Shown in pieces: positions 1 to 64,000 of a stretch of 64,000 nt of DNA. Position numbers and translations under genes: made by a program. A model generated the notes under the pieces. It worked only from the letters and a program-made list of their open reading frames with translations. It was not told the origin of the DNA and did not search any database. The DNA is from Haloplanus natans DSM 17983 (GTDB lineage Archaea > Halobacteriota > Halobacteria > Halobacteriales > Haloferacaceae). The stretch lies in the NCBI RefSeq assembly GCF_000427685.1, contig NZ_KE386573.1, positions 2,650,938 to 2,714,937 of the forward strand, given 5' to 3'. Position 1 is the first letter of the stretch. Every line of letters starts with the position of its first letter.

Positions 1-1882
1 CCCACAGTCCGATCGTGGATCGAGCCCCTTCCTCGACGGTGACCGACACCGTCTCCGGGGCGTGTTTCTCGAGCCACCCGCCGTGGATGCCCGGCGAGTT
101 GCCGCCGCCGGTCGTCACCACGAACTCCTCCGGGCCGAGGCGGACGACGGTCACGTCCGCCAAGATGTTCCCGCCCTCGTTACAGAGGAGGGAGTAGCGG
201 ACCCGCCCCTCGTCGATGTCCACGTCGTTCGTACAGACGCGCTGGAGGAAATCGGCGGCGCCCACGCCGGAGACGACGATGGAGCTGAACGAGGTCATGT
301 CGAACATCGAGACGTGCTCGCGGGTGTGGAGATGTTCGGCCGCCTCGATTGGCGAGCGGTTGATTCCCTGCCACCCGTCCTGCTCGGGGATGTCGTCCGC
401 GTAACGCTCGACCAGGTCGGCGTTGGACTCGTACCACTGCGGCGACTCCCAGCCGCCGGCCTGGTAGAACTCGGCGCCGAGTTCTTCCTGCTGACCGTAG
501 AAGGGGCTCCGTCGGAGGCCACGGTGGTCGTCGGGTTGCCAGCGCGGTTCGACAATGCTGTACACCTGCCGGTACTGCGTGGCGCCGCGGTCGACGAAGT
601 AGTCCTTCTCGCCGGCGTGGGGTTCGAACCGGTCGACGTGGACCCCGCCGGTCTCGACGGGTCCCGACGGGAGCTTCGGAACGCCCGTCTCCATCCACTC
701 CGCGAGGATCTTGCCGTAGCCGCCGGAGTGGGTCCACCAGATGGCGAGGGCGGTCCACAGACCGTCGACAGCGCTCGTCTCGCCGAGGACGGGCATGCCG
801 TCGGGCGTGAACACGAAGATGCCGTTCTCCGTCGCCTCGAACGCCGCATCCTCGCTGACCGGGAGGAGTTCCTCGAACGCCTGCTTGGGGGATTTGTCAC
901 GGTCGAGGTGGGTCGCGCGCTCCCAGTGTTCGTCGGTGAAGTCACGGACTGACGCCTGCCGGCGCTCGGTGTTCTCGCCCATCGCGTCGGGGTCGACCGT
1001 CAGCGACTCGTGGTTGTACGACCCGAGGCCGATGGCGTCGCCGTGGGTGCGGAAGTACAGCGAGTTGTCCTGGTCGCGGCCGACCGGCCGGGTCGGTCCC
1101 CGACTCATGGCGTCGGCGATGCGGTGATCGCCCGGCACCTCGAAGTCGCCCGTGTCGACGCGGGCCGTCGGCGCCGCGCCCGCCAGTTCCTCGATGGGCT
1201 CCGTCACGGCGTACTGGTGTTCGACGGGCGCGATGGGGAGATCGAGGCCGGCGAGTTGGCCCGTCTTGTACCCCCAGTTGTTCGTCGCGAGGACACACCG
1301 GTCACACTCGATGCGGCCGCGGTCGGTGTCGACGGCCGTCACCTGCCCCCCGCTGACGTCGAAATCGGTGACCGACGTGTGGCCGTAGAAGTCGGCGTCC
1401 GAGTGCTCGATGTACCACTGGAGGGCGGCGATACCGTCGACCCGACCGTCGGTCGGGGAGTAGTATCCGCCCAGAATCTCGTCCTCGTTCACGAGCGGCA
1501 GGTACTCCGTCACCTCCTCGGGCGAGAGGAGTTGCGGATCGGGCAGGCCGTACGCGGTGGCGTGTTCGACTCGTCGCTGGAGGAAGTCCATCCGCTCCTC
1601 GGAGCGGGCGACCTCGATGCCGCCGACCTCGTCGTAGACGCCGGCGTCGGAGAGGAGGCGGCTGGTGTAGTACGCCGTCTTCGTCATGAGTTTCGACGGC
1701 GACGTCTGGAACATGATGCCCGGCGCGTGCGTCGAGGACCCGCCGGTGACCGGGAGGGGCCCCTGATCGACGACGACGATATCCTCCGCGCCGAGCTCCG
1801 AGAGGTGGTAGGCGACGCTACAGCCGACCGCGCCGGCACCGACGACGACCGTCTTCGCCGAGGATGGGAAGTCGCCGCTCAT
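1..1882 (-). CDS. FAD-dependent dimethylglycine/sarcosine dehydrogenase-like protein with GcvT domain (partial)
   Basis: Translation from the ATG at 1882 runs open to the left edge, so the C-terminus is missing (about 627 codons present). The N-terminus has a Rossmann FAD motif GAGAVG (residues 15-20) and SSTHAPG, whose His52 sits where dimethylglycine dehydrogenase family enzymes attach FAD covalently. The oxidoreductase domain is followed by the start of an aminomethyltransferase (GcvT-like) fold. Family enzymes oxidatively remove N-methyl groups and pass the carbon to tetrahydrofolate. The start codon directly abuts the stop of the upstream paralogue, so the two are co-transcribed and probably translationally coupled. 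Substrate is not determinable; dimethylglycine, sarcosine or another N-methyl amine are the natural candidates. Confidence 0.85.
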   Translation of the reverse strand, partial: MSGDFPSSAKTVVVGAGAVGCSVAYHLSELGAEDIVVVDQGPLPVTGGSSTHAPGIMFQTSPSKLMTKTAYYTSRLLSDAGVYDEVGGIEVARSEERMDFLQRRVEHATAYGLPDPQLLSPEEVTEYLPLVNEDEILGGYYSPTDGRVDGIAALQWYIEHSDADFYGHTSVTDFDVSGGQVTAVDTDRGRIECDRCVLATNNWGYKTGQLAGLDLPIAPVEHQYAVTEPIEELAGAAPTARVDTGDFEVPGDHRIADAMSRGPTRPVGRDQDNSLYFRTHGDAIGLGSYNHESLTVDPDAMGENTERRQASVRDFTDEHWERATHLDRDKSPKQAFEELLPVSEDAAFEATENGIFVFTPDGMPVLGETSAVDGLWTALAIWWTHSGGYGKILAEWMETGVPKLPSGPVETGGVHVDRFEPHAGEKDYFVDRGATQYRQVYSIVEPRWQPDDHRGLRRSPFYGQQEELGAEFYQAGGWESPQWYESNADLVERYADDIPEQDGWQGINRSPIEAAEHLHTREHVSMFDMTSFSSIVVSGVGAADFLQRVCTNDVDIDEGRVRYSLLCNEGGNILADVTVVRLGPEEFVVTTGGGNSPGIHGGWLEKHAPETVSVTVEEGARSTIGLW

Positions 1883-4459
1883 CTAGATCAGCGGCTCCTC
1901 GCGGACGGTCGCGGCGTATTTCTCGCCCTCGTAGAGGATCTCCACGTCGGTGCCTGGCTCCGCGAACTCCGGTGGAAGATAGGTGTAGGCGACGCAGGCA
2001 CCGACGGAGTAGCCGTACTCGGCGGAGTGGACGTAGCCGAGCGCCTCGTCAGTGTCGGGGTCGAGCACCGGGCGGTCGTCGAGAATCGCCGCCTCGGAGT
2101 CGTCGAGGGTGAGGGCGGCGACTTCGTGACGGACGTTGTCGCCGTTGGCAGCGGCCGCGACGGCTTCCTTGCCGACGAAGTCGGTGTCGAGATCGACCGC
2201 GAAGCCGAGGCCGGCCTCGTAAGGGTTGTGTTCGGTGTGGAGGTCCTCACCCCACAGCCGGAAGCCCTTCTCGATGCGCAGGGAGTCGAGCGCACCGTTG
2301 CCGTAGGGACGGATGTCGTACTCCTCGCCCGCGTCCAAGACGTGCTCCCAGAGTTGCTCGCCGTACTCGGAGGGCGTGTAGAGCTCCCAGCCGAGTTCGC
2401 CCGCGTAGGAGACCCGCAGGGCGGTGACGGGGACGTTTTTGATGTAGAACTGCTGGCTCGTGAAGAAGGGGAAGGCGTCGTCCGAGAGGTCGGCGTCGGC
2501 GATTTTCGACAGAACCGCCCGCGCGTCGGGGCCGGTACAGACCATCGCGGCGAGACTTGAGGTCACGTCGTTGACGACGACGCCCTCGGGCGCTTGTTCG
2601 CGCACCCACGCGACGTGATTGTTACCGACCTCACGGCCCGTCGTGAGCAGGAGATAGCGGTCGTCGCCGGTGCGGGTCACGGTGATGTCGGCGCGAACGC
2701 CACCCGCCTCGTTGCACATCAGGGTGTACCGAACCTGTCCCTCGTCGAGGTCCATGTCGTTCGTACAGAGGTGCTGGACGAATTCGCCGGCGTCGGGCCC
2801 GACGACTTCCATCTTGTTGAACGCGGTCATGTCGTGGAGACCGACGTGCTCGCGGACGTGGATGTGTTCGGCGCCCTCGATTGGTGACCAGTAAACGCCC
2901 TCCCACCCGTTGCGGTCGGGGATCCGATCGCCGTACCGCTCTACCAGATCCGCGTTCGACTCGAACCACTGGGGCTCCTCCCAGCCGGCGGAGGCCCAGA
3001 GCTCCGCATCGTACTCCTCGTGGGAGTGGTACATCGGTGTCCGGCGGATGTCGCGCTGTTTGCCCTCCCACACCCACTTAGGATGCATGATGTTGTAGAC
3101 GATGCGATACTCCTCGCCGCCGATGTCGCGTGCGAAGTCCCAGCTTCCCTCGTGGTCGTCGAAGCGATTGACGTCACAGTGTGCGAGGTCGATCGGGCCG
3201 TCGGGCAGGCGCGGCACACCGTTCTCCATCCACTCCGCGAGCGCCTTCGCCGCACCGCCGGCGTGGGTGACCCAGATGGCCGCCGCCGTCCACAGTCCGT
3301 CGAGTTCCTGTACCGGCCCCATCACGGGCAGGCCATTGGGCGACTCGGCGAACATGCCGTTGTATTTGAACTCCAGTTCCTTGTCCGCCGTCGCCGGGAG
3401 GAGTTCGTCGGAGGCCCGTCGCGGGGCCTTGTGCGGCCGGTCGGGATGGGTCGGATTCTCCATGTGGTAGTCCGTGAACTCGTGGACCGACCCCTGCTCT
3501 CCCTCGGGGTCGTTGCCACCCAGGTCCTGTGGGTCCGGCACGATTGGCTCGTGGTTGTACGAGCCGATGCCGTAGGCGTCGCCGTGGTTCCGGTAGTACA
3601 TGGCGTTGTCCTGGTCGCGCAGGATCGGACGGTCCGGGCCGACGAGCAGCCGTTTCGCCTTCTCGCCGGAGACGTTCTCGTAGCCCTCGAACAGCGGGTG
3701 GTCGGTGATATCGACCGCGCTGTCGGCCAACTCCTCCAGCGACTCGGTCATCGTGTACTGGTGTTCGACCGGCGTCACGGGCAGGTGGACGCCCAGCTTC
3801 TCACCCAACTGGCGGGCCCAGATGTTCGTCGCGACCACGACTTCGTCACAGTCGATCCGCCCGCGTTCGGTGACGACCGACTCGACGGAGCCGTCCACGA
3901 CTTCGACGTCCTCGGTACGGGTGTGTGGGACGAACGTCGCGCCCCGGTCCATCGCCTCGCGGGCGAGAGCGTCACAGGCGATGACCCCCGACACCTGCCC
4001 GTCGGTCGGCGAGTAGTAGCCGCCGAGGATCTGGCTCTCGTCGACGAGCGGCAGGTGGTCCGTGACCTCTTCGGGCGTGAGCAGCTGTGGGTCAGGAATG
4101 CCCCACGCCGTCGCGTGTTCGACCCGTCGCTGGAGGAAGGCCATCCGCTCCTCGCTTCGGGCGACTTCGATGCCGCCCGTCTCGTTGTACGCCTGCCGAC
4201 CGTCCCGGCCTTCGAGCTCGGAGTACAGCTGTCGGCTGTAGTTCGCGAACTTGGAGAGTTCCTTCGGCTCGGCCGTCTGGAACATGATACCCGGCGCGTG
4301 CGTCGAGGAGCCGCCAGTCGTCGGCATCGGCCCCTGATCGACGACCACTACGTCGTCGCGGCCCAACTCGGTCAGCTGATACGCGAGGTTACACCCGACG
4401 ATGCCCGCGCCGACGATTACGGTGCCGGCGTCGCTGGGTAGCGTGGTTTCTTCACTCAT
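1883..4459 (-). CDS. FAD-dependent dimethylglycine/sarcosine dehydrogenase-like protein with GcvT domain
   Basis: This 858-aa protein has the full architecture of the DMGDH/SarDH family: FAD motif GAGIVG (17-22), SSTHAPG with the likely flavinylated His54, a central FAD oxidoreductase region, then aminomethyltransferase N- and C-terminal domains covering roughly the last 400 residues. I chose the ATG at 4459 because a TATA box (rc of cttatat, about 4484-4490) lies 26-30 nt upstream, giving a leaderless message; the open frame extends to 4783 but that part is proline/arginine-rich and lies in the promoter region. The following gene is a paralogue, so the pair may act on successive N-methyl groups (for example dimethylglycine then sarcosine); that is inference. 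Divergent from the DmdA-like methyltransferase. Confidence 0.88.
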   Translation of the reverse strand: MSEETTLPSDAGTVIVGAGIVGCNLAYQLTELGRDDVVVVDQGPMPTTGGSSTHAPGIMFQTAEPKELSKFANYSRQLYSELEGRDGRQAYNETGGIEVARSEERMAFLQRRVEHATAWGIPDPQLLTPEEVTDHLPLVDESQILGGYYSPTDGQVSGVIACDALAREAMDRGATFVPHTRTEDVEVVDGSVESVVTERGRIDCDEVVVATNIWARQLGEKLGVHLPVTPVEHQYTMTESLEELADSAVDITDHPLFEGYENVSGEKAKRLLVGPDRPILRDQDNAMYYRNHGDAYGIGSYNHEPIVPDPQDLGGNDPEGEQGSVHEFTDYHMENPTHPDRPHKAPRRASDELLPATADKELEFKYNGMFAESPNGLPVMGPVQELDGLWTAAAIWVTHAGGAAKALAEWMENGVPRLPDGPIDLAHCDVNRFDDHEGSWDFARDIGGEEYRIVYNIMHPKWVWEGKQRDIRRTPMYHSHEEYDAELWASAGWEEPQWFESNADLVERYGDRIPDRNGWEGVYWSPIEGAEHIHVREHVGLHDMTAFNKMEVVGPDAGEFVQHLCTNDMDLDEGQVRYTLMCNEAGGVRADITVTRTGDDRYLLLTTGREVGNNHVAWVREQAPEGVVVNDVTSSLAAMVCTGPDARAVLSKIADADLSDDAFPFFTSQQFYIKNVPVTALRVSYAGELGWELYTPSEYGEQLWEHVLDAGEEYDIRPYGNGALDSLRIEKGFRLWGEDLHTEHNPYEAGLGFAVDLDTDFVGKEAVAAAANGDNVRHEVAALTLDDSEAAILDDRPVLDPDTDEALGYVHSAEYGYSVGACVAYTYLPPEFAEPGTDVEILYEGEKYAATVREEPLI

Positions 4460-4481
4460 ACCGAAACACTGCGTCCGGTGC

Positions 4482-4522
4482 GTCTTATATTCACACCTCC
4501 GCGACGACACCCGTTTATATAC
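4482..4522 (-). promoter_or_regulatory. TATA boxes of the dehydrogenase operon
   Basis: Two TATA-like stretches (cttatat at 4484-4490 and gtttatata at 4513-4521) lie upstream of the dehydrogenase start on the minus strand. The proximal one is at the leaderless distance from the ATG at 4459. The 214-bp divergent region up to 4674 must also hold the methyltransferase promoter; candidates there are cttatatg (about 4613-4620) and ccttatgc (about 4642-4649). Confidence 0.5.
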
Positions 4523-4673
4523 CAGCATCCACGGGAGACGGACAGCAATTCTTAACGCAGATAGAACTGTTAAATTGGGGCGACTGACGAACGGTCCCGT
4601 GCCGGGGGGCCTCTTATATGTACGAGATAGCTGTGGTCCACCCTTATGCGGATAGGGGTCAACGTTTGGATAG

Positions 4674-6059
4674 ATGACGAACAACGAATCCCAGTCGCTC
4701 GATGCACACCCGAACCATCCGGAGATCGACCAGTCCGACCGCGTACTGCCGCGGAATCTGCGACAGACCGGTGATCCGGGCATTCAGATGCTCGTCTCGA
4801 CCCGCGTCCGCAAATCCCCTTTCTTCGATAAGTCGTTCAACGAGGAGGGTGCGTGGCGCTGTACCGTCTACAACCGAATCTACCACCCGCGTGGCCTCGT
4901 CGAGCCGGAAGACGGCGGCGCGATGAAGGAGTACGAGGCGCTGACAGAGAGCGTGACGCTGTGGGACGTGGCCGTCGAGCGTCAGATCCGCGTGAAGGGG
5001 CCGGACGCGGAGGCGCTCACGGACTACGTGATCACGCGGGACGCGACGGAAATCGAGACGATGCGCGGGAAGTACGTCATCCTCTGTAACGAGGACGGCG
5101 GCATCCTCAACGACCCGGTTCTCCTGCGCGTCGAGGACGACGAGTTCTGGTTCTCCATCTCGGACTCGACGCTCATGCAGTGGCTCCAGGGCGTCAACGT
5201 CGGCATGGACTTCGACGTCGAGATCGACGAAATCGACGTGGCACCGATGCAGATTCAGGGGCCGCTCTCGGAGGACGTGATGGTCGAAGTCGTCGGCGAG
5301 GAAGTGAGCGACATTCCGTACTACGGGCTCATGGATGCCGAGATCAACGGCTGTGACGTGCTGGTGAGCCAGACCGGCTTCTCCGGCGAGAAGGGCTTCG
5401 AAGTCTACGTCAAGGACGCGAGCGAGAACGCCGAGGCCGTCTGGGACCCGGTGATGGAGACGGTGAAAGACCACGGCGGCCGACAGATCGCACCCGGTCA
5501 CCACCGCCGGATCGCGGCCGGCATCCTCTCGTGGGGGCAGGACATGGACCACGAGACGTCGCCGTTCCAGGTCAACCTCGGCTACCAGGTCCCCGACGAC
5601 AAGGAGGGTGACTACATCGGCAAGGAAGAGCTCGAACGCCAGAAGGCCCTGATCGAGGACGGCGAGTACCCGTTCAACCTCAAACTCGTGGGCCTGAAGA
5701 TCGCGGGCGAGCCGATCCGCGACTACGCACCGGACTTCTGGCTCATCTCCGATCCGGAGACGGGCAAGGAGTGTGGCTACATGACCTCACCGTGGTGGAA
5801 TCCGGATCTCGAGACGAACGTCGGCCTCGGCTTCGTGCCCGCCGAGAAACTGCAGGCGGAGACGGATGCTCTGCTCAACGACGAAATCTACGAGCATGAC
5901 CTCGACCTCGAGTTCAACGTCCACCTGCCCGACGAGTACTCCGAAGAGGCGGGCGAACCGGCGTACGCGACGGTCTCCGAGGTTCCGTTCAAGGAGTCGG
6001 TCAATCCGAGCGCCCGCGAGCAGGCGAAGCTGAACGCTCGGAAAGAAAGCGAAGAGTAA
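4674..6059 (+). CDS. DmdA/GcvT-family tetrahydrofolate-dependent methyltransferase
   Basis: This 461-aa protein belongs to the aminomethyltransferase (GcvT) superfamily. The segment LWDVAVERQIRV (97-108) closely matches the WDVAAERQV signature I know from DmdA-type dimethylsulfoniopropionate demethylases, and the length is nearer to LigM/DmdA relatives than to GcvT (about 360 aa). Such enzymes move a methyl or methylene group from a small substrate to THF. The MetF-like reductase follows 58 nt downstream on the same strand, which fits an enzyme releasing 5-methyl-THF that MetF then oxidises. The demethylated substrate (S-, O- or N-methyl) cannot be assigned from sequence; DMSP demethylase is only one option. 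Confidence 0.8.
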   Translation: MTNNESQSLDAHPNHPEIDQSDRVLPRNLRQTGDPGIQMLVSTRVRKSPFFDKSFNEEGAWRCTVYNRIYHPRGLVEPEDGGAMKEYEALTESVTLWDVAVERQIRVKGPDAEALTDYVITRDATEIETMRGKYVILCNEDGGILNDPVLLRVEDDEFWFSISDSTLMQWLQGVNVGMDFDVEIDEIDVAPMQIQGPLSEDVMVEVVGEEVSDIPYYGLMDAEINGCDVLVSQTGFSGEKGFEVYVKDASENAEAVWDPVMETVKDHGGRQIAPGHHRRIAAGILSWGQDMDHETSPFQVNLGYQVPDDKEGDYIGKEELERQKALIEDGEYPFNLKLVGLKIAGEPIRDYAPDFWLISDPETGKECGYMTSPWWNPDLETNVGLGFVPAEKLQAETDALLNDEIYEHDLDLEFNVHLPDEYSEEAGEPAYATVSEVPFKESVNPSAREQAKLNARKESEE

Positions 6060-6117
6060 CTCCGGGAACGGAGTTAACCGCCGCCGGACCGTACGAACGA
6101 CGAACGGAACCCACCAC

Positions 6118-6972
6118 ATGTCACTCACCACATCAAAAGGCGTCGAGGGCGAATCGAGCCTGCTCAGCGAGCCACGCTTCGAGTTGATGCCGTTCGACAG
6201 CTTCGAAGGGCAGATGGAACAGCTTCCGGACGGGGCGGCTATCGCCGTCACGGCGTCGCCACAGCTCGGCCTCGATGCGACGGTCGAGTGGTCCGAGAAG
6301 GCCGCCGCGCGCGGCTACGAACCGATCCCACACGTCGCGGCGCGTTACGTCGAGGACCGCGACCACCTCGACGAGGTGGCCGGTCGGCTGCTCGATGCGG
6401 GCATCACCGACATCTTCGTGCCGGGCGGCGACCGCGAGGAACCGGTTGGCGAGTTCGAGTCGGCGTACGAACTCCTCACCGCCCTCGACGACCTCGGTCA
6501 CGAGTTCGACGAGGTGGGCATCACCGGCTACCCCGAGGGCCACGACTTCCTCGACGACCGCACACTCGCCGAAGCGATGGACCGAAAGGCTCCCTACGCC
6601 ACGTACATCACCACCCAGCTCTGTTACGACCCCGCCGCCGTCATCGAGTGGGTCGAGACGATCCGCGACCGCGGAGTCGACCTCCCCGTCGAGGTGGGAA
6701 TTCCGGGCGTGATGAAATACCAGCGCCTCCTGAGCATCTCCCAGAAGGTCGGCGTCGGGGATTCGATCCGGTTCCTGCAGAAGACGAGCGGCATCCTCGG
6801 CTTCGTGCGCCAACTCGTCGGCTCGCGCGGGAAGTACACCCCCGACGCCCTGATCGACGGACTCGCTCCGTACGTCGACGACCCCGAGTACGGCATCCGC
6901 GGAATCCATATCTACACGTTCAACCAGACGGCCGACACCGAGACGTGGCGGCGCGAGCGGCTGAACGGTTGA
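6118..6972 (+). CDS. metF: Methylenetetrahydrofolate reductase (MetF-like)
   Basis: The 284-aa protein fits the MTHFR TIM-barrel family: conserved middle segment with PVEVGIPGVM and the family's C-terminal YTFNQTADTETW motif. Length is typical of the short microbial form without a regulatory domain. It interconverts 5,10-methylene-THF and 5-methyl-THF using flavin. It is in an operon with the DmdA-like methyltransferase, so it may run in the oxidative direction here rather than (or as well as) supplying methionine synthase. The ATG at 6118 is the first in frame after a 58-nt gap. Confidence 0.85.
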   Translation: MSLTTSKGVEGESSLLSEPRFELMPFDSFEGQMEQLPDGAAIAVTASPQLGLDATVEWSEKAAARGYEPIPHVAARYVEDRDHLDEVAGRLLDAGITDIFVPGGDREEPVGEFESAYELLTALDDLGHEFDEVGITGYPEGHDFLDDRTLAEAMDRKAPYATYITTQLCYDPAAVIEWVETIRDRGVDLPVEVGIPGVMKYQRLLSISQKVGVGDSIRFLQKTSGILGFVRQLVGSRGKYTPDALIDGLAPYVDDPEYGIRGIHIYTFNQTADTETWRRERLNG

Positions 6973-7008
6973 CATCCTCCCCGCCCTGAAGCGCGGGGCT
7001 TTCTCCTT
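6971..7008. repeat. Short palindromic relic resembling IS200/IS605 end hairpins
   Basis: Immediately after the metF stop lies a gacatcctccccgcc-type sequence forming a 6-bp stem CCCCGC (6979-6984)/GCGGGG (6993-6998) with an 8-nt loop, followed by a pyrimidine-rich tail. This wording is familiar from subterminal hairpins of IS200/IS605 elements and their orphan relics. No transposase is nearby. It could also serve as the metF transcription terminator. Confidence 0.5.
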
Positions 7009-7109
7009 GCACTTCCGCGAGCCCGGCTATTGCCCCACGGGTTCGAGTCGGTCACGGACCATCCACGTTCGACGGAGCGTCGATAGCTCCGCGTTGCTGT
7101 CGGGCCGAC

Positions 7110-7400
7110 TTATCCGGTGTCGGTCGTCTCGCGAAGCAACACGACGCCGGTACTGCGGACGACGACGACGTAGCCGCCGTAGGTGAACGTGAGACAGCCG
7201 GCGGTTGGGCGGCCGGGGGCGTCCGTCTCCCACAGTGCGTCGAGCGCCGGGACGTTGATCCGGGTTTCGAGAGGGGGGAGGTCGGCGGGCGCGGTGTCGG
7301 TGAGGTCGGCGACGGCGTCGACGAGGGTGTCGCTCAACCGGCCATCGCCGTCGTGGTGGACCCGGTGGATCTCACCCTGATTCGTGGTAGCGGTGCTCAT
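7110..7400 (-). CDS. HalOD1 (haloarchaeal output domain) protein
   Basis: The 96-aa acidic protein fits the HalOD1 family: an N-terminal helix with SDTLVDAVADLTDT, the DLPPLETRINVPALDAL segment (hydrophobic, proline then V-x-x-L-D pattern) and a C-terminal FTYGGYVVVV strand pair. HalOD1 domains occur alone or at the end of haloarchaeal response regulators; molecular function is unknown. It is followed in transcription by non-coding sequence up to the IS605-like hairpin, and lies downstream of the Bat-like regulator on the same strand with a 114-nt gap. Confidence 0.75.
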   Translation of the reverse strand: MSTATTNQGEIHRVHHDGDGRLSDTLVDAVADLTDTAPADLPPLETRINVPALDALWETDAPGRPTAGCLTFTYGGYVVVVRSTGVVLLRETTDTG

Positions 7401-7514
7401 AGGTAGTTCTCGGAAAGAAGCGACCTGACTTCACGGGTGTCTCACCTGCGGCGTTTATTTGACCGGGTTCGTGGAGGAGGGGCTTCCTGACGGGCCTCGA
7501 CGGTGGCGCCCGCG

Positions 7515-8162
7515 CTACGAATCGTCGATCAGCGTCCGTTCGATGAGCCGGGAGGTGCCCCGGCGGATGCGGCCGCCGACCGCGGTGGGGGAGATGCCGA
7601 GCTCCTCGGCGAGTGCCTGGAGCGACGTGCCCCGGGGTTCCTCGAAGTAGCCGGCCTCGTAGGCGGTCACGAGGGTGTCGCGCTGGGCGTCGGTGAGCCC
7701 GATCCGGTCGTCGACGGAGAACTCGTCGAGCGAGTAGATGTGGCCGAGGTCGAACTCGATGTCCTCGCGGTCGCAGTGCTCCCAGAGCGTGCCGAGCGTC
7801 TCGCGGTCGGGGAGTTGCATCCGTACCGACCAGCCACGGGCCGTGCTCTCGGCTTCGAGCATGAGACCGCCCATCTCCGTCGTCGTGGGCGAGATGAGCT
7901 TCGTCCCCGGAGTGTGCCGGAGGCGGTAGATGCGCGTCGTCGACGCCTCGGCGACGAGCATCGACTCCGCGACGGTGTGGTCGCGTTCGAGCGCGGCCTC
8001 GAACATCGGAAACGACTCCGTCTCGACGAGAAAGAAGAACATCCCCGTCTCGGGGTCGGTGGCGGTGTGTGAGACCACCTGCACGTCGGCGTCGGTCGAC
8101 TGGATGGTCGGCGTCAGGGCGAGATCGGGGTGGGAGAGTTCGGCGACGGCGATGAGGCTCAT
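7515..8162 (-). CDS. Bat-like HTH-10 transcriptional regulator
   Basis: The 215-aa protein has the usual two-part layout of haloarchaeal bacterio-opsin-activator-like regulators: an N-terminal ligand-type domain (residues about 1-150) and a C-terminal HTH_10 domain containing LTDAQRDTLVTAYEAGYF and SLQALAEELGISPTAV. The target genes are unknown. It is divergent from the SDR gene and upstream of the HalOD1 gene. Not adjacent to any opsin: the sensory rhodopsin locus is 22 kb away, so no link should be assumed. Confidence 0.85.
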   Translation of the reverse strand: MSLIAVAELSHPDLALTPTIQSTDADVQVVSHTATDPETGMFFFLVETESFPMFEAALERDHTVAESMLVAEASTTRIYRLRHTPGTKLISPTTTEMGGLMLEAESTARGWSVRMQLPDRETLGTLWEHCDREDIEFDLGHIYSLDEFSVDDRIGLTDAQRDTLVTAYEAGYFEEPRGTSLQALAEELGISPTAVGGRIRRGTSRLIERTLIDDS

Positions 8163-8335
8163 CTGTCCCTCCGGGCGCCGGCAGGGGAAGGGCTGGCGGA
8201 CGGTCCGTCCCCGTCGACGGAGTACCCGTTCATGTCCACCCTCGGGAAGCGAACCGACTTTACGCTTTGGGAGTCGGAGCCGAGCGAATTTCCGCCTCCG
8301 GTGACTCTTTCAACGGCGGCGTGGCAGGTCGGGGC

Positions 8336-9124
8336 ATGGATCTCGGACTCGACGGCAACGCAGCACTGGTATCGGCCTCCAGCAGCGGCCTCGGAAAGGC
8401 GTCGGCGGCGGCGCTCGCCGCCGAGGGGGCGAACGTCGTGATCAACGGGCGCGATCCGGACCGCCTCGACGACGCCCTCGCGGACGTACGGGAGGACGCG
8501 ACGGGCGAGGTGATCGCCGTGCAGGGCGACCTCACCGACCCCGACGACGTGACCCATCTGGTCGAGCGGACCGTCGAGGCGTTCGGCGGCCTCGACCACC
8601 TCGTCACGAGCGCCGGCGGGCCGCCGAGTGGCCCCTTCCTCGACACCACCGACGAGGACTGGTACGAGACGTACGACCTGCTGGTGATGAGCGTCGTCCG
8701 GCTGGTCCGCGAGGCGGCGCCCCATCTGCAAGACGGCGGCGGCACCATCGTCAACGTCACCTCCGGGACCGTCAAGGAGGCCATCGACGGCCTGGTCCTT
8801 TCCAATTCGGTGCGGATGAGCGTCGTCGGCCTGGAGAAGACGCTCTCGACCGAACTCGCCCCCGAGGTGCGCGCGAACACGGTGTTGCCGGGCACCCACG
8901 AGACGCCGCGGATCGCGGAACTCGTCGAACAGGGCGTCGAGCGCGGCGACTACCCCGACTACGAGACGGGCGTATCGGAGTGGAGCGCCGGCAACCCGGC
9001 CGAACGGATCGGCCAACCCGAGGAGTTCGGCGACGTGGTCGCCTTCCTCTCGTCCGACCGCGCGAGCTACGTCAACGGGGCGGCCATCCCCGTCGACGGC
9101 GGCGATCACGCCTCGAACCTGTAG
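8336..9124 (+). CDS. SDR-family protein with degenerate active site (BKR-like SDR)
   Basis: The 262-aa protein has a Rossmann N-terminus (SASSSGLGKASA, 13-24), TSAGG (91-95) in place of NNAG, and a C-terminal IPVDGG as in FabG-like SDRs. The usual Tyr-x-x-x-Lys is replaced by Ser156-N-S-V-Arg160, so the classical catalytic pair is missing; Ser143 is kept. Subfamilies of BKR-like SDRs with such replacements are known and their reaction is unclear. I chose ATG 8336; an in-frame extension to 8267 lacks family similarity. Confidence 0.8.
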   Translation: MDLGLDGNAALVSASSSGLGKASAAALAAEGANVVINGRDPDRLDDALADVREDATGEVIAVQGDLTDPDDVTHLVERTVEAFGGLDHLVTSAGGPPSGPFLDTTDEDWYETYDLLVMSVVRLVREAAPHLQDGGGTIVNVTSGTVKEAIDGLVLSNSVRMSVVGLEKTLSTELAPEVRANTVLPGTHETPRIAELVEQGVERGDYPDYETGVSEWSAGNPAERIGQPEEFGDVVAFLSSDRASYVNGAAIPVDGGDHASNL

Positions 9125-9184
9125 TGCCGACGAGTGGTGTCGGGTGGGTTTATGTAACACCCTCCGTTTCTCCCTCCAACTCGC

Positions 9185-10234
9185 ATGGTGCTCGGACTGT
9201 CGGGAGAGCTGGTCTCGGTCGTGTTGTTTCTAGTCGGCGTCGTCATCGTCGTCGTGAGCGTCGAGACGTTCATCGAGGCGGTGGCAGAGGGCGCCCTCGC
9301 GCTCGGCGTCTCGGGGTTCTTTCTCACCGTCGTCCTCGCCGGCACCGATTTGGAGAACGTCATCCTCGGCATCGCGGCGGCGTACGATCAGTTGCCGGAT
9401 CTGGCGCTCGGCACCGTCTTCGGGGAAGCCCTCTTTATTCTCGGCGCCGCCGTCGGCCTCGCGGGCGTGCTCGTCCCCTTCGAGACGGACGTTCCGCGGA
9501 ACTATCTGGGACTCATGCTGCTGGCTCCGTTTCTCTTCTTCGGCCTCGCGCTCGACGGCACGCTCTCGCAGTTCGACGGCATCGTCCTCACCGCGACGTT
9601 CGTCCCCTACCTCGCGATTATTTACACGCTCGAACGGTATACCGACACCCGCTACCTGTCGGCCGAGGAAGTCGAGATCATGGAGGAAAGGCGGGAGGCG
9701 GCCGAAACGGAGGACGACGACGGGTGGTTCGACTTCGATCTGGACCTCGACGTCGACGACTTCGTCGAGGAGCGCGTCCCGGAACGGTACGAGGGGCCGG
9801 CCTTCCTCGCCATCGCCGTCGTCGCCGCGGTCGGGATGGCCGTCGGTTCGGAACTCGCCGTCGAGGGGGCGAAGGCCATCCTCGCGATCCTCGGCGTGAC
9901 CGGCCTCGCCTTCGGCGCGACCGTCATGAGCTTCATCGCGTCGCTCGAAGAGCTGTTCCTGACCGTCGAACCCGTCCGGCGAGGGCGGCCCCACATCGGC
10001 GTCGGCAACGTCGTCGGGAGCATGCTCTTTTTCGTCAGCGCGAACGCGGGGCTGATCGCGATAGTCCACCCGCTGAACACGGCCGGAACGGTCGTCACCG
10101 TCCACTGGCCGTTCTTCTTCGGAACCTTGCTCGTCGTCGCCGCCGCGTTCTACCGGGGAAAGGTGGGGCGACCCACTGGGATACTGCTCCTCGGTGCGTA
10201 CGCGGCGTACTGGGCCGCGAACTACGTCGTGTGA
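9185..10234 (+). CDS. Sodium/calcium exchanger family membrane protein
   Basis: The 349-aa protein has two inverted halves, each a cluster of about five membrane segments, joined by a very acidic cytosolic loop (about residues 160-205, rich in Asp/Glu). The alpha-repeat regions are GTDLENVILG and SLEELFLTVEPVRRG...GVGNVVGSMLFF, as in the CaCA superfamily. Likely exports Ca2+ or another cation in exchange for Na+ or H+. A TATA-like tttatgta about 30 nt upstream of the ATG suggests a leaderless transcript. Convergent with a second family member. Confidence 0.85.
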   Translation: MVLGLSGELVSVVLFLVGVVIVVVSVETFIEAVAEGALALGVSGFFLTVVLAGTDLENVILGIAAAYDQLPDLALGTVFGEALFILGAAVGLAGVLVPFETDVPRNYLGLMLLAPFLFFGLALDGTLSQFDGIVLTATFVPYLAIIYTLERYTDTRYLSAEEVEIMEERREAAETEDDDGWFDFDLDLDVDDFVEERVPERYEGPAFLAIAVVAAVGMAVGSELAVEGAKAILAILGVTGLAFGATVMSFIASLEELFLTVEPVRRGRPHIGVGNVVGSMLFFVSANAGLIAIVHPLNTAGTVVTVHWPFFFGTLLVVAAAFYRGKVGRPTGILLLGAYAAYWAANYVV

Positions 10235-10285
10235 CGGCGCGGCCACTCGCCGTCTACGGTCGAAAGAACGGAGACACCGGGAGCG

Positions 10286-11512
10286 CTATTCGCCGACCGG
10301 CATCCCGCTCAGGACGACGAGCGAGATGACCCAGTAGGCGACGTAGAGCCCACCGAGCAAGGCACCCTGCCAGCGCCTCATCTCGCCCTGATAGAAGAAG
10401 TAGGCGGCGAGCGCCGTCACGACGATCATAAACGGGAGATGGAAGGTGAGCACCGTCGAGGAGATGGTCACCTCGCTGAGAAACATGATGACGCCGATGT
10501 TGCCGGTCACGGAGAACAGGACGCTCCCGATCACGTTGCCGACGCCGATCTCGGGGAACCCCCGGCGGACCGGTTCGAGCGTCAGCATGATGTCCTCGAA
10601 GGTGAGGATGAGCGTGAGGAAGGTGGCACCGAAAACCGTCTCGCCGATGCCGAACCCTTCGATGACGACTTCCGAGCCGCCCTCCAGGAGCATCGCGGCG
10701 AAGACGATGCCGGCGAGTGCAACGATAGCGAGAGCGATCCAGACGATGCCGGAGTCGGCGAGATCACCCAGAATTCGTTCCTCGGGGATCTCTTCCAGCG
10801 ACTGCGGCCGGGCGACACCGCCGTCGGGCTGGAGTTCCTTGCCGAGTTCGGTGTCACGGAAGACCGGAATATCGCGCTGGCGCTCGCGGACGATGAAGTA
10901 CGCGAACGCGAAGACGAAGAAGGCGGTCAGAATGACGCCGTGGACGAGCGTCAGCGTCCCGAGCAGGACGAACGGAACGAGAACGAGCGGTGCGAGTCCG
11001 AAGATAACGATGTAGTCGGTCGGCAGATCGACCGGGAACGGCTTGACGAGCGCTGCAAGCGCAAGCGTCACGCCGATGATCGCCAGCCCCGTCCCGAGGG
11101 CAGAACCGAGCGCCGCCTGTTCCAGGCCGCCGCCGGAGAGCACCAGCGCGAGGATGGTGTCGTCGAACTCGAAGCCGGTGAAGACGATTGCGAGCGCGAA
11201 CAGGGACATCTTCATGTTGATCGACGCGCGGGCGAGGTAGCTGATCAGTTTCTCCGTGCAGGCGGTGAGCAGGAGGATGCCCCCGAGGAGGACGATCACC
11301 GCCCCGATGGTCCCCTGGGCTTCGATGAAGCCGGAGATGGCGCCCTCGATGCTGCCTTCTTCCTCTCCGCCCTCTTCGCCGGCTTCCTGTGCATTCACTA
11401 GATCGACCGGCCCGCTCGCACCGAAGTCGTCCGCGACCGCGGACACCGCGGGAGAAGCGACGACGAGCGACAGTAACAACACGATACCGACAACCATCCG
11501 CTTGCGTGTCAT
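10286..11512 (-). CDS. Sodium/calcium exchanger family protein with N-terminal signal peptide
   Basis: The 408-aa protein begins with a cleavable-type signal (residues about 1-25), then an acidic segment with runs of Glu/Gly (about 44-55), then two CaCA halves. The second alpha-repeat, FEDIMLTLEPVRRGFPEIG followed by VGNVIGSVLFS, matches the neighbour's closely, so the two are paralogues. The acidic N-terminal stretch would face outside and might bind cations. Convergent with the first exchanger, with 51 nt between stops. An ArsR-like regulator lies just upstream on the same strand. Confidence 0.85.
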   Translation of the reverse strand: MTRKRMVVGIVLLLSLVVASPAVSAVADDFGASGPVDLVNAQEAGEEGGEEEGSIEGAISGFIEAQGTIGAVIVLLGGILLLTACTEKLISYLARASINMKMSLFALAIVFTGFEFDDTILALVLSGGGLEQAALGSALGTGLAIIGVTLALAALVKPFPVDLPTDYIVIFGLAPLVLVPFVLLGTLTLVHGVILTAFFVFAFAYFIVRERQRDIPVFRDTELGKELQPDGGVARPQSLEEIPEERILGDLADSGIVWIALAIVALAGIVFAAMLLEGGSEVVIEGFGIGETVFGATFLTLILTFEDIMLTLEPVRRGFPEIGVGNVIGSVLFSVTGNIGVIMFLSEVTISSTVLTFHLPFMIVVTALAAYFFYQGEMRRWQGALLGGLYVAYWVISLVVLSGMPVGE

Positions 11513-11611
11513 GGACCGTCGGAAGGGGTGGTCCTACATGTATGTTAGTACGCGAGTAGAAACATGCATTGAACGATTATACATGCGGGCGAAGACGTAT
11601 CGAGCGGCCAA

Positions 11612-11902
11612 CTACCGAGAGCGTTCGGGATCGTCGACGTCGTCGGCGTGCAGGAGGAACATGGGGTCCGGGGAAGGAGAGGCCCGGAGTTCGATGCGCT
11701 TGGTCAGTCGGTAGTACTTCCGCTGGCTCGTCCGGTAGCTCTCGACGAAGCCCGCCTCCTCCAGCGTCGAGAGGTGATGCACCGCCGTCTTGCCGTCCAT
11801 CCCCACCCGATCCGCGAGTTCGGAGACGTAGCGGGGCTCGGTCGCGAGTTCACGGATGATCTTCAGTCGTGCCTTGCTCCCGAGCACGTCGAACAGGGAC
11901 AT
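11612..11902 (-). CDS. ArsR-family winged-helix transcriptional regulator
   Basis: This 96-aa protein is a minimal winged helix: FDVLGSKARLKIIRELA, then RYVSELADRVGMDGKTAVHH as the recognition helix, then wing YRTSQRKYYRL. No cysteine metal site of the classical ArsR type is visible. It lies 99 nt upstream of the signal-peptide exchanger on the same strand and divergent from the amphi-Trp gene, so it may control either; the tacatgta palindrome in the 100-bp gap is a possible site. Confidence 0.8.
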   Translation of the reverse strand: MSLFDVLGSKARLKIIRELATEPRYVSELADRVGMDGKTAVHHLSTLEEAGFVESYRTSQRKYYRLTKRIELRASPSPDPMFLLHADDVDDPERSR

Positions 11903-11958
11903 TCGTTACTGTTCTTTGGGACGCACACTATTTTACCTCTCTCCTCTATAGATTCCCT

Positions 11959-12249
11959 ATGGCTGACCTGCCGGACGCGAACGACGGGCCGCGAACCGTC
12001 ACCGAGGGGTATTTCGAGCGGGAAGTTCGGCTCTCCCGTGAATCGACCGCCGCCTTTTTGCGTGATCTCGCCGACCAGATCGAATCCGAACCTCGACTGA
12101 CCATCTCCACCGACGAGTGGGAGATTCCCTTCGAGTTCGACGAGCCAATCGAGGTGGAAGTGGAGTTCGTCGGGGAGACACACCGGCAGCTAGAACTGGA
12201 GTTGGAGTTCGAATGGTCCCCGCCCGAGGACGAGCTAGGAGTTAGTTAA
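11959..12249 (+). CDS. amphi-Trp domain-containing protein
   Basis: This 96-aa very acidic protein has the amphi-Trp layout: an N-terminal YFEREVRLSRESTAAFLRDL helix region, alternating hydrophobic/acidic strands and a terminal Trp (EFEWSPPED). The function of the family is unknown. I take the ATG at 11959 (MADLPDAND); the longer open frame from 11869 overlaps the divergent regulator. Confidence 0.75.
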   Translation: MADLPDANDGPRTVTEGYFEREVRLSRESTAAFLRDLADQIESEPRLTISTDEWEIPFEFDEPIEVEVEFVGETHRQLELELEFEWSPPEDELGVS

Positions 12250-12298
12250 TAAACGTTTCACCGGAATTTTTATACTAATCGTATCCTGATAGCCGCAC

Positions 12299-13399
12299 AT
12301 GAGCGGGACTACGAGGCGAGCGTTTCTCGCGGCCACGGGCGTGGGTGCGAGCGGACTGGCCGGCTGTCTCGGCGGCACGAACGGGGGTGGCGCCACCGGC
12401 GACGGGGATGGGACGGCGTCGCCGACGGGAACGACGACGGGGACGCCGATTCCGGGGGAGTCCTCGCTGCTCCTGAACTGGAAGCCAAGCGGCCTGCACG
12501 TCCCCTACTTCACCGCGAAGGCGAACGGGTTCTACGAGGCGGAGGGGTTGACACTCGGGGAGATTCGGACGGGGGAGGGGTCGACGTTCTCGGCGAAACA
12601 GGCCGGCCTCGGCAACGTCGACTTCGCGGTCACGAGCAGCGATCAAGTGTTGAACGTCAACAGCCGCGGCCTCTCGCCGCTGTCGGTGGGGGTCGTGATG
12701 CAGAAGAGCCCGGTCGTGGTGTTCTCCACCCGGGACACCTTCGGCGGCGAACTGACGAGCGTCGACCAGCTATCGGGCAAGACCGTCGGCACCGGGCCGG
12801 GGATGGTCCGGATGCTCACCAGCCTCCTACTCGAACAGGCGGGCGTGCGCGGGAACGTGGAGATGGTGGATACGGGCTACGACACCGTCCAGCAGCTCCT
12901 CTCGGGGGAAATCGACGCCGCGGGCGGCGTCTTCGGCGACGCCATCAGCGCCGAGGCACAGGGGTACACCGTCGACAGCCTCGCCGTCGGCGATTCGATT
13001 GCCTCCTACGGCCACGTTCTCGCGACGAACGGGGAGTGGGCGGGAGACAACGCCGAGGCGGTGCGCGCGTTCCTCCGGGGGACCGCCCGCGGTGCGGCGT
13101 GGGCACACGAGCGCCCCGGCGCAGCGACGGACCTCCTCGTCGAGGCAAACGGCGTCCTCAAGGAGTCCCGTGACCAGCAGCAACGGAAGTGGGAGCGGAT
13201 GGCGAACGGCTTCATGACCGGCGACGCCGTGGCCGAACACGGCTGGGGGTGGAGCACGAACGAACCGTGGCGGGTCATCCACGACGCCCTCGCCAGCGCC
13301 GACGCCCTCGGCGGCGAGGTCGATCCGTCGTCGGTCTGGACGAACGAGTATCTGGACACCGACTACCGGTTCGTCGGCTCGTACACCGACGTGGTCTGA
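12299..13399 (+). CDS. ABC transporter substrate-binding lipoprotein, ThiY/NMT1-like
   Basis: The 366-aa protein has a Tat-type signal (TTRRAFLAATG) ending in a lipobox with Cys23, then a Gly/Thr linker and an NMT1/THI5-type binding domain beginning LLLNWKPSGLHVPYF. ThiY-like receptors of this type bind thiamine-pyrimidine precursors, but the family also covers sulfonates and other small molecules, so substrate is open. A TATA box (ttttatac, 12267-12274) gives a leaderless start. The downstream permease overlaps it by one base (TGATG). Confidence 0.85.
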   Translation: MSGTTRRAFLAATGVGASGLAGCLGGTNGGGATGDGDGTASPTGTTTGTPIPGESSLLLNWKPSGLHVPYFTAKANGFYEAEGLTLGEIRTGEGSTFSAKQAGLGNVDFAVTSSDQVLNVNSRGLSPLSVGVVMQKSPVVVFSTRDTFGGELTSVDQLSGKTVGTGPGMVRMLTSLLLEQAGVRGNVEMVDTGYDTVQQLLSGEIDAAGGVFGDAISAEAQGYTVDSLAVGDSIASYGHVLATNGEWAGDNAEAVRAFLRGTARGAAWAHERPGAATDLLVEANGVLKESRDQQQRKWERMANGFMTGDAVAEHGWGWSTNEPWRVIHDALASADALGGEVDPSSVWTNEYLDTDYRFVGSYTDVV

Positions 13400-14202
13400 T
13401 GGCGACGAGTGACCGACGGCTCCCGGCGGTGGGAACGCTCGCGATGAGCGGCGGCGCCGTCCGGTCGCTCGTCGGCCGCGTCTGGCCCCCGGTCGTCGTC
13501 GCCGCCGTCGTCGTCGTCGGGTGGCAGTGGTTCGTGACGGCGACGGGCGTCCCCGAGGTGATCCTGCCCGGCCCCGGCGACGTGGTGGCGGCGGGACTGG
13601 CGGCGCGCGGGACGCTCCTCGTCGCCGCGGCGACGACGGCGCTGACCGCGGTGATCGGTCTCCTCGGCGGCGTCGTCGCCGGTCTCGTCCTCGCGTTCGC
13701 GATGGTCGGCTCCCGGACGGCCGACGCCGTCCTCCATCCCTACCTGATCGCGCTCCGTATCGCCCCCCTGATCGCCATCGCCCCGCTCGTCTTCCTCTGG
13801 ATCGGCGACGGCGTCCTCGCGCGGGCGGCGCTCGTGACGACGATGACGGTCTTTCCCGTCGCCATCGCCTCGGTGGACGGCCTCCGCGCCGTCCCGGCGG
13901 AGTACACTGATCTCGCGCGCTCGGTGCGGGCGCCGCCCGCCCGGACTTTCCTCCGGGTTCGAGTGCCCGCGGCGGCGCCGAGTGTCTTCGCCGGCGTGAA
14001 ACTCGCCGCGACCCTCGCGGTCGTCGGTACCGTCGTCGCGGAGTTTCTCACCCTGCAGTCGGGGCTCGGCTACCGTCTGTTCGACTCGGCGGAGTTCCTT
14101 CGGACGAGCACCACCTTCGCGGCGCTGTTCGTCCTCACGCTTCTCGGCCTCGTCTTCTATCTCGTCCCCGCGGCGGTGGAGCGACGGCTCGACTGGGGGT
14201 GA
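13399..14202 (+). CDS. ABC transporter permease (SsuC/ThiX type)
   Basis: The 267-aa protein has about six membrane segments and the binding-protein-dependent transport permease signature in the cytosolic loop (EYTDLARSVRAPPARTFLRV). The ATG overlaps the stop of the receptor gene. No ATPase follows; the next gene is convergent. It may therefore use the ATPase encoded on the opposite strand at 15032-15808. Confidence 0.85.
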   Translation: MATSDRRLPAVGTLAMSGGAVRSLVGRVWPPVVVAAVVVVGWQWFVTATGVPEVILPGPGDVVAAGLAARGTLLVAAATTALTAVIGLLGGVVAGLVLAFAMVGSRTADAVLHPYLIALRIAPLIAIAPLVFLWIGDGVLARAALVTTMTVFPVAIASVDGLRAVPAEYTDLARSVRAPPARTFLRVRVPAAAPSVFAGVKLAATLAVVGTVVAEFLTLQSGLGYRLFDSAEFLRTSTTFAALFVLTLLGLVFYLVPAAVERRLDWG

Positions 14203-14958
14203 TCACTGCCACGCGACGGCGCGATAACAGAGCGACACCCCGCCGTAGAGGAGAAGGCCCATACCGAGGAGGACGGTCAGCGCCGCGAGCATCACGTCGA
14301 CCTGGACGTTCTCGGAGGCGACGAGGACGAGCGAGCCGAGGCCGTCGTTCGAGAGGATCCACTCGGCGACGACGGCGCCGACGACGGCGAGGGTCACCGA
14401 CTGCTTCACGCCCGCGAACACGTCCGGGAGGGCGTGGGGAAGCCGGACAGCGAAGAAGGTGCGAACGGGGTCGGCGTCGACCGACCGGAGCAAGTCGAGG
14501 TGGGACTCCGGCGTGCGATCCAGGCCCGCCGCCGTCCCGACGACGACGGGGAAGAAGACGATCAGGGCGACGAAGACGACGGCCGTCTCGAAGCCGACGC
14601 CGAAGTAGATGAGAAACACCGGCGCGACGGCGATTTTCGGAAGGACGCGCAGGGCGACGAGGTAGGGGTAGAGCGCCCGTTCGAGGACTGGCACCGCCCA
14701 GACGACGAGCGCGATGGTGAAACCGGAGACGATACCGACGGTGCCGCCGATCAGGATCTTGCGCAACGTCGTGACGGCGTTTGCCAGATAGAGGCCGGGG
14801 CTGTCGAGGAGGCGGGTGGCGACGGCGACGGGCGAGGGGAGGAGATACGGGGGGATAGCCAGGGCGACGGTGAGCGCCCACCAGGCGGCGACGGCGACGA
14901 CCAGGCCCGAGACGGGGAGGACAACGTTAGGGGCGGGGACCCGTTCGGCGACGCTCAT
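14203..14958 (-). CDS. ABC transporter permease (SsuC/ThiX type)
   Basis: The 251-aa permease is a paralogue of the convergent neighbour, with the loop signature HLDLLRSVDADPVRTFFAVR. I took ATG 14958 (MSVAERVPAP) because the longer frame overlaps the upstream ATPase gene and encodes an Arg/Ser-rich non-family extension. It is the third gene of the minus-strand operon regulator/receptor - ATPase - permease, with 73 nt to the ATPase stop. The stop abuts that of the plus-strand permease. Confidence 0.85.
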   Translation of the reverse strand: MSVAERVPAPNVVLPVSGLVVAVAAWWALTVALAIPPYLLPSPVAVATRLLDSPGLYLANAVTTLRKILIGGTVGIVSGFTIALVVWAVPVLERALYPYLVALRVLPKIAVAPVFLIYFGVGFETAVVFVALIVFFPVVVGTAAGLDRTPESHLDLLRSVDADPVRTFFAVRLPHALPDVFAGVKQSVTLAVVGAVVAEWILSNDGLGSLVLVASENVQVDVMLAALTVLLGMGLLLYGGVSLCYRAVAWQ

Positions 14959-15031
14959 GGGGGTCGTGAGCCGTCGGTACCGCGGTGGCGCCTCGCGGCG
15001 ACTCGCCGGGACGCGGTTGCCACGGTCCGAG

Positions 15032-15808
15032 TCATGCGTCGTCGTGGAGCGACCCACGCACCCGCGCGACCTGTCGGCCGAACGCCTCCGAACCGAACAC
15101 CGACTCGTCGCGGGGACGGGGGAGATCGATGTCGAACTCGCCGACGATCCGGCCCGGCGTGCCGTTGCCGGCGACGGACCCATCGGCCGTGCCGGCGCCG
15201 GAGACGACGAGACAGCGGTCGCCCAGGAAGACCGCTTCGGGCACGCTGTGGGTGACGAAGACGACAGTCTTGCGGTTCTCGCGCCACAGGCGGAGAATCT
15301 CGACGCTCATCTCGTCGCGGGTGATCTCGTCGAGTTCGCCGAAGGGTTCGTCCATGAGCAACACGTCGGCGCCGAGGTGGATGGCGCGTGCGATGGCGAC
15401 GCGCTGTTTCATGCCACCGGAGAGTTCGGCGGGACGGGTGTCCTCGAAGCCGTCGAGGCCGGTCGTCGCCAGCAGGTCGCGGGCGCCCTCGGGGTCGGGC
15501 TCTTTCCCCGCCATTCGGCGGAGGAAGGTGACGTTCTCGAGGGCCGTCTTCCAGGGGAGGAGGGTGTGATCCTGAAAGACGAAGCCGAGGCGGGCGTCCG
15601 ACTGGGCGGCTTCAGGGGGGTCGCCGTCGACCCTGACGTGACCGTCCGTCGGCGACTCCAGCCCACCGATGGTACGCAACAGCGTGGTCTTGCCACAGCC
15701 CGAGGGGCCGACGACGGTGACGAACTCGCCGTCGGCGATGTCGATGGACACGTCGTCGAGGGCGCGGAGGTCGCCGTAAGTAACGGACAGGTTCTCGACG
15801 GAGATCAT
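15032..15808 (-). CDS. ABC transporter ATP-binding protein (SsuB/TauB type)
   Basis: The 258-aa ATPase contains Walker A GPSGCGKTT (34-42), signature LSGGMKQR, Walker B VLLMDEP and the switch His in FVTHS. The family energises nitrate/sulfonate/pyrimidine-type importers. It starts by an ATGA overlap with the upstream regulator-receptor gene. It is the only ATPase in the locus, although there are two permeases. Confidence 0.88.
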   Translation of the reverse strand: MISVENLSVTYGDLRALDDVSIDIADGEFVTVVGPSGCGKTTLLRTIGGLESPTDGHVRVDGDPPEAAQSDARLGFVFQDHTLLPWKTALENVTFLRRMAGKEPDPEGARDLLATTGLDGFEDTRPAELSGGMKQRVAIARAIHLGADVLLMDEPFGELDEITRDEMSVEILRLWRENRKTVVFVTHSVPEAVFLGDRCLVVSGAGTADGSVAGNGTPGRIVGEFDIDLPRPRDESVFGSEAFGRQVARVRGSLHDDA

Positions 15809-17085
15809 GGGTTGAGAGTCGCGGCCTGTTCGAGGGCGACACGGAGCCGTTCCCACGTCTCCGGCGAGTGCCACCCCCAGCCGTTCTTCTCGACGGCGTC
15901 CCCGCCTGCGAACCGGTCGAGCGCACCGTCGAGCTTTCGGCGCTCGTCGGCGACGACGACATCGGCGTCGGCGTGGCCGGCGAGGGCGTCGATCGCGGCA
16001 TCCGGGTCGGCCCGGGCCACCGACCAGCCGGCCATCGCCCCTTCGAGAAAGCCTCGAAGCGCCTCGGGGCGCTCGCGAAGCGTCTCCCGACGAACGACGA
16101 ACGCGGGGCCGGGGACGGGGAAGTGATCGGCGAGCAACACGGAGTCGACATCGTGGCCGGCGGCCTCCAGTTCGAGCGGGTCGGTGAAGACGCCGGTGGC
16201 CACGTCCGCGTCGCCACCGAGCAACGCCTCGCGCTCCTCGCCGTTCGCGCGGACGGTGATCACGTCGTCGACGACGCCGGCCTGAGCGAGAAAGAGACGG
16301 CCGAGCGCACCGGTTTCGGAGCCGGCCGGCATGGCGACGCGGCGGCCACGGACGTCCTCGACGCTCCGGAGTGGGCCACCGAAGGCCGATCGGGTCGTAT
16401 AGAGAGTGACTATCGCGCGCTGGTAGTACAGGGCAAGTGGGACGACATCGACGGTATCCCGCGCGCGGAGAAACGTCGCTGCGCCGGTGAGACCGACGTC
16501 GACGTCGCCGTCGGCCACAGCCGAGAGGGCGGCACTGGAGCCGCGACGGCCGGTGAGGGTCACGTCGACGCCGTAGTCGGCGTAGGTACCGGCAAACAGC
16601 GGGGCGTGGAGCCCGTTCGGCTCCCAGTTCAGGCCAACTGCGACACGACCGGCGTCGCGGGTTCGGGGATCGGAGCCCGCCCCGCCGAGGGAGAGACCGT
16701 CCTCGAACGCGGAGGCGACGGTGGCCGCCTGATCGAGCAGCGACTGTGAGTGGAGGGCGCGAACGCGGGTGAGGGTCCGGTCACGGCCGGCGTCGGCGCG
16801 CCACCCCTTTGGCGGCCGGCCGGGGGCCTCGCTGTCCACGGTCGTCTCGACGACGAGACCCAGATCCGTGAGCGTTCCCAACACGTCGGAGACACGGCCA
16901 CGGCCCAGGTCGACGCCGACGCGAACGGCGAGACGCGACGCCGCCTCGCCGGAGAAGCGACCGGACTCCTCGCGGCCGACGAGGTAGGCGAGGACGCGTG
17001 CTGCCTCGCGGTCGAGGCCCGTGGCGAACGCCTCGACCGTCGGCGCGTCCTCGTCGCCGAGGATGGGAAACTCTCGAACTCGCAC
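15805..17085 (-). CDS. Winged-helix domain fused to ThiY/NMT1-like ligand-binding domain
   Basis: This 426-aa protein has no signal peptide. Residues about 25-100 form a winged helix (VLAYLVGREESGRFSGEAA..., wing ending GRPPKGW), followed by a probable helical linker (103-130) and a periplasmic-binding-protein fold from about 147, starting VGLNWEPNGLHAPLF, homologous to the lipoprotein receptor at 12299. I infer a cytosolic one-component regulator that senses the imported ligand. It heads the operon with the ATPase and permease. GTG start at 17085; a TATA box (rc of atatataaac, about 17108-17117) is 26-30 nt upstream, so the message is probably leaderless. Alternative: a cytosolic receptor with an accessory domain. 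Confidence 0.8.
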   Translation of the reverse strand: MRVREFPILGDEDAPTVEAFATGLDREAARVLAYLVGREESGRFSGEAASRLAVRVGVDLGRGRVSDVLGTLTDLGLVVETTVDSEAPGRPPKGWRADAGRDRTLTRVRALHSQSLLDQAATVASAFEDGLSLGGAGSDPRTRDAGRVAVGLNWEPNGLHAPLFAGTYADYGVDVTLTGRRGSSAALSAVADGDVDVGLTGAATFLRARDTVDVVPLALYYQRAIVTLYTTRSAFGGPLRSVEDVRGRRVAMPAGSETGALGRLFLAQAGVVDDVITVRANGEEREALLGGDADVATGVFTDPLELEAAGHDVDSVLLADHFPVPGPAFVVRRETLRERPEALRGFLEGAMAGWSVARADPDAAIDALAGHADADVVVADERRKLDGALDRFAGGDAVEKNGWGWHSPETWERLRVALEQAATLNP

Positions 17086-17226
17086 GTCCTCCCCTTGGCA
17101 TTGCAGGATATATAAACTGCGGGCGGGCCGTGGCGATACGTTGGCAATTGCACACGTACGGGCGTGCGTGGGAGTGCCTGACGTAAATTCACCAGTTTTA
17201 AGAGATACAAACCGAAGTTCGTGCCG

Positions 17227-17760
<534 letters not shown>

Positions 17761-17925
17761 CCCGAACAAATTCGGCAACCGCGGGTAGACGCCCCCTTTC
17801 TCGTCCCTACGGCAATGCTCCTGATAGACGCTTATGAATGGAACTTTAATTTACGTCTTCGATTGTGAAAGATATCACAAAGTTAAATATAGACAATTCC
17901 TACGCTACTGTTGGAGTGATATGGC

Positions 17926-18846
17926 ATGTCGCAATATGTAAACGACGGAATGCCCGAGATCGGCCGGGAGGATCGTCGACAGTTCCTCAAGGTCGTCGGG
18001 CTCACCGGCGCAGTGGCAGCAGGCAGCGAGTTCACCCTGAGCGACCTCAGGGGCGAAGTAGAAGGGGAGACGGCGGGGGAACTCGCCGCGATGGGCGAAG
18101 CGATCCGCTCGGACCTCGTCGGCACGCTCGACGCTGGTCTGCTCGGTAGCGAGCTCGCTTCCCTCGAAGGCCAGATCGAACGCCTCCCCGAACTGCGGGC
18201 GATGGGTGTTCCGGCCGAGGACAGCACGGAGTATCAGACACTCGCCGAGCCCGGTTGGGCGATCCACGAACATCTCGTCGAAGTCGGCTTCTTCGGGAGC
18301 GTCGAGGAGCACCTGCCGGAGTTCACCCCCGAGCATATCGGGGCGACGGCGCGCGAGTTCATCAACACGGCGGCGCTCGCGTCCGCGCTCGTCGAACTCG
18401 GCTACACCGAAGAAGAACTGACGTCGACGGTCGTCAACGTCGTCAACAACAAGGAACGCCTGGCAATGTGGGTGCCGACGAAGAACATCCCGGCCGGCGT
18501 CGAAGGGTTCGACCCCGAGAACATCGCCCCGCTCCACCAGCGAGCGTCGGCCGGTGTTCTGCTGTGGACGGACTACCTCGACACGTACCTCTGGCAGAAC
18601 GAGGTACTCCTGACCGAGACGATCCTCGACAACAACTACGGCGACCTCAAGCAGATGTACGCCGGCCTGCACCTGCTCGCGAGCGCGGCCGAAGACCTCG
18701 CGGGTTCGCAGGAACTCAGCGATGCGCAGCTCACGGCTGCGCTGTCCGCCGGCGCGGCGATGATGATCGTCGGACAGGAAGATCTGACGAACGACGTGAT
18801 GCGCATCACGGACGAAATGCGCGCCCCGCGCACGGGAGGTGCGTAA
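17926..18846 (+). CDS. Tat-signal protein of unknown family, partner of PQQ dehydrogenase
   Basis: I do not recognise the family of this 306-aa protein. It begins with a twin-arginine motif (EDRRQFLKVVG, Arg17-Arg18) and a short hydrophobic core, followed by a mostly helical, acidic body without membrane segments or cysteines. The PQQ dehydrogenase gene follows after 3 nt, so the two are one translational unit. Since the dehydrogenase has no signal peptide, this protein may carry it through the Tat pore as a folded complex, as the Tat-signal small subunits of some GMC dehydrogenases do. That is inference. A GGAG about 9 nt before the ATG is a possible ribosome site. Confidence 0.75.
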   Translation: MSQYVNDGMPEIGREDRRQFLKVVGLTGAVAAGSEFTLSDLRGEVEGETAGELAAMGEAIRSDLVGTLDAGLLGSELASLEGQIERLPELRAMGVPAEDSTEYQTLAEPGWAIHEHLVEVGFFGSVEEHLPEFTPEHIGATAREFINTAALASALVELGYTEEELTSTVVNVVNNKERLAMWVPTKNIPAGVEGFDPENIAPLHQRASAGVLLWTDYLDTYLWQNEVLLTETILDNNYGDLKQMYAGLHLLASAAEDLAGSQELSDAQLTAALSAGAAMMIVGQEDLTNDVMRITDEMRAPRTGGA

Positions 18847-18849
18847 CGC

Positions 18850-20577
18850 ATGGCTAGCATTCACCAGCACGACGCAGCGGTAGAGGCGGCACAGAAGATC
18901 GAGATGGTGGAAGTCGAGGACGGGTACACGCTGACCAACGTCCCCGAGCAGTCCATCACCCAGCAGTTCGACATCGAGCAGATCCCCCAGCAGGACGTTA
19001 CCCAGCAGATGCGGGAGGAGTCCGCGGTCGAGGACCCCACGTCCTGGCTGATGTACGGTGGGAACTACCAGCAGCAGCGTCACACCTCCGCCGACGTCAT
19101 CACGAAGGACAACGTCGGGGACCTCGAACTCGAGTACCTGGTCCAGACCGGAGTCGCCTCCAGCATGGAGGGCGTGCCGATCGTCGTGCCCGGCGACCCG
19201 CCGGTCATGTACCAGACGAACGGGCCGAACCACGCGAAAGCGATCAACGCCCGCACCGGTGAGACGCTCTGGAGCTACACGTACGCGAACCCGCAGGGGC
19301 TGCTTCTCTGCTGTGACGCGAACAACCGCGGCTTCGCCGTTCACGGCGACAAGGTCTACATGACCACCCTCGACTCCGGGATCGTGGCGCTCAACCGCTA
19401 CACCGGCGAAGAGGAGTGGTACACCTCGACCGGCGACCACGAGATCGGCTACTCCGCGACCTGGGCGCCCAACGTTCACGATGGCAAGGTCATCACCGGT
19501 TCCGCCGGTGGCGAGTACGGTGTCAGCGGGTTCGTCGCCGCCCTCGACCCCGAGAGTGGGGAAGAGATCTGGCGAACGAACACGACGCCCGCCGAGGAAT
19601 GGGCGGGCGACTCCCACGAACACGGTGCCGGTACCGTGTGGATGACGCCGACGATCGACCCCGAAAGCGGCATGATCCACGCCCCGGTCGGCAACCCCGG
19701 TCCGGACTTCGACGGTACGGTCCGTCCGGGTCCGAACCGCTACACCATCGGGACGCTGACCCTCAGCGCCGACGACGGCTCCATCCAGTGGCACTACGGC
19801 GAGTCGCCCCACGACGTGTGGGACTACGACTCCTCGGCGCCCAAGATCCGTGTCAACGACATGGAGATGGACGGCGAGACGCGAGACGTCGTCATCAGCC
19901 CCGGCAAGACGGCCTGGGTCTACACGATGGACGCCAACAACGGGCGTCTGCTCGAGCGGTCCCAGGAGACGACCCAGCACATCAACATGTGGAAGATGGT
20001 CCCGCACGTCGACGAGGACCGTCGCGTGGCCTTCGTGCCCGGTGCGCAGGGTGGGAACGACTGGCAGCCGCCGTCGTACAACCCCGAGACTGGCCTGGTC
20101 TATCTCAACCAGCACAACGCACCACACGAGATTTTCTGGGAAGAGGCGCAGTACGAGGCCGGCCAGACCTACTGGGGCGGCGGCCTGAACGACTGGCCCG
20201 ACGTCACCAATCCGGAAGGCTGGAACGGCAACATCAGCGCCATCGTGGCCGTCGATCCGGTCACCGGCGAACGTGTCTGGCGCGAGTGGATCTCCGGCGA
20301 GGAGACCAGCGACTACCTCTGGGGCGGGTCGATCACGACCGCGACCGGACTCACCTTCCTGGGGACCCAGAAGGGTAACATCGTCGCCTACGACGGCGAG
20401 AACGGTGACCGACTCTGGCAGTTCCAGCTCGGTGCGCCGATCTGCTCGTCGCTCTCTAGCTGGTACGACCCCGGCGAGGGCAAGCAGTACGTCGCCGTGC
20501 AGGTCGGCGGCTCCGGCTGGCTCCACGGAGGTCGCCGTGGCTCCACCGTCGCCGTCTTCGGCCTCAGCGAGAACTAA
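18850..20577 (+). CDS. PQQ-dependent alcohol dehydrogenase, lanthanide-type metal site
   Basis: The 575-aa protein is an eight-bladed quinoprotein of the methanol/ethanol dehydrogenase family. Visible family marks: vicinal Cys154-Cys155 (LLLCCDANNRG), Glu222 in GGEYGVSG, Asn282 in VGNPGPDFDGT, catalytic Asp325 and Asp327 in HDVWDYDSS. Glu-Asn-Asp plus the extra Asp two residues on is the set used by XoxF/ExaF-type enzymes to hold a lanthanide; calcium MxaF enzymes have Ala there. No signal peptide is present: the N-terminus is acidic and Gln-rich (TNVPEQSITQQFDIEQIPQQ). PQQ enzymes act outside the membrane, so export with the Tat partner upstream is likely. No cytochrome c domain; copper proteins flank it on both sides. 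No PQQ biosynthesis gene is in the window. Confidence 0.87.
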   Translation: MASIHQHDAAVEAAQKIEMVEVEDGYTLTNVPEQSITQQFDIEQIPQQDVTQQMREESAVEDPTSWLMYGGNYQQQRHTSADVITKDNVGDLELEYLVQTGVASSMEGVPIVVPGDPPVMYQTNGPNHAKAINARTGETLWSYTYANPQGLLLCCDANNRGFAVHGDKVYMTTLDSGIVALNRYTGEEEWYTSTGDHEIGYSATWAPNVHDGKVITGSAGGEYGVSGFVAALDPESGEEIWRTNTTPAEEWAGDSHEHGAGTVWMTPTIDPESGMIHAPVGNPGPDFDGTVRPGPNRYTIGTLTLSADDGSIQWHYGESPHDVWDYDSSAPKIRVNDMEMDGETRDVVISPGKTAWVYTMDANNGRLLERSQETTQHINMWKMVPHVDEDRRVAFVPGAQGGNDWQPPSYNPETGLVYLNQHNAPHEIFWEEAQYEAGQTYWGGGLNDWPDVTNPEGWNGNISAIVAVDPVTGERVWREWISGEETSDYLWGGSITTATGLTFLGTQKGNIVAYDGENGDRLWQFQLGAPICSSLSSWYDPGEGKQYVAVQVGGSGWLHGGRRGSTVAVFGLSEN

Positions 20578-20697
20578 TCGCCACCCGATTTCTCCGTTTT
20601 TTCACCACCCAACAGCGACGCGTCTCGGCCCCCGCGTGACTCGGTCTCAGTATGAATACCCCCTAATTTTATTTAATGCGGGATACAGGGAACGGGT

Positions 20698-21336
20698 ATG
20701 GCGACGCGAAGAACATTCCTGATCGGTGCTGCGGCAGCGACGACCGGACTGGCTGGCGCCGTGGGATCGGCGTCCGCACAGGCCCAGACCTTCGAACTCG
20801 AACTGACGGAGCAAGGCTTCGTCGGGCGTTCACCCTCCGGCATCTCCGGGACGACGAACCCGACCCTGGAGATGGAGGCAGGCAACGAGTACACCATCAG
20901 CGCCACCTTCAGCTACTACCCCGAGACGGAGGGGCTGCCGGCACGGCACAACCTCGCCCTGCGGACGGAGAGCGGGACACCCTTCCGGAGCAACTACGTC
21001 TTCCCACAGGACAACGATCCGGAGAGCCCGTCGACATCCCAGAGTATCTCGACCACTGTCGAGGCGACATCCAACATGACGGCGTACCTCTGTGAGGAAC
21101 ACATGGGCGAAGGCGGTGACATCTCCGTCTCCGGCGGCGCGACGGCGACACCGGAGCCGACGCCGACCGAGAGCGACATGGACGGCGGCGCCACGGCGAC
21201 GCCGACCGAGAGCGGCGGCGGCGACGGCGGTGGAGAGACTTCGGGCGGCGGCCCCGGCTTCGGTGTCGGTGCGGCCGTGACGGCCCTCGGTGCAGCGACC
21301 TACGGCGCCCTCCGCAAGCGCGACAGCGACGAGTAA
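20698..21336 (+). CDS. Cupredoxin-like surface protein with PGF-CTERM anchor
   Basis: The 212-aa protein starts with a Tat-type signal (TRRTFLIGAAAA) and ends with a Thr/Pro/Gly-rich linker, PGF at 186-188, a hydrophobic segment and RKR, which is the archaeosortase PGF-CTERM anchor. The body is beta-rich, with His84, Cys132, His135 and Met136 in ARHN and YLCEEHM; this resembles a blue-copper site but Met directly follows His, unlike halocyanin. Copper binding is plausible, not proven. It has its own TATA (ttttattta, about 20667-20675) and leaderless start, 120 nt after the PQQ dehydrogenase. Confidence 0.72.
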   Translation: MATRRTFLIGAAAATTGLAGAVGSASAQAQTFELELTEQGFVGRSPSGISGTTNPTLEMEAGNEYTISATFSYYPETEGLPARHNLALRTESGTPFRSNYVFPQDNDPESPSTSQSISTTVEATSNMTAYLCEEHMGEGGDISVSGGATATPEPTPTESDMDGGATATPTESGGGDGGGETSGGGPGFGVGAAVTALGAATYGALRKRDSDE

Positions 21337-21391
21337 CTGCCGGCGGTCCGGCACACAGCCTTTTTCGAGACGTACTCCCAAGAAGGGAGCG

Positions 21392-22162
21392 ATGCGTAAC
21401 GAACTCATCGCCGTCGGCGATCGCCTACGGCGTCCGGAGTACACGGGCGAGAACCGCTGTTTCCCGTGTACCGTCGTGAACCTCTGTCTCACTCTCGTCG
21501 CCGCCGCCGTCGTCTCGGTGGTCCTCACACCGCTCGGCGGGCTGTTCGTCCTCACGGGCGGCCTGGGCGCCATCTACTTTCGTGGCTATCTCGTTCCCGG
21601 GACGCCCGAACTCACCGTCCGGTACTTCCCTCCCTGGCTGCTCGAACTGTTCGGGAAGGAGGGAGAACTCCGCGAGACGCTCCACCCGGTCGAAGGAGTC
21701 GCCGTCCGGGCGACGCCCGAAGGCGGCCGTCTCGTCGCGGGGTTCGCGTCGGCGTGGGACGACCGGATCGAGTCGCTGCGTGCCGCGGGCGTGGCCGACG
21801 ACGACGTGGCGACGCTGCTCGGCGTCGACGGGGCGTCGAGCGTCCCCGGTGACGTGGCGTACGTCGTCGACGGCGGCCTCAGGCAGTGGCTCTCCGAATC
21901 CGCGCTCCTGGCCGATGCCGCCGCCGCGGCGGTGTTGGCCGAGCGTGGCGGCGAGTCGTGGGCGTCGCTCGACGCCGACGGGCGGGTGGCGACGCTCCGT
22001 GATCTGCGCAAACTCCTCGACTACTGCCCGCTGTGTGGCGGTGACCTCGACAACGAAGAGACCGAAACCGTAGAAACCTGCTGTACCGAATCCGAACGGG
22101 TGTTGATGGCGACGTGTGTCGACTGCGACGTGCGGTTGATCGAGGATCTGGACGACCGCTAG
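21392..22162 (+). CDS. Small membrane protein with N-terminal helices and C-terminal cysteine cluster, function unknown
   Basis: The 256-aa protein has Cys23, Cys26 and Cys32 just before two membrane segments (about 30-65), a long acidic cytosolic region, and a C-terminal zinc-ribbon-like set (CPLC, then CC, then C-x2-C). I know no function for this haloarchaeal family. Start ATG 21392; the longer frame from 21290 is inside the preceding gene. Its stop overlaps the stop of the convergent molybdoenzyme in a shared CTAG. Confidence 0.65.
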   Translation: MRNELIAVGDRLRRPEYTGENRCFPCTVVNLCLTLVAAAVVSVVLTPLGGLFVLTGGLGAIYFRGYLVPGTPELTVRYFPPWLLELFGKEGELRETLHPVEGVAVRATPEGGRLVAGFASAWDDRIESLRAAGVADDDVATLLGVDGASSVPGDVAYVVDGGLRQWLSESALLADAAAAAVLAERGGESWASLDADGRVATLRDLRKLLDYCPLCGGDLDNEETETVETCCTESERVLMATCVDCDVRLIEDLDDR

Positions 22163-24291
22163 TCGTCGGCGGGCGCGTCCGCGTCGGCGGCGTCCGTATC
22201 GACGGCGACCTCGATTTTGGCCGCGGCGGCCTTGTACTCCGGAATCTTCGCACGCTCGTCGAGCACGTCGTTGGTGAGACGGTTCCCCGCCGAGTCGGCG
22301 AAATGCGGCGTCGTCCACACCGTTCCCTCCTTGATGTCCTCGGTGACCTGCGCTTTCACCCTGATCTCGCCGCGACGGGATTTGAGCATCACGTAGTCGC
22401 CGTCCTCGATCCCGTACGTCTCGGCGTCGTTCGGGTGGACGTCGACGAAGTTCTCGGGTTCGACGCGGGTGAGCGTCGCGGACCGACGGCTCATCGTCCC
22501 CGTGTTGTAATGTTCGATGATCCGACCCGTGGTGAGAATGAGCGGGTACTCCTCGTCGGGCACCTCCTTGGGCGGCTGGTGACGAACGCCCTCGATCTGT
22601 CCGCGGCCACTCTCGGTGGTGAATCCGTCCTCGTAGAGGTACGGGTCACCCTCGTCGCCGGGTTCGTAGCAGGGCCAGTGAACGCCCTCCTCGCCGAGGA
22701 CATCGTAGGTCATGCCGTGGAAGATGGGCGCGACCTGGCGGAGTTCCTCGAACACGTCCTCGGGGCCCTCGAAGTCGAAGCTGCCGTCGCCGAACAGGCG
22801 GTTGCCCACGTCACAGAGGATCTCGAGGTCGTCTTTCGTGTTCGGATACACCTTCTCGACGCCGCGCATCCGCTGGGTGCGGCGGTCGGTGTTGACGACG
22901 GTGCCGTCGCGTTCGGCCCACGAGGTGGCGGGCAGGACCACGTCGGCGTACTCGGCGGTTTCGGTCGGGAAGACGTCCTGAACCACCATGAAGTCCAACT
23001 CCTCCATCCGTTTTTCGACTTGGTTGGTGTCGGGTTCGCTCATCACGGGGTTCTCGCCCATGATGTAGAGGCCGTGGATGGTGTCACCGATCTCGTGGGA
23101 CACTTCGACGTTCGTCAGACCGGGTTCGGACGGAATCTCGAAGTTCCAGACCTCCTCGACGTCCGCGCGGACCTCGGGGTCGGACACGTCACGGTAGCCG
23201 GGGAGGACGTTCGGCATCGCGCCCACGTCGGAGGCACCCTGAACGTTGTTCTGGCCGCGAAGCGGGTTGACGCCCGTGCCGGGACGGCCGAGGTTCCCCG
23301 TGATCAAGGCGAGGTTGATCTCGTTTTGCACGTTGTCGACGCCGCAGGTGTGCTGGCTCATCCCCATGCCGGTGAAGATGGCAGCGTTGTTCGCCTTGGC
23401 GTACTTCTCGGCGGCGAGTTCGATGTCTTCGAGGGGGACGCCACACTCCTCGGCGGCCGCCTCCTTGTCGAAGTCCTCCAAGGTCTCTTCGAGGTGCTCG
23501 AAGCCCTCGGTGCGCTCCGCGACGAACTCCTCGTCGACCCAGTCGTTCTCCAGAACCGTCTTGATGACGACGTTGAGAAGCGGGATGTCGGTGCCCGGTT
23601 CGAGCTGGAGATGCATGTGGCGGTCGGTCTCGGTGACTTCGAACGACTGCGTCGTCTTGTTGGCGTGGGGATCGACCTGGATGACGGTCGCCCCCTCGAG
23701 GACGGCCTGCCGGAAGTACTGGCTGTTGGCGATGGGGTGTTGTTCGCCGGGGTTGGCGCCCTGAATCCAGAACACGTCGGCGGCATCCTCCAAGTCCTCC
23801 ATGCTGTTGGTCATGGCGCCCTCGCCGAGGCTGTTCTTGAGCGCGTACACCGTCGAGGCGTGGCACATCCGCGTGCAGGTGTCGACGCTGTTGGTACCGT
23901 AGCGCCGGGCGAGCTTCTGGATGAGGTAGTTCTCTTCGTTCATGGCCTTCGAACAGCCATAGAAGCCCATCGCCTGCGCGCTGTACTCGTCGCGGATACC
24001 CTCCATCTCGTCGATGATCCGGTCGTAGGCCTCCTCCCACGTCGCCTCGTGGAGTTCGCCGTCGTCGCCGCGGATCAGCGGGTCGGTCAACCGCTCGTCG
24101 TGGTTGACCGACTGCGTCGCCGCGCCGCCCTTGATACAGATGCTCCCCTCGTTGACCGGCGCGTCCGCCCACGGTCGGAAGGTTACCTCACCGTCCTCGT
24201 CCTGTGAAATCTGGATGCCGCACCCGACTCCACAGTACGGGCAGATGGTTTTGGTCGGCCCGTCGGATTCGCCGCTGGATTCGGATGACAT
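22159..24291 (-). CDS. fdhA: Formate dehydrogenase-like molybdopterin oxidoreductase, alpha subunit
   Basis: The 710-aa protein has an N-terminal [4Fe-4S] site (Cys17, Cys20, Cys24, Cys52), the molybdenum ligand Cys143 followed by His144 (position of selenocysteine-His in E. coli FdhF), and a C-terminal molydopterin-dinucleotide binding domain (TTGRIIEHYNTGTM). No signal peptide, so cytosolic. Length and motifs match single-subunit-like FdhF/FdhA proteins. No beta or membrane subunit is adjacent, so the electron acceptor is unknown (ferredoxin is possible). With the upstream PQQ dehydrogenase it could complete oxidation of C1 units; substrate formate is inferred from family. Confidence 0.82.
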   Translation of the reverse strand: MSSESSGESDGPTKTICPYCGVGCGIQISQDEDGEVTFRPWADAPVNEGSICIKGGAATQSVNHDERLTDPLIRGDDGELHEATWEEAYDRIIDEMEGIRDEYSAQAMGFYGCSKAMNEENYLIQKLARRYGTNSVDTCTRMCHASTVYALKNSLGEGAMTNSMEDLEDAADVFWIQGANPGEQHPIANSQYFRQAVLEGATVIQVDPHANKTTQSFEVTETDRHMHLQLEPGTDIPLLNVVIKTVLENDWVDEEFVAERTEGFEHLEETLEDFDKEAAAEECGVPLEDIELAAEKYAKANNAAIFTGMGMSQHTCGVDNVQNEINLALITGNLGRPGTGVNPLRGQNNVQGASDVGAMPNVLPGYRDVSDPEVRADVEEVWNFEIPSEPGLTNVEVSHEIGDTIHGLYIMGENPVMSEPDTNQVEKRMEELDFMVVQDVFPTETAEYADVVLPATSWAERDGTVVNTDRRTQRMRGVEKVYPNTKDDLEILCDVGNRLFGDGSFDFEGPEDVFEELRQVAPIFHGMTYDVLGEEGVHWPCYEPGDEGDPYLYEDGFTTESGRGQIEGVRHQPPKEVPDEEYPLILTTGRIIEHYNTGTMSRRSATLTRVEPENFVDVHPNDAETYGIEDGDYVMLKSRRGEIRVKAQVTEDIKEGTVWTTPHFADSAGNRLTNDVLDERAKIPEYKAAAAKIEVAVDTDAADADAPADD

Positions 24292-24433
24292 TGTATGTAA
24301 AAATCACCGCGGTGGATCATCAATGTTGTCATCCAGTACCGTGCGAAACCCCGTCATCGGGGCCTAAAAGTCCCGATTGGGGCAAATACGGCGTCGGGGA
24401 AACGTTGACCCATCGGGGGACGAATACGTTCGT

Positions 24434-25030
24434 ATGACCAGTTACAGCGAACGGCCAGACGGGGGAAACGAAACCACAATCCACCTCACCCGCGAACGGA
24501 TCGACGACCTCGCAGCCGAGTACGGACAGCGCGAGCCGTTCGATTTGGTCGAACGCGAACACGTCGAGACCGTCCCGCGCACGTTCACGTCGGAGGACTT
24601 CGGCCGCCGCGACGCGGAGTGGCCGGTCCAGTGGTATCACCGCCGTGAGCTCCGGTCCGACCCCGAGCGACGCGACGCGGAGGAACGCTTCCTCGACAAC
24701 GACTACGAGGCGATGGTCGACGCCATCCACGGGGCCATCGAAGCGACGACGCTCGACCGAAAACTCGACGCCTTGACCACGCTGGTCGGTGTCGACGTGC
24801 CCGTCGCCTCCGCGTTCCTGGCGTTTACGCATCCGGACGACTACGTCGCCGTCGGACGGCGGGAGTGGGAGGCCCTGCGCGCGGCCGACGAACTGGCCGA
24901 CCCGTATCCCGACACCGTCACACCCGCCGCGTACCGGACCTACGTCGAGGCGGTCCGCACCGTCGCGGACCGGACCGACCGTGACGTGTGGACGGTGTAT
25001 CGGGCGCTGTGGCGCCTCGGCACCGACTAG
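24434..25030 (+). CDS. Conserved haloarchaeal protein, function unknown
   Basis: The 198-aa acidic, soluble protein has no signal, membrane segment or motif that I recognise. The central part (TLVGVDVPVASAFLAFTHPD) has a helix-hairpin-helix-like look, suggestive of nucleic-acid or protein binding only. Start ATG 24434 follows a short intergenic region divergent from fdhA. The stop overlaps the stop of the convergent binding-protein-like gene in a CTAG. Confidence 0.6.
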   Translation: MTSYSERPDGGNETTIHLTRERIDDLAAEYGQREPFDLVEREHVETVPRTFTSEDFGRRDAEWPVQWYHRRELRSDPERRDAEERFLDNDYEAMVDAIHGAIEATTLDRKLDALTTLVGVDVPVASAFLAFTHPDDYVAVGRREWEALRAADELADPYPDTVTPAAYRTYVEAVRTVADRTDRDVWTVYRALWRLGTD

Positions 25031-25995
25031 CGGCCGATCCGATCGGCGTAGTTCGCGATCACCGGTTCGGCGTCGTCGACGTACTCGTTCGTCCACGCGT
25101 CGTCGGGGTCGACCGGCGACTCCAACAGGTCCGTCTCGGCGAGCATCTCGGCCAGGTTCTCCCAGCGCCCGCCGTCGAAGTGACCCCACCCCGCCTCGCG
25201 GACGAACTCGGTGAACTGGAGGTCCTCCGCCGAGGCGAGGAACTTCATCCGCTCCACCTCGCGGTTGTGTTCGAGTTGGGCGTTGCGGGCGATCAGCGCG
25301 TCGATGGCGCGGTCGGGCTCGTTCGTTGCCAGCTCCCATCCGCGAGCGGTCGCCCGCAGGAACGATCGGATCGTCTCGGAGTTGTCGGCCGCGAACTCGG
25401 GGTTGGTGACGACCGTCATCCCGTAGACGTCGAGGTAGTTCCCGATGAGGAGTTCGTCGGCCACCCGGTCGTACTCGCGTTCGAGCTCCTTCCCGTTCGT
25501 GACGACGCCCACCGCGGCGTCGACGTCGCCGTCGAGCAACTGGTGTTCGACGCGATGGTGGGTGTGTTTCTGCACGTCGTTGACCTCGACCTCGTCGCGG
25601 ATACCTCGATCCTCCAGCAGTTGCAGGGTGAGGATACGGGTCTTGGTCGCCGACGGCCCGACGACGCGTCCGCGAAGCTGTTCGGGCTCGGTGAACGGTT
25701 CGCTGAAGGCGTCACGGAGGGTGTAGACCGTCGCAGGCGTCTTCTGGCTGACCGCGGCGACGGCCAACGGGTCGAGTCCCTGGCTCCGCACCGAGAGGAC
25801 GGCGCTCCCACCGGAGAGGCCGAGGTCGCTCCGACCTTTCGCGGTCTGTTCGGCGGCGAAGGGCGAGCCGTGGCCCTCGACGAACTCGACCTTCAAGCCC
25901 TCGTCGGCGTAGAAGCCCGCCTCGCGTGCGAGGAAGTACGGTGCCTGGAAGCCGTTCGGTTCCCAGTTCAACTGAAAGGTGACGGTTTCCGTCAT
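25027..25995 (-). CDS. ThiY/NMT1-like binding-domain protein without signal peptide
   Basis: The 322-aa protein is a full NMT1/THI5-type fold beginning at residue 1 (VTFQLNWEPNGFQAPYFLAREAGFY) and homologous to the receptor at 12299 and the receptor half of the regulator at 15805. There is no signal peptide, lipobox or membrane segment, so it should stay in the cytosol. No permease or ATPase is adjacent. It starts by an ATGA overlap with the upstream binding-protein-like gene. Possible roles: cytosolic ligand carrier or sensor, or an enzyme evolved from a receptor, as with yeast THI5; none is proven. Confidence 0.78.
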   Translation of the reverse strand: MTETVTFQLNWEPNGFQAPYFLAREAGFYADEGLKVEFVEGHGSPFAAEQTAKGRSDLGLSGGSAVLSVRSQGLDPLAVAAVSQKTPATVYTLRDAFSEPFTEPEQLRGRVVGPSATKTRILTLQLLEDRGIRDEVEVNDVQKHTHHRVEHQLLDGDVDAAVGVVTNGKELEREYDRVADELLIGNYLDVYGMTVVTNPEFAADNSETIRSFLRATARGWELATNEPDRAIDALIARNAQLEHNREVERMKFLASAEDLQFTEFVREAGWGHFDGGRWENLAEMLAETDLLESPVDPDDAWTNEYVDDAEPVIANYADRIGR

Positions 25996-26984
25996 GGATC
26001 GACCTCGAAGGTCCCGTCGGGGATCTCGTCGACGCCGAGCGCCTCGGCGCCGGCGACGGCTTTGAGATGATCGAACAGTCGGTACATCCCGTCGACGCTC
26101 TCGGCGTCCCAGTCGCGGACGACCATCTCCCGCCAGCCGTCACGCACCGCACACGTTACGTCGGGGTCGTCGTAGGTCATCAGCTTCTCGCTGATCTCCG
26201 TCCAGATGTCGTCGTCTTCGACGAGTTTGTCGACCGCGTCGCGGTACGCGTCCGCGAACGCCCGCACCGTCTCGGTCTGCTCGTCCAGATACTCCCCGCT
26301 CGTGAGGAAGGCGGCGATTGGGAGTTTGTTGTCCGTCTCGGAGAGGCGCTGGACCAACTCGGCGACGGGCAGGACGTTCTCGTAGGGGCCCGTCTCCGTA
26401 ATCTCGGGGATGATCTGCCAGAACTGGAAGCCGGCATCGACGTCGCCCTCGCGAATCATGCGCGTGAGTTCGACCTTCGACCCGGCTTCGACCGGCGTCG
26501 CCGTCTCGTCCGGGTCGAAGTCGTGATACTCCCGGCAGGCCGCCCGCGTCAGAATCCAGTTCTTGTCGAGTCGACGGACGACGCCGATGCGCTTGCCCGA
26601 CAGGTCGGTCAGGCCGTCGATGTCCGAATCCTCGGGGGCGACGAGGCCGCCCACGGTCCGGCCGTACGGGTGGAAGGCGACGATGTCCGCCCCCTCGGCG
26701 CGTTCGCGGGCGATGGAGATGTAGTCGATGTCGATCAGGTCGGCGTGACCCTCCTGCAACTGGGCTTCGACCGTCTCGATGCCGTCCTCCAGGGCGTCGG
26801 AGACGAGTTGTACGTCGAGATGGAAGCCGTGGTCCCGGTCGAAGCCGAAGCGCTTGATGGTGTAGAGCAGGTACCGGGGGCTTCCGTTGTGTTCGAACCG
26901 GGCGCGCATGGTCGGCAGGTCGCCCGGGTCGTCGTGATACCCGTCGAGGGCGGCCTGCTGTGTGTCGACGTGGTCCCGACTCAT
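25992..26984 (-). CDS. Periplasmic-binding-protein-like cytosolic protein (paralogue B')
   Basis: The 330-aa protein has the two-lobed binding-protein layout (DLIDIDYISIARERAEGADI; KRIGVVRRLDKNWILTRAA) and no signal peptide. It is a close paralogue of the gene at 27162, with long blocks of shared sequence. Its ATG overlaps the stop of a 38-codon leader ORF (ATGA) and its stop overlaps the start of the next binding-domain gene, so three frames are translationally chained. Ligand and role unknown. Confidence 0.75.
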   Translation of the reverse strand: MSRDHVDTQQAALDGYHDDPGDLPTMRARFEHNGSPRYLLYTIKRFGFDRDHGFHLDVQLVSDALEDGIETVEAQLQEGHADLIDIDYISIARERAEGADIVAFHPYGRTVGGLVAPEDSDIDGLTDLSGKRIGVVRRLDKNWILTRAACREYHDFDPDETATPVEAGSKVELTRMIREGDVDAGFQFWQIIPEITETGPYENVLPVAELVQRLSETDNKLPIAAFLTSGEYLDEQTETVRAFADAYRDAVDKLVEDDDIWTEISEKLMTYDDPDVTCAVRDGWREMVVRDWDAESVDGMYRLFDHLKAVAGAEALGVDEIPDGTFEVDP

Positions 26985-27097
26985 CGGCCCACGGGAGCAA
27001 ATGCGGTCGTCCGTCGCGTCGACTCGGGGCCGTCACGTCCGGCGTCGCTCTCGGAGGGTGTCCGACAGCGCGCCACGATGGTCTCGTCGGTCGGCAT
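26981..27097 (-). CDS. Putative 38-aa leader ORF
   Basis: A small ORF starts at ATG 27097 (MPTDETIVARCRTPSESD) and ends in an ATGA overlap with the binding-protein-like gene at 26984. A TATA-like ttttat (rc, 27122-27128) lies 26-30 nt upstream of this ATG, while no TATA is seen at the right distance from 26984, so transcription and translation probably begin here. No family recognised; it may be a coupling leader rather than a functional peptide. Confidence 0.45.
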   Translation of the reverse strand: MPTDETIVARCRTPSESDAGRDGPESTRRTTAFAPVGR

Positions 27098-27120
27098 ACC
27101 CGCAGGGTACGACTGTACCC

Positions 27121-27141
27121 TGATAAAAGTTCCTTGGAAAC
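27121..27141 (-). promoter_or_regulatory. TATA box plus TTCCnnGGAA palindrome
   Basis: Reading the minus strand, GTTTCCAAGGAAC (27129-27141) directly precedes CTTTTATC (TATA). The palindrome sits in the BRE/activator position. The same AGGAAnTTTTAT arrangement occurs upstream of the gene starting at 29051, suggesting common control of the two transcription units. Confidence 0.5.
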
Positions 27142-27161
27142 GTTCAAATGATAGCCGAGAT

Positions 27162-28154
27162 TCACGCGTCCGGTCGGAGCGTCCCGTCCGGAATCTCGTC
27201 GACGCCGAGCGCCTCGGTACCGGCGACGGACTGCAGGTGGTCGAAGAGGCGATACATCCCGTCGACGCGCGCCTCGTCCCAGTCGCGGACGACCATCTCC
27301 CGCCAGCCGTCACGCACCGCGCGCACCACCGTCGGGTCGTCGGTTCGCATCAGGCGCTCGCCGATCTCCACCCAGAGGTCGTCGTCGGTCAGGAGGCGGT
27401 CGGCCCCGTCCCGGGCGGCCGCTCGGAAGCCACGCACTGCCTCGGGGTGGGCGTCGAGATACGACTCGCCGGTGAGGAAGGTGGCGATGGGGAGTTCGTC
27501 GTCGGTGCCGGCGAGTCGCTGGACCAGCGCGGAGACGGGGAACACCTCGACGTAGGGCCCGGTGCGGGTGAGTTCGGGTACGAGCGGCCAGAACTGGAAG
27601 CCGGCGTCGACGTCGCCCTCGCGAATCATGCGCGTGAGACCGTCACGCGAGTCGGCCTCGACGAGTGTGACCGTCTCCGCCGGGTCGAAATCGTGATACT
27701 CCCGGCAGGCCGCCCGCGTCAGAATCCAGTTCTTGTCGAGACGGCGGGTGACGCCGATACGCGTGCCCGGGAGGTCCGATAGGCCGTCGATGTCCGAATC
27801 CTCGGGGGCGACGAGGCCGCCCACGGTCCGGCCGTACGGGTGGACGGCGACGATGTCCGCCCCCTCGGCACGCTCGCGGGCGACGGAGATGTAGTCGGTG
27901 TCGACGAGGTCGGTCCCGCCCCCGTCGAGTCGGTGGCGAATCGTCTCCATGCCACTTTCGAGTTCGTCGGTGACGAGGCGCACGTCGAGGTGGACGCCGT
28001 GGTCGTGGTCGAAGCCGAAGCACTTGATGGCGTAGAGGAGATACCGGGGGCTCCCGTTGTGTTCGAACCGGGCGCGCATGGTCGGCAGGTCACCCGGGTC
28101 GCCGTGGTACGCGTCGAACGCGGCCTGCTGTGTGTCGACGTGGTCCCGGTTCAT
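27162..28154 (-). CDS. Periplasmic-binding-protein-like cytosolic protein (paralogue B)
   Basis: The 330-aa protein is the duplicate of the one at 25992; the N-termini differ at only a few residues (RDHVDTQQAAFDAYHGDPG versus the other copy's RDHVDTQQAALDGYHDDPG). No signal peptide. Its ATG directly follows the stop of the binding-protein-like gene at 28155, so the two form one operon. Ligand unknown. Divergence is scattered, so both copies look intact and under selection. Confidence 0.75.
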   Translation of the reverse strand: MNRDHVDTQQAAFDAYHGDPGDLPTMRARFEHNGSPRYLLYAIKCFGFDHDHGVHLDVRLVTDELESGMETIRHRLDGGGTDLVDTDYISVARERAEGADIVAVHPYGRTVGGLVAPEDSDIDGLSDLPGTRIGVTRRLDKNWILTRAACREYHDFDPAETVTLVEADSRDGLTRMIREGDVDAGFQFWPLVPELTRTGPYVEVFPVSALVQRLAGTDDELPIATFLTGESYLDAHPEAVRGFRAAARDGADRLLTDDDLWVEIGERLMRTDDPTVVRAVRDGWREMVVRDWDEARVDGMYRLFDHLQSVAGTEALGVDEIPDGTLRPDA

Positions 28155-29051
28155 TCACCGCAGCGGCGACACGATGGCGTCGATGTCGGCGTCGTCGTCG
28201 ATCAACTGCCGCCGTTTCATCCAGTCGAGGTGGTAGTCGAGGTCCTCGCGGTCCGCGAGTTCGGGCACCTCGTACTCGGGCACCTCGATGGAGTCGCGGA
28301 CGGCGTCGACGTCCACGTCGTCGAAGAGGTCCGGGGCGACTTCCTCGTCCTTCCAGAGCATGTCGAGATACTGGTCGCGGTAGGCGTCGGGGTCGGCGTT
28401 GATTTCCTCGACTGCGCGGCGGTACGCACGCATGAACGCGTCGAGCGTCTCGCCTTCCAGCGCCTCCGCGCCGACGACGCCCATGTGGTTCTCGAACTCC
28501 AACACCTTCTCGAAGCCGAGGTGTTCGGCGAGCGTGATGTGGGGGTCGAGGAGCGTGACGGCGTCCACGTCGCCGTCGCGGAGGGCGCGAAGTCGGTCGG
28601 TCGGCATCCCGTGGCCCTCGATGACCACCTCGTCTTCGTCCATGTGCTCCTCGAGGGCGCGAATCGCCGTGTACTCCTGTCCGGTGCGTCGGTTGACGCC
28701 GACGGGGACGTTCGCCAGGTCGGCCGGCCCCTCGATGCCCGAGTCGGGGCGCACGAACACCGCGTACGGCTGGTCCGCGAACGTCCCCTTGGCGACGATG
28801 CGGCCGTCGTCGAACTCCCACGTCCGCTTCAGGCTCTCCCACTTGCAGATGGGGTAGAGGTCCACGTCGTTGTCGCCGGTGAGCGTCTCCTCGGCCGGGA
28901 TGTACTTGTTCGTCACACAGGTCCGGTCGCGCTCGACCAGGTCGACATCGAGCCCCTCGTCGGCGAAGTAACCACGTTCCGCCGCGATGCGCTGCGGGAG
29001 CATGAACGAGAACGGCAGGTGAAACACCGTGATCGCCTTGGATGCTGACAT
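28155..29051 (-). CDS. Periplasmic-binding-protein-like cytosolic protein (A)
   Basis: The 298-aa protein begins at residue 1 with the NMT1-type lobe (AITVFHLPFSFMLPQRIAAERGYFADEG) and has no signal peptide. A Cys-containing segment DRTCVTNKYIPAEE and YPICKWESL distinguishes it from its neighbours. It heads the operon with paralogue B. A TATA box (rc, about 29076-29083) sits about 28 nt upstream of the ATG, so the transcript is leaderless. Ligand unknown. Confidence 0.75.
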   Translation of the reverse strand: MSASKAITVFHLPFSFMLPQRIAAERGYFADEGLDVDLVERDRTCVTNKYIPAEETLTGDNDVDLYPICKWESLKRTWEFDDGRIVAKGTFADQPYAVFVRPDSGIEGPADLANVPVGVNRRTGQEYTAIRALEEHMDEDEVVIEGHGMPTDRLRALRDGDVDAVTLLDPHITLAEHLGFEKVLEFENHMGVVGAEALEGETLDAFMRAYRRAVEEINADPDAYRDQYLDMLWKDEEVAPDLFDDVDVDAVRDSIEVPEYEVPELADREDLDYHLDWMKRRQLIDDDADIDAIVSPLR

Positions 29052-29073
29052 ACGACATGCGTACGACCAGACT

Positions 29074-29107
29074 CATATAAAATTTCCTCAGGAACCTTTA
29101 TTAATTA
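29074..29107. promoter_or_regulatory. Divergent promoter with TTCCTCAGGAA palindrome
   Basis: Between the binding-protein operon (minus) and the cupin (plus) lie a minus-strand TATA (catataaaat, 29074-29083), an 11-bp palindrome TTCCTCAGGAA (29084-29094) and a plus-strand A/T box tttattaatta (29097-29107). Each box is at leaderless distance from its gene. The palindrome is placed to act on both directions. Confidence 0.55.
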
Positions 29108-29122
29108 CCCATAGTATCGGGC

Positions 29123-29479
29123 ATGTGGGGACATCGAATGAGGCGGATCAACGACGAACGAGCGGACGGCAAGGAGGTCGCAGACGGCGTGTATCTCGCT
29201 GACCTCGCGGCCGGCGAGCAAGCGTCGATGAAACACTGGCGAGTCGAACCGGGAGCCACACTCCCCGTCCACCGGCACGACAACGAACAGATCGGATACA
29301 TGATTCGGGGGACTCTGACGGCGATCACCGAAGACGAGGAGATCACGCTCCGACCGGGCGACTCGTATCTGTTCACCGCGAACGAACTCCACGGCGCGGA
29401 GAACCGCGGCGACGAACCCGCGGTCGGCATCGGCGTCCTCTCGCCGCCTCGTTCGGACCCGGACTGGAAACAGTCGTAG
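29123..29479 (+). CDS. Cupin-domain protein
   Basis: The 118-aa protein is a single small cupin: motif 1 LPVHRHDNEQIGYMIRG and motif 2 PGDSYLFTANELHGAEN keep the metal-binding His/Glu/His pattern. Such stand-alone cupins act as small-molecule sensors, isomerases or dioxygenases; no reaction can be assigned. ATG 29123 fits the upstream A/T box; ATG 29138 is an alternative. It is divergent from the binding-protein operon and shares its regulatory palindrome. Confidence 0.75.
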   Translation: MWGHRMRRINDERADGKEVADGVYLADLAAGEQASMKHWRVEPGATLPVHRHDNEQIGYMIRGTLTAITEDEEITLRPGDSYLFTANELHGAENRGDEPAVGIGVLSPPRSDPDWKQS

Positions 29480-29504
29480 TCGTCTCCGCACCGCTCTCGC
29501 GCAG

Positions 29505-29956
29505 TCACCCGGACCCGGCGAGCCGGTCACATCGCGTGACCGGCACCGTTCCGTCCTCGTTCCAGCCGCGCCGGTCGTAGTACGCGTCGAGCGCCGCCGC
29601 GAGCCCGTCGAGCGCGTACGGGAGCGCGTCGTCGTCACCGCGGTCACGACCCCGACGGTCGTTGAAGCCACGCTCCAAGTCGACGCCGCCGTCCCGAACG
29701 TGGACGGCGAGGCGGTCGTCGCTCGCGCCCGTAATCTCGACCGCCGAGTGGTCCGTGCCGACGAAGTTGCCCGCGGCGAAAATCAGTCGCTTCGTCGACC
29801 CGAGCGGGTCGGCGTCGAAGGAAATGCGCTCGTAGGCCAGTCGGGTGCCGAGTCCCCGACCGCCGACGAACGTCCCGCGGCGTCCCGAGCGTCCTCGGCG
29901 TGCCACTGGCGCGCACTACCGTCGACGGAGAGCAAGGGACCGTGCACGTGTCGCAT
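29505..29956 (-). pseudogene. Aldehyde ferredoxin oxidoreductase remnant
   Basis: Two frames together encode an AOR N-terminus: MRHVHGPLLSVD from ATG 29956, then, after a one-base shift near 29880, TFVGGRGLGTRLAYERIS...DPLGSTKRLIFAAGNFVGT. Shortly after (AVEITGASDDRLAVHVRDGG) the sequence jumps to a typical AOR C-terminus (DDALPYALDGL...YYDRRGWNEDG). AORs are about 550-620 aa, so some 450 residues including the cluster and tungsten ligands are gone. The gene is dead by both frameshift and internal deletion. No intact copy is in the window. Confidence 0.78.
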
Positions 29957-30023
29957 CGCCCCGACGAAGGGAGGCGGGCCACACGAGGAAAACCTATATC
30001 CGGAGCGCCTCGCCAGTAGAGGC

Positions 30024-30455
30024 ATGGACGCCGTCGACCACATCAACATCGACGTGGACGACCTAGACGCCGCGTACGAGTTCTACCGGGACGTACTCGG
30101 CCTCGACCTGTTGCGCCCACCGGAGGATTTCCAGGGCGCTCACGTCATGTTCGAAACCGACGCCGGGACGGTCGTGACGCTCATGGAGACGGGGCGAGCC
30201 GAGAAGTGGGACGACGAGGGGCTGGCACATCCCCTCGATAAGGCCCACGTCGCCTTCGAAACCGACCGCGACACCTACCAGTCGCTGATGGACCGTCTGG
30301 AGGGTCAGTTCCCGAAACAGGGCCCCTACGACTGGGGGACGTTCGAGGGCTTTTATTTCCTCGATCCCTCGGGGAACTTGCTCGAAATCATCACCTACGA
30401 CCCCGCGCCCGCGGATCGACCACGGTCGCTCATGGATCACGACGACGTGGAGTGA
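30024..30455 (+). CDS. VOC (glyoxalase/bleomycin resistance) family protein
   Basis: The 143-aa protein has two beta-alpha-beta-beta-beta modules, beginning VDHINIDVDDLDAAYEFYRDVLGLDLL and ending FYFLDPSGNLLEII with the metal-site-type Glu. Specific reaction unknown. A TATA (cctatat, about 29994-30000) places the ATG at 30024 as a leaderless start. Confidence 0.82.
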   Translation: MDAVDHINIDVDDLDAAYEFYRDVLGLDLLRPPEDFQGAHVMFETDAGTVVTLMETGRAEKWDDEGLAHPLDKAHVAFETDRDTYQSLMDRLEGQFPKQGPYDWGTFEGFYFLDPSGNLLEIITYDPAPADRPRSLMDHDDVE

Positions 30456-30471
30456 ACCGCGGGGGCGGCGA

Positions 30472-31179
30472 TCAGTCGGCCGGGGCGGGGGCGTTCCCCA
30501 TGTCGGTCGTCACCACGTCGGTGAAGACACGACGCCGGGCGTAGAAGAAGTAGACGTACGGCACCTTCGCCAACACGTCGAGGAAGGCGTACGTGAGGCT
30601 GACGCCGACGAAGCCGGCGAACCCGAGGCCCGCGGGCCCCATCAGCCAGACGAACGGGTAGGCGATCCAGAGGAGTGCGATGTGGTTTTTGAGCAGGCTG
30701 AACAGGCCGCGCTGCATCGGCGCGTCGGGGGCCCTCCGCGGGAACACGACGTACAAGAACCCGAACAGGGAGAGATGCGCAAGCACCGAGACGCCGAAAA
30801 GCGACCACTTGAGCAACCCGCCGGTGGCTACCGCACCGGCGCCGGCGGCGATCATCAACGCGTCCGCCAGCATGATCCCGGCGATCGCTCGACGCGAGGC
30901 ACCGGCGACGTAGCCGATGTATCCGACGAGCAGCGGCGTCGTCACGATCCAGTCGACGTACCGGAAGCCGACGAGCGTCGTCCCACCGAACTCGACGGTA
31001 CCGATACCGAGCGCCATCGCGACGTACGAGAGGCCGGCGAAGCCGGGAATGATCATGAGTCCGGCGAGCGGGCCCTGATGATCCGAGCCCTCGAGGGAGA
31101 CGTACAGTATCGCGGCTACACCGGTGCCGACGAGGAAGGCGGCGGCAGCCAGGGCGTACGCGATCGTGACGGGGTCCAT
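30472..31179 (-). CDS. sopI: Sensory rhodopsin I
   Basis: The 235-aa seven-helix opsin matches sensory rhodopsin I: Asp76 counter-ion in RYVDWIVTTP, Tyr87 at the proton-donor position of bacteriorhodopsin (Asp96), the SRI-type His166 in KNHIALLW, and retinal Lys205 in FLDVLAKVPYVYFFYARRR. These numbers coincide with Halobacterium SRI. It lacks the Thr next to the retinal Lys that SRII uses (Ala204 here), which further supports SRI. It senses orange light (attractant) and near-UV (repellent) through HtrI. The ATG overlaps the htrI stop by one base, the same order as in Halobacterium. Confidence 0.93.
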   Translation of the reverse strand: MDPVTIAYALAAAAFLVGTGVAAILYVSLEGSDHQGPLAGLMIIPGFAGLSYVAMALGIGTVEFGGTTLVGFRYVDWIVTTPLLVGYIGYVAGASRRAIAGIMLADALMIAAGAGAVATGGLLKWSLFGVSVLAHLSLFGFLYVVFPRRAPDAPMQRGLFSLLKNHIALLWIAYPFVWLMGPAGLGFAGFVGVSLTYAFLDVLAKVPYVYFFYARRRVFTDVVTTDMGNAPAPAD

Positions 31180-32765
31180 CAGCGGTCACCCCCGTCGGTC
31201 GCGGCGGCGGTCGGCCTTGGCGTGGCGGCGGTACCGGCATCGACGGTGAACGCGTCGATGTCGGCTTGGAGCTGTGTCACCACCGTCTCCCGGAAGGTCC
31301 GGAGCGACGCCGAAATCGACGACACCACTTCCTCCTGGTCCTCGATACGGGTCGCCGTCTCCGCGGCGGTCTCGGCCGTATCCCGGCTGAGGTCGGTGAG
31401 CGCCTCAACGGAGGCCGCCGTGCTCTGGACGGTATCGGCTTGATCGGTCGTCGTCTGCCGGATCTCCTCGAGCGACGCGGAGACGTCGTCGATCGAATCG
31501 GCGATCGTCTCGATGTCGCCGAGCGTCGATTCGACGGTGTCGGTGCCGGCACGAACCCGCTCCTGAGTCGATCGGATCGAGACGGTGACCTCCTCCGTCT
31601 GTTCGGAGAGCTCCTCTATCATGTCGGCGATCTCGCTCGCTCGCGCTCCCGTCTGCTCGGCGAGGGACTTCACCTCGTCGGCGACGACGTCGAACCCGTT
31701 GCCGGTGACGGCACCACCGCCGGCTCCGTCGCCGGCGCGGGCCGCCTCGATGGAGGCGTTCAGCGCCAGCATGTTCGTCTGCTCGGCGATGTCGGAGATG
31801 ATGTCGACGATTTCGGTGATCTCGTCCATCCGGCTCTGGAGCGTCTCGACCCGCTCGACGGCTTGCTCGGCCTCCTCCTCGATTCGACTCATCTCCTCGA
31901 TGGCCGTCCGCGAGGACGTCCGCGCGTCGTCGCTCGCCGTCGCCACCTCGTCGGCCCGCTCCGACAGGTCGCTCACCGTCGCCGCGATCTCCTCCGCGGA
32001 CGCGCTGATCGTATCGACATCGCCGGCGACCGACTCCAGTTCCTCGCGCTGCTCCGACGACTGCGTCCGTATCGTGGACGCGGTCTCGACCGTCTCCGTG
32101 ACCTGTCGTTCGACCGTCCGGCTCATATCCGTCATTTCCTCGGCGTCGGTGTCGATTCGGTCGGCTACGTCGGCGACGGTTTCGACCGTCTCCTGCAGGT
32201 CGTCCATCATGCGGTTGAACGACAGGCCGATCGTCTCCAGCGCGTCGTAGTCGGTGTCGGTGTCGAGCCGCTGTGTGAGATCGCCCGTGGCCGCCCGCTC
32301 CATCGTCTCCCCGTACTGCTCGGCGATACGCCGGTAGTCCTGTGCCATGTCGCGCGCCTCGCGTTCGGCCTCGCGGGCCTCCGCCTCCGCCCGTTCGGCT
32401 TCCGCCTTGGCGTCGTCGAGTTCGGATCGAGTCTCCTCCATCTCCGCCAAGCGCTGCCGGAGTGACTGCCGCATCTGGTCGATGGAGCCGGCGAGTTGGC
32501 CGAACTCGTCCGTTCGGGAGGAGGCGACCTCCCGTTCCAGATCGCCGTCAGCGACGCGGGCGGTCTGTGCGGAGATCTCAGTTACGCTCGCGATCGTCTC
32601 CGCCGCGTTGATCGATCCGAGGGTCAACAACCCCGCGATGGACGCGACGACCGTCGCCGCCACGTCGTTCGTAACCGTGCCGACCGCGACGATGAACGCC
32701 CCGGTGGCGATATAGCCGAGCCCCAACTTCGCACCGTATCGGCGCCTGATTGCTCCGACGAACAT
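31179..32765 (-). CDS. htrI: Sensory rhodopsin I transducer HtrI (methyl-accepting)
   Basis: The 528-aa protein has two N-terminal membrane helices with almost no external loop (starting RRRYGAKLGLGYIATGAF), two HAMP regions, long coiled coils and the conserved hairpin tip IISDIAEQTNMLALNASIEAARAG. Length and N-terminus match HtrI. The tip-proximal helix carries a short Gly-rich insertion (DGAGGGAVTGNG) before FDVVADEVKSLAEQ. It relays the SRI photosignal to CheA. A TATA (rc of cataaac, about 32793-32799) gives a leaderless start. Confidence 0.92.
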   Translation of the reverse strand: MFVGAIRRRYGAKLGLGYIATGAFIVAVGTVTNDVAATVVASIAGLLTLGSINAAETIASVTEISAQTARVADGDLEREVASSRTDEFGQLAGSIDQMRQSLRQRLAEMEETRSELDDAKAEAERAEAEAREAEREARDMAQDYRRIAEQYGETMERAATGDLTQRLDTDTDYDALETIGLSFNRMMDDLQETVETVADVADRIDTDAEEMTDMSRTVERQVTETVETASTIRTQSSEQREELESVAGDVDTISASAEEIAATVSDLSERADEVATASDDARTSSRTAIEEMSRIEEEAEQAVERVETLQSRMDEITEIVDIISDIAEQTNMLALNASIEAARAGDGAGGGAVTGNGFDVVADEVKSLAEQTGARASEIADMIEELSEQTEEVTVSIRSTQERVRAGTDTVESTLGDIETIADSIDDVSASLEEIRQTTTDQADTVQSTAASVEALTDLSRDTAETAAETATRIEDQEEVVSSISASLRTFRETVVTQLQADIDAFTVDAGTAATPRPTAAATDGGDR

Positions 32766-32870
32766 ACACCGTTCGCCGATACGGGCGGATCGACATAAAC
32801 GGCGTCACTCGATTTTCACAGATAGTAACTGGACGGACGGCGTCGACGGGATCGGTCGGCTCCGACGCGG

Positions 32871-33773
32871 TCAGTCGTCCTCGACCCGCGCTTCGACACC
32901 CGCCAGATCCTCGATGACCTGCATCACGCCGGAGTTGTCGTCCTTGCCACGACCCGTCGCGACCATCGATTTGTACATCTCGTGGACGAGTTCCGTCTGG
33001 GGCATCGGCGATTCGTACGCCTCGCCGGCGTCGGTGGCGATGCGGAGATCCTTGTACTGGTAGTCGGCGAAGAAGCCGGGTTCGAAGTCGCCCTGGATCA
33101 TGCTGGGCGCGCGGTTGTCGAGCGTCCAGCAGCCGGCCGCGCCGCCGCTGATGGCGTCGACGACGGCTTCGAGGTCCGCGTCGGCCTTGTACGCGAAGAC
33201 CAACGCCTCGCTGACGGCCTCCATCGTCCCCGCGACGACGATCTGGTTACACGCCTTCGTGACCTGTCCCGCACCGTTGTCGCCACAGTACGTGATCGTC
33301 TCGCCCATCGCGTCGAGGATCGGGCGACACGCCTCCAGAACGTCCTCGTCGCCGCCGACCATGATCGACAGCGACGCCTCGATGGCGCCCTCCTCGCCAC
33401 CGCTGATCGGGGCGTCGAGCATCCGGGCGCCGCGTTCCCGTACCTCTTCGGCGAGCGCTTCGGTCACTATCGGCGAGATAGTCGAGTTGTCGATGACCAC
33501 GTCGCCCTCGCTCAGGCCGGCGAGGACGCCCTCCTCGCCCCGCATGACCTCGCTTACCACGTCCGAATCCGGCAGACACATGATCGTCACGTCGGCGCGT
33601 TCGGCCGCCTCCTTCGGCGTCTCGGCGGCTTCCCCGCCGGCGGCGACGTGGTCGTCGACGGGCCCTTGCGAACGGTTGTGCCCGACCACGGTGTAGCCCG
33701 CGTCGAGGAGGTTCTTCGCCATCGGTCCACCCATGATCCCGAGTCCGACGAATGCGATTGTCTCGTCCACCAT
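32871..33773 (-). CDS. Beta-hydroxyacid dehydrogenase (3-hydroxyisobutyrate / tartronate semialdehyde reductase family)
   Basis: The 300-aa protein has the family's N-terminal VGLGIMGGPMAKNLL nucleotide motif, the DAPISGGEEGA substrate segment and the catalytic-Lys segment GAGQVTKACNQ. It reduces a semialdehyde or oxidises a beta-hydroxyacid with NAD(P). Specific substrate open. ATG 33773 is chosen because a TATA (rc of cataaaa, about 33797-33803) is at the leaderless distance; a 9-residue longer start would fall into it. Confidence 0.85.
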   Translation of the reverse strand: MVDETIAFVGLGIMGGPMAKNLLDAGYTVVGHNRSQGPVDDHVAAGGEAAETPKEAAERADVTIMCLPDSDVVSEVMRGEEGVLAGLSEGDVVIDNSTISPIVTEALAEEVRERGARMLDAPISGGEEGAIEASLSIMVGGDEDVLEACRPILDAMGETITYCGDNGAGQVTKACNQIVVAGTMEAVSEALVFAYKADADLEAVVDAISGGAAGCWTLDNRAPSMIQGDFEPGFFADYQYKDLRIATDAGEAYESPMPQTELVHEMYKSMVATGRGKDDNSGVMQVIEDLAGVEARVEDD

Positions 33774-33872
33774 ATTCAGTTCACACCGCTCGCCCGACAT
33801 AAAAGGGCCGGACCGGGAACCGGCGTCGAGAGCGGGGACCGTTTGATGCGTCTGGCCGTCAAAGGGACGGGT

Positions 33873-34376
33873 ATGACCGACGCCGACACCGCCGTCGAAC
33901 GCCGCCTCGGCCGTCGTCTGCGCGAGCGCGACGAGACTATCGCCGTCGCCGAATCGCTCACCGGCGGCCTCGTCGGGTCGCTGCTGACTGACGTGCCCGG
34001 CTCCAGCGACTACTTCGACCGGAGTGTCGTCGCCTACTCGAACGACGCCAAACTCGACTGCCTCGGCGTCTCCCGGGAGTCACTCGACGCTCACGGCGCC
34101 GTCTCCGCCCCCGTCGCCCGCGAGATGGCCCGCGGCGTCCGCGACGACGCCGGGACGACATGGGGCGTCTCCACCACCGGCATCGCCGGGCCGGGGGGCG
34201 GAACCGAGGACAAACCGGTCGGCCTCGTCTTCGTCGGCGTCGCCTACGCCGCCCCGTGGGGGACCGAAGACTCCTTCGTCCGCGCCGAACGCCGCGTCGC
34301 CGACGGCGACCGCTCGACGGTCAAAGCCGAGAGCGCACGGTGGGCGCTGCGGGCCGTCGAGGATGCACTGGATTAG
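33873..34376 (+). CDS. CinA C-terminal domain protein (nicotinamide-nucleotide amidase, PncC-like)
   Basis: The 167-aa protein is the stand-alone CinA amidohydrolase domain: AVAESLTGGLVGSLLTDVPG, VAYSNDAK, and GIAGPGGGTEDKPVGLVFVG are family hallmarks. It deamidates NMN to nicotinate mononucleotide in the pyridine-nucleotide cycle. ATG 33873 chosen over ATG 33846. The stop codon overlaps that of the broken GTPase gene on the other strand. Confidence 0.88.
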   Translation: MTDADTAVERRLGRRLRERDETIAVAESLTGGLVGSLLTDVPGSSDYFDRSVVAYSNDAKLDCLGVSRESLDAHGAVSAPVAREMARGVRDDAGTTWGVSTTGIAGPGGGTEDKPVGLVFVGVAYAAPWGTEDSFVRAERRVADGDRSTVKAESARWALRAVEDALD

Positions 34377-35591
34377 GTCGTCGTCACGAGTTCGATCACG
34401 TCGCGGTCGTCGAGAACGTATCCCCCGCCGATCTGTCGTGACGACCGGCAGTCGACGCCGTGGAGCAACGCATTACCCAGATCCGTGTGGATGTGGTTCG
34501 CGAAGTCCTCGGTCGTCGAGCCGTCGGGCAGAAGGAAACAGTCGCGGAACGACCCCTTCTCGCTCGTCGATCCCCCGGAAACACCGCGATGAGATCGAGG
34601 GCGTCGAAGAGGGCGGCCTCGAGCGACGACTGAACGCCCGTCCCGCCGTGGTCGTCGAGCAGCGATCCGATCCGTTCCAGCCCCGCTTCCTGCTCCGCGC
34701 TCACGTCCCCAACGAGTTCGAAATCGTCGTGACCGGGCGTGTAGTCGACCCGCCCCGCCTCGTCGGCCGCTTTCGGTGCCTTCTCCGCGTGTGCGCTCGC
34801 CGGGACGATGGGAAGGTGGTCGTAGTCTGGATCGGCAGCGATGTCCGCGAAGTTCGCCGCGGCCGCGGGATCGTCGGTCTTGTTCGCCGCGATCACCATC
34901 GGCTTCGTGCGCTTGCGAATCTCGCGGGCCAGCGACTCGCGGTCCGACTCGTCCCACGTCCCCGGATCGAGGTCGAGTCCCTCGGAGAGGATGATCCGTT
35001 TGATCTCGTCCTCGTTCGTCCGGAACGCGCTCATCTGCTCGGCGAGATCGGCCTCGATGCTCGCGTCCGCACCGTGGGACTTCGACTCGAAGCGTTCGAT
35101 CCCTTTCTTCAGGATCCCCGGATACCACATATCGAGTTCGTCCTCGAGGAAGTCGATGTCGTCGCGGGGGTCGTGGCCCTCCGTGGGTTCACCCTCGCTG
35201 TCCGCTTGCCCGAGAAGTCGACGGCGTGGACCAGCACGTCGGCCTCGTTCAGGTCGCTCAGGAACTGGTTGCTGAGACCCTTTCCCTCGTGGGCGCCGGG
35301 AATCAGTCCGGCGACGTCGACCAGCTGGACGGGGACGAACCGCGTCCCGTCGTCACAGTAGCCAACACTCGGCGTACACGTCTCGTCGAACTCCGGGGCC
35401 GCACACTCGACCCGAACGTACGCCTCGCCCACGCTCGGGTCGATGGTGGTGAAAGGATACGCGCCCTCCGGTACGTCGTTCATCGTCGCCGTCGCAGGAT
35501 CGCAGTGCGATCCTGCGGCCCGTCAGAGCTTCGCTCTGACGACCGCGTTAAAAAACGTCGACTTGCCGACGAGTCCGATGGCGTAGCTCAT
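34373..35591 (-). pseudogene. YchF/Obg-like GTPase, multiply disrupted
   Basis: The pieces add up to a full archaeal YchF-like protein: MSYAIGLVGKSTFFNA from ATG 35591, NDVPEGAYPFTTIDPSVGEA, GLIPGAHEGKGLSNQFL, NKTDDP, and the C-terminal TGS domain FLLPDGSTTEDFANHIHTDL. Four lesions are visible: the P-loop GLVGKPSVGKST has lost five residues; a 54-bp palindromic insertion with an in-frame stop follows codon 16; a one-base deletion near 35207 shifts frame after SGK; and a one-base loss in a G run near 34570 shifts it again before the TGS domain. The two single-base shifts might be sequencing errors, but the P-loop loss and the insertion are not. Confidence 0.85.
35490..35543. repeat. 54-bp double-palindrome insertion
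   Basis: The insertion in the YchF remnant consists of two perfect hairpins: 11-bp arms GCAGGATCGCA/TGCGATCCTGC with one central base (35494-35516), and 9-bp arms cGTCAGAGC/GCTCTGACg around a TTC loop (35521-35541). It is exactly 18 codons long, so it keeps frame but brings a TGA. No target duplication is evident. Confidence 0.7.
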
Positions 35592-35699
35592 ACTCTCCCT
35601 CCACCGTCGGCGGTCAAAAACGCCGCCATCGCGTCGCCATCCGGCTGTCACTCACACCCACACCGACCGGCTTATTCGTCCGGACGACCGAGCGTGGGC

Positions 35700-35993
35700 A
35701 TGGCCGACGCCTCCGACGGCGCGTCCCCCGCCGACACCTTCGGCGTGAGTATCGGCGTCGACGACGACGCGTTCCGGTTTCTGGTCCACGTCCCCTCCGC
35801 CCTCGAAGCCGCGTGGAGCGACCGCGACGCGTTCCAACGACTGGTCGAGGAGGCGGTCTGGGACCTTCTCGACCGCGGCGAGACGCTTCGCGCCGTCGAC
35901 CGGGTGGCCGACGCGGGCGAACGCGTCGAACTCGGAACGGTGACACTGCGGCCCGACGGTACCGTCGTCGATCACGCCCTCACGGCACCATGA
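35700..35993 (+). CDS. Conserved haloarchaeal protein, function unknown
   Basis: The 97-aa acidic protein (MADASDGASPADTFGVSIGV) has no recognised domain, signal or membrane segment. It looks like a small alpha/beta protein with C-terminal strands. Its stop overlaps the next gene's start (ATGA), so the two are coupled. Confidence 0.6.
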   Translation: MADASDGASPADTFGVSIGVDDDAFRFLVHVPSALEAAWSDRDAFQRLVEEAVWDLLDRGETLRAVDRVADAGERVELGTVTLRPDGTVVDHALTAP

Positions 35994-36364
35994 CCCTCGA
36001 CGAGATTCGAGCGGCCGCTATCGACCGAGCACTCGTCGGGGACGACCCCGGACCGGCGCTGGCGTTAGCGGGCGCCGTCGACGGTGTGGCACGACGCGAC
36101 GCGAGCAGCGGGCCGCGGACCGCGACACCGCTCGCTGCCGCGATGCTCACCGTCACCTATCTGTCCGCCGAGAGGGGTCGCCCGCTCGACGACCGAGCGT
36201 GGCATCCCGGACGGGTGACCGATCCGCTCGTCGTCGCCGGGGCGGCCGCCGCCGTCCGAACGCGAAACGTCGCCGTCGACCGGGCGGCCGAACTCGCCGA
36301 CTGCGCGACGACGACACTCGACGCCGCCGTCAACCGACAGCGTCGGCGTGAAAAGGAGCGCTGA
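35990..36364 (+). CDS. Conserved haloarchaeal protein, function unknown
   Basis: The 124-aa mostly helical protein is translationally coupled to the preceding gene. The C-terminal part (VVAGAAAAVRTRNVAVDRAAELADCATTTLDAAV) resembles a cyclin-box/TFB-like helical repeat, but too weakly to name. Convergent with the secreted repeat protein, 9 nt between stops. Confidence 0.58.
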   Translation: MTLDEIRAAAIDRALVGDDPGPALALAGAVDGVARRDASSGPRTATPLAAAMLTVTYLSAERGRPLDDRAWHPGRVTDPLVVAGAAAAVRTRNVAVDRAAELADCATTTLDAAVNRQRRREKER

Positions 36365-36373
36365 CCGTCTCAG

Positions 36374-37948
36374 TTATCGGCCGTTGCCGTTGTCGCCGGC
36401 GTTACCGTTGCCGCCGGCGTTGCCGCCGCCGTTACCGTTGCCGCCGCCGTTACCGTTCGAATCGTCGTCGTCTCTCTCGTCTTCTTCGTCGCTGTCGTCA
36501 GCCTCGTCGCTGTCGTCAGCCTCGTCGCTGTCGTCAGCCTCGTCGCTGTCGTCGTCACTGTCGTCGGACTGACCCGGTGCGGACCCCGAGTTGCCGGGCG
36601 CGTCGTCCTCGTTCTCGTCAGCCTCGTCGTCGGACTGACCCGGTGCGGACCCCGAGTTACCGGGTGCGTCGTCCTCGTTCTCGTCAGCCTCGTCGTCGGA
36701 TTGACCCGGTGCCGACTCCGAGTTGCCGGGCGCGTCGTCCTCGTTCTCGTCAGCCTCGTCGTCGGACTGACCCGGCGCCGACTCCGAGTTGCCGGGCGCG
36801 TCGTCGTCGTCCGCACCGGACTGACCTGGCGCCGACTCGGAGTTCCCCGGACTGTCGACCGGCGGGGTCGCCGGGACGACGCGGGACTCGTTTTTCTTCT
36901 CCTGCCCCGGCGGCGTGACCGGCGCGTTGTTGCCCGCCTCCGGCGGCGAGACGGCCTCGGAGTTGCCCGCGTTCGACGGGTTGTTGCTCGTCACGAAGTC
37001 GGACACCTGCGAGCCGATTCCGGTGAAGCCGGCCCCTTTCAGTGCGTCGACGAACGCAGAGACGATCTGGCCGAACGGCCCGACCGATTCGGCCGGTTCG
37101 AGTTCGACCGTCGTCGTCGCCGTGTCGTCGTCCGCCGTCGCGACGACGGTCACCGTGACTTCCTCGGACGGTGCGGGGAGCACGACCGTCCCGGTGTCGT
37201 CGGTTTCGTACTCGCCTGCGGCCGCGTACGAACTGTTCCCTTTAGCCTCCACGGTCACCGTCGCGTTCGCGACCGGTTCACCGAGGCGACCGACCGAGAC
37301 GGTCACCGTCCCGTCGTCGGCTTGGTCGACGCCCACGGCGAGCGTCTGGACCGGCTGGACGGCCACCGTCGTCGACGCCGTGTCGTTCTCGTCAGTCGCC
37401 GTGATCGTCAGTTCAACCGGGTTCTCCGGATTGGCGAGCGTGACGGTCCCGTTGGCGTCCGTCTCGAACTCCCCCGTGTCGGCGTACGTCGTGTTCGCCG
37501 CCGCGGTCACGTTCACCGTCGCGTTCTCCACCGTGTCGTTACCGCGCGTGACTGTCACTACGACCGAACCGTCGGCCGCCCCCTCGATGTCGATGCCGAG
37601 GGCGGGGTCGAGGTCGACCGTCTCCGAGACGGTCGTGTTGTCGTAACTCGCTTCGACGGTGACCGTCGTCGGCTCGTCGGGCGCCGCCAACGACACCGTC
37701 CCGTTGGCGTCCGTGTCGTACTCGCCCGCGTCGGCGTACGTCGTGCTCGCCGCCGCGGTCACGTTCACCGTCGCGTTCTCCACTGCCGTTCCGTTGTCCG
37801 CGACGGTGATCGTCACGCCACCCGTTTCGTCCTGTGTCACGTCCAGTGACAGCGATTCCGCCGTCTGTGCCGCCACCGCCGCCGGCGCCACCGCCGACAC
37901 CAGCAACAGCGCGGCCATCAGTATCGCACCAGTTCGCTTTGCGTTCAT
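36374..37948 (-). CDS. Secreted repeat protein with Ig-like modules and acidic PGNSxSAPGQS repeats
   Basis: The 524-aa protein has a Sec signal (NAKRTGAILMAALLLVSAVAPAAVAA), three modules of about 90 residues built on VENATVNVTAAAxTTYADxGE..DxNGTV with many N-glycosylation sequons, a spacer, then repeats of APGNS(E/G)SAPGQSDDEADENEDD, a DSDEAD run and a Gly/Asn tail. No PGF-CTERM, lipobox or C-terminal membrane helix, so the anchoring mode is unclear. The repeat DNA is near-identical, so copy number may vary between strains. Start ATG 37948 fits a TATA (rc, about 37976-37982). Confidence 0.78.
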   Translation of the reverse strand: MNAKRTGAILMAALLLVSAVAPAAVAAQTAESLSLDVTQDETGGVTITVADNGTAVENATVNVTAAASTTYADAGEYDTDANGTVSLAAPDEPTTVTVEASYDNTTVSETVDLDPALGIDIEGAADGSVVVTVTRGNDTVENATVNVTAAANTTYADTGEFETDANGTVTLANPENPVELTITATDENDTASTTVAVQPVQTLAVGVDQADDGTVTVSVGRLGEPVANATVTVEAKGNSSYAAAGEYETDDTGTVVLPAPSEEVTVTVVATADDDTATTTVELEPAESVGPFGQIVSAFVDALKGAGFTGIGSQVSDFVTSNNPSNAGNSEAVSPPEAGNNAPVTPPGQEKKNESRVVPATPPVDSPGNSESAPGQSGADDDDAPGNSESAPGQSDDEADENEDDAPGNSESAPGQSDDEADENEDDAPGNSGSAPGQSDDEADENEDDAPGNSGSAPGQSDDSDDDSDEADDSDEADDSDEADDSDEEDERDDDDSNGNGGGNGNGGGNAGGNGNAGDNGNGR

Positions 37949-38021
37949 GCCGGTCGAGGCCACGGGCTACACCCCGTTAAATCGGGAATGCGCTGAAGCC
38001 GGGTTTGGAGGGTTTTAGCCC

Positions 38022-38040
38022 GATTAAATCCGATTTAATC
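38022..38040. promoter_or_regulatory. Perfect 9-bp inverted repeat upstream of surface-protein gene
   Basis: GATTAAATC-c-GATTTAATC forms a 19-bp inverted repeat about 40 nt upstream of the surface-protein TATA; a further related half (gttaaatcggg) covers the TATA at 37977-37985. The layout fits an operator for a dimeric regulator. The same stretch holds a cggg...cccg hairpin (38000-38022) that could end the rRNA transcript. Confidence 0.5.
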
Positions 38041-38125
38041 CGGATTACGGTGCGATATCGCTCCTGAGAGTTACGAAGTGACGACCAGACGCGTCGCTCT
38101 CGAATGTGAATGAAGTATGAATGGT

Positions 38126-38246
38126 GAGGCGGCGAATCGGATCTCCCAGAGGCTCGCGCACTCCAGTACTGGCCGATACGCAGGCGGGCTTAACGTCCGT
38201 GTTCGGGATGGGTACGGGTGTGTCCCCGCCGCTCTGGCCGCCTTCA
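38126..38246 (-). rRNA. rrf: 5S ribosomal RNA
   Basis: The minus strand reads AAGGCGGCCAGAGCGGCGGGG... CCCGTACCCATCCCGAACAC ... CCAGTACTGGAGTGCGCGAG ... TTCGCCGCC, which matches haloarchaeal 5S rRNA over its length of about 121 nt. Ends are estimated from the terminal helix. It is the last gene of the rRNA operon. The tRNA-Cys that often follows 5S in haloarchaea is not present before the surface-protein gene. Confidence 0.92.
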
Positions 38247-38301
38247 TGCCGACCGACGGAATCGAACCGTCGTCACGCCAGCGTCGGTAGGGTCGATTAC
38301 C

Positions 38302-38340
38302 GTATGTACGTGCGATCCAGTTGACGCCTGGACCCGACAG
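38302..38340 (-). other. 23S rRNA processing stem, 3' arm
   Basis: This segment pairs with 41314-41352: 18 bp (gtatgtacgtgcgatcca) plus 10 bp (gacccgacag), separated by the ttgacgcctg/agtggacgcc region. The paired helices with symmetrical internal bulges form the bulge-helix-bulge target of the archaeal splicing endonuclease that releases pre-23S. Confidence 0.8.
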
Positions 38341-38366
38341 CATCGGGTCACAGTGCGAGTCATGAT

Positions 38367-41283
<2,917 letters not shown>

Positions 41284-41313
41284 TGATGGATGTCACACTA
41301 GTGACCCGGATAA

Positions 41314-41352
41314 CTGTCGGGTCCAGTGGACGCCTGGATCGCACGTACATAC
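41314..41352 (-). other. 23S rRNA processing stem, 5' arm
   Basis: This arm (ctgtcgggtc ... tggatcgcacgtacatac on the plus strand) is complementary to 38302-38340 and together with it encloses the 23S gene. It carries the second half of the bulge-helix-bulge motif. Confidence 0.8.
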
Positions 41353-41501
41353 GGTGTCATAACGCTCTCGTGGACGCGAGGGCGTTCGACCCTTCCCATC
41401 CGCGCTTACGCGGGATGGTGCATCGGTCTTGCGTGGATCAACCGAGTGCCCTCGACCACTTAAGCCGCGTGGTTCGCGTCGGGCGATTCGGCGATCCGGC
41501 A

Positions 41502-41573
41502 TGGACCCGCTGGGATTCGAACCCAGGGCGTCCTCCTTGCAAAGGAGGTGCTCTACCGCTGAGCTACGGGCCC
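41502..41573 (-). tRNA. tRNA-Ala (anticodon TGC)
   Basis: In the 16S-23S spacer the minus strand gives a cloverleaf with acceptor GGGCCCG/CGGGTCC, D-loop TAGCTCAGCGGTAGAGC, anticodon arm CTCCTTTGCAAGGAG (anticodon TGC) and GGTTCGAATCC T-arm. No CCA is encoded and there is no intron. Alanine in this spacer is the usual archaeal arrangement. Confidence 0.96.
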
Positions 41574-41596
41574 GGTCCTTGCGGACCTGGGCGAAA

Positions 41597-41613
41597 GATG
41601 TGAGCCTCGGTGG
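41597..41613 (-). other. 16S rRNA processing stem, 3' arm
   Basis: A 17-bp perfect complement of 43293-43309 (gatgtgagcctcggtgg / ccaccgaggctcacatc) brackets the 16S gene. This is the pre-16S processing helix. Confidence 0.78.
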
Positions 41614-41704
41614 GTCGTAGGTGCCCGATCGCTCGGGTGGTCGAACCGGTACCTTGGAGTCGTGGTCTTTGTGGTGGGCCTCCCGTGTGGGAGGTCCCGG
41701 TCAG

Positions 41705-43176
<1,472 letters not shown>

Positions 43177-43510
43177 GGGCTCTCTCCGTGTGGAGAGAGG
43201 GGTGGCGGGAAACGTAGTGTTTCCGCGTCGTAAAGACCACTGAGGTCCAAGGTGGTGGTTCGGTGCCACCGGATCGATCGGGTGTCACCGAACCACCGAG
43301 GCTCACATCAGATTCCGTCTTACGGCGGACCGCAGGGGGGGAATCCTCATGTTTCGTCCGGACTTGAACCGATGGGGGCGACACATATAAGCCCGTTGAT
43401 CGGGCGTGGATCGTGCCGCGTCGGGCGTGTCGTCCGGGGATCGAGGGCACCGTCGCCCTCGCCGCCTTCGCATTACACTCCGAGTGGAGGTGAATACTTA
43501 ACCCCGTTGG
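43177..43510 (-). promoter_or_regulatory. rRNA operon leader and promoters
   Basis: Between 16S and tbp lie the 5' arm of the 16S processing stem (43293-43309), a strong hairpin ggttcggtg...caccgaacc (43258-43295) and two minus-strand promoter candidates: GCTTATATG (43383-43391) and GTTAAGTATTC (43493-43503), the latter typical of haloarchaeal rRNA promoters. A gttcgaa element at about 43594-43600 may belong to a further upstream promoter. No coding sequence is seen. Confidence 0.65.
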
Positions 43511-43664
43511 TTTCCCCTGAAATCGGCAGACGGGTTGATATTTGCGTGGTGATCCCTGTCGTGGTGAACGGGCACACGACGGCCGGTCCGGACGTTCGAA
43601 AGGCGAAAGGCCACCCATCTCCGGGGTGGTTTATAAGGATGGGGCGTGCATTTGGGCGCATACG

Positions 43665-44225
43665 ATGAGTGACCCGGCAGATTCGATAGAGATTCAGAAC
43701 GTGGTGGCGTCGACCGGCATCGGGCAGGAGCTCGATCTCGAAGCGCTGGCTGAGGACCTCCCAGGAGCGGACTTCAATCCCGACAACTTCCCGGGGTTAG
43801 TCTACCGGACGCAGGACCCGAAAGCGGCCGCTCTCATCTTTCGGTCGGGAAAGATCGTCTGTACGGGCGCGAAAAGCATCGACGACGTGCACGAAGCGCT
43901 CGGCATCATCTTCCAGAAGCTCCGTGACCTCCACATCCCCGTCGAGGAGGATCCGGAGATCACGGTCCAGAACATCGTCTCGAGCGCCGATCTGGGCCAC
44001 ACGCTCAACCTCAACGCCCTCGCCATCGGCCTCGGCCTAGAAGACGTGGAGTACGAACCGGAGCAGTTCCCCGGCCTCGTCTACCGCATGGACGACCCGG
44101 ACGTGGTGATCCTGCTCTTTGGTAGCGGGAAAATCGTCATCACGGGCGGGAAGCGAACCGCCGACGCGGCGGAAGCAGTCGACGTGATCGTCGACCGCAT
44201 CGACGACCTCGGGCTGTTAGGATAG
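43665..44225 (+). CDS. tbp: TATA-box-binding protein
   Basis: The 186-aa protein shows the two TBP direct repeats: IQNVVASTGIGQELDLEALA...FPGLVYRTQDPKAA...GKIVCTGAKS and VQNIVSSADLGHTLNLNALA...FPGLVYRMDDPD...GKIVITGGKR, with the phenylalanine/leucine DNA-intercalating positions. Acidic as in haloarchaeal TBPs. Basal transcription factor. A TATA (tttataag, about 43630-43637) implies a leader of only a few nucleotides. Divergent from the rRNA operon. Confidence 0.95.
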   Translation: MSDPADSIEIQNVVASTGIGQELDLEALAEDLPGADFNPDNFPGLVYRTQDPKAAALIFRSGKIVCTGAKSIDDVHEALGIIFQKLRDLHIPVEEDPEITVQNIVSSADLGHTLNLNALAIGLGLEDVEYEPEQFPGLVYRMDDPDVVILLFGSGKIVITGGKRTADAAEAVDVIVDRIDDLGLLG

Positions 44226-44272
44226 AGAAGCGGGTCACAACTCGTTTCTCCGTCCGGGCCGTATCGCAGTCG

Positions 44273-46093
44273 ATGACCGACGAGTCCGTCGACGGTGACG
44301 ATCCGGCCGTCACCGTGGAGTCGTTTCACGACGCGTTACAGGACGAGGGGCGCCCGGTGGCCACTGCCCAGCAGATCGCCCGACGCCTCGGCTGTTCACA
44401 GGCGGCCGCCAGCGACGCACTCGACCGTCTGGTGACCGAAGGCGAGGTGCAACGGCTCGACGTGGAGTCGGACCCCGTCGTCTGGTACCCGACCGAGTGG
44501 GGTCGACTGGCCGAGCGCGAACGCGTCGTCTGCTTCCCGGAACGGCGGGAACTCGTCGTCGACCAGCCGACACAGTACACGCGCGCACAGCTCTCCCGAT
44601 TCGCACACCTCGTCGACACCTCGGGAACGAAAGGGTATCTCTACCGCATTCGGCGGGAAGACGTGTGGAACGCGCCGTTCGACGACTGCGAGTCCCTCCT
44701 TCGGACGCTTCGCTCCGTGCTTCCCCGTCGCTCGCCGCATCTAGAGGAGTGGATCGAGCGCCAGTGGACCCGCGCCCGACAGTTCACGCTCACGACCCAC
44801 GAGGACGGCTACACCGTGCTGGAAGCGGCGAGCGAGAGCCTCATGGGCAACGTCGCCCGTCAAAAACTCGACGAGGAACACCTCCACGCCCCCATCTCCG
44901 ACACCGAGAGCTGGGTCGTCGAGGGGAGTGAAGCGGCGATCAAGCGGGTGCTCTACGAGGTAGGGTACCCTGTCGTCGACGACCGAGACCTCGAGACCGG
45001 CGATCCACTCGACGTGGAGCTAACCACTTCGCTCCGCGACTACCAGCGCAACTGGGTCGACCGCTTTCTTGATCAACGTGCGGGCGTGTTCGTCGGTCCC
45101 TCGGGGAGCGGGAAGACCGTCGCCGCCATCGGCGTCCTCGCCGCTGTCGGCGGCGAGACGCTGATCCTCGTCCCCAGCCGCGAACTCGCCGGGCAGTGGC
45201 GGGCCGAACTCCGTGAACACACGACGCTCGACGCGGCCGACATCGGCGAGTACCACGGCGGCGAGAAGGAGATCCGTCCCGTCACGATAGCCACCTACCA
45301 AGTCGCGGGCATGGACCGTCACCGCGCGCTCTTCGACCGGCGCGAGTGGGGGCTGATCGTCTACGACGAGGTCCATCACATCCCCAGCGAGGTGTACCGG
45401 CGGAGCGCGGACCTCCAGAGCCGGCACCGCCTCGGCCTCTCGGCGACGCCGGTGCGTGAGGACGACCGCGAGACGGACATCTACACGCTCGTCGGGCCAC
45501 CCATCGGCACCGACTGGGACGCCCTCTTCGACGCCGGCTACGTCCAGGAGCCGGAAGTCGAGATCCGGTATCTCCCATGGGCGAACGACGAGGAACGGAA
45601 CGCGTACGCGAGCGCGGAGCCGCGAGCGAAACACCGGATCGCGGGCGAGAACCCGGCGAAAGTCGACGAGGTGCGCCACCTCCTCGCCGAGCATCCGACG
45701 GCGAAGGCGCTGGTGTTCGTCGAGTGGCTGGATCACGGGCAGGCGCTCGCCGACGCCCTCGACGCCCCCTTCGTCAGCGGGGAGATGCCCCACTACGAGC
45801 GCGACCGGCTGTTCCGGGAGTTCCGAGCGGGCGAACGCCGGACGCTCGTCGTCTCCCGCGTCGGCGACGAGGGGATCGACCTGCCGAACGCCGAACTCGC
45901 CGTCGTCGCCTCCGGTCTCGGCGGGTCTCGGCGGCAGGGCGCCCAGCGTGCCGGTCGAACCATGCGTCCCGCCGGCAGCGCAACGGTGTACGTGCTGGCG
46001 ACCCGCGGAACGAGCGAGGAGGACTTCGCCCAGCGACAGATGCGCCACCTCGCGGAGAAGGGGATCAGGGTGACCGAGCAGGGCGTCGATTAG
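44273..46093 (+). CDS. XPB/Rad25-like DEAD/DEAH-box helicase
   Basis: The 606-aa protein has an N-terminal winged helix (about 15-75), a central region, then a SF2 helicase core: Walker A GPSGSGKT (275-282), DEVH (365-368), SATPVRED, and C-terminal motifs SRVGDEGIDLPNAE and RAGRTMRP. The RED-type residues and layout fit archaeal XPB. Role in nucleotide excision repair or transcription opening is inferred from family. It begins 47 nt after tbp on the same strand. Confidence 0.85.
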   Translation: MTDESVDGDDPAVTVESFHDALQDEGRPVATAQQIARRLGCSQAAASDALDRLVTEGEVQRLDVESDPVVWYPTEWGRLAERERVVCFPERRELVVDQPTQYTRAQLSRFAHLVDTSGTKGYLYRIRREDVWNAPFDDCESLLRTLRSVLPRRSPHLEEWIERQWTRARQFTLTTHEDGYTVLEAASESLMGNVARQKLDEEHLHAPISDTESWVVEGSEAAIKRVLYEVGYPVVDDRDLETGDPLDVELTTSLRDYQRNWVDRFLDQRAGVFVGPSGSGKTVAAIGVLAAVGGETLILVPSRELAGQWRAELREHTTLDAADIGEYHGGEKEIRPVTIATYQVAGMDRHRALFDRREWGLIVYDEVHHIPSEVYRRSADLQSRHRLGLSATPVREDDRETDIYTLVGPPIGTDWDALFDAGYVQEPEVEIRYLPWANDEERNAYASAEPRAKHRIAGENPAKVDEVRHLLAEHPTAKALVFVEWLDHGQALADALDAPFVSGEMPHYERDRLFREFRAGERRTLVVSRVGDEGIDLPNAELAVVASGLGGSRRQGAQRAGRTMRPAGSATVYVLATRGTSEEDFAQRQMRHLAEKGIRVTEQGVD

Positions 46094-47136
46094 AGTTCCG
46101 CGTCGAGGGCGTCCATCGCCCGGTCGACGGTCTCGACGTCCGCGTTGTACCCCATGTGCCCCACCCGGAGCACGTCGTCCGCGAGGTCACCGAGCCCCGT
46201 CGAGAGCGTCACGCCGTGGGCCTCGCGGAGGCGTTCCTGCAACGCGGTCGCTCGCCCCGGCGTCGAGAAGGCGGTGACCGTCGGCGAGCATCGGTCGGGA
46301 TCGGGGTACGGATCGAGTCCCATATCGGCGCCGCGCTCCCGGCAGACGGCGGCGGCCTCGCGGTGTCGGTCGTAGACGGCGGCGGGTCCCGCCTCCAGCA
46401 GGAGGTCGAGCGCCTCGTCGAGTGCCACCACGAGCGTCGTCAGGTGGGTGTAGGGGTAGGGTTGCTCGGCGTCGTGCCACGGGAGCAGGTTGGTGTACAG
46501 CGATTCGGGCTCGCGGGTCTCGATCCGTTCCCATGCCGCGTCGCTCACCGACGCGATGGCGAGCCCCGGCGGCGCGCTGAAGCATTTCTGTGACGCGCCG
46601 AGGCAGATGTCGATACGGTCGGCCGGGACGGGCGTCCCGCCGAGCGAGGAGACGGCGTCGACGACGGTCAACACGTCGTGCGCTTCGAACCGATCGAGCG
46701 CTGGGCCGAGGTCGTTCAGCGTCCCCGTGGGCGTCTCACAGTGGACCATCGTCGCGAGGTCGAACTCGCCGCGTTCGAGCGTCCGTTCCAGGTCCGCGAT
46801 CGGAAGCGGGTCGTCGTAGTCGGCGTCGACGAGCGTCGACTCGCCCCCGTAGCGCTCGACGAAATCGGCGAAGCCGTCGCCGTAGGGGCCGTTCGAGAGA
46901 CACAGCACCCGGTCTCCGGGCGCGACGGTGGAGGCGATAGCGGCCTCGAGTCCGAGGATACCCTCGCCGCCCATGACCACTATCTCGTCGTCGGTGCCGA
47001 AGACCGTCCCCAGTTTGTCGAGCAGGGCGTCGTACCGGTCGGCGAAGGCGGGATCGACATCGGGGTTGATCAGCGCCTCGCTCATCACCTCGCGAACGGA
47101 CGGCGGCAACGGCGTCGGACCTGGCGTCAGGAGCAT
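46090..47136 (-). CDS. Class V aminotransferase (alanine-glyoxylate / serine-pyruvate type)
   Basis: The 348-aa PLP enzyme starts MLLTPGPTPLPPSV, has the phosphate-binding GGEGILGLEAAI region, DAVSSLGGTP and Schiff-base Lys184 in LGASQKCFSAPPG. Family members transaminate glyoxylate with alanine or serine. The stop overlaps that of the helicase gene by three bases. Confidence 0.87.
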   Translation of the reverse strand: MLLTPGPTPLPPSVREVMSEALINPDVDPAFADRYDALLDKLGTVFGTDDEIVVMGGEGILGLEAAIASTVAPGDRVLCLSNGPYGDGFADFVERYGGESTLVDADYDDPLPIADLERTLERGEFDLATMVHCETPTGTLNDLGPALDRFEAHDVLTVVDAVSSLGGTPVPADRIDICLGASQKCFSAPPGLAIASVSDAAWERIETREPESLYTNLLPWHDAEQPYPYTHLTTLVVALDEALDLLLEAGPAAVYDRHREAAAVCRERGADMGLDPYPDPDRCSPTVTAFSTPGRATALQERLREAHGVTLSTGLGDLADDVLRVGHMGYNADVETVDRAMDALDAEL

Positions 47137-47211
47137 ACCACACCTATCGCCCGTGGTGGCTTGTAGGTGTGGACGGGAAGGCACATGACCGGGGCGGGCG
47201 TAGCGCGACGC

Positions 47212-48177
47212 ATGACCGGCAAGCTGGATCGAGCGACGCTGTCGGACCTCGTCCTCTCGCGGACGGGGGCGGCGAATCGGGACCTGCTCGCCGGCCCGGC
47301 GTTCGGCGAGGACGCCGCGGCGATTCGGGTCGGTTCGGAGACGCTGGTCGTCAGCACGGACCCCATCTCGCTCGCGGCCGAGCGCATCGGACAGTTGGCC
47401 GTCGCCGTCGCCTCGAACGACGTGGCGGCGTGCGGAGGCCGGCCCGAATTCCTCCTCTGTACGGTCCTTCTCCCCAGTGGCGACCCGTCGCTACTCGATA
47501 CGATCACCGGGCAACTCGACGCCGAGTCGCGACGGCTCGGGCTCGCTATCGCCGGCGGACACACGGAGGTCGTCGCCGGCCTCGACCGGCCGCTCTGCTC
47601 GCTCACCTGCTTCGGCGTCGCCGACCGCTACGTCCCGACGGGCGGGGCGTCGCCGGGCGACCGGATTCTGCTCACGAAAGGCGCTGGCGTAGAGGCGACG
47701 GGCGTCATCGCCACCGACTTCCGCGACCGTCTCGACCTCCCGGCGGCGATCATCGACCGGGCGACCACCGCGTTCGACGACCTCAGCATCATGCCCGAGG
47801 CGGCCGTCCTCGCACCGGTCGCGACGGCGATGCACGACCCGACCGAGGGCGGCGTCCTCGAAGGGCTGATCGAGATGGCGTTGACCTCTGGAACGACCCT
47901 CGACATCGACCGCGGCGCCGTCCACGTCCGCGAGGAGACCCGCGCCGTCTGCGACGCCGTCGGTGTCGACCCCCTGCGCGTCCTCGGATCGGGGGCGCTG
48001 TTGGCCGCCGTCGGCGAGGACGACGCCGAGAACGTCCTCGCCGCACTGGCAGACGAAGGGATCGACGCCGTCGAAATCGGCCGTGTCGTTGCCGGCGAGG
48101 CGTGCGTCGACCTCGACGGCGAGCGCGTCACCGAACCGATCCGCGACGACGTGTACGCGCTGTGGGACGACTTATAA
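47212..48177 (+). CDS. AIR synthase / HypE-related ATP-grasp-like protein
   Basis: The 321-aa protein has the PurM-type N-terminal ATP-binding domain (GEDAAAIRVGSETLVVSTDPI, NDVAACGGRPEFLL) and C-terminal domain (MHDPTEGGVLEGLIEMA, LRVLGSGALLAAV). It lacks the C-terminal PRxC cysteine that HypE needs for cyanide-ligand synthesis, and no hydrogenase genes are near, so it is a HypE-like protein of unknown reaction. ATG 47185 is an alternative start. Confidence 0.8.
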   Translation: MTGKLDRATLSDLVLSRTGAANRDLLAGPAFGEDAAAIRVGSETLVVSTDPISLAAERIGQLAVAVASNDVAACGGRPEFLLCTVLLPSGDPSLLDTITGQLDAESRRLGLAIAGGHTEVVAGLDRPLCSLTCFGVADRYVPTGGASPGDRILLTKGAGVEATGVIATDFRDRLDLPAAIIDRATTAFDDLSIMPEAAVLAPVATAMHDPTEGGVLEGLIEMALTSGTTLDIDRGAVHVREETRAVCDAVGVDPLRVLGSGALLAAVGEDDAENVLAALADEGIDAVEIGRVVAGEACVDLDGERVTEPIRDDVYALWDDL

Positions 48178-48191
48178 TAAACACTATGAGA
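48177..48191. repeat. Single arm of the MITE-like terminal repeat
   Basis: Just after the preceding stop codon, aataaacactatgag matches exactly, in inverse orientation, the end and flank of the 82-bp hairpin element at 58061. It is probably a solo end left by excision or deletion. Confidence 0.45.
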
Positions 48192-48244
48192 CGGATCGCT
48201 TGCCCGTCGCCGCCTCTATACCCGGCGACAGTTGCCCGTCTGCG

Positions 48245-49012
48245 CTACTCCTCGAAGGCCGGTTCCGACCACCGATCGTCAGCGTCGACGGCCGCGAGCG
48301 CGTGTTCGATTTCGGCTTCGGTGTACTCGTACTCGTCGAGCGCCAGATACAGCCGCTTCCACCGGGCGCTCGGCTCCGTCTCCCCCTCGGGACCGACGCG
48401 CGCGCCGTGAACCCGGAAGAACGGAGAACTGCGGTTCAGGCGTGCGCCTTCCCCAGTATGCCCGTCGAGCGCCACGTCGAACCGACCGCCTGCGGAGAGG
48501 TCGGCGGCCGTGACGGGGAAGGAGTGGGACGGCTCCTCGCCCCGTTCGTGGGCCTCCGCCCGCCGTTTCGCGATGGCGTGAAACGCGTTCACCGCGTTCG
48601 CGCCCTCGCGGGCGCCGCGGGCACGGGCGACCACCAGTGCCGCCTGCACGGCCGCCATCTGCCCGCGACGGGATTCCGTCTCCCAGTTCTCCGCGAGGTC
48701 CTCGTATCGGCCGACGAGGAGGGCCGCCTGCGCGCCGGCCCGCAGGTCCTCGACGACGAAGGTGTTCAGTCGGTCCCAGAGATTCCACCCGAATCCGGAG
48801 CGGGCGAGTTCCCACGCGCACCACGCCGACACCTCCTCGTCGCCGCGGCGGATAGCCTTCTGGAGCAGGCTGACGACCGCGTAGCGGTTGAACCCGCCGT
48901 CCGTCTCGTCGGCCCCCGTCTCCTCGCCGAAGTCGTTGGTCCCCGTCGCCTCCGGCGCCTCCGTCTCCAGTTCGCCGTCGGGCCCGAAGGTGGCCTGTCG
49001 CTCCTCGTCCAT
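48245..49012 (-). CDS. Protein resembling the RarA/MgsA C-terminal domain
   Basis: The 255-aa acidic protein lacks an ATPase domain but its middle (VVSLLQKAIRRGDEEVSAWCAWEL...QMAAVQAALVVARARGAREGANAV) resembles the helical C-terminal region of RarA/MgsA replication-associated ATPases, where AIKRRD and asset-like helices recur. Function as a stand-alone protein is unknown; similarity is by eye. ATG 49012. Confidence 0.6.
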   Translation of the reverse strand: MDEERQATFGPDGELETEAPEATGTNDFGEETGADETDGGFNRYAVVSLLQKAIRRGDEEVSAWCAWELARSGFGWNLWDRLNTFVVEDLRAGAQAALLVGRYEDLAENWETESRRGQMAAVQAALVVARARGAREGANAVNAFHAIAKRRAEAHERGEEPSHSFPVTAADLSAGGRFDVALDGHTGEGARLNRSSPFFRVHGARVGPEGETEPSARWKRLYLALDEYEYTEAEIEHALAAVDADDRWSEPAFEE

Positions 49013-49071
49013 GCGGCGTCGATGGCGGGCGACCCACCAAAGGGTTCGGGTCCCTCGCCCGGATAAATGAG

Positions 49072-49084
49072 AATCCTTAAGTCC
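49072..49084 (+). promoter_or_regulatory. tRNA-Tyr promoter
   Basis: A box cttaagtcc lies about 28-35 nt before the tRNA-Tyr 5' end, the usual place for a haloarchaeal stable-RNA TATA element; its wording matches the upstream rRNA promoter. Confidence 0.5.
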
Positions 49085-49108
49085 AGTCTGGCGATTACCT
49101 CTACGTGC

Positions 49109-49182
49109 CCGCCCTTAGCTCAGACTGGTAGAGCAGCCGACTGTAGATCGGCTTGCCCCCCGTTCAAATCGGGGAGGGCGGA
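49109..49182 (+). tRNA. tRNA-Tyr (anticodon GTA)
   Basis: The cloverleaf has acceptor CCGCCCT/AGGGCGG, D-arm AGCTCAGACTGGTAGAGC, anticodon arm CCGACTGTAGATCGG (GTA), and T-arm CCCCGTTCAAATCGGGG. No intron and no encoded CCA. Confidence 0.95.
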
Positions 49183-49655
49183 TACGAAATAAAGCCGCCC
49201 CCGTCGGGGTCGGCCAGTCGACTTCCCCCGCATCAGTCCAACACCTCCAGCTTCGAGCGACGCTGTTCCGTCCGTTCACGGGGCGTCCGCTCGTCGTAGT
49301 AATCCTCGACCACGTCGACGACGTGCTCCGACAGGGCGACCGCTCGCCGTGACCGTGGTGGGACGGGTGGGGTAGAAATCGCTAGTCCGCGATACGGTAA
49401 TAGAACGATATTTTTCGAAAGATCACAACAGTGTGCGGATCGAAGCGGTTCCCCCCGGACGGATCGTCGGCCGGGCGAGGGTGGCAGTGAGCGGTGATGG
49501 CGTCCGAGCGCCGGTGACACCCCGAACGGGCGTTCACCCGGGCACAAAAACGCATATCTTTTCCAGCGTGGTCGAAACACGCGTGCTGTCACGCCAATCG
49601 GCTCCGACAGCGTCGTGCCCCCAACCACTTTGCATCCCTCCGTCGTACGTCGACT
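49183..49655. other. Intergenic region with a possible gene fragment
   Basis: No confident gene. On the minus strand, 49233-49360 encodes a peptide AVALSEHVVDVVEDYYDERT...KLEVLD that looks like a short antitoxin-type haloarchaeal protein, but no ATG or GTG is in frame at its head, so it is a fragment or has an unusual start. The rest is A/T-richer spacer and the promoter of the next gene. Confidence 0.4.
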
Positions 49656-50576
49656 ATGAAGTTTGCCGTCTTCGGGGCCGGTGGTGTCGGTGGCTATCTC
49701 GGCGCACGACTCACCGACGCCGGGCACGAGGTACATCTGATCGCCCGTGGAGACCACCTTGAGGCCCTCCAGTCGTCCGGGTTGCAGGTGGAGAGCGTCG
49801 CGGGGGATACGTCGGTCACACCCACGGCAACGGACGACCCGTCCGATATCGGGCCCTGTGACTACGTCCTCTTCTGCGTGAAGTCGTACGACACGCGCGA
49901 GGCCGCGTCGGCTCTCGAACCGCTTCTGGGTGCGGAGACGGCCGTCGTCTCCCTCCAGAACGGCGTGGACAACGAGACGTGGCTCGCCGACGAGGTCGGC
50001 GCGGACCACGTGGTCGGCGGCGTGGCCTACATCTTCTCGACCATCGCGGAGCCGGGGGTCGTGGCCCACACGGGTGGTCCCGCACGATTCGTCTTCGGCG
50101 AACTCGACGGGGAGCGAACCCGACGAGTCGAGGCGTTGGACGACGCGCTCTCCGCGTGTGCGGGGATCGAATCGGTGCTATCCGAGGACGTCCGCGTCGA
50201 ACTCTGGCGGAAGTTCTGTCTCATCTGTGCGCAGGCGGGGATGACGGCGACGACTCGCCTGCCACTGGGCGAGATTCGGGAGACCGAGTCGTCGTGGGCG
50301 ATGTACCGTCGGCTCATGGCGGAGGTGGCGACGGTCGCACGAGCGGAAGGTATCGACCTGCCCGAGACGGTCGTCGACGAGTGGTGCGAGTTCGTTCGGG
50401 ATCTCGATCCGGAGATGTACTCCTCGCTCCACTACGATCTGACCCACGGCAACCGGCTCGAACTCGACGCGCTTCATGGCTCGGTCGTGCGACACGCCGC
50501 GGACGTGGGCATCGACGCGCCGATAAACGAAGCCGTCCACGCGATACTGCGTCCGTGGGCGGCGCGGAACGCCTAG
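49656..50576 (+). CDS. panE: 2-dehydropantoate 2-reductase (ketopantoate reductase) family
   Basis: The 306-aa protein starts with MKFAVFGAGGVGGYLGARL (NADPH motif), keeps the KSYDT (catalytic Lys region), LQNGVDN and the C-terminal helical domain with LWRKFCLICAQAGMTA. It reduces ketopantoate to pantoate for coenzyme A synthesis, though paralogues with other substrates exist. Not next to other pantothenate genes, so the symbol is tentative. Confidence 0.82.
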   Translation: MKFAVFGAGGVGGYLGARLTDAGHEVHLIARGDHLEALQSSGLQVESVAGDTSVTPTATDDPSDIGPCDYVLFCVKSYDTREAASALEPLLGAETAVVSLQNGVDNETWLADEVGADHVVGGVAYIFSTIAEPGVVAHTGGPARFVFGELDGERTRRVEALDDALSACAGIESVLSEDVRVELWRKFCLICAQAGMTATTRLPLGEIRETESSWAMYRRLMAEVATVARAEGIDLPETVVDEWCEFVRDLDPEMYSSLHYDLTHGNRLELDALHGSVVRHAADVGIDAPINEAVHAILRPWAARNA

Positions 50577-50797
50577 TCCATATACGCCAGTTCGCGCTCG
50601 GGGTTGGTCGGCAACCCGTTCAGAATGTCACCGATTTCGTCCTCGTCGAGGTCCATCTCGTCGAGTTCGCCGTCACTCTGGTGGAGCGACCAGACGAAGT
50701 TGACCATCGTCGCCTGAAAGTGGGGGCTGTCTTGGTCGTGGGCTCGGATGTTCTTGATGATCTTCGCGGCCGTCTCGTCGTCGAGAACCTCGCTCAT
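50573..50797 (-). CDS. Small acidic conserved protein, function unknown
   Basis: The 74-aa protein (MSEVLDDETAAKIIKNIRAH) is helical, acidic, without signal or motif. Its stop overlaps the end of panE by four bases. It lies 48 nt downstream of the symporter gene on the same strand and may be its last operon member. Confidence 0.6.
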   Translation of the reverse strand: MSEVLDDETAAKIIKNIRAHDQDSPHFQATMVNFVWSLHQSDGELDEMDLDEDEIGDILNGLPTNPERELAYMD

Positions 50798-50845
50798 AGC
50801 CGACGGATGGCGTGGGGCACAGGTAGGCCTTCCGGAGCGCGGCGG

Positions 50846-52342
50846 CTAGTCGCCGCCGACGGCGAAGCGGTCGGCGTCCTCGCCGAACGAGGGAGAGGAA
50901 AGGGCGGAGACGCCGACGGTGAGGGCGGCGCCGAGGAGCATGAACGCGAGCGCCACGTCCCACCCGCCGTAGCTCCGGGCGAGGAGTTCGACCGTCGTGT
51001 TGCCGACCGGGACCGTCGTCGCCGGAACAAGGACGTGCAGGAGATAGAGCGCCTGCGGGACGGCGACGCCGGCGAGCATCCCGTCGCGGGTGGTCGCCTC
51101 CCGGTAGAGCGCGATGATCACCGGGGGCGCGAGGAGGGCGAACCCGGAGAAGGCGGTGTCGCCGACCTCGATGAGCGTGCCGGGGCGGGTGAGGCTGGCG
51201 AGAAAGGCGAGGGTCGCGAAGACGGCGACGCCGATGCGGGCGATCCACGCCTCGCGGCGGTCGCTCGCGTCCGGGCTGACGATGGGTCGATAGAGGTCGC
51301 GGGTGAAATACGACGAACCCGAAAGGAGCATCGAATCCGAGGAGGACATCATCGCGGCCATCGCGCCGGCGACCACGAGCGCCGCGAACCACGTCGGCGT
51401 GTACTCGGCCAACAGGACCGAGAGGACGTTCGCCCCCTCGGGCACCTCGATGGGGAGGCCGGCCGCCCACGCCCCGAGCATGAACGCGGGGACGAAAAGG
51501 AGGAGGACGAGCACCGGCCAGAGGGCAAACGACCGCTTCAACACCGTCGCCGACTTCGCGACGAAGAAGCGCTGGTTGATCTGGGGGAACATGGTGACGC
51601 CGAAGGCGATGGTGACCGCCGAGGAGATGATAAACTGCGGCGAGTAGAGGCCGCCACCGAGCGCGGCGAAGTCGGGGTTGGCCGCGACCATCCCCTCCGT
51701 GGCGGCACCGACGCCGCCAATGGCGCTCGCGACCCAGACGACGGCGACCCAGAGGACCGAGAGCATGAACAGCCCCTGCAGGGTGTCGGTCCACGCGACG
51801 CCCCGGAGCCCCGCGACCATCACGTAGACGATCATGAAGACGGTGATGAGCGCGGCGCCGCCCCAGTAGGGGATGGCGCCAGCGGTTAAGCCCCGGAGCG
51901 CCTCGCCGGCGCCCATCTGCTGGAGCATGACGTACGGGAAGAGCCAGAGGAGGCTGACGCCGGCGACGAGTGCCCGTAGCAGGGGCGACGCGAACCGATC
52001 GCCTAGCATCTCTCCCAGCGTCACGTAGTCACGAGCGCGGCCGATGAGCCACTGGCGGTAGCCGATGACGTACCAGAGGACGGCAAAGAGCACCCCGTCC
52101 ATCACACCCATCACCAGAATCCACTCGGGGCCCGCCCTGTACGCGAGGTTCGGCCCCCCGAAGAACGTGAAGGCGGAGAGCAGTGTCGCAAAGGTGGTAA
52201 ACAGGAGGACGAGCGTTCCGAGGGTCCGGCTGGCGAGGTAGAAGTCCTCGGCGTCGCTGCCACCGACGCGGTAGGCTAGCAAGCCAACGCCGAGCGCAAC
52301 CAGCAGGTAGGCGACGACGATGCCGAGCGGTTGGAGGGTCAC
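50846..52342 (-). CDS. Sodium:solute symporter family (SSS) transporter
   Basis: The 498-aa protein has about 13 membrane segments and SSS features: N-terminal YLASRTLG, GGPNLAYRAGPEW, the GLRGVAWTDTLQG segment and the sodium-site helix MAAMMSSSDSMLLSGSSYFTRDLY. The solute cannot be told. Its ATG overlaps the stop of the DUF3311 gene, a partnership common for pantothenate/organic-acid type symporters. Confidence 0.87.
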   Translation of the reverse strand: MTLQPLGIVVAYLLVALGVGLLAYRVGGSDAEDFYLASRTLGTLVLLFTTFATLLSAFTFFGGPNLAYRAGPEWILVMGVMDGVLFAVLWYVIGYRQWLIGRARDYVTLGEMLGDRFASPLLRALVAGVSLLWLFPYVMLQQMGAGEALRGLTAGAIPYWGGAALITVFMIVYVMVAGLRGVAWTDTLQGLFMLSVLWVAVVWVASAIGGVGAATEGMVAANPDFAALGGGLYSPQFIISSAVTIAFGVTMFPQINQRFFVAKSATVLKRSFALWPVLVLLLFVPAFMLGAWAAGLPIEVPEGANVLSVLLAEYTPTWFAALVVAGAMAAMMSSSDSMLLSGSSYFTRDLYRPIVSPDASDRREAWIARIGVAVFATLAFLASLTRPGTLIEVGDTAFSGFALLAPPVIIALYREATTRDGMLAGVAVPQALYLLHVLVPATTVPVGNTTVELLARSYGGWDVALAFMLLGAALTVGVSALSSPSFGEDADRFAVGGD

Positions 52343-52590
52343 GAGTCACCACCCCGCCGCGACGTGCCGAAGCCGGCTTCGGCGTCGAGGCCCATCAACC
52401 GATCCCACCCGGTCCGGGCGAAGAGGGCGAAGACGACCGACGCCACCACCATCCAGCCGACGTGCCACCACAGCCAGACCGGCAGTCCGGCGACGACCGT
52501 CGACGACCCCCAGAGGAACCAGGGGACCGAGAACGTGATCAGTACCGCAAAGGCCAGCACCCATAACCAATCGCGTATCGAACGCGCCAT
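52339..52590 (-). CDS. DUF3311 small membrane protein, symporter partner
   Basis: The 83-aa protein has two membrane helices with VPWFLWGSS and GLPVWLWWHVGW, typical of DUF3311, and is coupled to the symporter by ATGA overlap. Probably an accessory subunit. A minus-strand TATA-like tttacgta (about 52614-52621) fits a leaderless start, and ttctgaggaa (52634-52643) upstream resembles the palindrome of the 25-29 kb operons. Confidence 0.78.
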   Translation of the reverse strand: MARSIRDWLWVLAFAVLITFSVPWFLWGSSTVVAGLPVWLWWHVGWMVVASVVFALFARTGWDRLMGLDAEAGFGTSRRGGDS

Positions 52591-52747
52591 CGGAGTACAC
52601 TCGTATCTCCAACTACGTAAATGATGCCAAATAATTCCTCAGAAAGAGCTTTGAAGAAATTTTGTCTTCAGTTATGCTCTATCAGCGACTCGGTTTGTTC
52701 GGTCCGCAGTCGACATCGGTAAGCCATCCCTAGTCGAGCGGTGACGT

Positions 52748-53671
52748 GTGTCCGCACGCGACGATCCAGTCGTCCCGCCCTTACTCGCCCTCGGCATCGC
52801 GGTGCTCGCGATCAGCACGAGCGCCATCCTGGTCCGCTGGAGCGACGCGCCGAACGTCGTCAAGGCGCTGTACCGGGTGTCGTTTACCGTCGGCGCGCTG
52901 GTCCCCCTGACCGTGCGCGACCGGGCGTCGATCGGTCAAATTCGACGGCGTGACAGCGTCGTGGCCGCCGCCGCGGGTGTCGCGCTCGCGGCCCACTTCG
53001 TCCTCTGGTTTCGGAGTCTCGACCACACCACCGTCGCCGCGAGCGTCACGCTCGTCCAGGCACAGCCGGCGTTCGTCGCCGTCGGCGCGTGGCTCCTCCT
53101 CGGCGAGCGCGTGAGTCGCCGGGGCGCGCTGGGCATCGTCATCGCGCTCGTCGGGATGGCCGGCCTGTCGTTCGGGCCGACGATCCGGGTGGCGGTCGAC
53201 CCCGGCGTCACTGCGGCGGGTGTCGTCGTCGGCACGCAGTACGGCAACGCCCTCGCCCTCCTCGCCGCCGTCGCCGTCGCAGCCTACTACCTCGCCGGCC
53301 GGTCTCTCCGGCGACGGCTGGGCGTCCTCCCCTACGTGGCCGTCGTCTACACCGTCTGTGCGCTCGCCCTCCTCGTCGTCGCCGTCGCTCGGGGGCTGCC
53401 ACTTCTGGCCTACCCGCCCCACGAGTGGGCGCTGTTCGTCGGCATGGCGGTCGGCCCGGGCGTCCTCGGCCACACGGTGATCAACTGGGCGCTCGGCCAC
53501 CTCGAATCCCACGTCGTGAGCGTCACGCTCCTCGGCGAACCCCTCGGAAGCACGGTGCTCGCGGTGGTGCTGCTGTCGGAAGTGCCGACCGTGGGGACGC
53601 TCGTCGGCGGCGCCGTCGTCCTCGCCGGGATTTACGTGACGGCGTCGGCGCGTCGTTACGCCGACGCGTGA
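52748..53671 (+). CDS. EamA/DMT-family transporter
   Basis: The 307-aa protein has ten membrane segments in two EamA halves (VASVTLVQAQPAFVAVGAWLLLGERVSRRG; VVSVTLLGEPLGSTVLAVVLLSE). Likely a metabolite exporter. GTG start at 52748. The stop codon lies inside the first copy of a 27-bp tandem repeat. Confidence 0.85.
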   Translation: MSARDDPVVPPLLALGIAVLAISTSAILVRWSDAPNVVKALYRVSFTVGALVPLTVRDRASIGQIRRRDSVVAAAAGVALAAHFVLWFRSLDHTTVAASVTLVQAQPAFVAVGAWLLLGERVSRRGALGIVIALVGMAGLSFGPTIRVAVDPGVTAAGVVVGTQYGNALALLAAVAVAAYYLAGRSLRRRLGVLPYVAVVYTVCALALLVVAVARGLPLLAYPPHEWALFVGMAVGPGVLGHTVINWALGHLESHVVSVTLLGEPLGSTVLAVVLLSEVPTVGTLVGGAVVLAGIYVTASARRYADA

Positions 53672-53713
53672 TGGGCGCGTCGGGACGCCGACGCGTGATG
53701 GGCGCGTCGGGAC
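53660..53713. repeat. 27-bp tandem duplication
   Basis: The unit gccgacgcgtgatgggcgcgtcgggac-type sequence occurs twice in exact succession (53660-53686, 53687-53713) and begins a third time (gcc). The first copy covers the last codons and stop of the transporter gene, so it is a recent slippage or crossing-over product at the gene end. Confidence 0.8.
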
Positions 53714-53720
53714 GCCATGG

Positions 53721-54125
53721 CTAGTGCAGTTTGAGTTCGACCCGCCGCCCGTCCGGGTCGCGCACGTACGCGGCCCAGTCCCGGCCGTACGCGCCGTAAC
53801 GTTCGTGCGGTTCGCCGGCCTCCACCTCGACCCCGGCGTCCCGGAGTTCGTCGAGGAGGGCGACGAGTTCCGCGCGGGTGCCCGTCCCGTCCGAGCGGAG
53901 GAGGAGACACACGTGTTCGCCACCCACGTCTATCTCCTCCTCGGTCGGGACGAGGTGGAGGTGACGCCCGCCGGCGACGACGGCGACGTACGGTACTTCG
54001 TCGGCCTCGAACCGCTCACGGTCACGGATCGGCATCCCGAGCAGGTCGTGGTAGAACTCGAGGGCACGGTCCAGGTCGCTCACGCGGAGGGCGACGTGAT
54101 CCATGTCGACGACATCGACATCCAT
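53721..54125 (-). CDS. VOC (glyoxalase/bleomycin resistance) family protein
   Basis: The 134-aa protein shows VDMDHVALRVSDLDRALEFYHDLLGM and ends WAAYVRDPDGRRVELKLH, the paired VOC modules with metal-type His and Glu. Reaction unknown. ATG 54125 preferred over the nine-residue longer start. Confidence 0.82.
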   Translation of the reverse strand: MDVDVVDMDHVALRVSDLDRALEFYHDLLGMPIRDRERFEADEVPYVAVVAGGRHLHLVPTEEEIDVGGEHVCLLLRSDGTGTRAELVALLDELRDAGVEVEAGEPHERYGAYGRDWAAYVRDPDGRRVELKLH

Positions 54126-54156
54126 GTACGACGCTTGGATCGCCGGCGGCAAAAGT

Positions 54157-54636
54157 TCACTCCAGCAACTCGCGTGTCCGCCGGTGTCGGAACCGAAACA
54201 TGGGTTCGAAGCCGACGCGGGCGAGCCTGCTCACCGCCTCGCCGACCCCCCCGAACGGGAGCGCGTACACCACCCGGTCGTCGACCACGGTCTCGTCGCC
54301 GTCGGCGAAGAAGCGATGCGTATGCTCCCAGCAACGGAACGGGCCACCCTCCATCTCGTCGCGGAAGTGGGCCGATCCCTCGTCGCGGTCCCGGTCGGTG
54401 ATGACCGACGTCCACCGCTGGCGCGGGGCGATTCCGAACGGCCGCATCGACGCGTCGATTCGCGATCCGGTCTCCAGGATTCCGGGATCGGGCTCACCGT
54501 CCGGACCGGTGACGCTCTCGACCCGGAGGTTCATCCAGCCGGGCGTCAGCGCCTCCAGCCCCGTCACGCGGGAGTGAAAGTCCCACACCTCGTCGAGCGG
54601 CGCGGCGACACGCGTCCGGCGTTGGTACACTGCCAT
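54157..54636 (-). CDS. SRPBCC-family (START/Bet v1-like) protein
   Basis: The 159-aa protein begins VYQRRTRVAAPLDEVWDFHS and has the helix-grip pattern of polyketide-cyclase/SRPBCC proteins, ending in a long helix (FEPMFRFRHRRTRELLE). It may bind a hydrophobic ligand. It is in line with the VOC gene downstream (31 nt). Confidence 0.8.
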   Translation of the reverse strand: MAVYQRRTRVAAPLDEVWDFHSRVTGLEALTPGWMNLRVESVTGPDGEPDPGILETGSRIDASMRPFGIAPRQRWTSVITDRDRDEGSAHFRDEMEGGPFRCWEHTHRFFADGDETVVDDRVVYALPFGGVGEAVSRLARVGFEPMFRFRHRRTRELLE

Positions 54637-54689
54637 ACCCAACGGTAGGGGGGAGACTCGGAAAAGCGCGCGGATGGATCGAGAGGATA

Positions 54690-55757
54690 ATGAGGCCCAC
54701 CGGCCTCCGCGTAGGTATGCTGCCACTCGATTCGGACGCGTCGGTGGTCGTCCTCGCCCACGAACAGTTCCCCGACCGGGCGAAGACGGCCGTCGGCGTC
54801 CTCCGCTACGCCGACTACGACGTGCGGGCGGTCCTCGACCGCGCCCGCGCCGGCGACACCGTCGCCGACCACGTCCCCGACGTGGCCGACGCCCCTATCG
54901 TCGAGCGCATGGCCGACGCCCTCGAGTTCGACCCCGACGCCCTCCTGATAGGCATCGCCCCTATCGGCGGCGGATTCGACGAATCCTGGCGCCCCGACGT
55001 GCGCGCCGCCATCGAAGCCGGCTGTGACGTGATCGCGGGCCTCCACTACTTCCTCGACGAGGACGAGGAGTTCGCCGCCCTCGCCGCCGAGAACGGCGTC
55101 GATCTGATCGACGTTCGCCGCCCGCCCGACGACCTGACGGTGAGCGAGGGCCGCGCCCGCGACGCCGACGCCGACGTGGTGTTGACCGTCGGCACCGACT
55201 GCTCGACGGGCAAGATGACGACGACGCTCGAACTCGTCGCCGCCGCGCGGGAACGGGGTATCGACGCCGGCTTCGTCCCCACCGGACAGACGGGGATCAT
55301 GATCGCCGGGTGGGGTATCCCGGTCGACCGCGTGATCGCCGACTTCGCCGCCGGCGCCGTCGAACGGATGATCCTCGACGCCGCCGAGGACCACGACCTC
55401 CTTTTCGTCGAGGGGCAGGGGACGATCATCCACCCCGCGTACTCCGGTGTCACCTGCAGTCTACTCCACGGCGCGATGCCGGACAGACTCGTCGTGACCC
55501 ACAGCGCCGGCCGCGAGGCCATCCACGGCTACGAGGCGTTCGCTATCCCGCCCGTCGAGTCGTACGTCGATCTCTATACGGATCTGGCCGCCCCCGTCGC
55601 GCCGACGGAGGTGGCCGCGGGCGCCCTCGACACCCGCGCCCTCGACGCCGACGACGAGGCCCGACGGGCCGTCGAGGCGTTCGGGGATGCGGTCGAAGCG
55701 CCCGCGACCGACCCCGTCCGCTTCGACGCGAGCGAGATTCTGGACGCCCTCCGATGA
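54690..55757 (+). CDS. DUF1611 (DgcN-like) P-loop protein
   Basis: The 355-aa protein contains the DUF1611 P-loop GTDCSTGKMTTTLEL and conserved FVPTGQTGIMIAGWGIPVD and VEGQGTIIHPAYSGVT segments. Relatives paired with a dipeptide epimerase have been described as D-amino-acid N-acetyltransferases (DgcN). Here the epimerase follows with an ATGA overlap, so the pair is one functional unit. ATG 54717 is an alternative start; I prefer 54690 for the GAGAGG just before it. Confidence 0.8.
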   Translation: MRPTGLRVGMLPLDSDASVVVLAHEQFPDRAKTAVGVLRYADYDVRAVLDRARAGDTVADHVPDVADAPIVERMADALEFDPDALLIGIAPIGGGFDESWRPDVRAAIEAGCDVIAGLHYFLDEDEEFAALAAENGVDLIDVRRPPDDLTVSEGRARDADADVVLTVGTDCSTGKMTTTLELVAAARERGIDAGFVPTGQTGIMIAGWGIPVDRVIADFAAGAVERMILDAAEDHDLLFVEGQGTIIHPAYSGVTCSLLHGAMPDRLVVTHSAGREAIHGYEAFAIPPVESYVDLYTDLAAPVAPTEVAAGALDTRALDADDEARRAVEAFGDAVEAPATDPVRFDASEILDALR

Positions 55758-56782
55758 ACGCCGAGTTCGAGCGCCTGACGCTCCCCATCGACGGCGCGTT
55801 CACCATCTCCCGAGGGTCGAAAACCGAGGTCGAGACGGTCGTCGTGCGCGTCAGCGACGAAGGCGGCCAGACGGGCATCGGCGCCGCCGCGCCGGACGCC
55901 CACTACGGCGAGACGGCCGACACCGTGTGTGCGGTTCTGCCCGCCCTCCTCGACGCCGTCGAGGACGTGAACGATCCCCTCGCACTCGATACGATCGAGC
56001 GCCGACTCCGGACCGTCGTCCGCGACAACCCCGCCGCCCGCGCCGCCGTGAGTATCGCGGTTCACGACCTGGCGACCCGTCGTCTCGGCGTCCCCCTCTA
56101 CCGATACTTCGGACTCGACGCCGACCGGGCGCCGCCAACCTCGTATACGATACCCATCGACGACCCCGAAGCGATGGGAAAGCGGGCGGCGGCAGTCGTC
56201 GACGACGGCTACGGAATCGTGAAAGTGAAACTCGGCACCGACCGCGACCGGGAACGGATGGAGGCGGTTCGGGCGGCCGCCCCCGACGCGACGGTTCGCG
56301 TCGACGCCAACGAGGCGTGGACGCCGAGCGGGGCGATCCAAAACTGCGAGTGGCTGGCCGACCTCGGCGTAGAGTTCGTCGAGCAACCCGTCCCCGCGGA
56401 GAACCCCGACGGCCTCCGGCGGGTTTACGAACGAAGCGCCCTCCCCGTCGCCGCCGACGAGTCCTGTGTCAGCCTGCCCGACGTGCCCGCGGTGGCCAAC
56501 AGCGTCGACATCGTGAACCTGAAGCTCATGAAATGTGGCGGCGTCCGCGAGGCGGCCCGGATGGTCCACGCCGCCCGCGCACAGGGGCTCGAAGTGATGC
56601 TCGGCTGTATGGTGGAGTCGACCGCCTCCATCGCCGCGGCCTGCCATCTCGCGCCCCTCGTCGACTACGTCGATTTGGACGGCTCGCTCCTCCTCGCCGA
56701 GGATGCGTACGAGGGGCCGAGTTACGCGGGCGGGACGCTCGCCATCCCGGACCGACCGGGGACGGGCGTCCAGTCTACCTGA
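55754..56782 (+). CDS. Dipeptide epimerase / enolase-superfamily protein (DgcA-like)
   Basis: The 342-aa protein has the muconate-lactonising-enzyme subgroup residues: KVK (Lys157, Lys159), metal ligands Asp184, Glu210 and Asp235, and Lys257 in NLKLMKCGG. The two lysines flank the barrel as in L-Ala-D/L-Glu epimerases. Coupled to the DUF1611 gene. In an archaeon without murein the substrate is unlikely to be a peptidoglycan dipeptide of its own; D-glutamate derivatives or foreign cell-wall peptides are options. Confidence 0.85.
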   Translation: MNAEFERLTLPIDGAFTISRGSKTEVETVVVRVSDEGGQTGIGAAAPDAHYGETADTVCAVLPALLDAVEDVNDPLALDTIERRLRTVVRDNPAARAAVSIAVHDLATRRLGVPLYRYFGLDADRAPPTSYTIPIDDPEAMGKRAAAVVDDGYGIVKVKLGTDRDRERMEAVRAAAPDATVRVDANEAWTPSGAIQNCEWLADLGVEFVEQPVPAENPDGLRRVYERSALPVAADESCVSLPDVPAVANSVDIVNLKLMKCGGVREAARMVHAARAQGLEVMLGCMVESTASIAAACHLAPLVDYVDLDGSLLLAEDAYEGPSYAGGTLAIPDRPGTGVQST

Positions 56783-57989
56783 GGGCGTACAGGTCGGCCC
56801 CGACGGTCACGAACACGCGGTCATCGACGAGCGCCACCCCGTTCGGGTCGGCGTCGAACCCGCGTGTCCACAGCGTCTCGCCCGAAGCGGCGTCGTAGGC
56901 GCGGACGACCCCGCCGGCCCGCTCCCCGCCCTCCCGCACCGCCCCGGCGACGACGAGCGTCTCGCCCCCCACGACCGGCGTCGAGGCGCGCCAGTCCACC
57001 GCGTCGCGCCACCGTGTCTCGCCGGTCGAGAGGTCGACGGCGGCGACGAGGCCGGCCTCGTCGCGCCCGACGGCGACGTACCCCCGATCCTCGACGACGG
57101 CGGGCGTCGACACGTCCCGTCCGAGCGCCCTGGGTTCCCAGAGCGGTTCGCCGGAGTCGGCGTCGACGGCGGCGAGGACGCCCCCGGCCTCGGCGACGGT
57201 GCCGAGGACGACCCGCCCGTCCGCGACGGCGGGGCGACCGGGGAAACCGTCGGTCGGACCGGCGCTCCAGAGGCGTTTCGGGCCGACCGTCAGCCGGCGG
57301 TCGAGCCCCGTTCGCTCCCCGTACGCGACGGTGCCGTCCAGTGGCGCGTCCGCGGCGTACAGCCGTCCGTCACCGAGCGCCGGCAACGCACCGTCGACGC
57401 GCCAGCGCCGGCCACTCGTGGGGTCGACGGCACGGAGCGTCCCGTCCTGACCGCCGACGTACGCCTCGTGCGCGCCGACGACGAGTCCCTGAGGGTGGTC
57501 GGCGTCGAGGCCGACACGGGCCGTCTCGCCGAAGTCGGCGGCGCACGCGACGAGCGACGCGGGCGCGTCGGAGTCGGCCCGTTCGACCGTCAGGAATCGA
57601 CCGTCCGGGCCGAACCCGGCGAGCGGCGTGGGCGCGTCGCGTTCGCGGATCGGATCGCCGCCGTCGCGTGGATACACCCCGAGTCCCGAGCCGTAGACGA
57701 CGAGACGGTCGTTTCCGAGCAGCGGGGCGAAGCGTGGCCGTCGAGCGGTCGTCGCCGCCGACGCGACGCGTCGAGCCGTCGGCGTCTCGCGTGGCGGGCT
57801 GGCGTGGGGGTTGTGCGCCGTGTTCGCGCCGTCGTACCGGGGGAGCGGCCACGTGCCCGGCGCGGGGTCCCACGGGGACAACGCCGCGTCCGTCGCGCCG
57901 CGGTGCAGACGGTACGCGCCGTAGCTGCCGGCCGTGATGACGGTGCCGGCGCCCGTGGCGAGGAGCGTGCGGCGGGTGATGGAGGGCAT
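56775..57989 (-). CDS. Tat-exported PQQ-like beta-propeller repeat protein
   Basis: The 404-aa protein has a Tat signal (ITRRTLLATGAGTVITAG) and about seven blades with the AVDxxTGxxxWR type motif (AVDLSTGETRWRDAV, AYDAASGETLWTRGF). It lacks the metal and quinone residues of PQQ enzymes, so it is a BamB-like or binding propeller. A TATA (rc of ctataaaaa) about 25 nt upstream supports ATG 57989. Its 3' end overlaps the epimerase gene by eight bases. Confidence 0.8.
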   Translation of the reverse strand: MPSITRRTLLATGAGTVITAGSYGAYRLHRGATDAALSPWDPAPGTWPLPRYDGANTAHNPHASPPRETPTARRVASAATTARRPRFAPLLGNDRLVVYGSGLGVYPRDGGDPIRERDAPTPLAGFGPDGRFLTVERADSDAPASLVACAADFGETARVGLDADHPQGLVVGAHEAYVGGQDGTLRAVDPTSGRRWRVDGALPALGDGRLYAADAPLDGTVAYGERTGLDRRLTVGPKRLWSAGPTDGFPGRPAVADGRVVLGTVAEAGGVLAAVDADSGEPLWEPRALGRDVSTPAVVEDRGYVAVGRDEAGLVAAVDLSTGETRWRDAVDWRASTPVVGGETLVVAGAVREGGERAGGVVRAYDAASGETLWTRGFDADPNGVALVDDRVFVTVGADLYALR

Positions 57990-58060
57990 CACGCCGTGGT
58001 TCGTGGCGGCCTATAAAAAGTCGTGGCGTCACGTCTCTCGGGCGGTCGCGTGGATCACTC

Positions 58061-58142
58061 ATAGTGTTTATTGTAAGTCATTACCGGTGGGTCGCCGGAC
58101 CGTCTTGGCGACTCACCGGTAACCAGTTACAGTAAACACTAT
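58061..58142. mobile_element. 82-bp MITE-like hairpin
   Basis: The element begins atagtgttta and ends taaacactat (perfect 10-bp terminal inverted repeats) and is nearly palindromic throughout: ttaccggtg/caccggtaa and ggtcgcc/ggcgac form the inner stem around a ggaccgtctt-type loop. No coding capacity. The right end overlaps the stop codon of the ApbE gene. A solo end is found at 48177. The parent transposon is not in the window. Confidence 0.65.
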
Positions 58143-59116
58143 CAGCGGTCGACCTGCAGATCGGTCCACCCGCCGGCCGCCCGCCGGCCGCCGTCGCGGG
58201 TCAGGAACAGTGCCGAGAGGCCGTCGCGGGCCTCGACGAACGACGACGCCCGGTCGTTCTCCATCACGAAGGCGGCGGTGGAGTAGGCGTCGGCCGTCTC
58301 GGCGTCGGGCGCGACGACGGTGACGCTCGTGTCCTCCGTCGGCGACCGGCCGGTCCCCGGCGTGACGATGTGGTGGCTGGTGCGGTCCTCGTCGTAGTAG
58401 ATCCGGTAGTCGCCGGAGGTGGCGACACCGCCGCTCCCGAGACGGAGGGTCGCGGCGAGGCCGTCCTCGCGGGGGTCCTCGACGCCGACGCGCCAGCGGC
58501 CGTCGGTCCCGCCGAAGGCCCGCACGTCGCCCCCGGCCTCGACGAGGCCGGCGTCGACCCAGTCCCGCAGGGCGGCCACGCCCGCGTCGACGACCGCCCC
58601 CTTGGCGACGCCGTCGAGGGTGATGGGCGTGGGCGCCCGGAGTTCAGAGTCGGAGACTGCCACCGAGTCGAAGGTGGCGTCGGCGACCCGGTGGCGCGCG
58701 TCGCGTGGCCGGTCCCGTCCCGACTCGAAGGCCGAAAGCACCGGAAGGACGGTCGGGTCGAACGCGCCGTCGGTCCGGTCGTAGAGCGTCCGACACCGGC
58801 GGAGGAGGGCGACGAGTTCCGGCGAGGGGTCCACGAGGACGCCCGCCCCGTTCAGCCGCGCCACCTCCCCGTCGGGGTCGTGACGCGTGAAGACGGACTC
58901 CAGACCCGACATGGTCTCGAAGGCGCGTTCGACGCCGAGTTCGGCCCGGTCGGGGTCCCGGGTTACCGCGGTGACGGTCACGAGCGATCCCATCATGAGC
59001 CGTGTGCTCCGCACTTCGGTGACTTCGCCGCGGACGAGGAACGTCCGCCCGAGGAGTCCGGCGCCGACCGCACCCCCGGCCGCCGTCAGGAACGACCGCC
59101 GGTCGAGTTCACGCAT
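58142..59116 (-). CDS. apbE: FAD:protein FMN transferase (ApbE family)
   Basis: The 324-aa protein has a Tat-type signal (LDRRSFLTAAGGAVGAG), LMMGSLVTVTA, ITLDGVAKGAVVDAG and EAGGDVRAFGG, the ApbE flavin and metal-binding motifs. It attaches FMN to a threonine in target proteins outside the membrane. The overlapping upstream gene encodes a NosR-type protein with such a target site, so the two match. Its stop falls in the terminal repeat of the MITE-like element. Confidence 0.9.
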   Translation of the reverse strand: MRELDRRSFLTAAGGAVGAGLLGRTFLVRGEVTEVRSTRLMMGSLVTVTAVTRDPDRAELGVERAFETMSGLESVFTRHDPDGEVARLNGAGVLVDPSPELVALLRRCRTLYDRTDGAFDPTVLPVLSAFESGRDRPRDARHRVADATFDSVAVSDSELRAPTPITLDGVAKGAVVDAGVAALRDWVDAGLVEAGGDVRAFGGTDGRWRVGVEDPREDGLAATLRLGSGGVATSGDYRIYYDEDRTSHHIVTPGTGRSPTEDTSVTVVAPDAETADAYSTAAFVMENDRASSFVEARDGLSALFLTRDGGRRAAGGWTDLQVDR

Positions 59117-61385
59117 CGGTACCCTCCTCGTCGGGACACTCAGCGGACGAAGTGGCAGGCTCCGAACACGAACTGTCCGACCCCGAACACGAACACGAAC
59201 CGCCGCGTGCGTCGTCCGAGGCGCCGCCCGCCGACCGACGAACCATGTCGACGATGGTCCCCTTCGGGACGAGGTCGTCGCTGCCCGCGAACAGTTCCGG
59301 TTCGCCGCCGTCGGTCACGGCGCGGTCGGCGAGGATGCGTTGTTGCTCCGTCGTTCGGTCCTCGGGACGGATGCGTTCGATGAGATGCGGGTCGCGCCAC
59401 GCGTCGACACTGAAGCCGTGTTCGTTGTCGTACTGGAGGACGACCGGACAGCCGCCGGGGTCGTAGTAGTTGTCGACACAGACCGAACACTGGAAACACT
59501 GGAACTGGTTGATCGAGCCGTCGTCCTCGATGGCCTGGAACTCACAGTCCGACTGGCATTTCACGCAGTCGCCACAGAGGTCGTAGCGCTGGATCGGCGT
59601 CCGCTGGAAGACGTTCCCGATCGCTAGCCCGGCACCGAGCGGACAGATGTACCGGCAGTAGGGCCGGAACATGACCGCCCCGGAGACGACGAGGATCGCC
59701 GACCAGGCGATGTAGACGGGGTCGGTCACCAGCGAACTGTAGAAGGCCGCCTTGAACGGTTCGACCTTCGCCAGTTTCGCCCCGAAGTCCGTCGAAATCA
59801 CGAAGCCGATCACGATGGCGATAAACAGGGGGTACCTGAGCTTCTCGAGTTTGACGTGGTACTCCCGGGGGAGTTCGTACTCCCACGGCGTGAGCTTGTA
59901 GAGTAGTTCCGAGAGCGCGCCGAACGGGCAGATCCACCCGCAGAAGACGCCGCGACCCCACTTCGGAATGACGACGGCGATACAGATGAACGTTATCGCG
60001 ACGAGCGGCGCCGAAAAAAAGAGCGCCCAGCGGAACCCGCCGGTCGTCGCCCACGAGATGAGTTCGCGGACCAGGATGGCTATCTGCTGGGTGGTGGGCT
60101 GTGTCGGGTGATACCAGCCGAGGAAAACGAGCGTGACGCCGAGCGTGCCGATCCGGAGGCGGTTGACGGTCACCCCCTCGCGCCGACAGAGGCGGGAGCG
60201 AAACGCGAACACGCCGACGATACCGCCGAGAAAGACGATCAGTGCGAGCGCGGTGCCCCCGTTGTCACGCCACGCCGACTCGACGGTGCCGGCCCAGGCC
60301 GGGAGCGTCCGCGCGGCCGCGGCGTCGACCGGGCGGCGAACCGCCAGCCCGCCGGGGGCGTAGGTCCGGCGAATACGCTCCTCGCCGACCGTCAGACCGA
60401 GGACGAACGGGCGGGCGGTGTCGAGTCCACCCTCGATCACCAGGGCGGCGCTCCAGTCGACGCCGTCGACCTGCGTCTCCCGGATCGGCGGCGCGTACGA
60501 CCGGGTCCACTGGTGGAGACGGAGGTGGTCCGGCCGGGGCTGACCGGGCGCGCGAAGGCCGATCCAGAGGACCGTCGCGTTGGCGTCGGGGACGCTGGCG
60601 TTCGCGCCGCCGAGCAGGCTCTGCTTGACGGGATCGGATTCGATCGGTGCCGCGTAGAGCTGGATCGGTGCGGAGTCGTTGGGGTCGGCGGGCGTGCCGG
60701 CGTCCCAGCGAACGAGGTCGGTCCCCCGCCCCAGGTCGCCGAGCGTCATTCGTCGCTCCGCCGAGTCGTTCCCCTCGGCCGTCTCGTTTGCCGACTCCCC
60801 GCCGACGGCCAACTCCGAGACGATGCCCTTCTCCCGGGCGACGATCCGAGCCGAGCGCGTCACCGATTCGATGGACACGCGAGTAGTCACGGAGGCGCCT
60901 GTGAGCGCGTCGACGTGGTACTCGCCCGACTCCGCCTCGCGGAGCGTGACCTCCTCCGTGACGGACATGCCGACCATCTGGTAGCTGAACCGGCGCAACC
61001 GCTGGATCGCGGAGATTCGGTCGAAGAAGGGCTCGTGCTGTTCGACGAGTTCGATGCCCTGGATGGTGCCGTTGGTGTCGAGCGCAACCAGGAACTCGAT
61101 GGGTTCGTTGCCGTACCCCTCGGCGTCGACGACGTTGCTCGTGAGGTAGATATACCCCAGGAGTTCCCGTTCACCGTCGGTCTCGTCGTAGGCTTCGACG
61201 ATCCGGTACTCGCCCGTCGGCTCCGAGAAGGAGTCCGCGCCGGGGAACACCTTCGAGAGGGCTCGATCCGAGAACGGGTCGTCGATGGTCGTCCGGTCGA
61301 CGGCGGCGGCCGGGGCCGGCATCGAGAGAGCGAGGAGGAGCGCGAAGACGACCGCGAGGTAGCGACGACTCACGGCAGGGAGCAC
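59109..61385 (-). CDS. NosR-family membrane flavo-iron-sulfur protein
   Basis: The 758-aa protein has a signal peptide, an external FMN-binding domain with the flavinylation motif LTGASVTT (Thr167 is the expected FMN site), about six membrane helices, cytosolic CxxxCP motifs (CGWICPFG, CRYICPLG) and two [4Fe-4S] sites (CGDCVKCQSDC; CFQCSVC). This is the NosR layout, which feeds electrons outward, classically to nitrous oxide reductase; no nosZ is in the window. The C-terminus has a short Ser/Cys-rich tail (five Cys in about 25 residues) after the last cluster. GTG start at 61385. Overlaps apbE by eight bases. Confidence 0.88.
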   Translation of the reverse strand: MLPAVSRRYLAVVFALLLALSMPAPAAAVDRTTIDDPFSDRALSKVFPGADSFSEPTGEYRIVEAYDETDGERELLGYIYLTSNVVDAEGYGNEPIEFLVALDTNGTIQGIELVEQHEPFFDRISAIQRLRRFSYQMVGMSVTEEVTLREAESGEYHVDALTGASVTTRVSIESVTRSARIVAREKGIVSELAVGGESANETAEGNDSAERRMTLGDLGRGTDLVRWDAGTPADPNDSAPIQLYAAPIESDPVKQSLLGGANASVPDANATVLWIGLRAPGQPRPDHLRLHQWTRSYAPPIRETQVDGVDWSAALVIEGGLDTARPFVLGLTVGEERIRRTYAPGGLAVRRPVDAAAARTLPAWAGTVESAWRDNGGTALALIVFLGGIVGVFAFRSRLCRREGVTVNRLRIGTLGVTLVFLGWYHPTQPTTQQIAILVRELISWATTGGFRWALFFSAPLVAITFICIAVVIPKWGRGVFCGWICPFGALSELLYKLTPWEYELPREYHVKLEKLRYPLFIAIVIGFVISTDFGAKLAKVEPFKAAFYSSLVTDPVYIAWSAILVVSGAVMFRPYCRYICPLGAGLAIGNVFQRTPIQRYDLCGDCVKCQSDCEFQAIEDDGSINQFQCFQCSVCVDNYYDPGGCPVVLQYDNEHGFSVDAWRDPHLIERIRPEDRTTEQQRILADRAVTDGGEPELFAGSDDLVPKGTIVDMVRRSAGGASDDARGGSCSCSGSDSSCSEPATSSAECPDEEGTDA

Positions 61386-61504
61386 GCCTCCAGTTCGGAT
61401 CGCGCGTCAGTCGAGGGTCGGGGTGCGCTGGAAAAGGTCGTGAGAGTCGTCTGTGGCACGGTCCCAATCGCCATTCGGGGGAGTTAACTGTGTGGGTCCG
61501 TGTC

Positions 61505-63034
61505 TCACCAGTCGACGAAGACCGTCTCCCCGCCCGCTCGCTCGATGTACGCACGCTGCATCGCCTCGATGGCCTCGGAAAGCGTGGCCCCGTCGGCGAC
61601 GGCCTCGCGGACCCGGGCTTTCTTCCACGCGCTCGGAACAGTGCCGTCGCGGCGGCGTTCGATCGGATCGAGATACGCGTCGACGACCCCGTCGTCGAGA
61701 CCGGCCTCACGGAGGCCACGGCGGGCGAACGCGAACACCTCGTCGTAGATCGTTTCGGGGTCGTCGGTCCGGTCCCCGTCGGCAGTCACCCACGCGAGGT
61801 CCGCGTCCGGACCGCGGTCGACGGCGTCGTAGAAGCAGTCGCGGGCGTCCGTCCACGGCAGGTCGGTGAGCGGGTGGCCGGCGGCGACGAGGCCACGGAG
61901 GAGGCCGACGACGAGGACCTGCACCGAGACGGTGTCACGGACCGTCGGCTGGGTCGGAAGCGGGCGATACTCGATGCGGAGCGACGCGCCGGCGTCCTCG
62001 GTGCCGACGGGTTGGCCGCCGACCACGCCCCGCACCCAGCGCCAGTGGACGCCGCGCTTGTGGTCGTACTCCGGCAGCGTGGCGCGGTAGGGGCTGGCGT
62101 CGCCGCCGTCGTCGCCGTCCGCGAGGACGGGGGCGTACGTCTCGTCGGCGACGACCCGATCGACCACGTCCGTCGCGTGGTCCAGATCCGACGGGAACCT
62201 GACTTTCCCCTCGCTCCGGGGGGCGCCGGCGTTGATGCTCTTCTCGAAGACGTGCACCCGGAGTTCGTGTGGCGTCGCCGATATCACGTCCGGGTCGTCG
62301 TCGTAGCAGTCGGCGGGGAGAAACGGGGAGTTGCTCGAGAGAGCCAGAATGGGTCCCGCCGTCCGCAGGGCGGCGTTGAAGTAGTCGGGGAACGCCCCGG
62401 CGTCGGGAATCTGGAGGTGGGGCTGGATCGACGTGGCGAGCGATTCGACGAGGATGGTCGGGTAGACGAGGCAGGTACCGGGAACGTCGAGCGTGATTGC
62501 GCCGCCGCTTCGCTCCAGAATCTCGTTGTCGAGGGCGATATAGCGCGGGTGGTGGCGCATGTTCGTGGCGACGGTCACCCCGTCTCGGTCTTCGATTGAT
62601 CCGAGGTACGCGTCGGTCCCCTCCGCAGGGGGGATGGTCCACATCGCGTCGAGGACGGGTGCGATTCCCTCGTCGGCGAGTGCGTCAGCCGCGGTGTCGA
62701 CACTCGCCGTGATGCGGTCGGCCTGTTCGGCCACGCCGGCCGCGTCGAAGACCGTCGCCGGCGAGTTGACCTCGAGATTGTGGACGCCGAGTTCCTTCGC
62801 ACAGCCGCCACGCTCGAAGACGCGTTCGGGAATCCGCGCGAGGCGGTCGTCGGCGTCGGTCGCGTACGCCTCCAGTTCCATGCCGACGGCGAACTCGTCC
62901 GTGTCCAGCCGGCCGGATCGGATGTCGTCACGGATTCGTTGCGCTTGCTCGCGAACCCGGCGGTCGAACTCCGCGCGCACGTCCGGGTCGGTCGAGCGCG
63001 CAACCGCGTCGACGGGGTCGGGATGCCCCCCCAT
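61505..63034 (-). CDS. Glutamate-cysteine ligase-like protein (GCS2 family)
   Basis: The 509-aa protein has GMELEAYAT near the N-terminus, EVNSPATVF, the RHHPRYIALDN and SIQPHLQIPDAGAFPDYFNA segments and LRIEYRPLPTQPT, the acidic and basic residues of the carboxylate-amine ligase GCS2 fold. Haloarchaea make gamma-glutamylcysteine, so that is a candidate product, but family members also make other amides. Its start overlaps the pspA stop by one base (TGATG). Confidence 0.78.
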   Translation of the reverse strand: MGGHPDPVDAVARSTDPDVRAEFDRRVREQAQRIRDDIRSGRLDTDEFAVGMELEAYATDADDRLARIPERVFERGGCAKELGVHNLEVNSPATVFDAAGVAEQADRITASVDTAADALADEGIAPVLDAMWTIPPAEGTDAYLGSIEDRDGVTVATNMRHHPRYIALDNEILERSGGAITLDVPGTCLVYPTILVESLATSIQPHLQIPDAGAFPDYFNAALRTAGPILALSSNSPFLPADCYDDDPDVISATPHELRVHVFEKSINAGAPRSEGKVRFPSDLDHATDVVDRVVADETYAPVLADGDDGGDASPYRATLPEYDHKRGVHWRWVRGVVGGQPVGTEDAGASLRIEYRPLPTQPTVRDTVSVQVLVVGLLRGLVAAGHPLTDLPWTDARDCFYDAVDRGPDADLAWVTADGDRTDDPETIYDEVFAFARRGLREAGLDDGVVDAYLDPIERRRDGTVPSAWKKARVREAVADGATLSEAIEAMQRAYIERAGGETVFVDW

Positions 63035-63819
63035 CAGGCCGACTCCTCGTCGTCGTCCGCCCGCAACTCGTCGAGTTCGGCCTCGACATCCGTACCGGAG
63101 TCCGTCGTCTCGGCCGCCTCGCCCGACCCAATCTCGGCTTTCAGCGTCTCCAGTTCCGCGTCCACCTCGCTGTCCGTCCGTCCGGCTTCGAGCTGGCGGT
63201 CGATGGCGTCCTCGTCGGAGAGAGCGTCCTCGAACGCGCCCGACTCCTGCAGTTCGTCCATCGCCGCCGCGCGAGCCTCCATCTCGTCCGTCCGCTCCTC
63301 GGCGCGTTCGAGCGCGCGGCTCACGTCGCTCATCTCGTCGCCGACGCCGCTCATCGCCTCCGAAACACGGGTCGACGCCTCCGCCGCCTCGTACCGGGCT
63401 TTCATCGTCTCCTTTTTGGTCCGGAACTCCTCGATCCGGCGCTGGAGCTCGTTTTTTTTCTCGACCAGATCGTCCTGTGTCGACTGGAGGTCGGCGATCT
63501 GGCCCTCGATGTCCTCGATCTGACTCATCTTCTCTTTCTTTTTCTCCAACGCCTGCCGCGCCAGATCGTCACGGTCCTGTCGCACCGCCTCTCGTGCCTG
63601 CTCGTTGTGTTTGTCGACGTTCTCTTCGAGCCGACGTTTCTGGATCTCCAGTCGCTTTTTCTGGGTCGTCAGGTCGGCGATGCCCTGCTTGACCTGCTGT
63701 AGTTCGTCGCGCATCCGCTCGTAGGAGTAGTCGAGCGTCTCGGTCGGGTCCTCGGCCCGATTCAGGAGGGCGTTGACCTTCGACCGGACGACGTAGGAGG
63801 CCCGCGAGAGTATTCCCAT
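63034..63819 (-). CDS. pspA: PspA/IM30-family membrane-stress protein
   Basis: The 261-aa protein is an almost continuous coiled coil (residues about 25-215) starting MGILSRASYVVRSKVNALLNRAEDP, the amphipathic helix and PspA domain, followed by an acidic tail. It forms ESCRT-III-like assemblies on damaged membranes. A TATA (rc of cttaaaat, about 63842-63849) gives a leaderless start. Confidence 0.88.
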   Translation of the reverse strand: MGILSRASYVVRSKVNALLNRAEDPTETLDYSYERMRDELQQVKQGIADLTTQKKRLEIQKRRLEENVDKHNEQAREAVRQDRDDLARQALEKKKEKMSQIEDIEGQIADLQSTQDDLVEKKNELQRRIEEFRTKKETMKARYEAAEASTRVSEAMSGVGDEMSDVSRALERAEERTDEMEARAAAMDELQESGAFEDALSDEDAIDRQLEAGRTDSEVDAELETLKAEIGSGEAAETTDSGTDVEAELDELRADDDEESA

Positions 63820-63902
63820 ACCCCCCGTTTGGGACGCGAGGCTTAAAATCTCACCCGCCGGAGAACGACAGGATTGAGGCCCCGCGTGGCGTAGCTCCGG
63901 GC

Positions 63903-64000
63903 GTGCCGACCGAACGCCTCGCCATCCCCGGCAGCCGGGACGTGCGCGCGACTCTGGCCTGCGAGAACGGCGAGGGTATCCTCGTCGCCTGTCCACCTCA
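63903..64000 (+). CDS. N-terminus of a probable alpha/beta-hydrolase (partial)
   Basis: From GTG 63903 the frame reads PTERLAIPGSRDVRATLACE to the window end (32 codons). The opening strand pattern resembles haloarchaeal dienelactone-hydrolase-like proteins, but too little is present to be sure. Divergent from pspA. Confidence 0.45.
   Translation, partial: MPTERLAIPGSRDVRATLACENGEGILVACPP

Follow-up and report, generated by a model that had tools for sequence, protein, structure and literature searches.

Within the window, the whole stretch of 64,000 nucleotides of Haloplanus natans DSM 17983 DNA that was analysed, an uninterrupted open reading frame at positions 18850-20577 (+ strand) encodes a PQQ-type alcohol dehydrogenase of 575 aa, with an ATG start and no signal peptide. 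Its match to PF01011 (E 3e-53) places it in the PQQ beta-propeller superfamily, and the conserved PQQ-contact residues and the fold likewise fit a PQQ dehydrogenase. The profile of methanol/ethanol PQQ dehydrogenases (TIGR03075) was matched over nearly its full length at 387.8 bits, below the curated cut-off of 480.05. A phmmer search against the PDB returned PedH as the top match and XoxF second. The same two enzymes were retrieved with an AlphaFold2 model based on the protein of the window together with 22 relatives from haloarchaea (pLDDT 84, pTM 0.89), the best structural match being PedH (6zcw; Z 44.6, rmsd 2.0 Å, 505 residues, 33% identity) and the second XoxF (Z 42.5). A hydrophobic N-terminus was absent from all 23 haloarchaeal dehydrogenases checked but present in most bacterial relatives, except for a group of actinobacterial-type enzymes that are signal-less too. 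The viral contigs searched gave no match.

Directly upstream, stopping 3 bases ahead of the dehydrogenase start, lies a gene (17926-18846, + strand) for a 306-aa protein, hereafter the partner. In Haloplanus its N-terminus is DRRQFLKVVGLTGAVAAG, a Tat-like signal found in all Haloplanus copies. The partner family directly precedes 97 of 98 haloarchaeal dehydrogenase homologues (94 distinct dehydrogenases and 3 with an N-terminal extension) and none of 52 bacterial homologues, counts that, like those of the neighbours below, come from related sequences and are not phylogenetically independent. The only haloarchaeal homologue without it is on a short MAG contig (L127). No known family or fold could be recognised in this obligate partner. 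Pfam searches with 36 members (E <= 1) gave only TAT_signal and scattered weak single matches, including one to FAD-SLDH at E 0.08, and detected no family of the Gluconate_2-dh3 type; NCBIfam gave no informative match, and profile searches of the PDB gave none up to E 10. The structure model is all-helical (pLDDT 92), and its best hits were at E 0.15 with Foldseek and at Z 7.1 with VIA-align, the latter to unrelated helical bundles and within the noise for helical proteins. A Tat-like motif is carried by 12 of the 36 aligned partners, and 11 of the 36 match TAT_signal weakly. In gluconate/fructose dehydrogenase, a small Tat-bearing subunit is thought to export the signal-less catalytic subunit, a flavoprotein. 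The 306-aa partner would be analogous to such small subunits, but no sequence match to them was detectable with Pfam.

The pair is flanked by genes for two copper proteins, both candidate electron acceptors: a halocyanin/plastocyanin-family blue-copper lipoprotein (17221-17760, + strand; PF00127, 8.5e-17) and a cupredoxin-like protein (20698-21336, + strand) with a Tat-like start, an HN...CxxH motif and a PGF-CTERM anchor. The HN...CxxH copper motifs are conserved downstream of the pairs, and no CxxCH was found in proteins neighbouring the dehydrogenase. At the Natrialbaceae loci inspected, the partner lacks the Tat motif, and it is the downstream cupredoxin that starts in a Tat-like manner (SRRGVLKG); its copper motif is YYCxPHPxxM. 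We surveyed the 85 pairs with sufficient flanking sequence, counting cupredoxins within 3.5 kb and other families within 5 kb. The pairs fall into two ARRANGEMENTS without overlap, cupredoxin versus ferredoxin/CDC48 (p = 1e-21, a value that overstates independence, the sequences being related). A cupredoxin neighbour with neither ferredoxin nor CDC48 was found for 47 pairs, a Fer-type 2Fe-2S ferredoxin and/or CDC48-family ATPase without cupredoxin for 29, and none of these for the remaining 9. A Tat-like partner was never found beside ferredoxin/CDC48 (0/28). The H. natans genome holds one pair of each kind: that of the window is of the cupredoxin kind, and the pair of a paralogue 57% identical to the window dehydrogenase (G000:C7:775443-777143) adjoins CDC48, with no ferredoxin found within 5 kb. 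Such a split is consistent with, but does not prove, the existence of one form that is exported and coupled to copper and another that is cytosolic and coupled to ferredoxin. The CDC48-family AAA ATPase gene adjoining ferredoxin-type pairs is usually divergent (L043:7849-10056 and similar); it is reminiscent of the MoxR ATPase found in bacterial methanol dehydrogenase clusters.

The metal and cofactor site was aligned with XoxF (6dam), PedH (6zcw), MxaF (1lrw) and QH-ADH (1yiq). Glu222, Asn282 and Asp325 align with the three ligands common to these enzymes, and Asp327 with the lanthanide Asp, a position held by Asp in both XoxF and PedH but by Ala in MxaF and Thr in QH-ADH. The vicinal Cys154-Cys155 align with the disulfide cysteines of XoxF/MxaF. 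An earlier note on this DNA had named the same four ligands and the cysteine pair and had proposed alignment with XoxF, ExaF and MxaF as the check; all four residues do fall on lanthanide ligands, Asp327 included, and the cysteines on those of known enzymes. Its statement that calcium enzymes have Ala at the last position is true of MxaF but not of QH-ADH (Thr), nor of the ExaA/PedE-type calcium enzymes, which have Ser/Thr at this last ligand position (PMC11845868). Across 46 distinct haloarchaeal homologues of the main clade, none of the 17 PQQ/metal-site residues examined varies, against 162 of 575 columns invariant overall (hypergeometric p = 2e-10 for the excess at the site). Relative to XoxF, Lys353 replaces Arg and Asp404 replaces Asn, both as in QH-ADH, Ala219 replaces Ser, and Pro285, three residues past the metal Asn, is shared with PedH and MxaF in the place of a Thr (SolV Thr259). 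Every one of these departures has a precedent among the characterised PQQ enzymes aligned; the roles of residues such as position 285 were taken from PMC11845868. With the full set of ligands and the cysteine pair both confirmed, a lanthanide-type site is well supported by sequence, and we infer from it that the enzyme may use a lanthanide.

No haloarchaeal homologue departs from Asp at position 327. An artefact of the acidic proteome was ruled out, since Asp is also kept in nearly all non-halophilic bacterial relatives examined. This constancy bears on the alternative of a calcium-dependent PQQ enzyme in which Asp327 is inherited and not used for a lanthanide, as does Gly221, the residue preceding the metal Glu, which is of the XoxF/PedH type and not the Ala of MxaF. 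With PedH as the nearest structure, we consider a calcium enzyme unlikely, even though Lys353 and Asp404 recall the pocket of the calcium enzyme QH-ADH, 19 of the 85 pairs have genes of the Na+/Ca2+-exchanger family within 5 kb, and Asp327 persists in a subclade where other ligands are lost. In this deepest haloarchaeal subclade (L070-L078), DYD is kept, Cys-Cys is lost and the metal Glu is mostly degraded, so DYD alone is no proof of lanthanide use.

All of the 33 haloarchaeal sequences sampled for a FastTree phylogeny formed one clade (support 1.0) outside the XoxF, MxaF, PedH and QH-ADH branches. The bacterial neighbours nearest to it were weakly resolved (support 0.64-0.86), and PedH grouped with Phaeobacter and Novosphingobium homologues, apart from the haloarchaeal clade. 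The XoxF/ExaF framing of the earlier note needs correction in view of this separate clade and of a mixed pocket (Lys353, Asp404, Pro285); the dehydrogenase belongs to a haloarchaeal clade of its own within a known superfamily, and its lanthanide-type site is real and conserved. The family is carried by 69 of the 391 haloarchaeal species whose genomes were searched, including members of Natrialba, Natrinema, Natronococcus, Halorubrum, Halomarina, Halalkalicoccus, Halogranum and Haladaptatus. PQQ dehydrogenases had already been reported in heterotrophic marine Thaumarchaeota, some with DYD and all without Cys-Cys (PMC7300363). The extension of the family to archaea that the earlier note envisaged is thus not the first with DYD. 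A literature search that did not extend to the principal survey of rare-earth alcohol dehydrogenases (PMC6775964) returned nothing linking haloarchaea to PQQ-dependent or lanthanide enzymes, and the sole haloarchaeal mention found was incidental.

The earlier remark that no PQQ biosynthesis genes are in the window holds well beyond it: pqqC (TIGR02111) was detected in none of 391 haloarchaeal genomes, H. natans included, and pqqE (TIGR02109) at E 1e-60 in none of the 391 either, these two genes representing the pathway in the haloarchaeal search. In the positive controls, the pqqC search passed its cut-off for 9 of 14 bacterial genomes in which relatives occur, and pqqE was recovered in 8 of 8. 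H. natans does have pqqE-like matches, the best at 96.6 bits against a cut-off of 381; we attributed them to generic radical-SAM similarity because matches below the cut-off occur in 14/14 control genomes too. An "empty" quinoprotein binding no PQQ, since haloarchaea cannot make it, would account for the missing genes and for a weak match to the acido-empty-quinoprotein profile TIGR04528 (285.6 bits, curated cut-off 650). We regard this as very improbable: the site residues would not be expected to be invariant throughout the main clade, and blue-copper or ferredoxin neighbours imply redox chemistry. A bound cofactor scavenged from other microbes is the probable solution, although archaea are not known to have a PQQ importer.

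Genes for NMT1-like proteins surround the pair. A substrate-binding-type protein of NMT1/THI5-like sequence is encoded at 15805-17085 (- strand). Further downstream, four consecutive NMT1/THI5-like genes without signal peptide occupy 25027-29051 on the - strand (25027-25995, 322 aa; 25992-26984, 330 aa; 27162-28154, 330 aa; 28155-29051, 298 aa); no gene for an ABC permease or ATPase was recognised in their midst. They form an island with a cupin-like protein (29123-29479, + strand, identified by eye) and a VOC-superfamily protein (30006-30455, + strand, start approximate). Across genomes, the island consists of several NMT1-like proteins with a cupin-like and a VOC protein, at times joined by an aldehyde:ferredoxin oxidoreductase. 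In the window, 29505-29906 (- strand) is a remnant of a gene resembling this oxidoreductase; most of the gene is deleted, as residues 39-137 join directly to 509-554 (numbering of the relative at L212).

Close orthologues of the 298-aa protein were found in 54 of 391 genomes, of which 53 carry the dehydrogenase (p = 7e-50), including genomes in which the two loci are far apart. This co-occurrence argues for haloarchaea making the quinone themselves through an unrecognised pathway, perhaps one encoded by the NMT1-like/cupin/VOC island. We nevertheless judge such a pathway decidedly unlikely: 16 dehydrogenase-positive genomes lack a close orthologue, the NMT1-like proteins resemble binding proteins and not Thi5-type enzymes, and the island could equally serve uptake, catabolism or, as XoxJ/MxaJ presumably do, assembly. 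Identity with Thi5-type enzymes was rejected by eye, the Lys/His of yeast Thi5 having no counterpart at the matching place. In its fullest version, a native route to PQQ or another o-quinone, tied to this island, would serve a lanthanide enzyme in both exported copper and cytosolic ferredoxin forms, which we hold to be improbable.

The haloarchaeal enzyme was also compared with related known enzymes. It shares with PedH/ExaF (6zcw) the fold, the four metal ligands, Cys-Cys and the Pro three residues after the metal Asn, but differs in its separate clade, in Lys353 and Asp404, in the missing signal peptide, in its obligate 306-aa partner and in having copper-protein neighbours in place of cytochrome c. 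With XoxF (6dam, 4mae) it has in common the metal ligands, Cys-Cys, the WDYD motif and the fold. XoxF is Sec-exported and works with a c-type cytochrome, whereas the haloarchaeal enzyme, outside the XoxF/MxaF branch and with Pro285 where XoxF has Thr259, has no signal peptide, no XoxG-type cytochrome c and no PQQ genes (pqqC/pqqE). The quinoproteins of marine Thaumarchaeota are also archaeal PQQ dehydrogenases, four variants having DYD, and blue copper has been proposed as their possible acceptor; unlike the haloarchaeal enzyme, all lack Cys-Cys, most have signal peptides or membrane spans, and their genomes encode a PQQ synthase (PMC7300363). A group of PQQ dehydrogenases from actinobacteria (L173-L191) resembles the haloarchaeal enzyme in lacking a signal peptide and in having Lys at 353, DYD and Cys-Cys, but pqqC and pqqE are present in the genomes tested, and the protein encoded upstream, of about 155 aa, is unrelated to the 306-aa partner. 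Some of the loci L173, L175, L178, L183 and L191 have PqqB/C/D-like open reading frames directly downstream, and their enzymes are possibly cytosolic quinoproteins.

From what was observed directly (the site residues, the fold, the pairing, the neighbour split and the absence of pqqC/pqqE), we lean towards a haloarchaea-specific, two-subunit PQQ-type alcohol dehydrogenase with a lanthanide-type site, Tat-hitchhiker export, blue-copper acceptors, a cytosolic sister form and cofactor uptake. The beta-propeller would bind PQQ or a very close o-quinone together with a metal ion, most likely a light lanthanide, held by Glu222, Asn282, Asp325 and Asp327, with Asp325 as the putative catalytic base and the 306-aa partner as a predicted structural subunit. 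Because the window partner bears a Tat-like signal, the dehydrogenase is probably carried out of the cytosol as a Tat "hitchhiker", already folded and with its cofactor in place; against such hitchhiking, many partners have no Tat motif and some pairs have a Tat-like signal on the downstream cupredoxin instead. Electrons would pass to the adjoining blue-copper proteins, the likely replacements for the cytochrome c of XoxF. The sister form of the pair, without recognisable export signal and beside CDC48 and usually a 2Fe-2S ferredoxin, is probably cytosolic. Both would depend on a cofactor probably taken up from other microbes.

If this reading is true, rare-earth-dependent metabolism reaches about a sixth of haloarchaeal species, and a new subunit comes with a copper/ferredoxin switch of electron acceptor. 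A pointed question follows as well, namely where the cofactor comes from in an archaeal class where pqqC and pqqE were detected in none of 391 genomes. The most interesting parts, namely the obligate partner, the division into copper and ferredoxin pairs and the missing PQQ pathway, all lie outside the positions given in the earlier note. New here are the partner pairing, the neighbour split, the absence of pqqC/pqqE from all 391 genomes although 69 species carry the family, and the co-occurrence with the NMT1-like island.

Other neighbours give clues regarding the substrate. A member of the formate dehydrogenase alpha subunit family (TIGR01591, above cut-off) is encoded at 22159-24291 (- strand), and this family lies within 5 kb of 15 of the 85 pairs. 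A formaldehyde-dehydrogenase-like zinc enzyme is encoded near other haloarchaeal pairs and has a 64% identical counterpart in Pseudonocardia, next to a PQQ dehydrogenase that lacks a signal peptide. The substrate would be a primary alcohol, and methanol is possible because of these formate-dehydrogenase and formaldehyde-dehydrogenase-like neighbours. A membrane protein with three CxxC motifs (21395-22162, + strand, start codon uncertain) belongs to a family with members within 5 kb of 28 of the 85 pairs. At L092:3902-6292, two Na+/Ca2+-exchanger-family genes stand beside a dehydrogenase pair, where they possibly handle calcium or a lanthanide. Finally, a rhodopsin-like membrane protein recognised by eye (30472-31179, - strand) adjoins a methyl-accepting transducer (31179-32765), and the two probably form a sensory rhodopsin pair.
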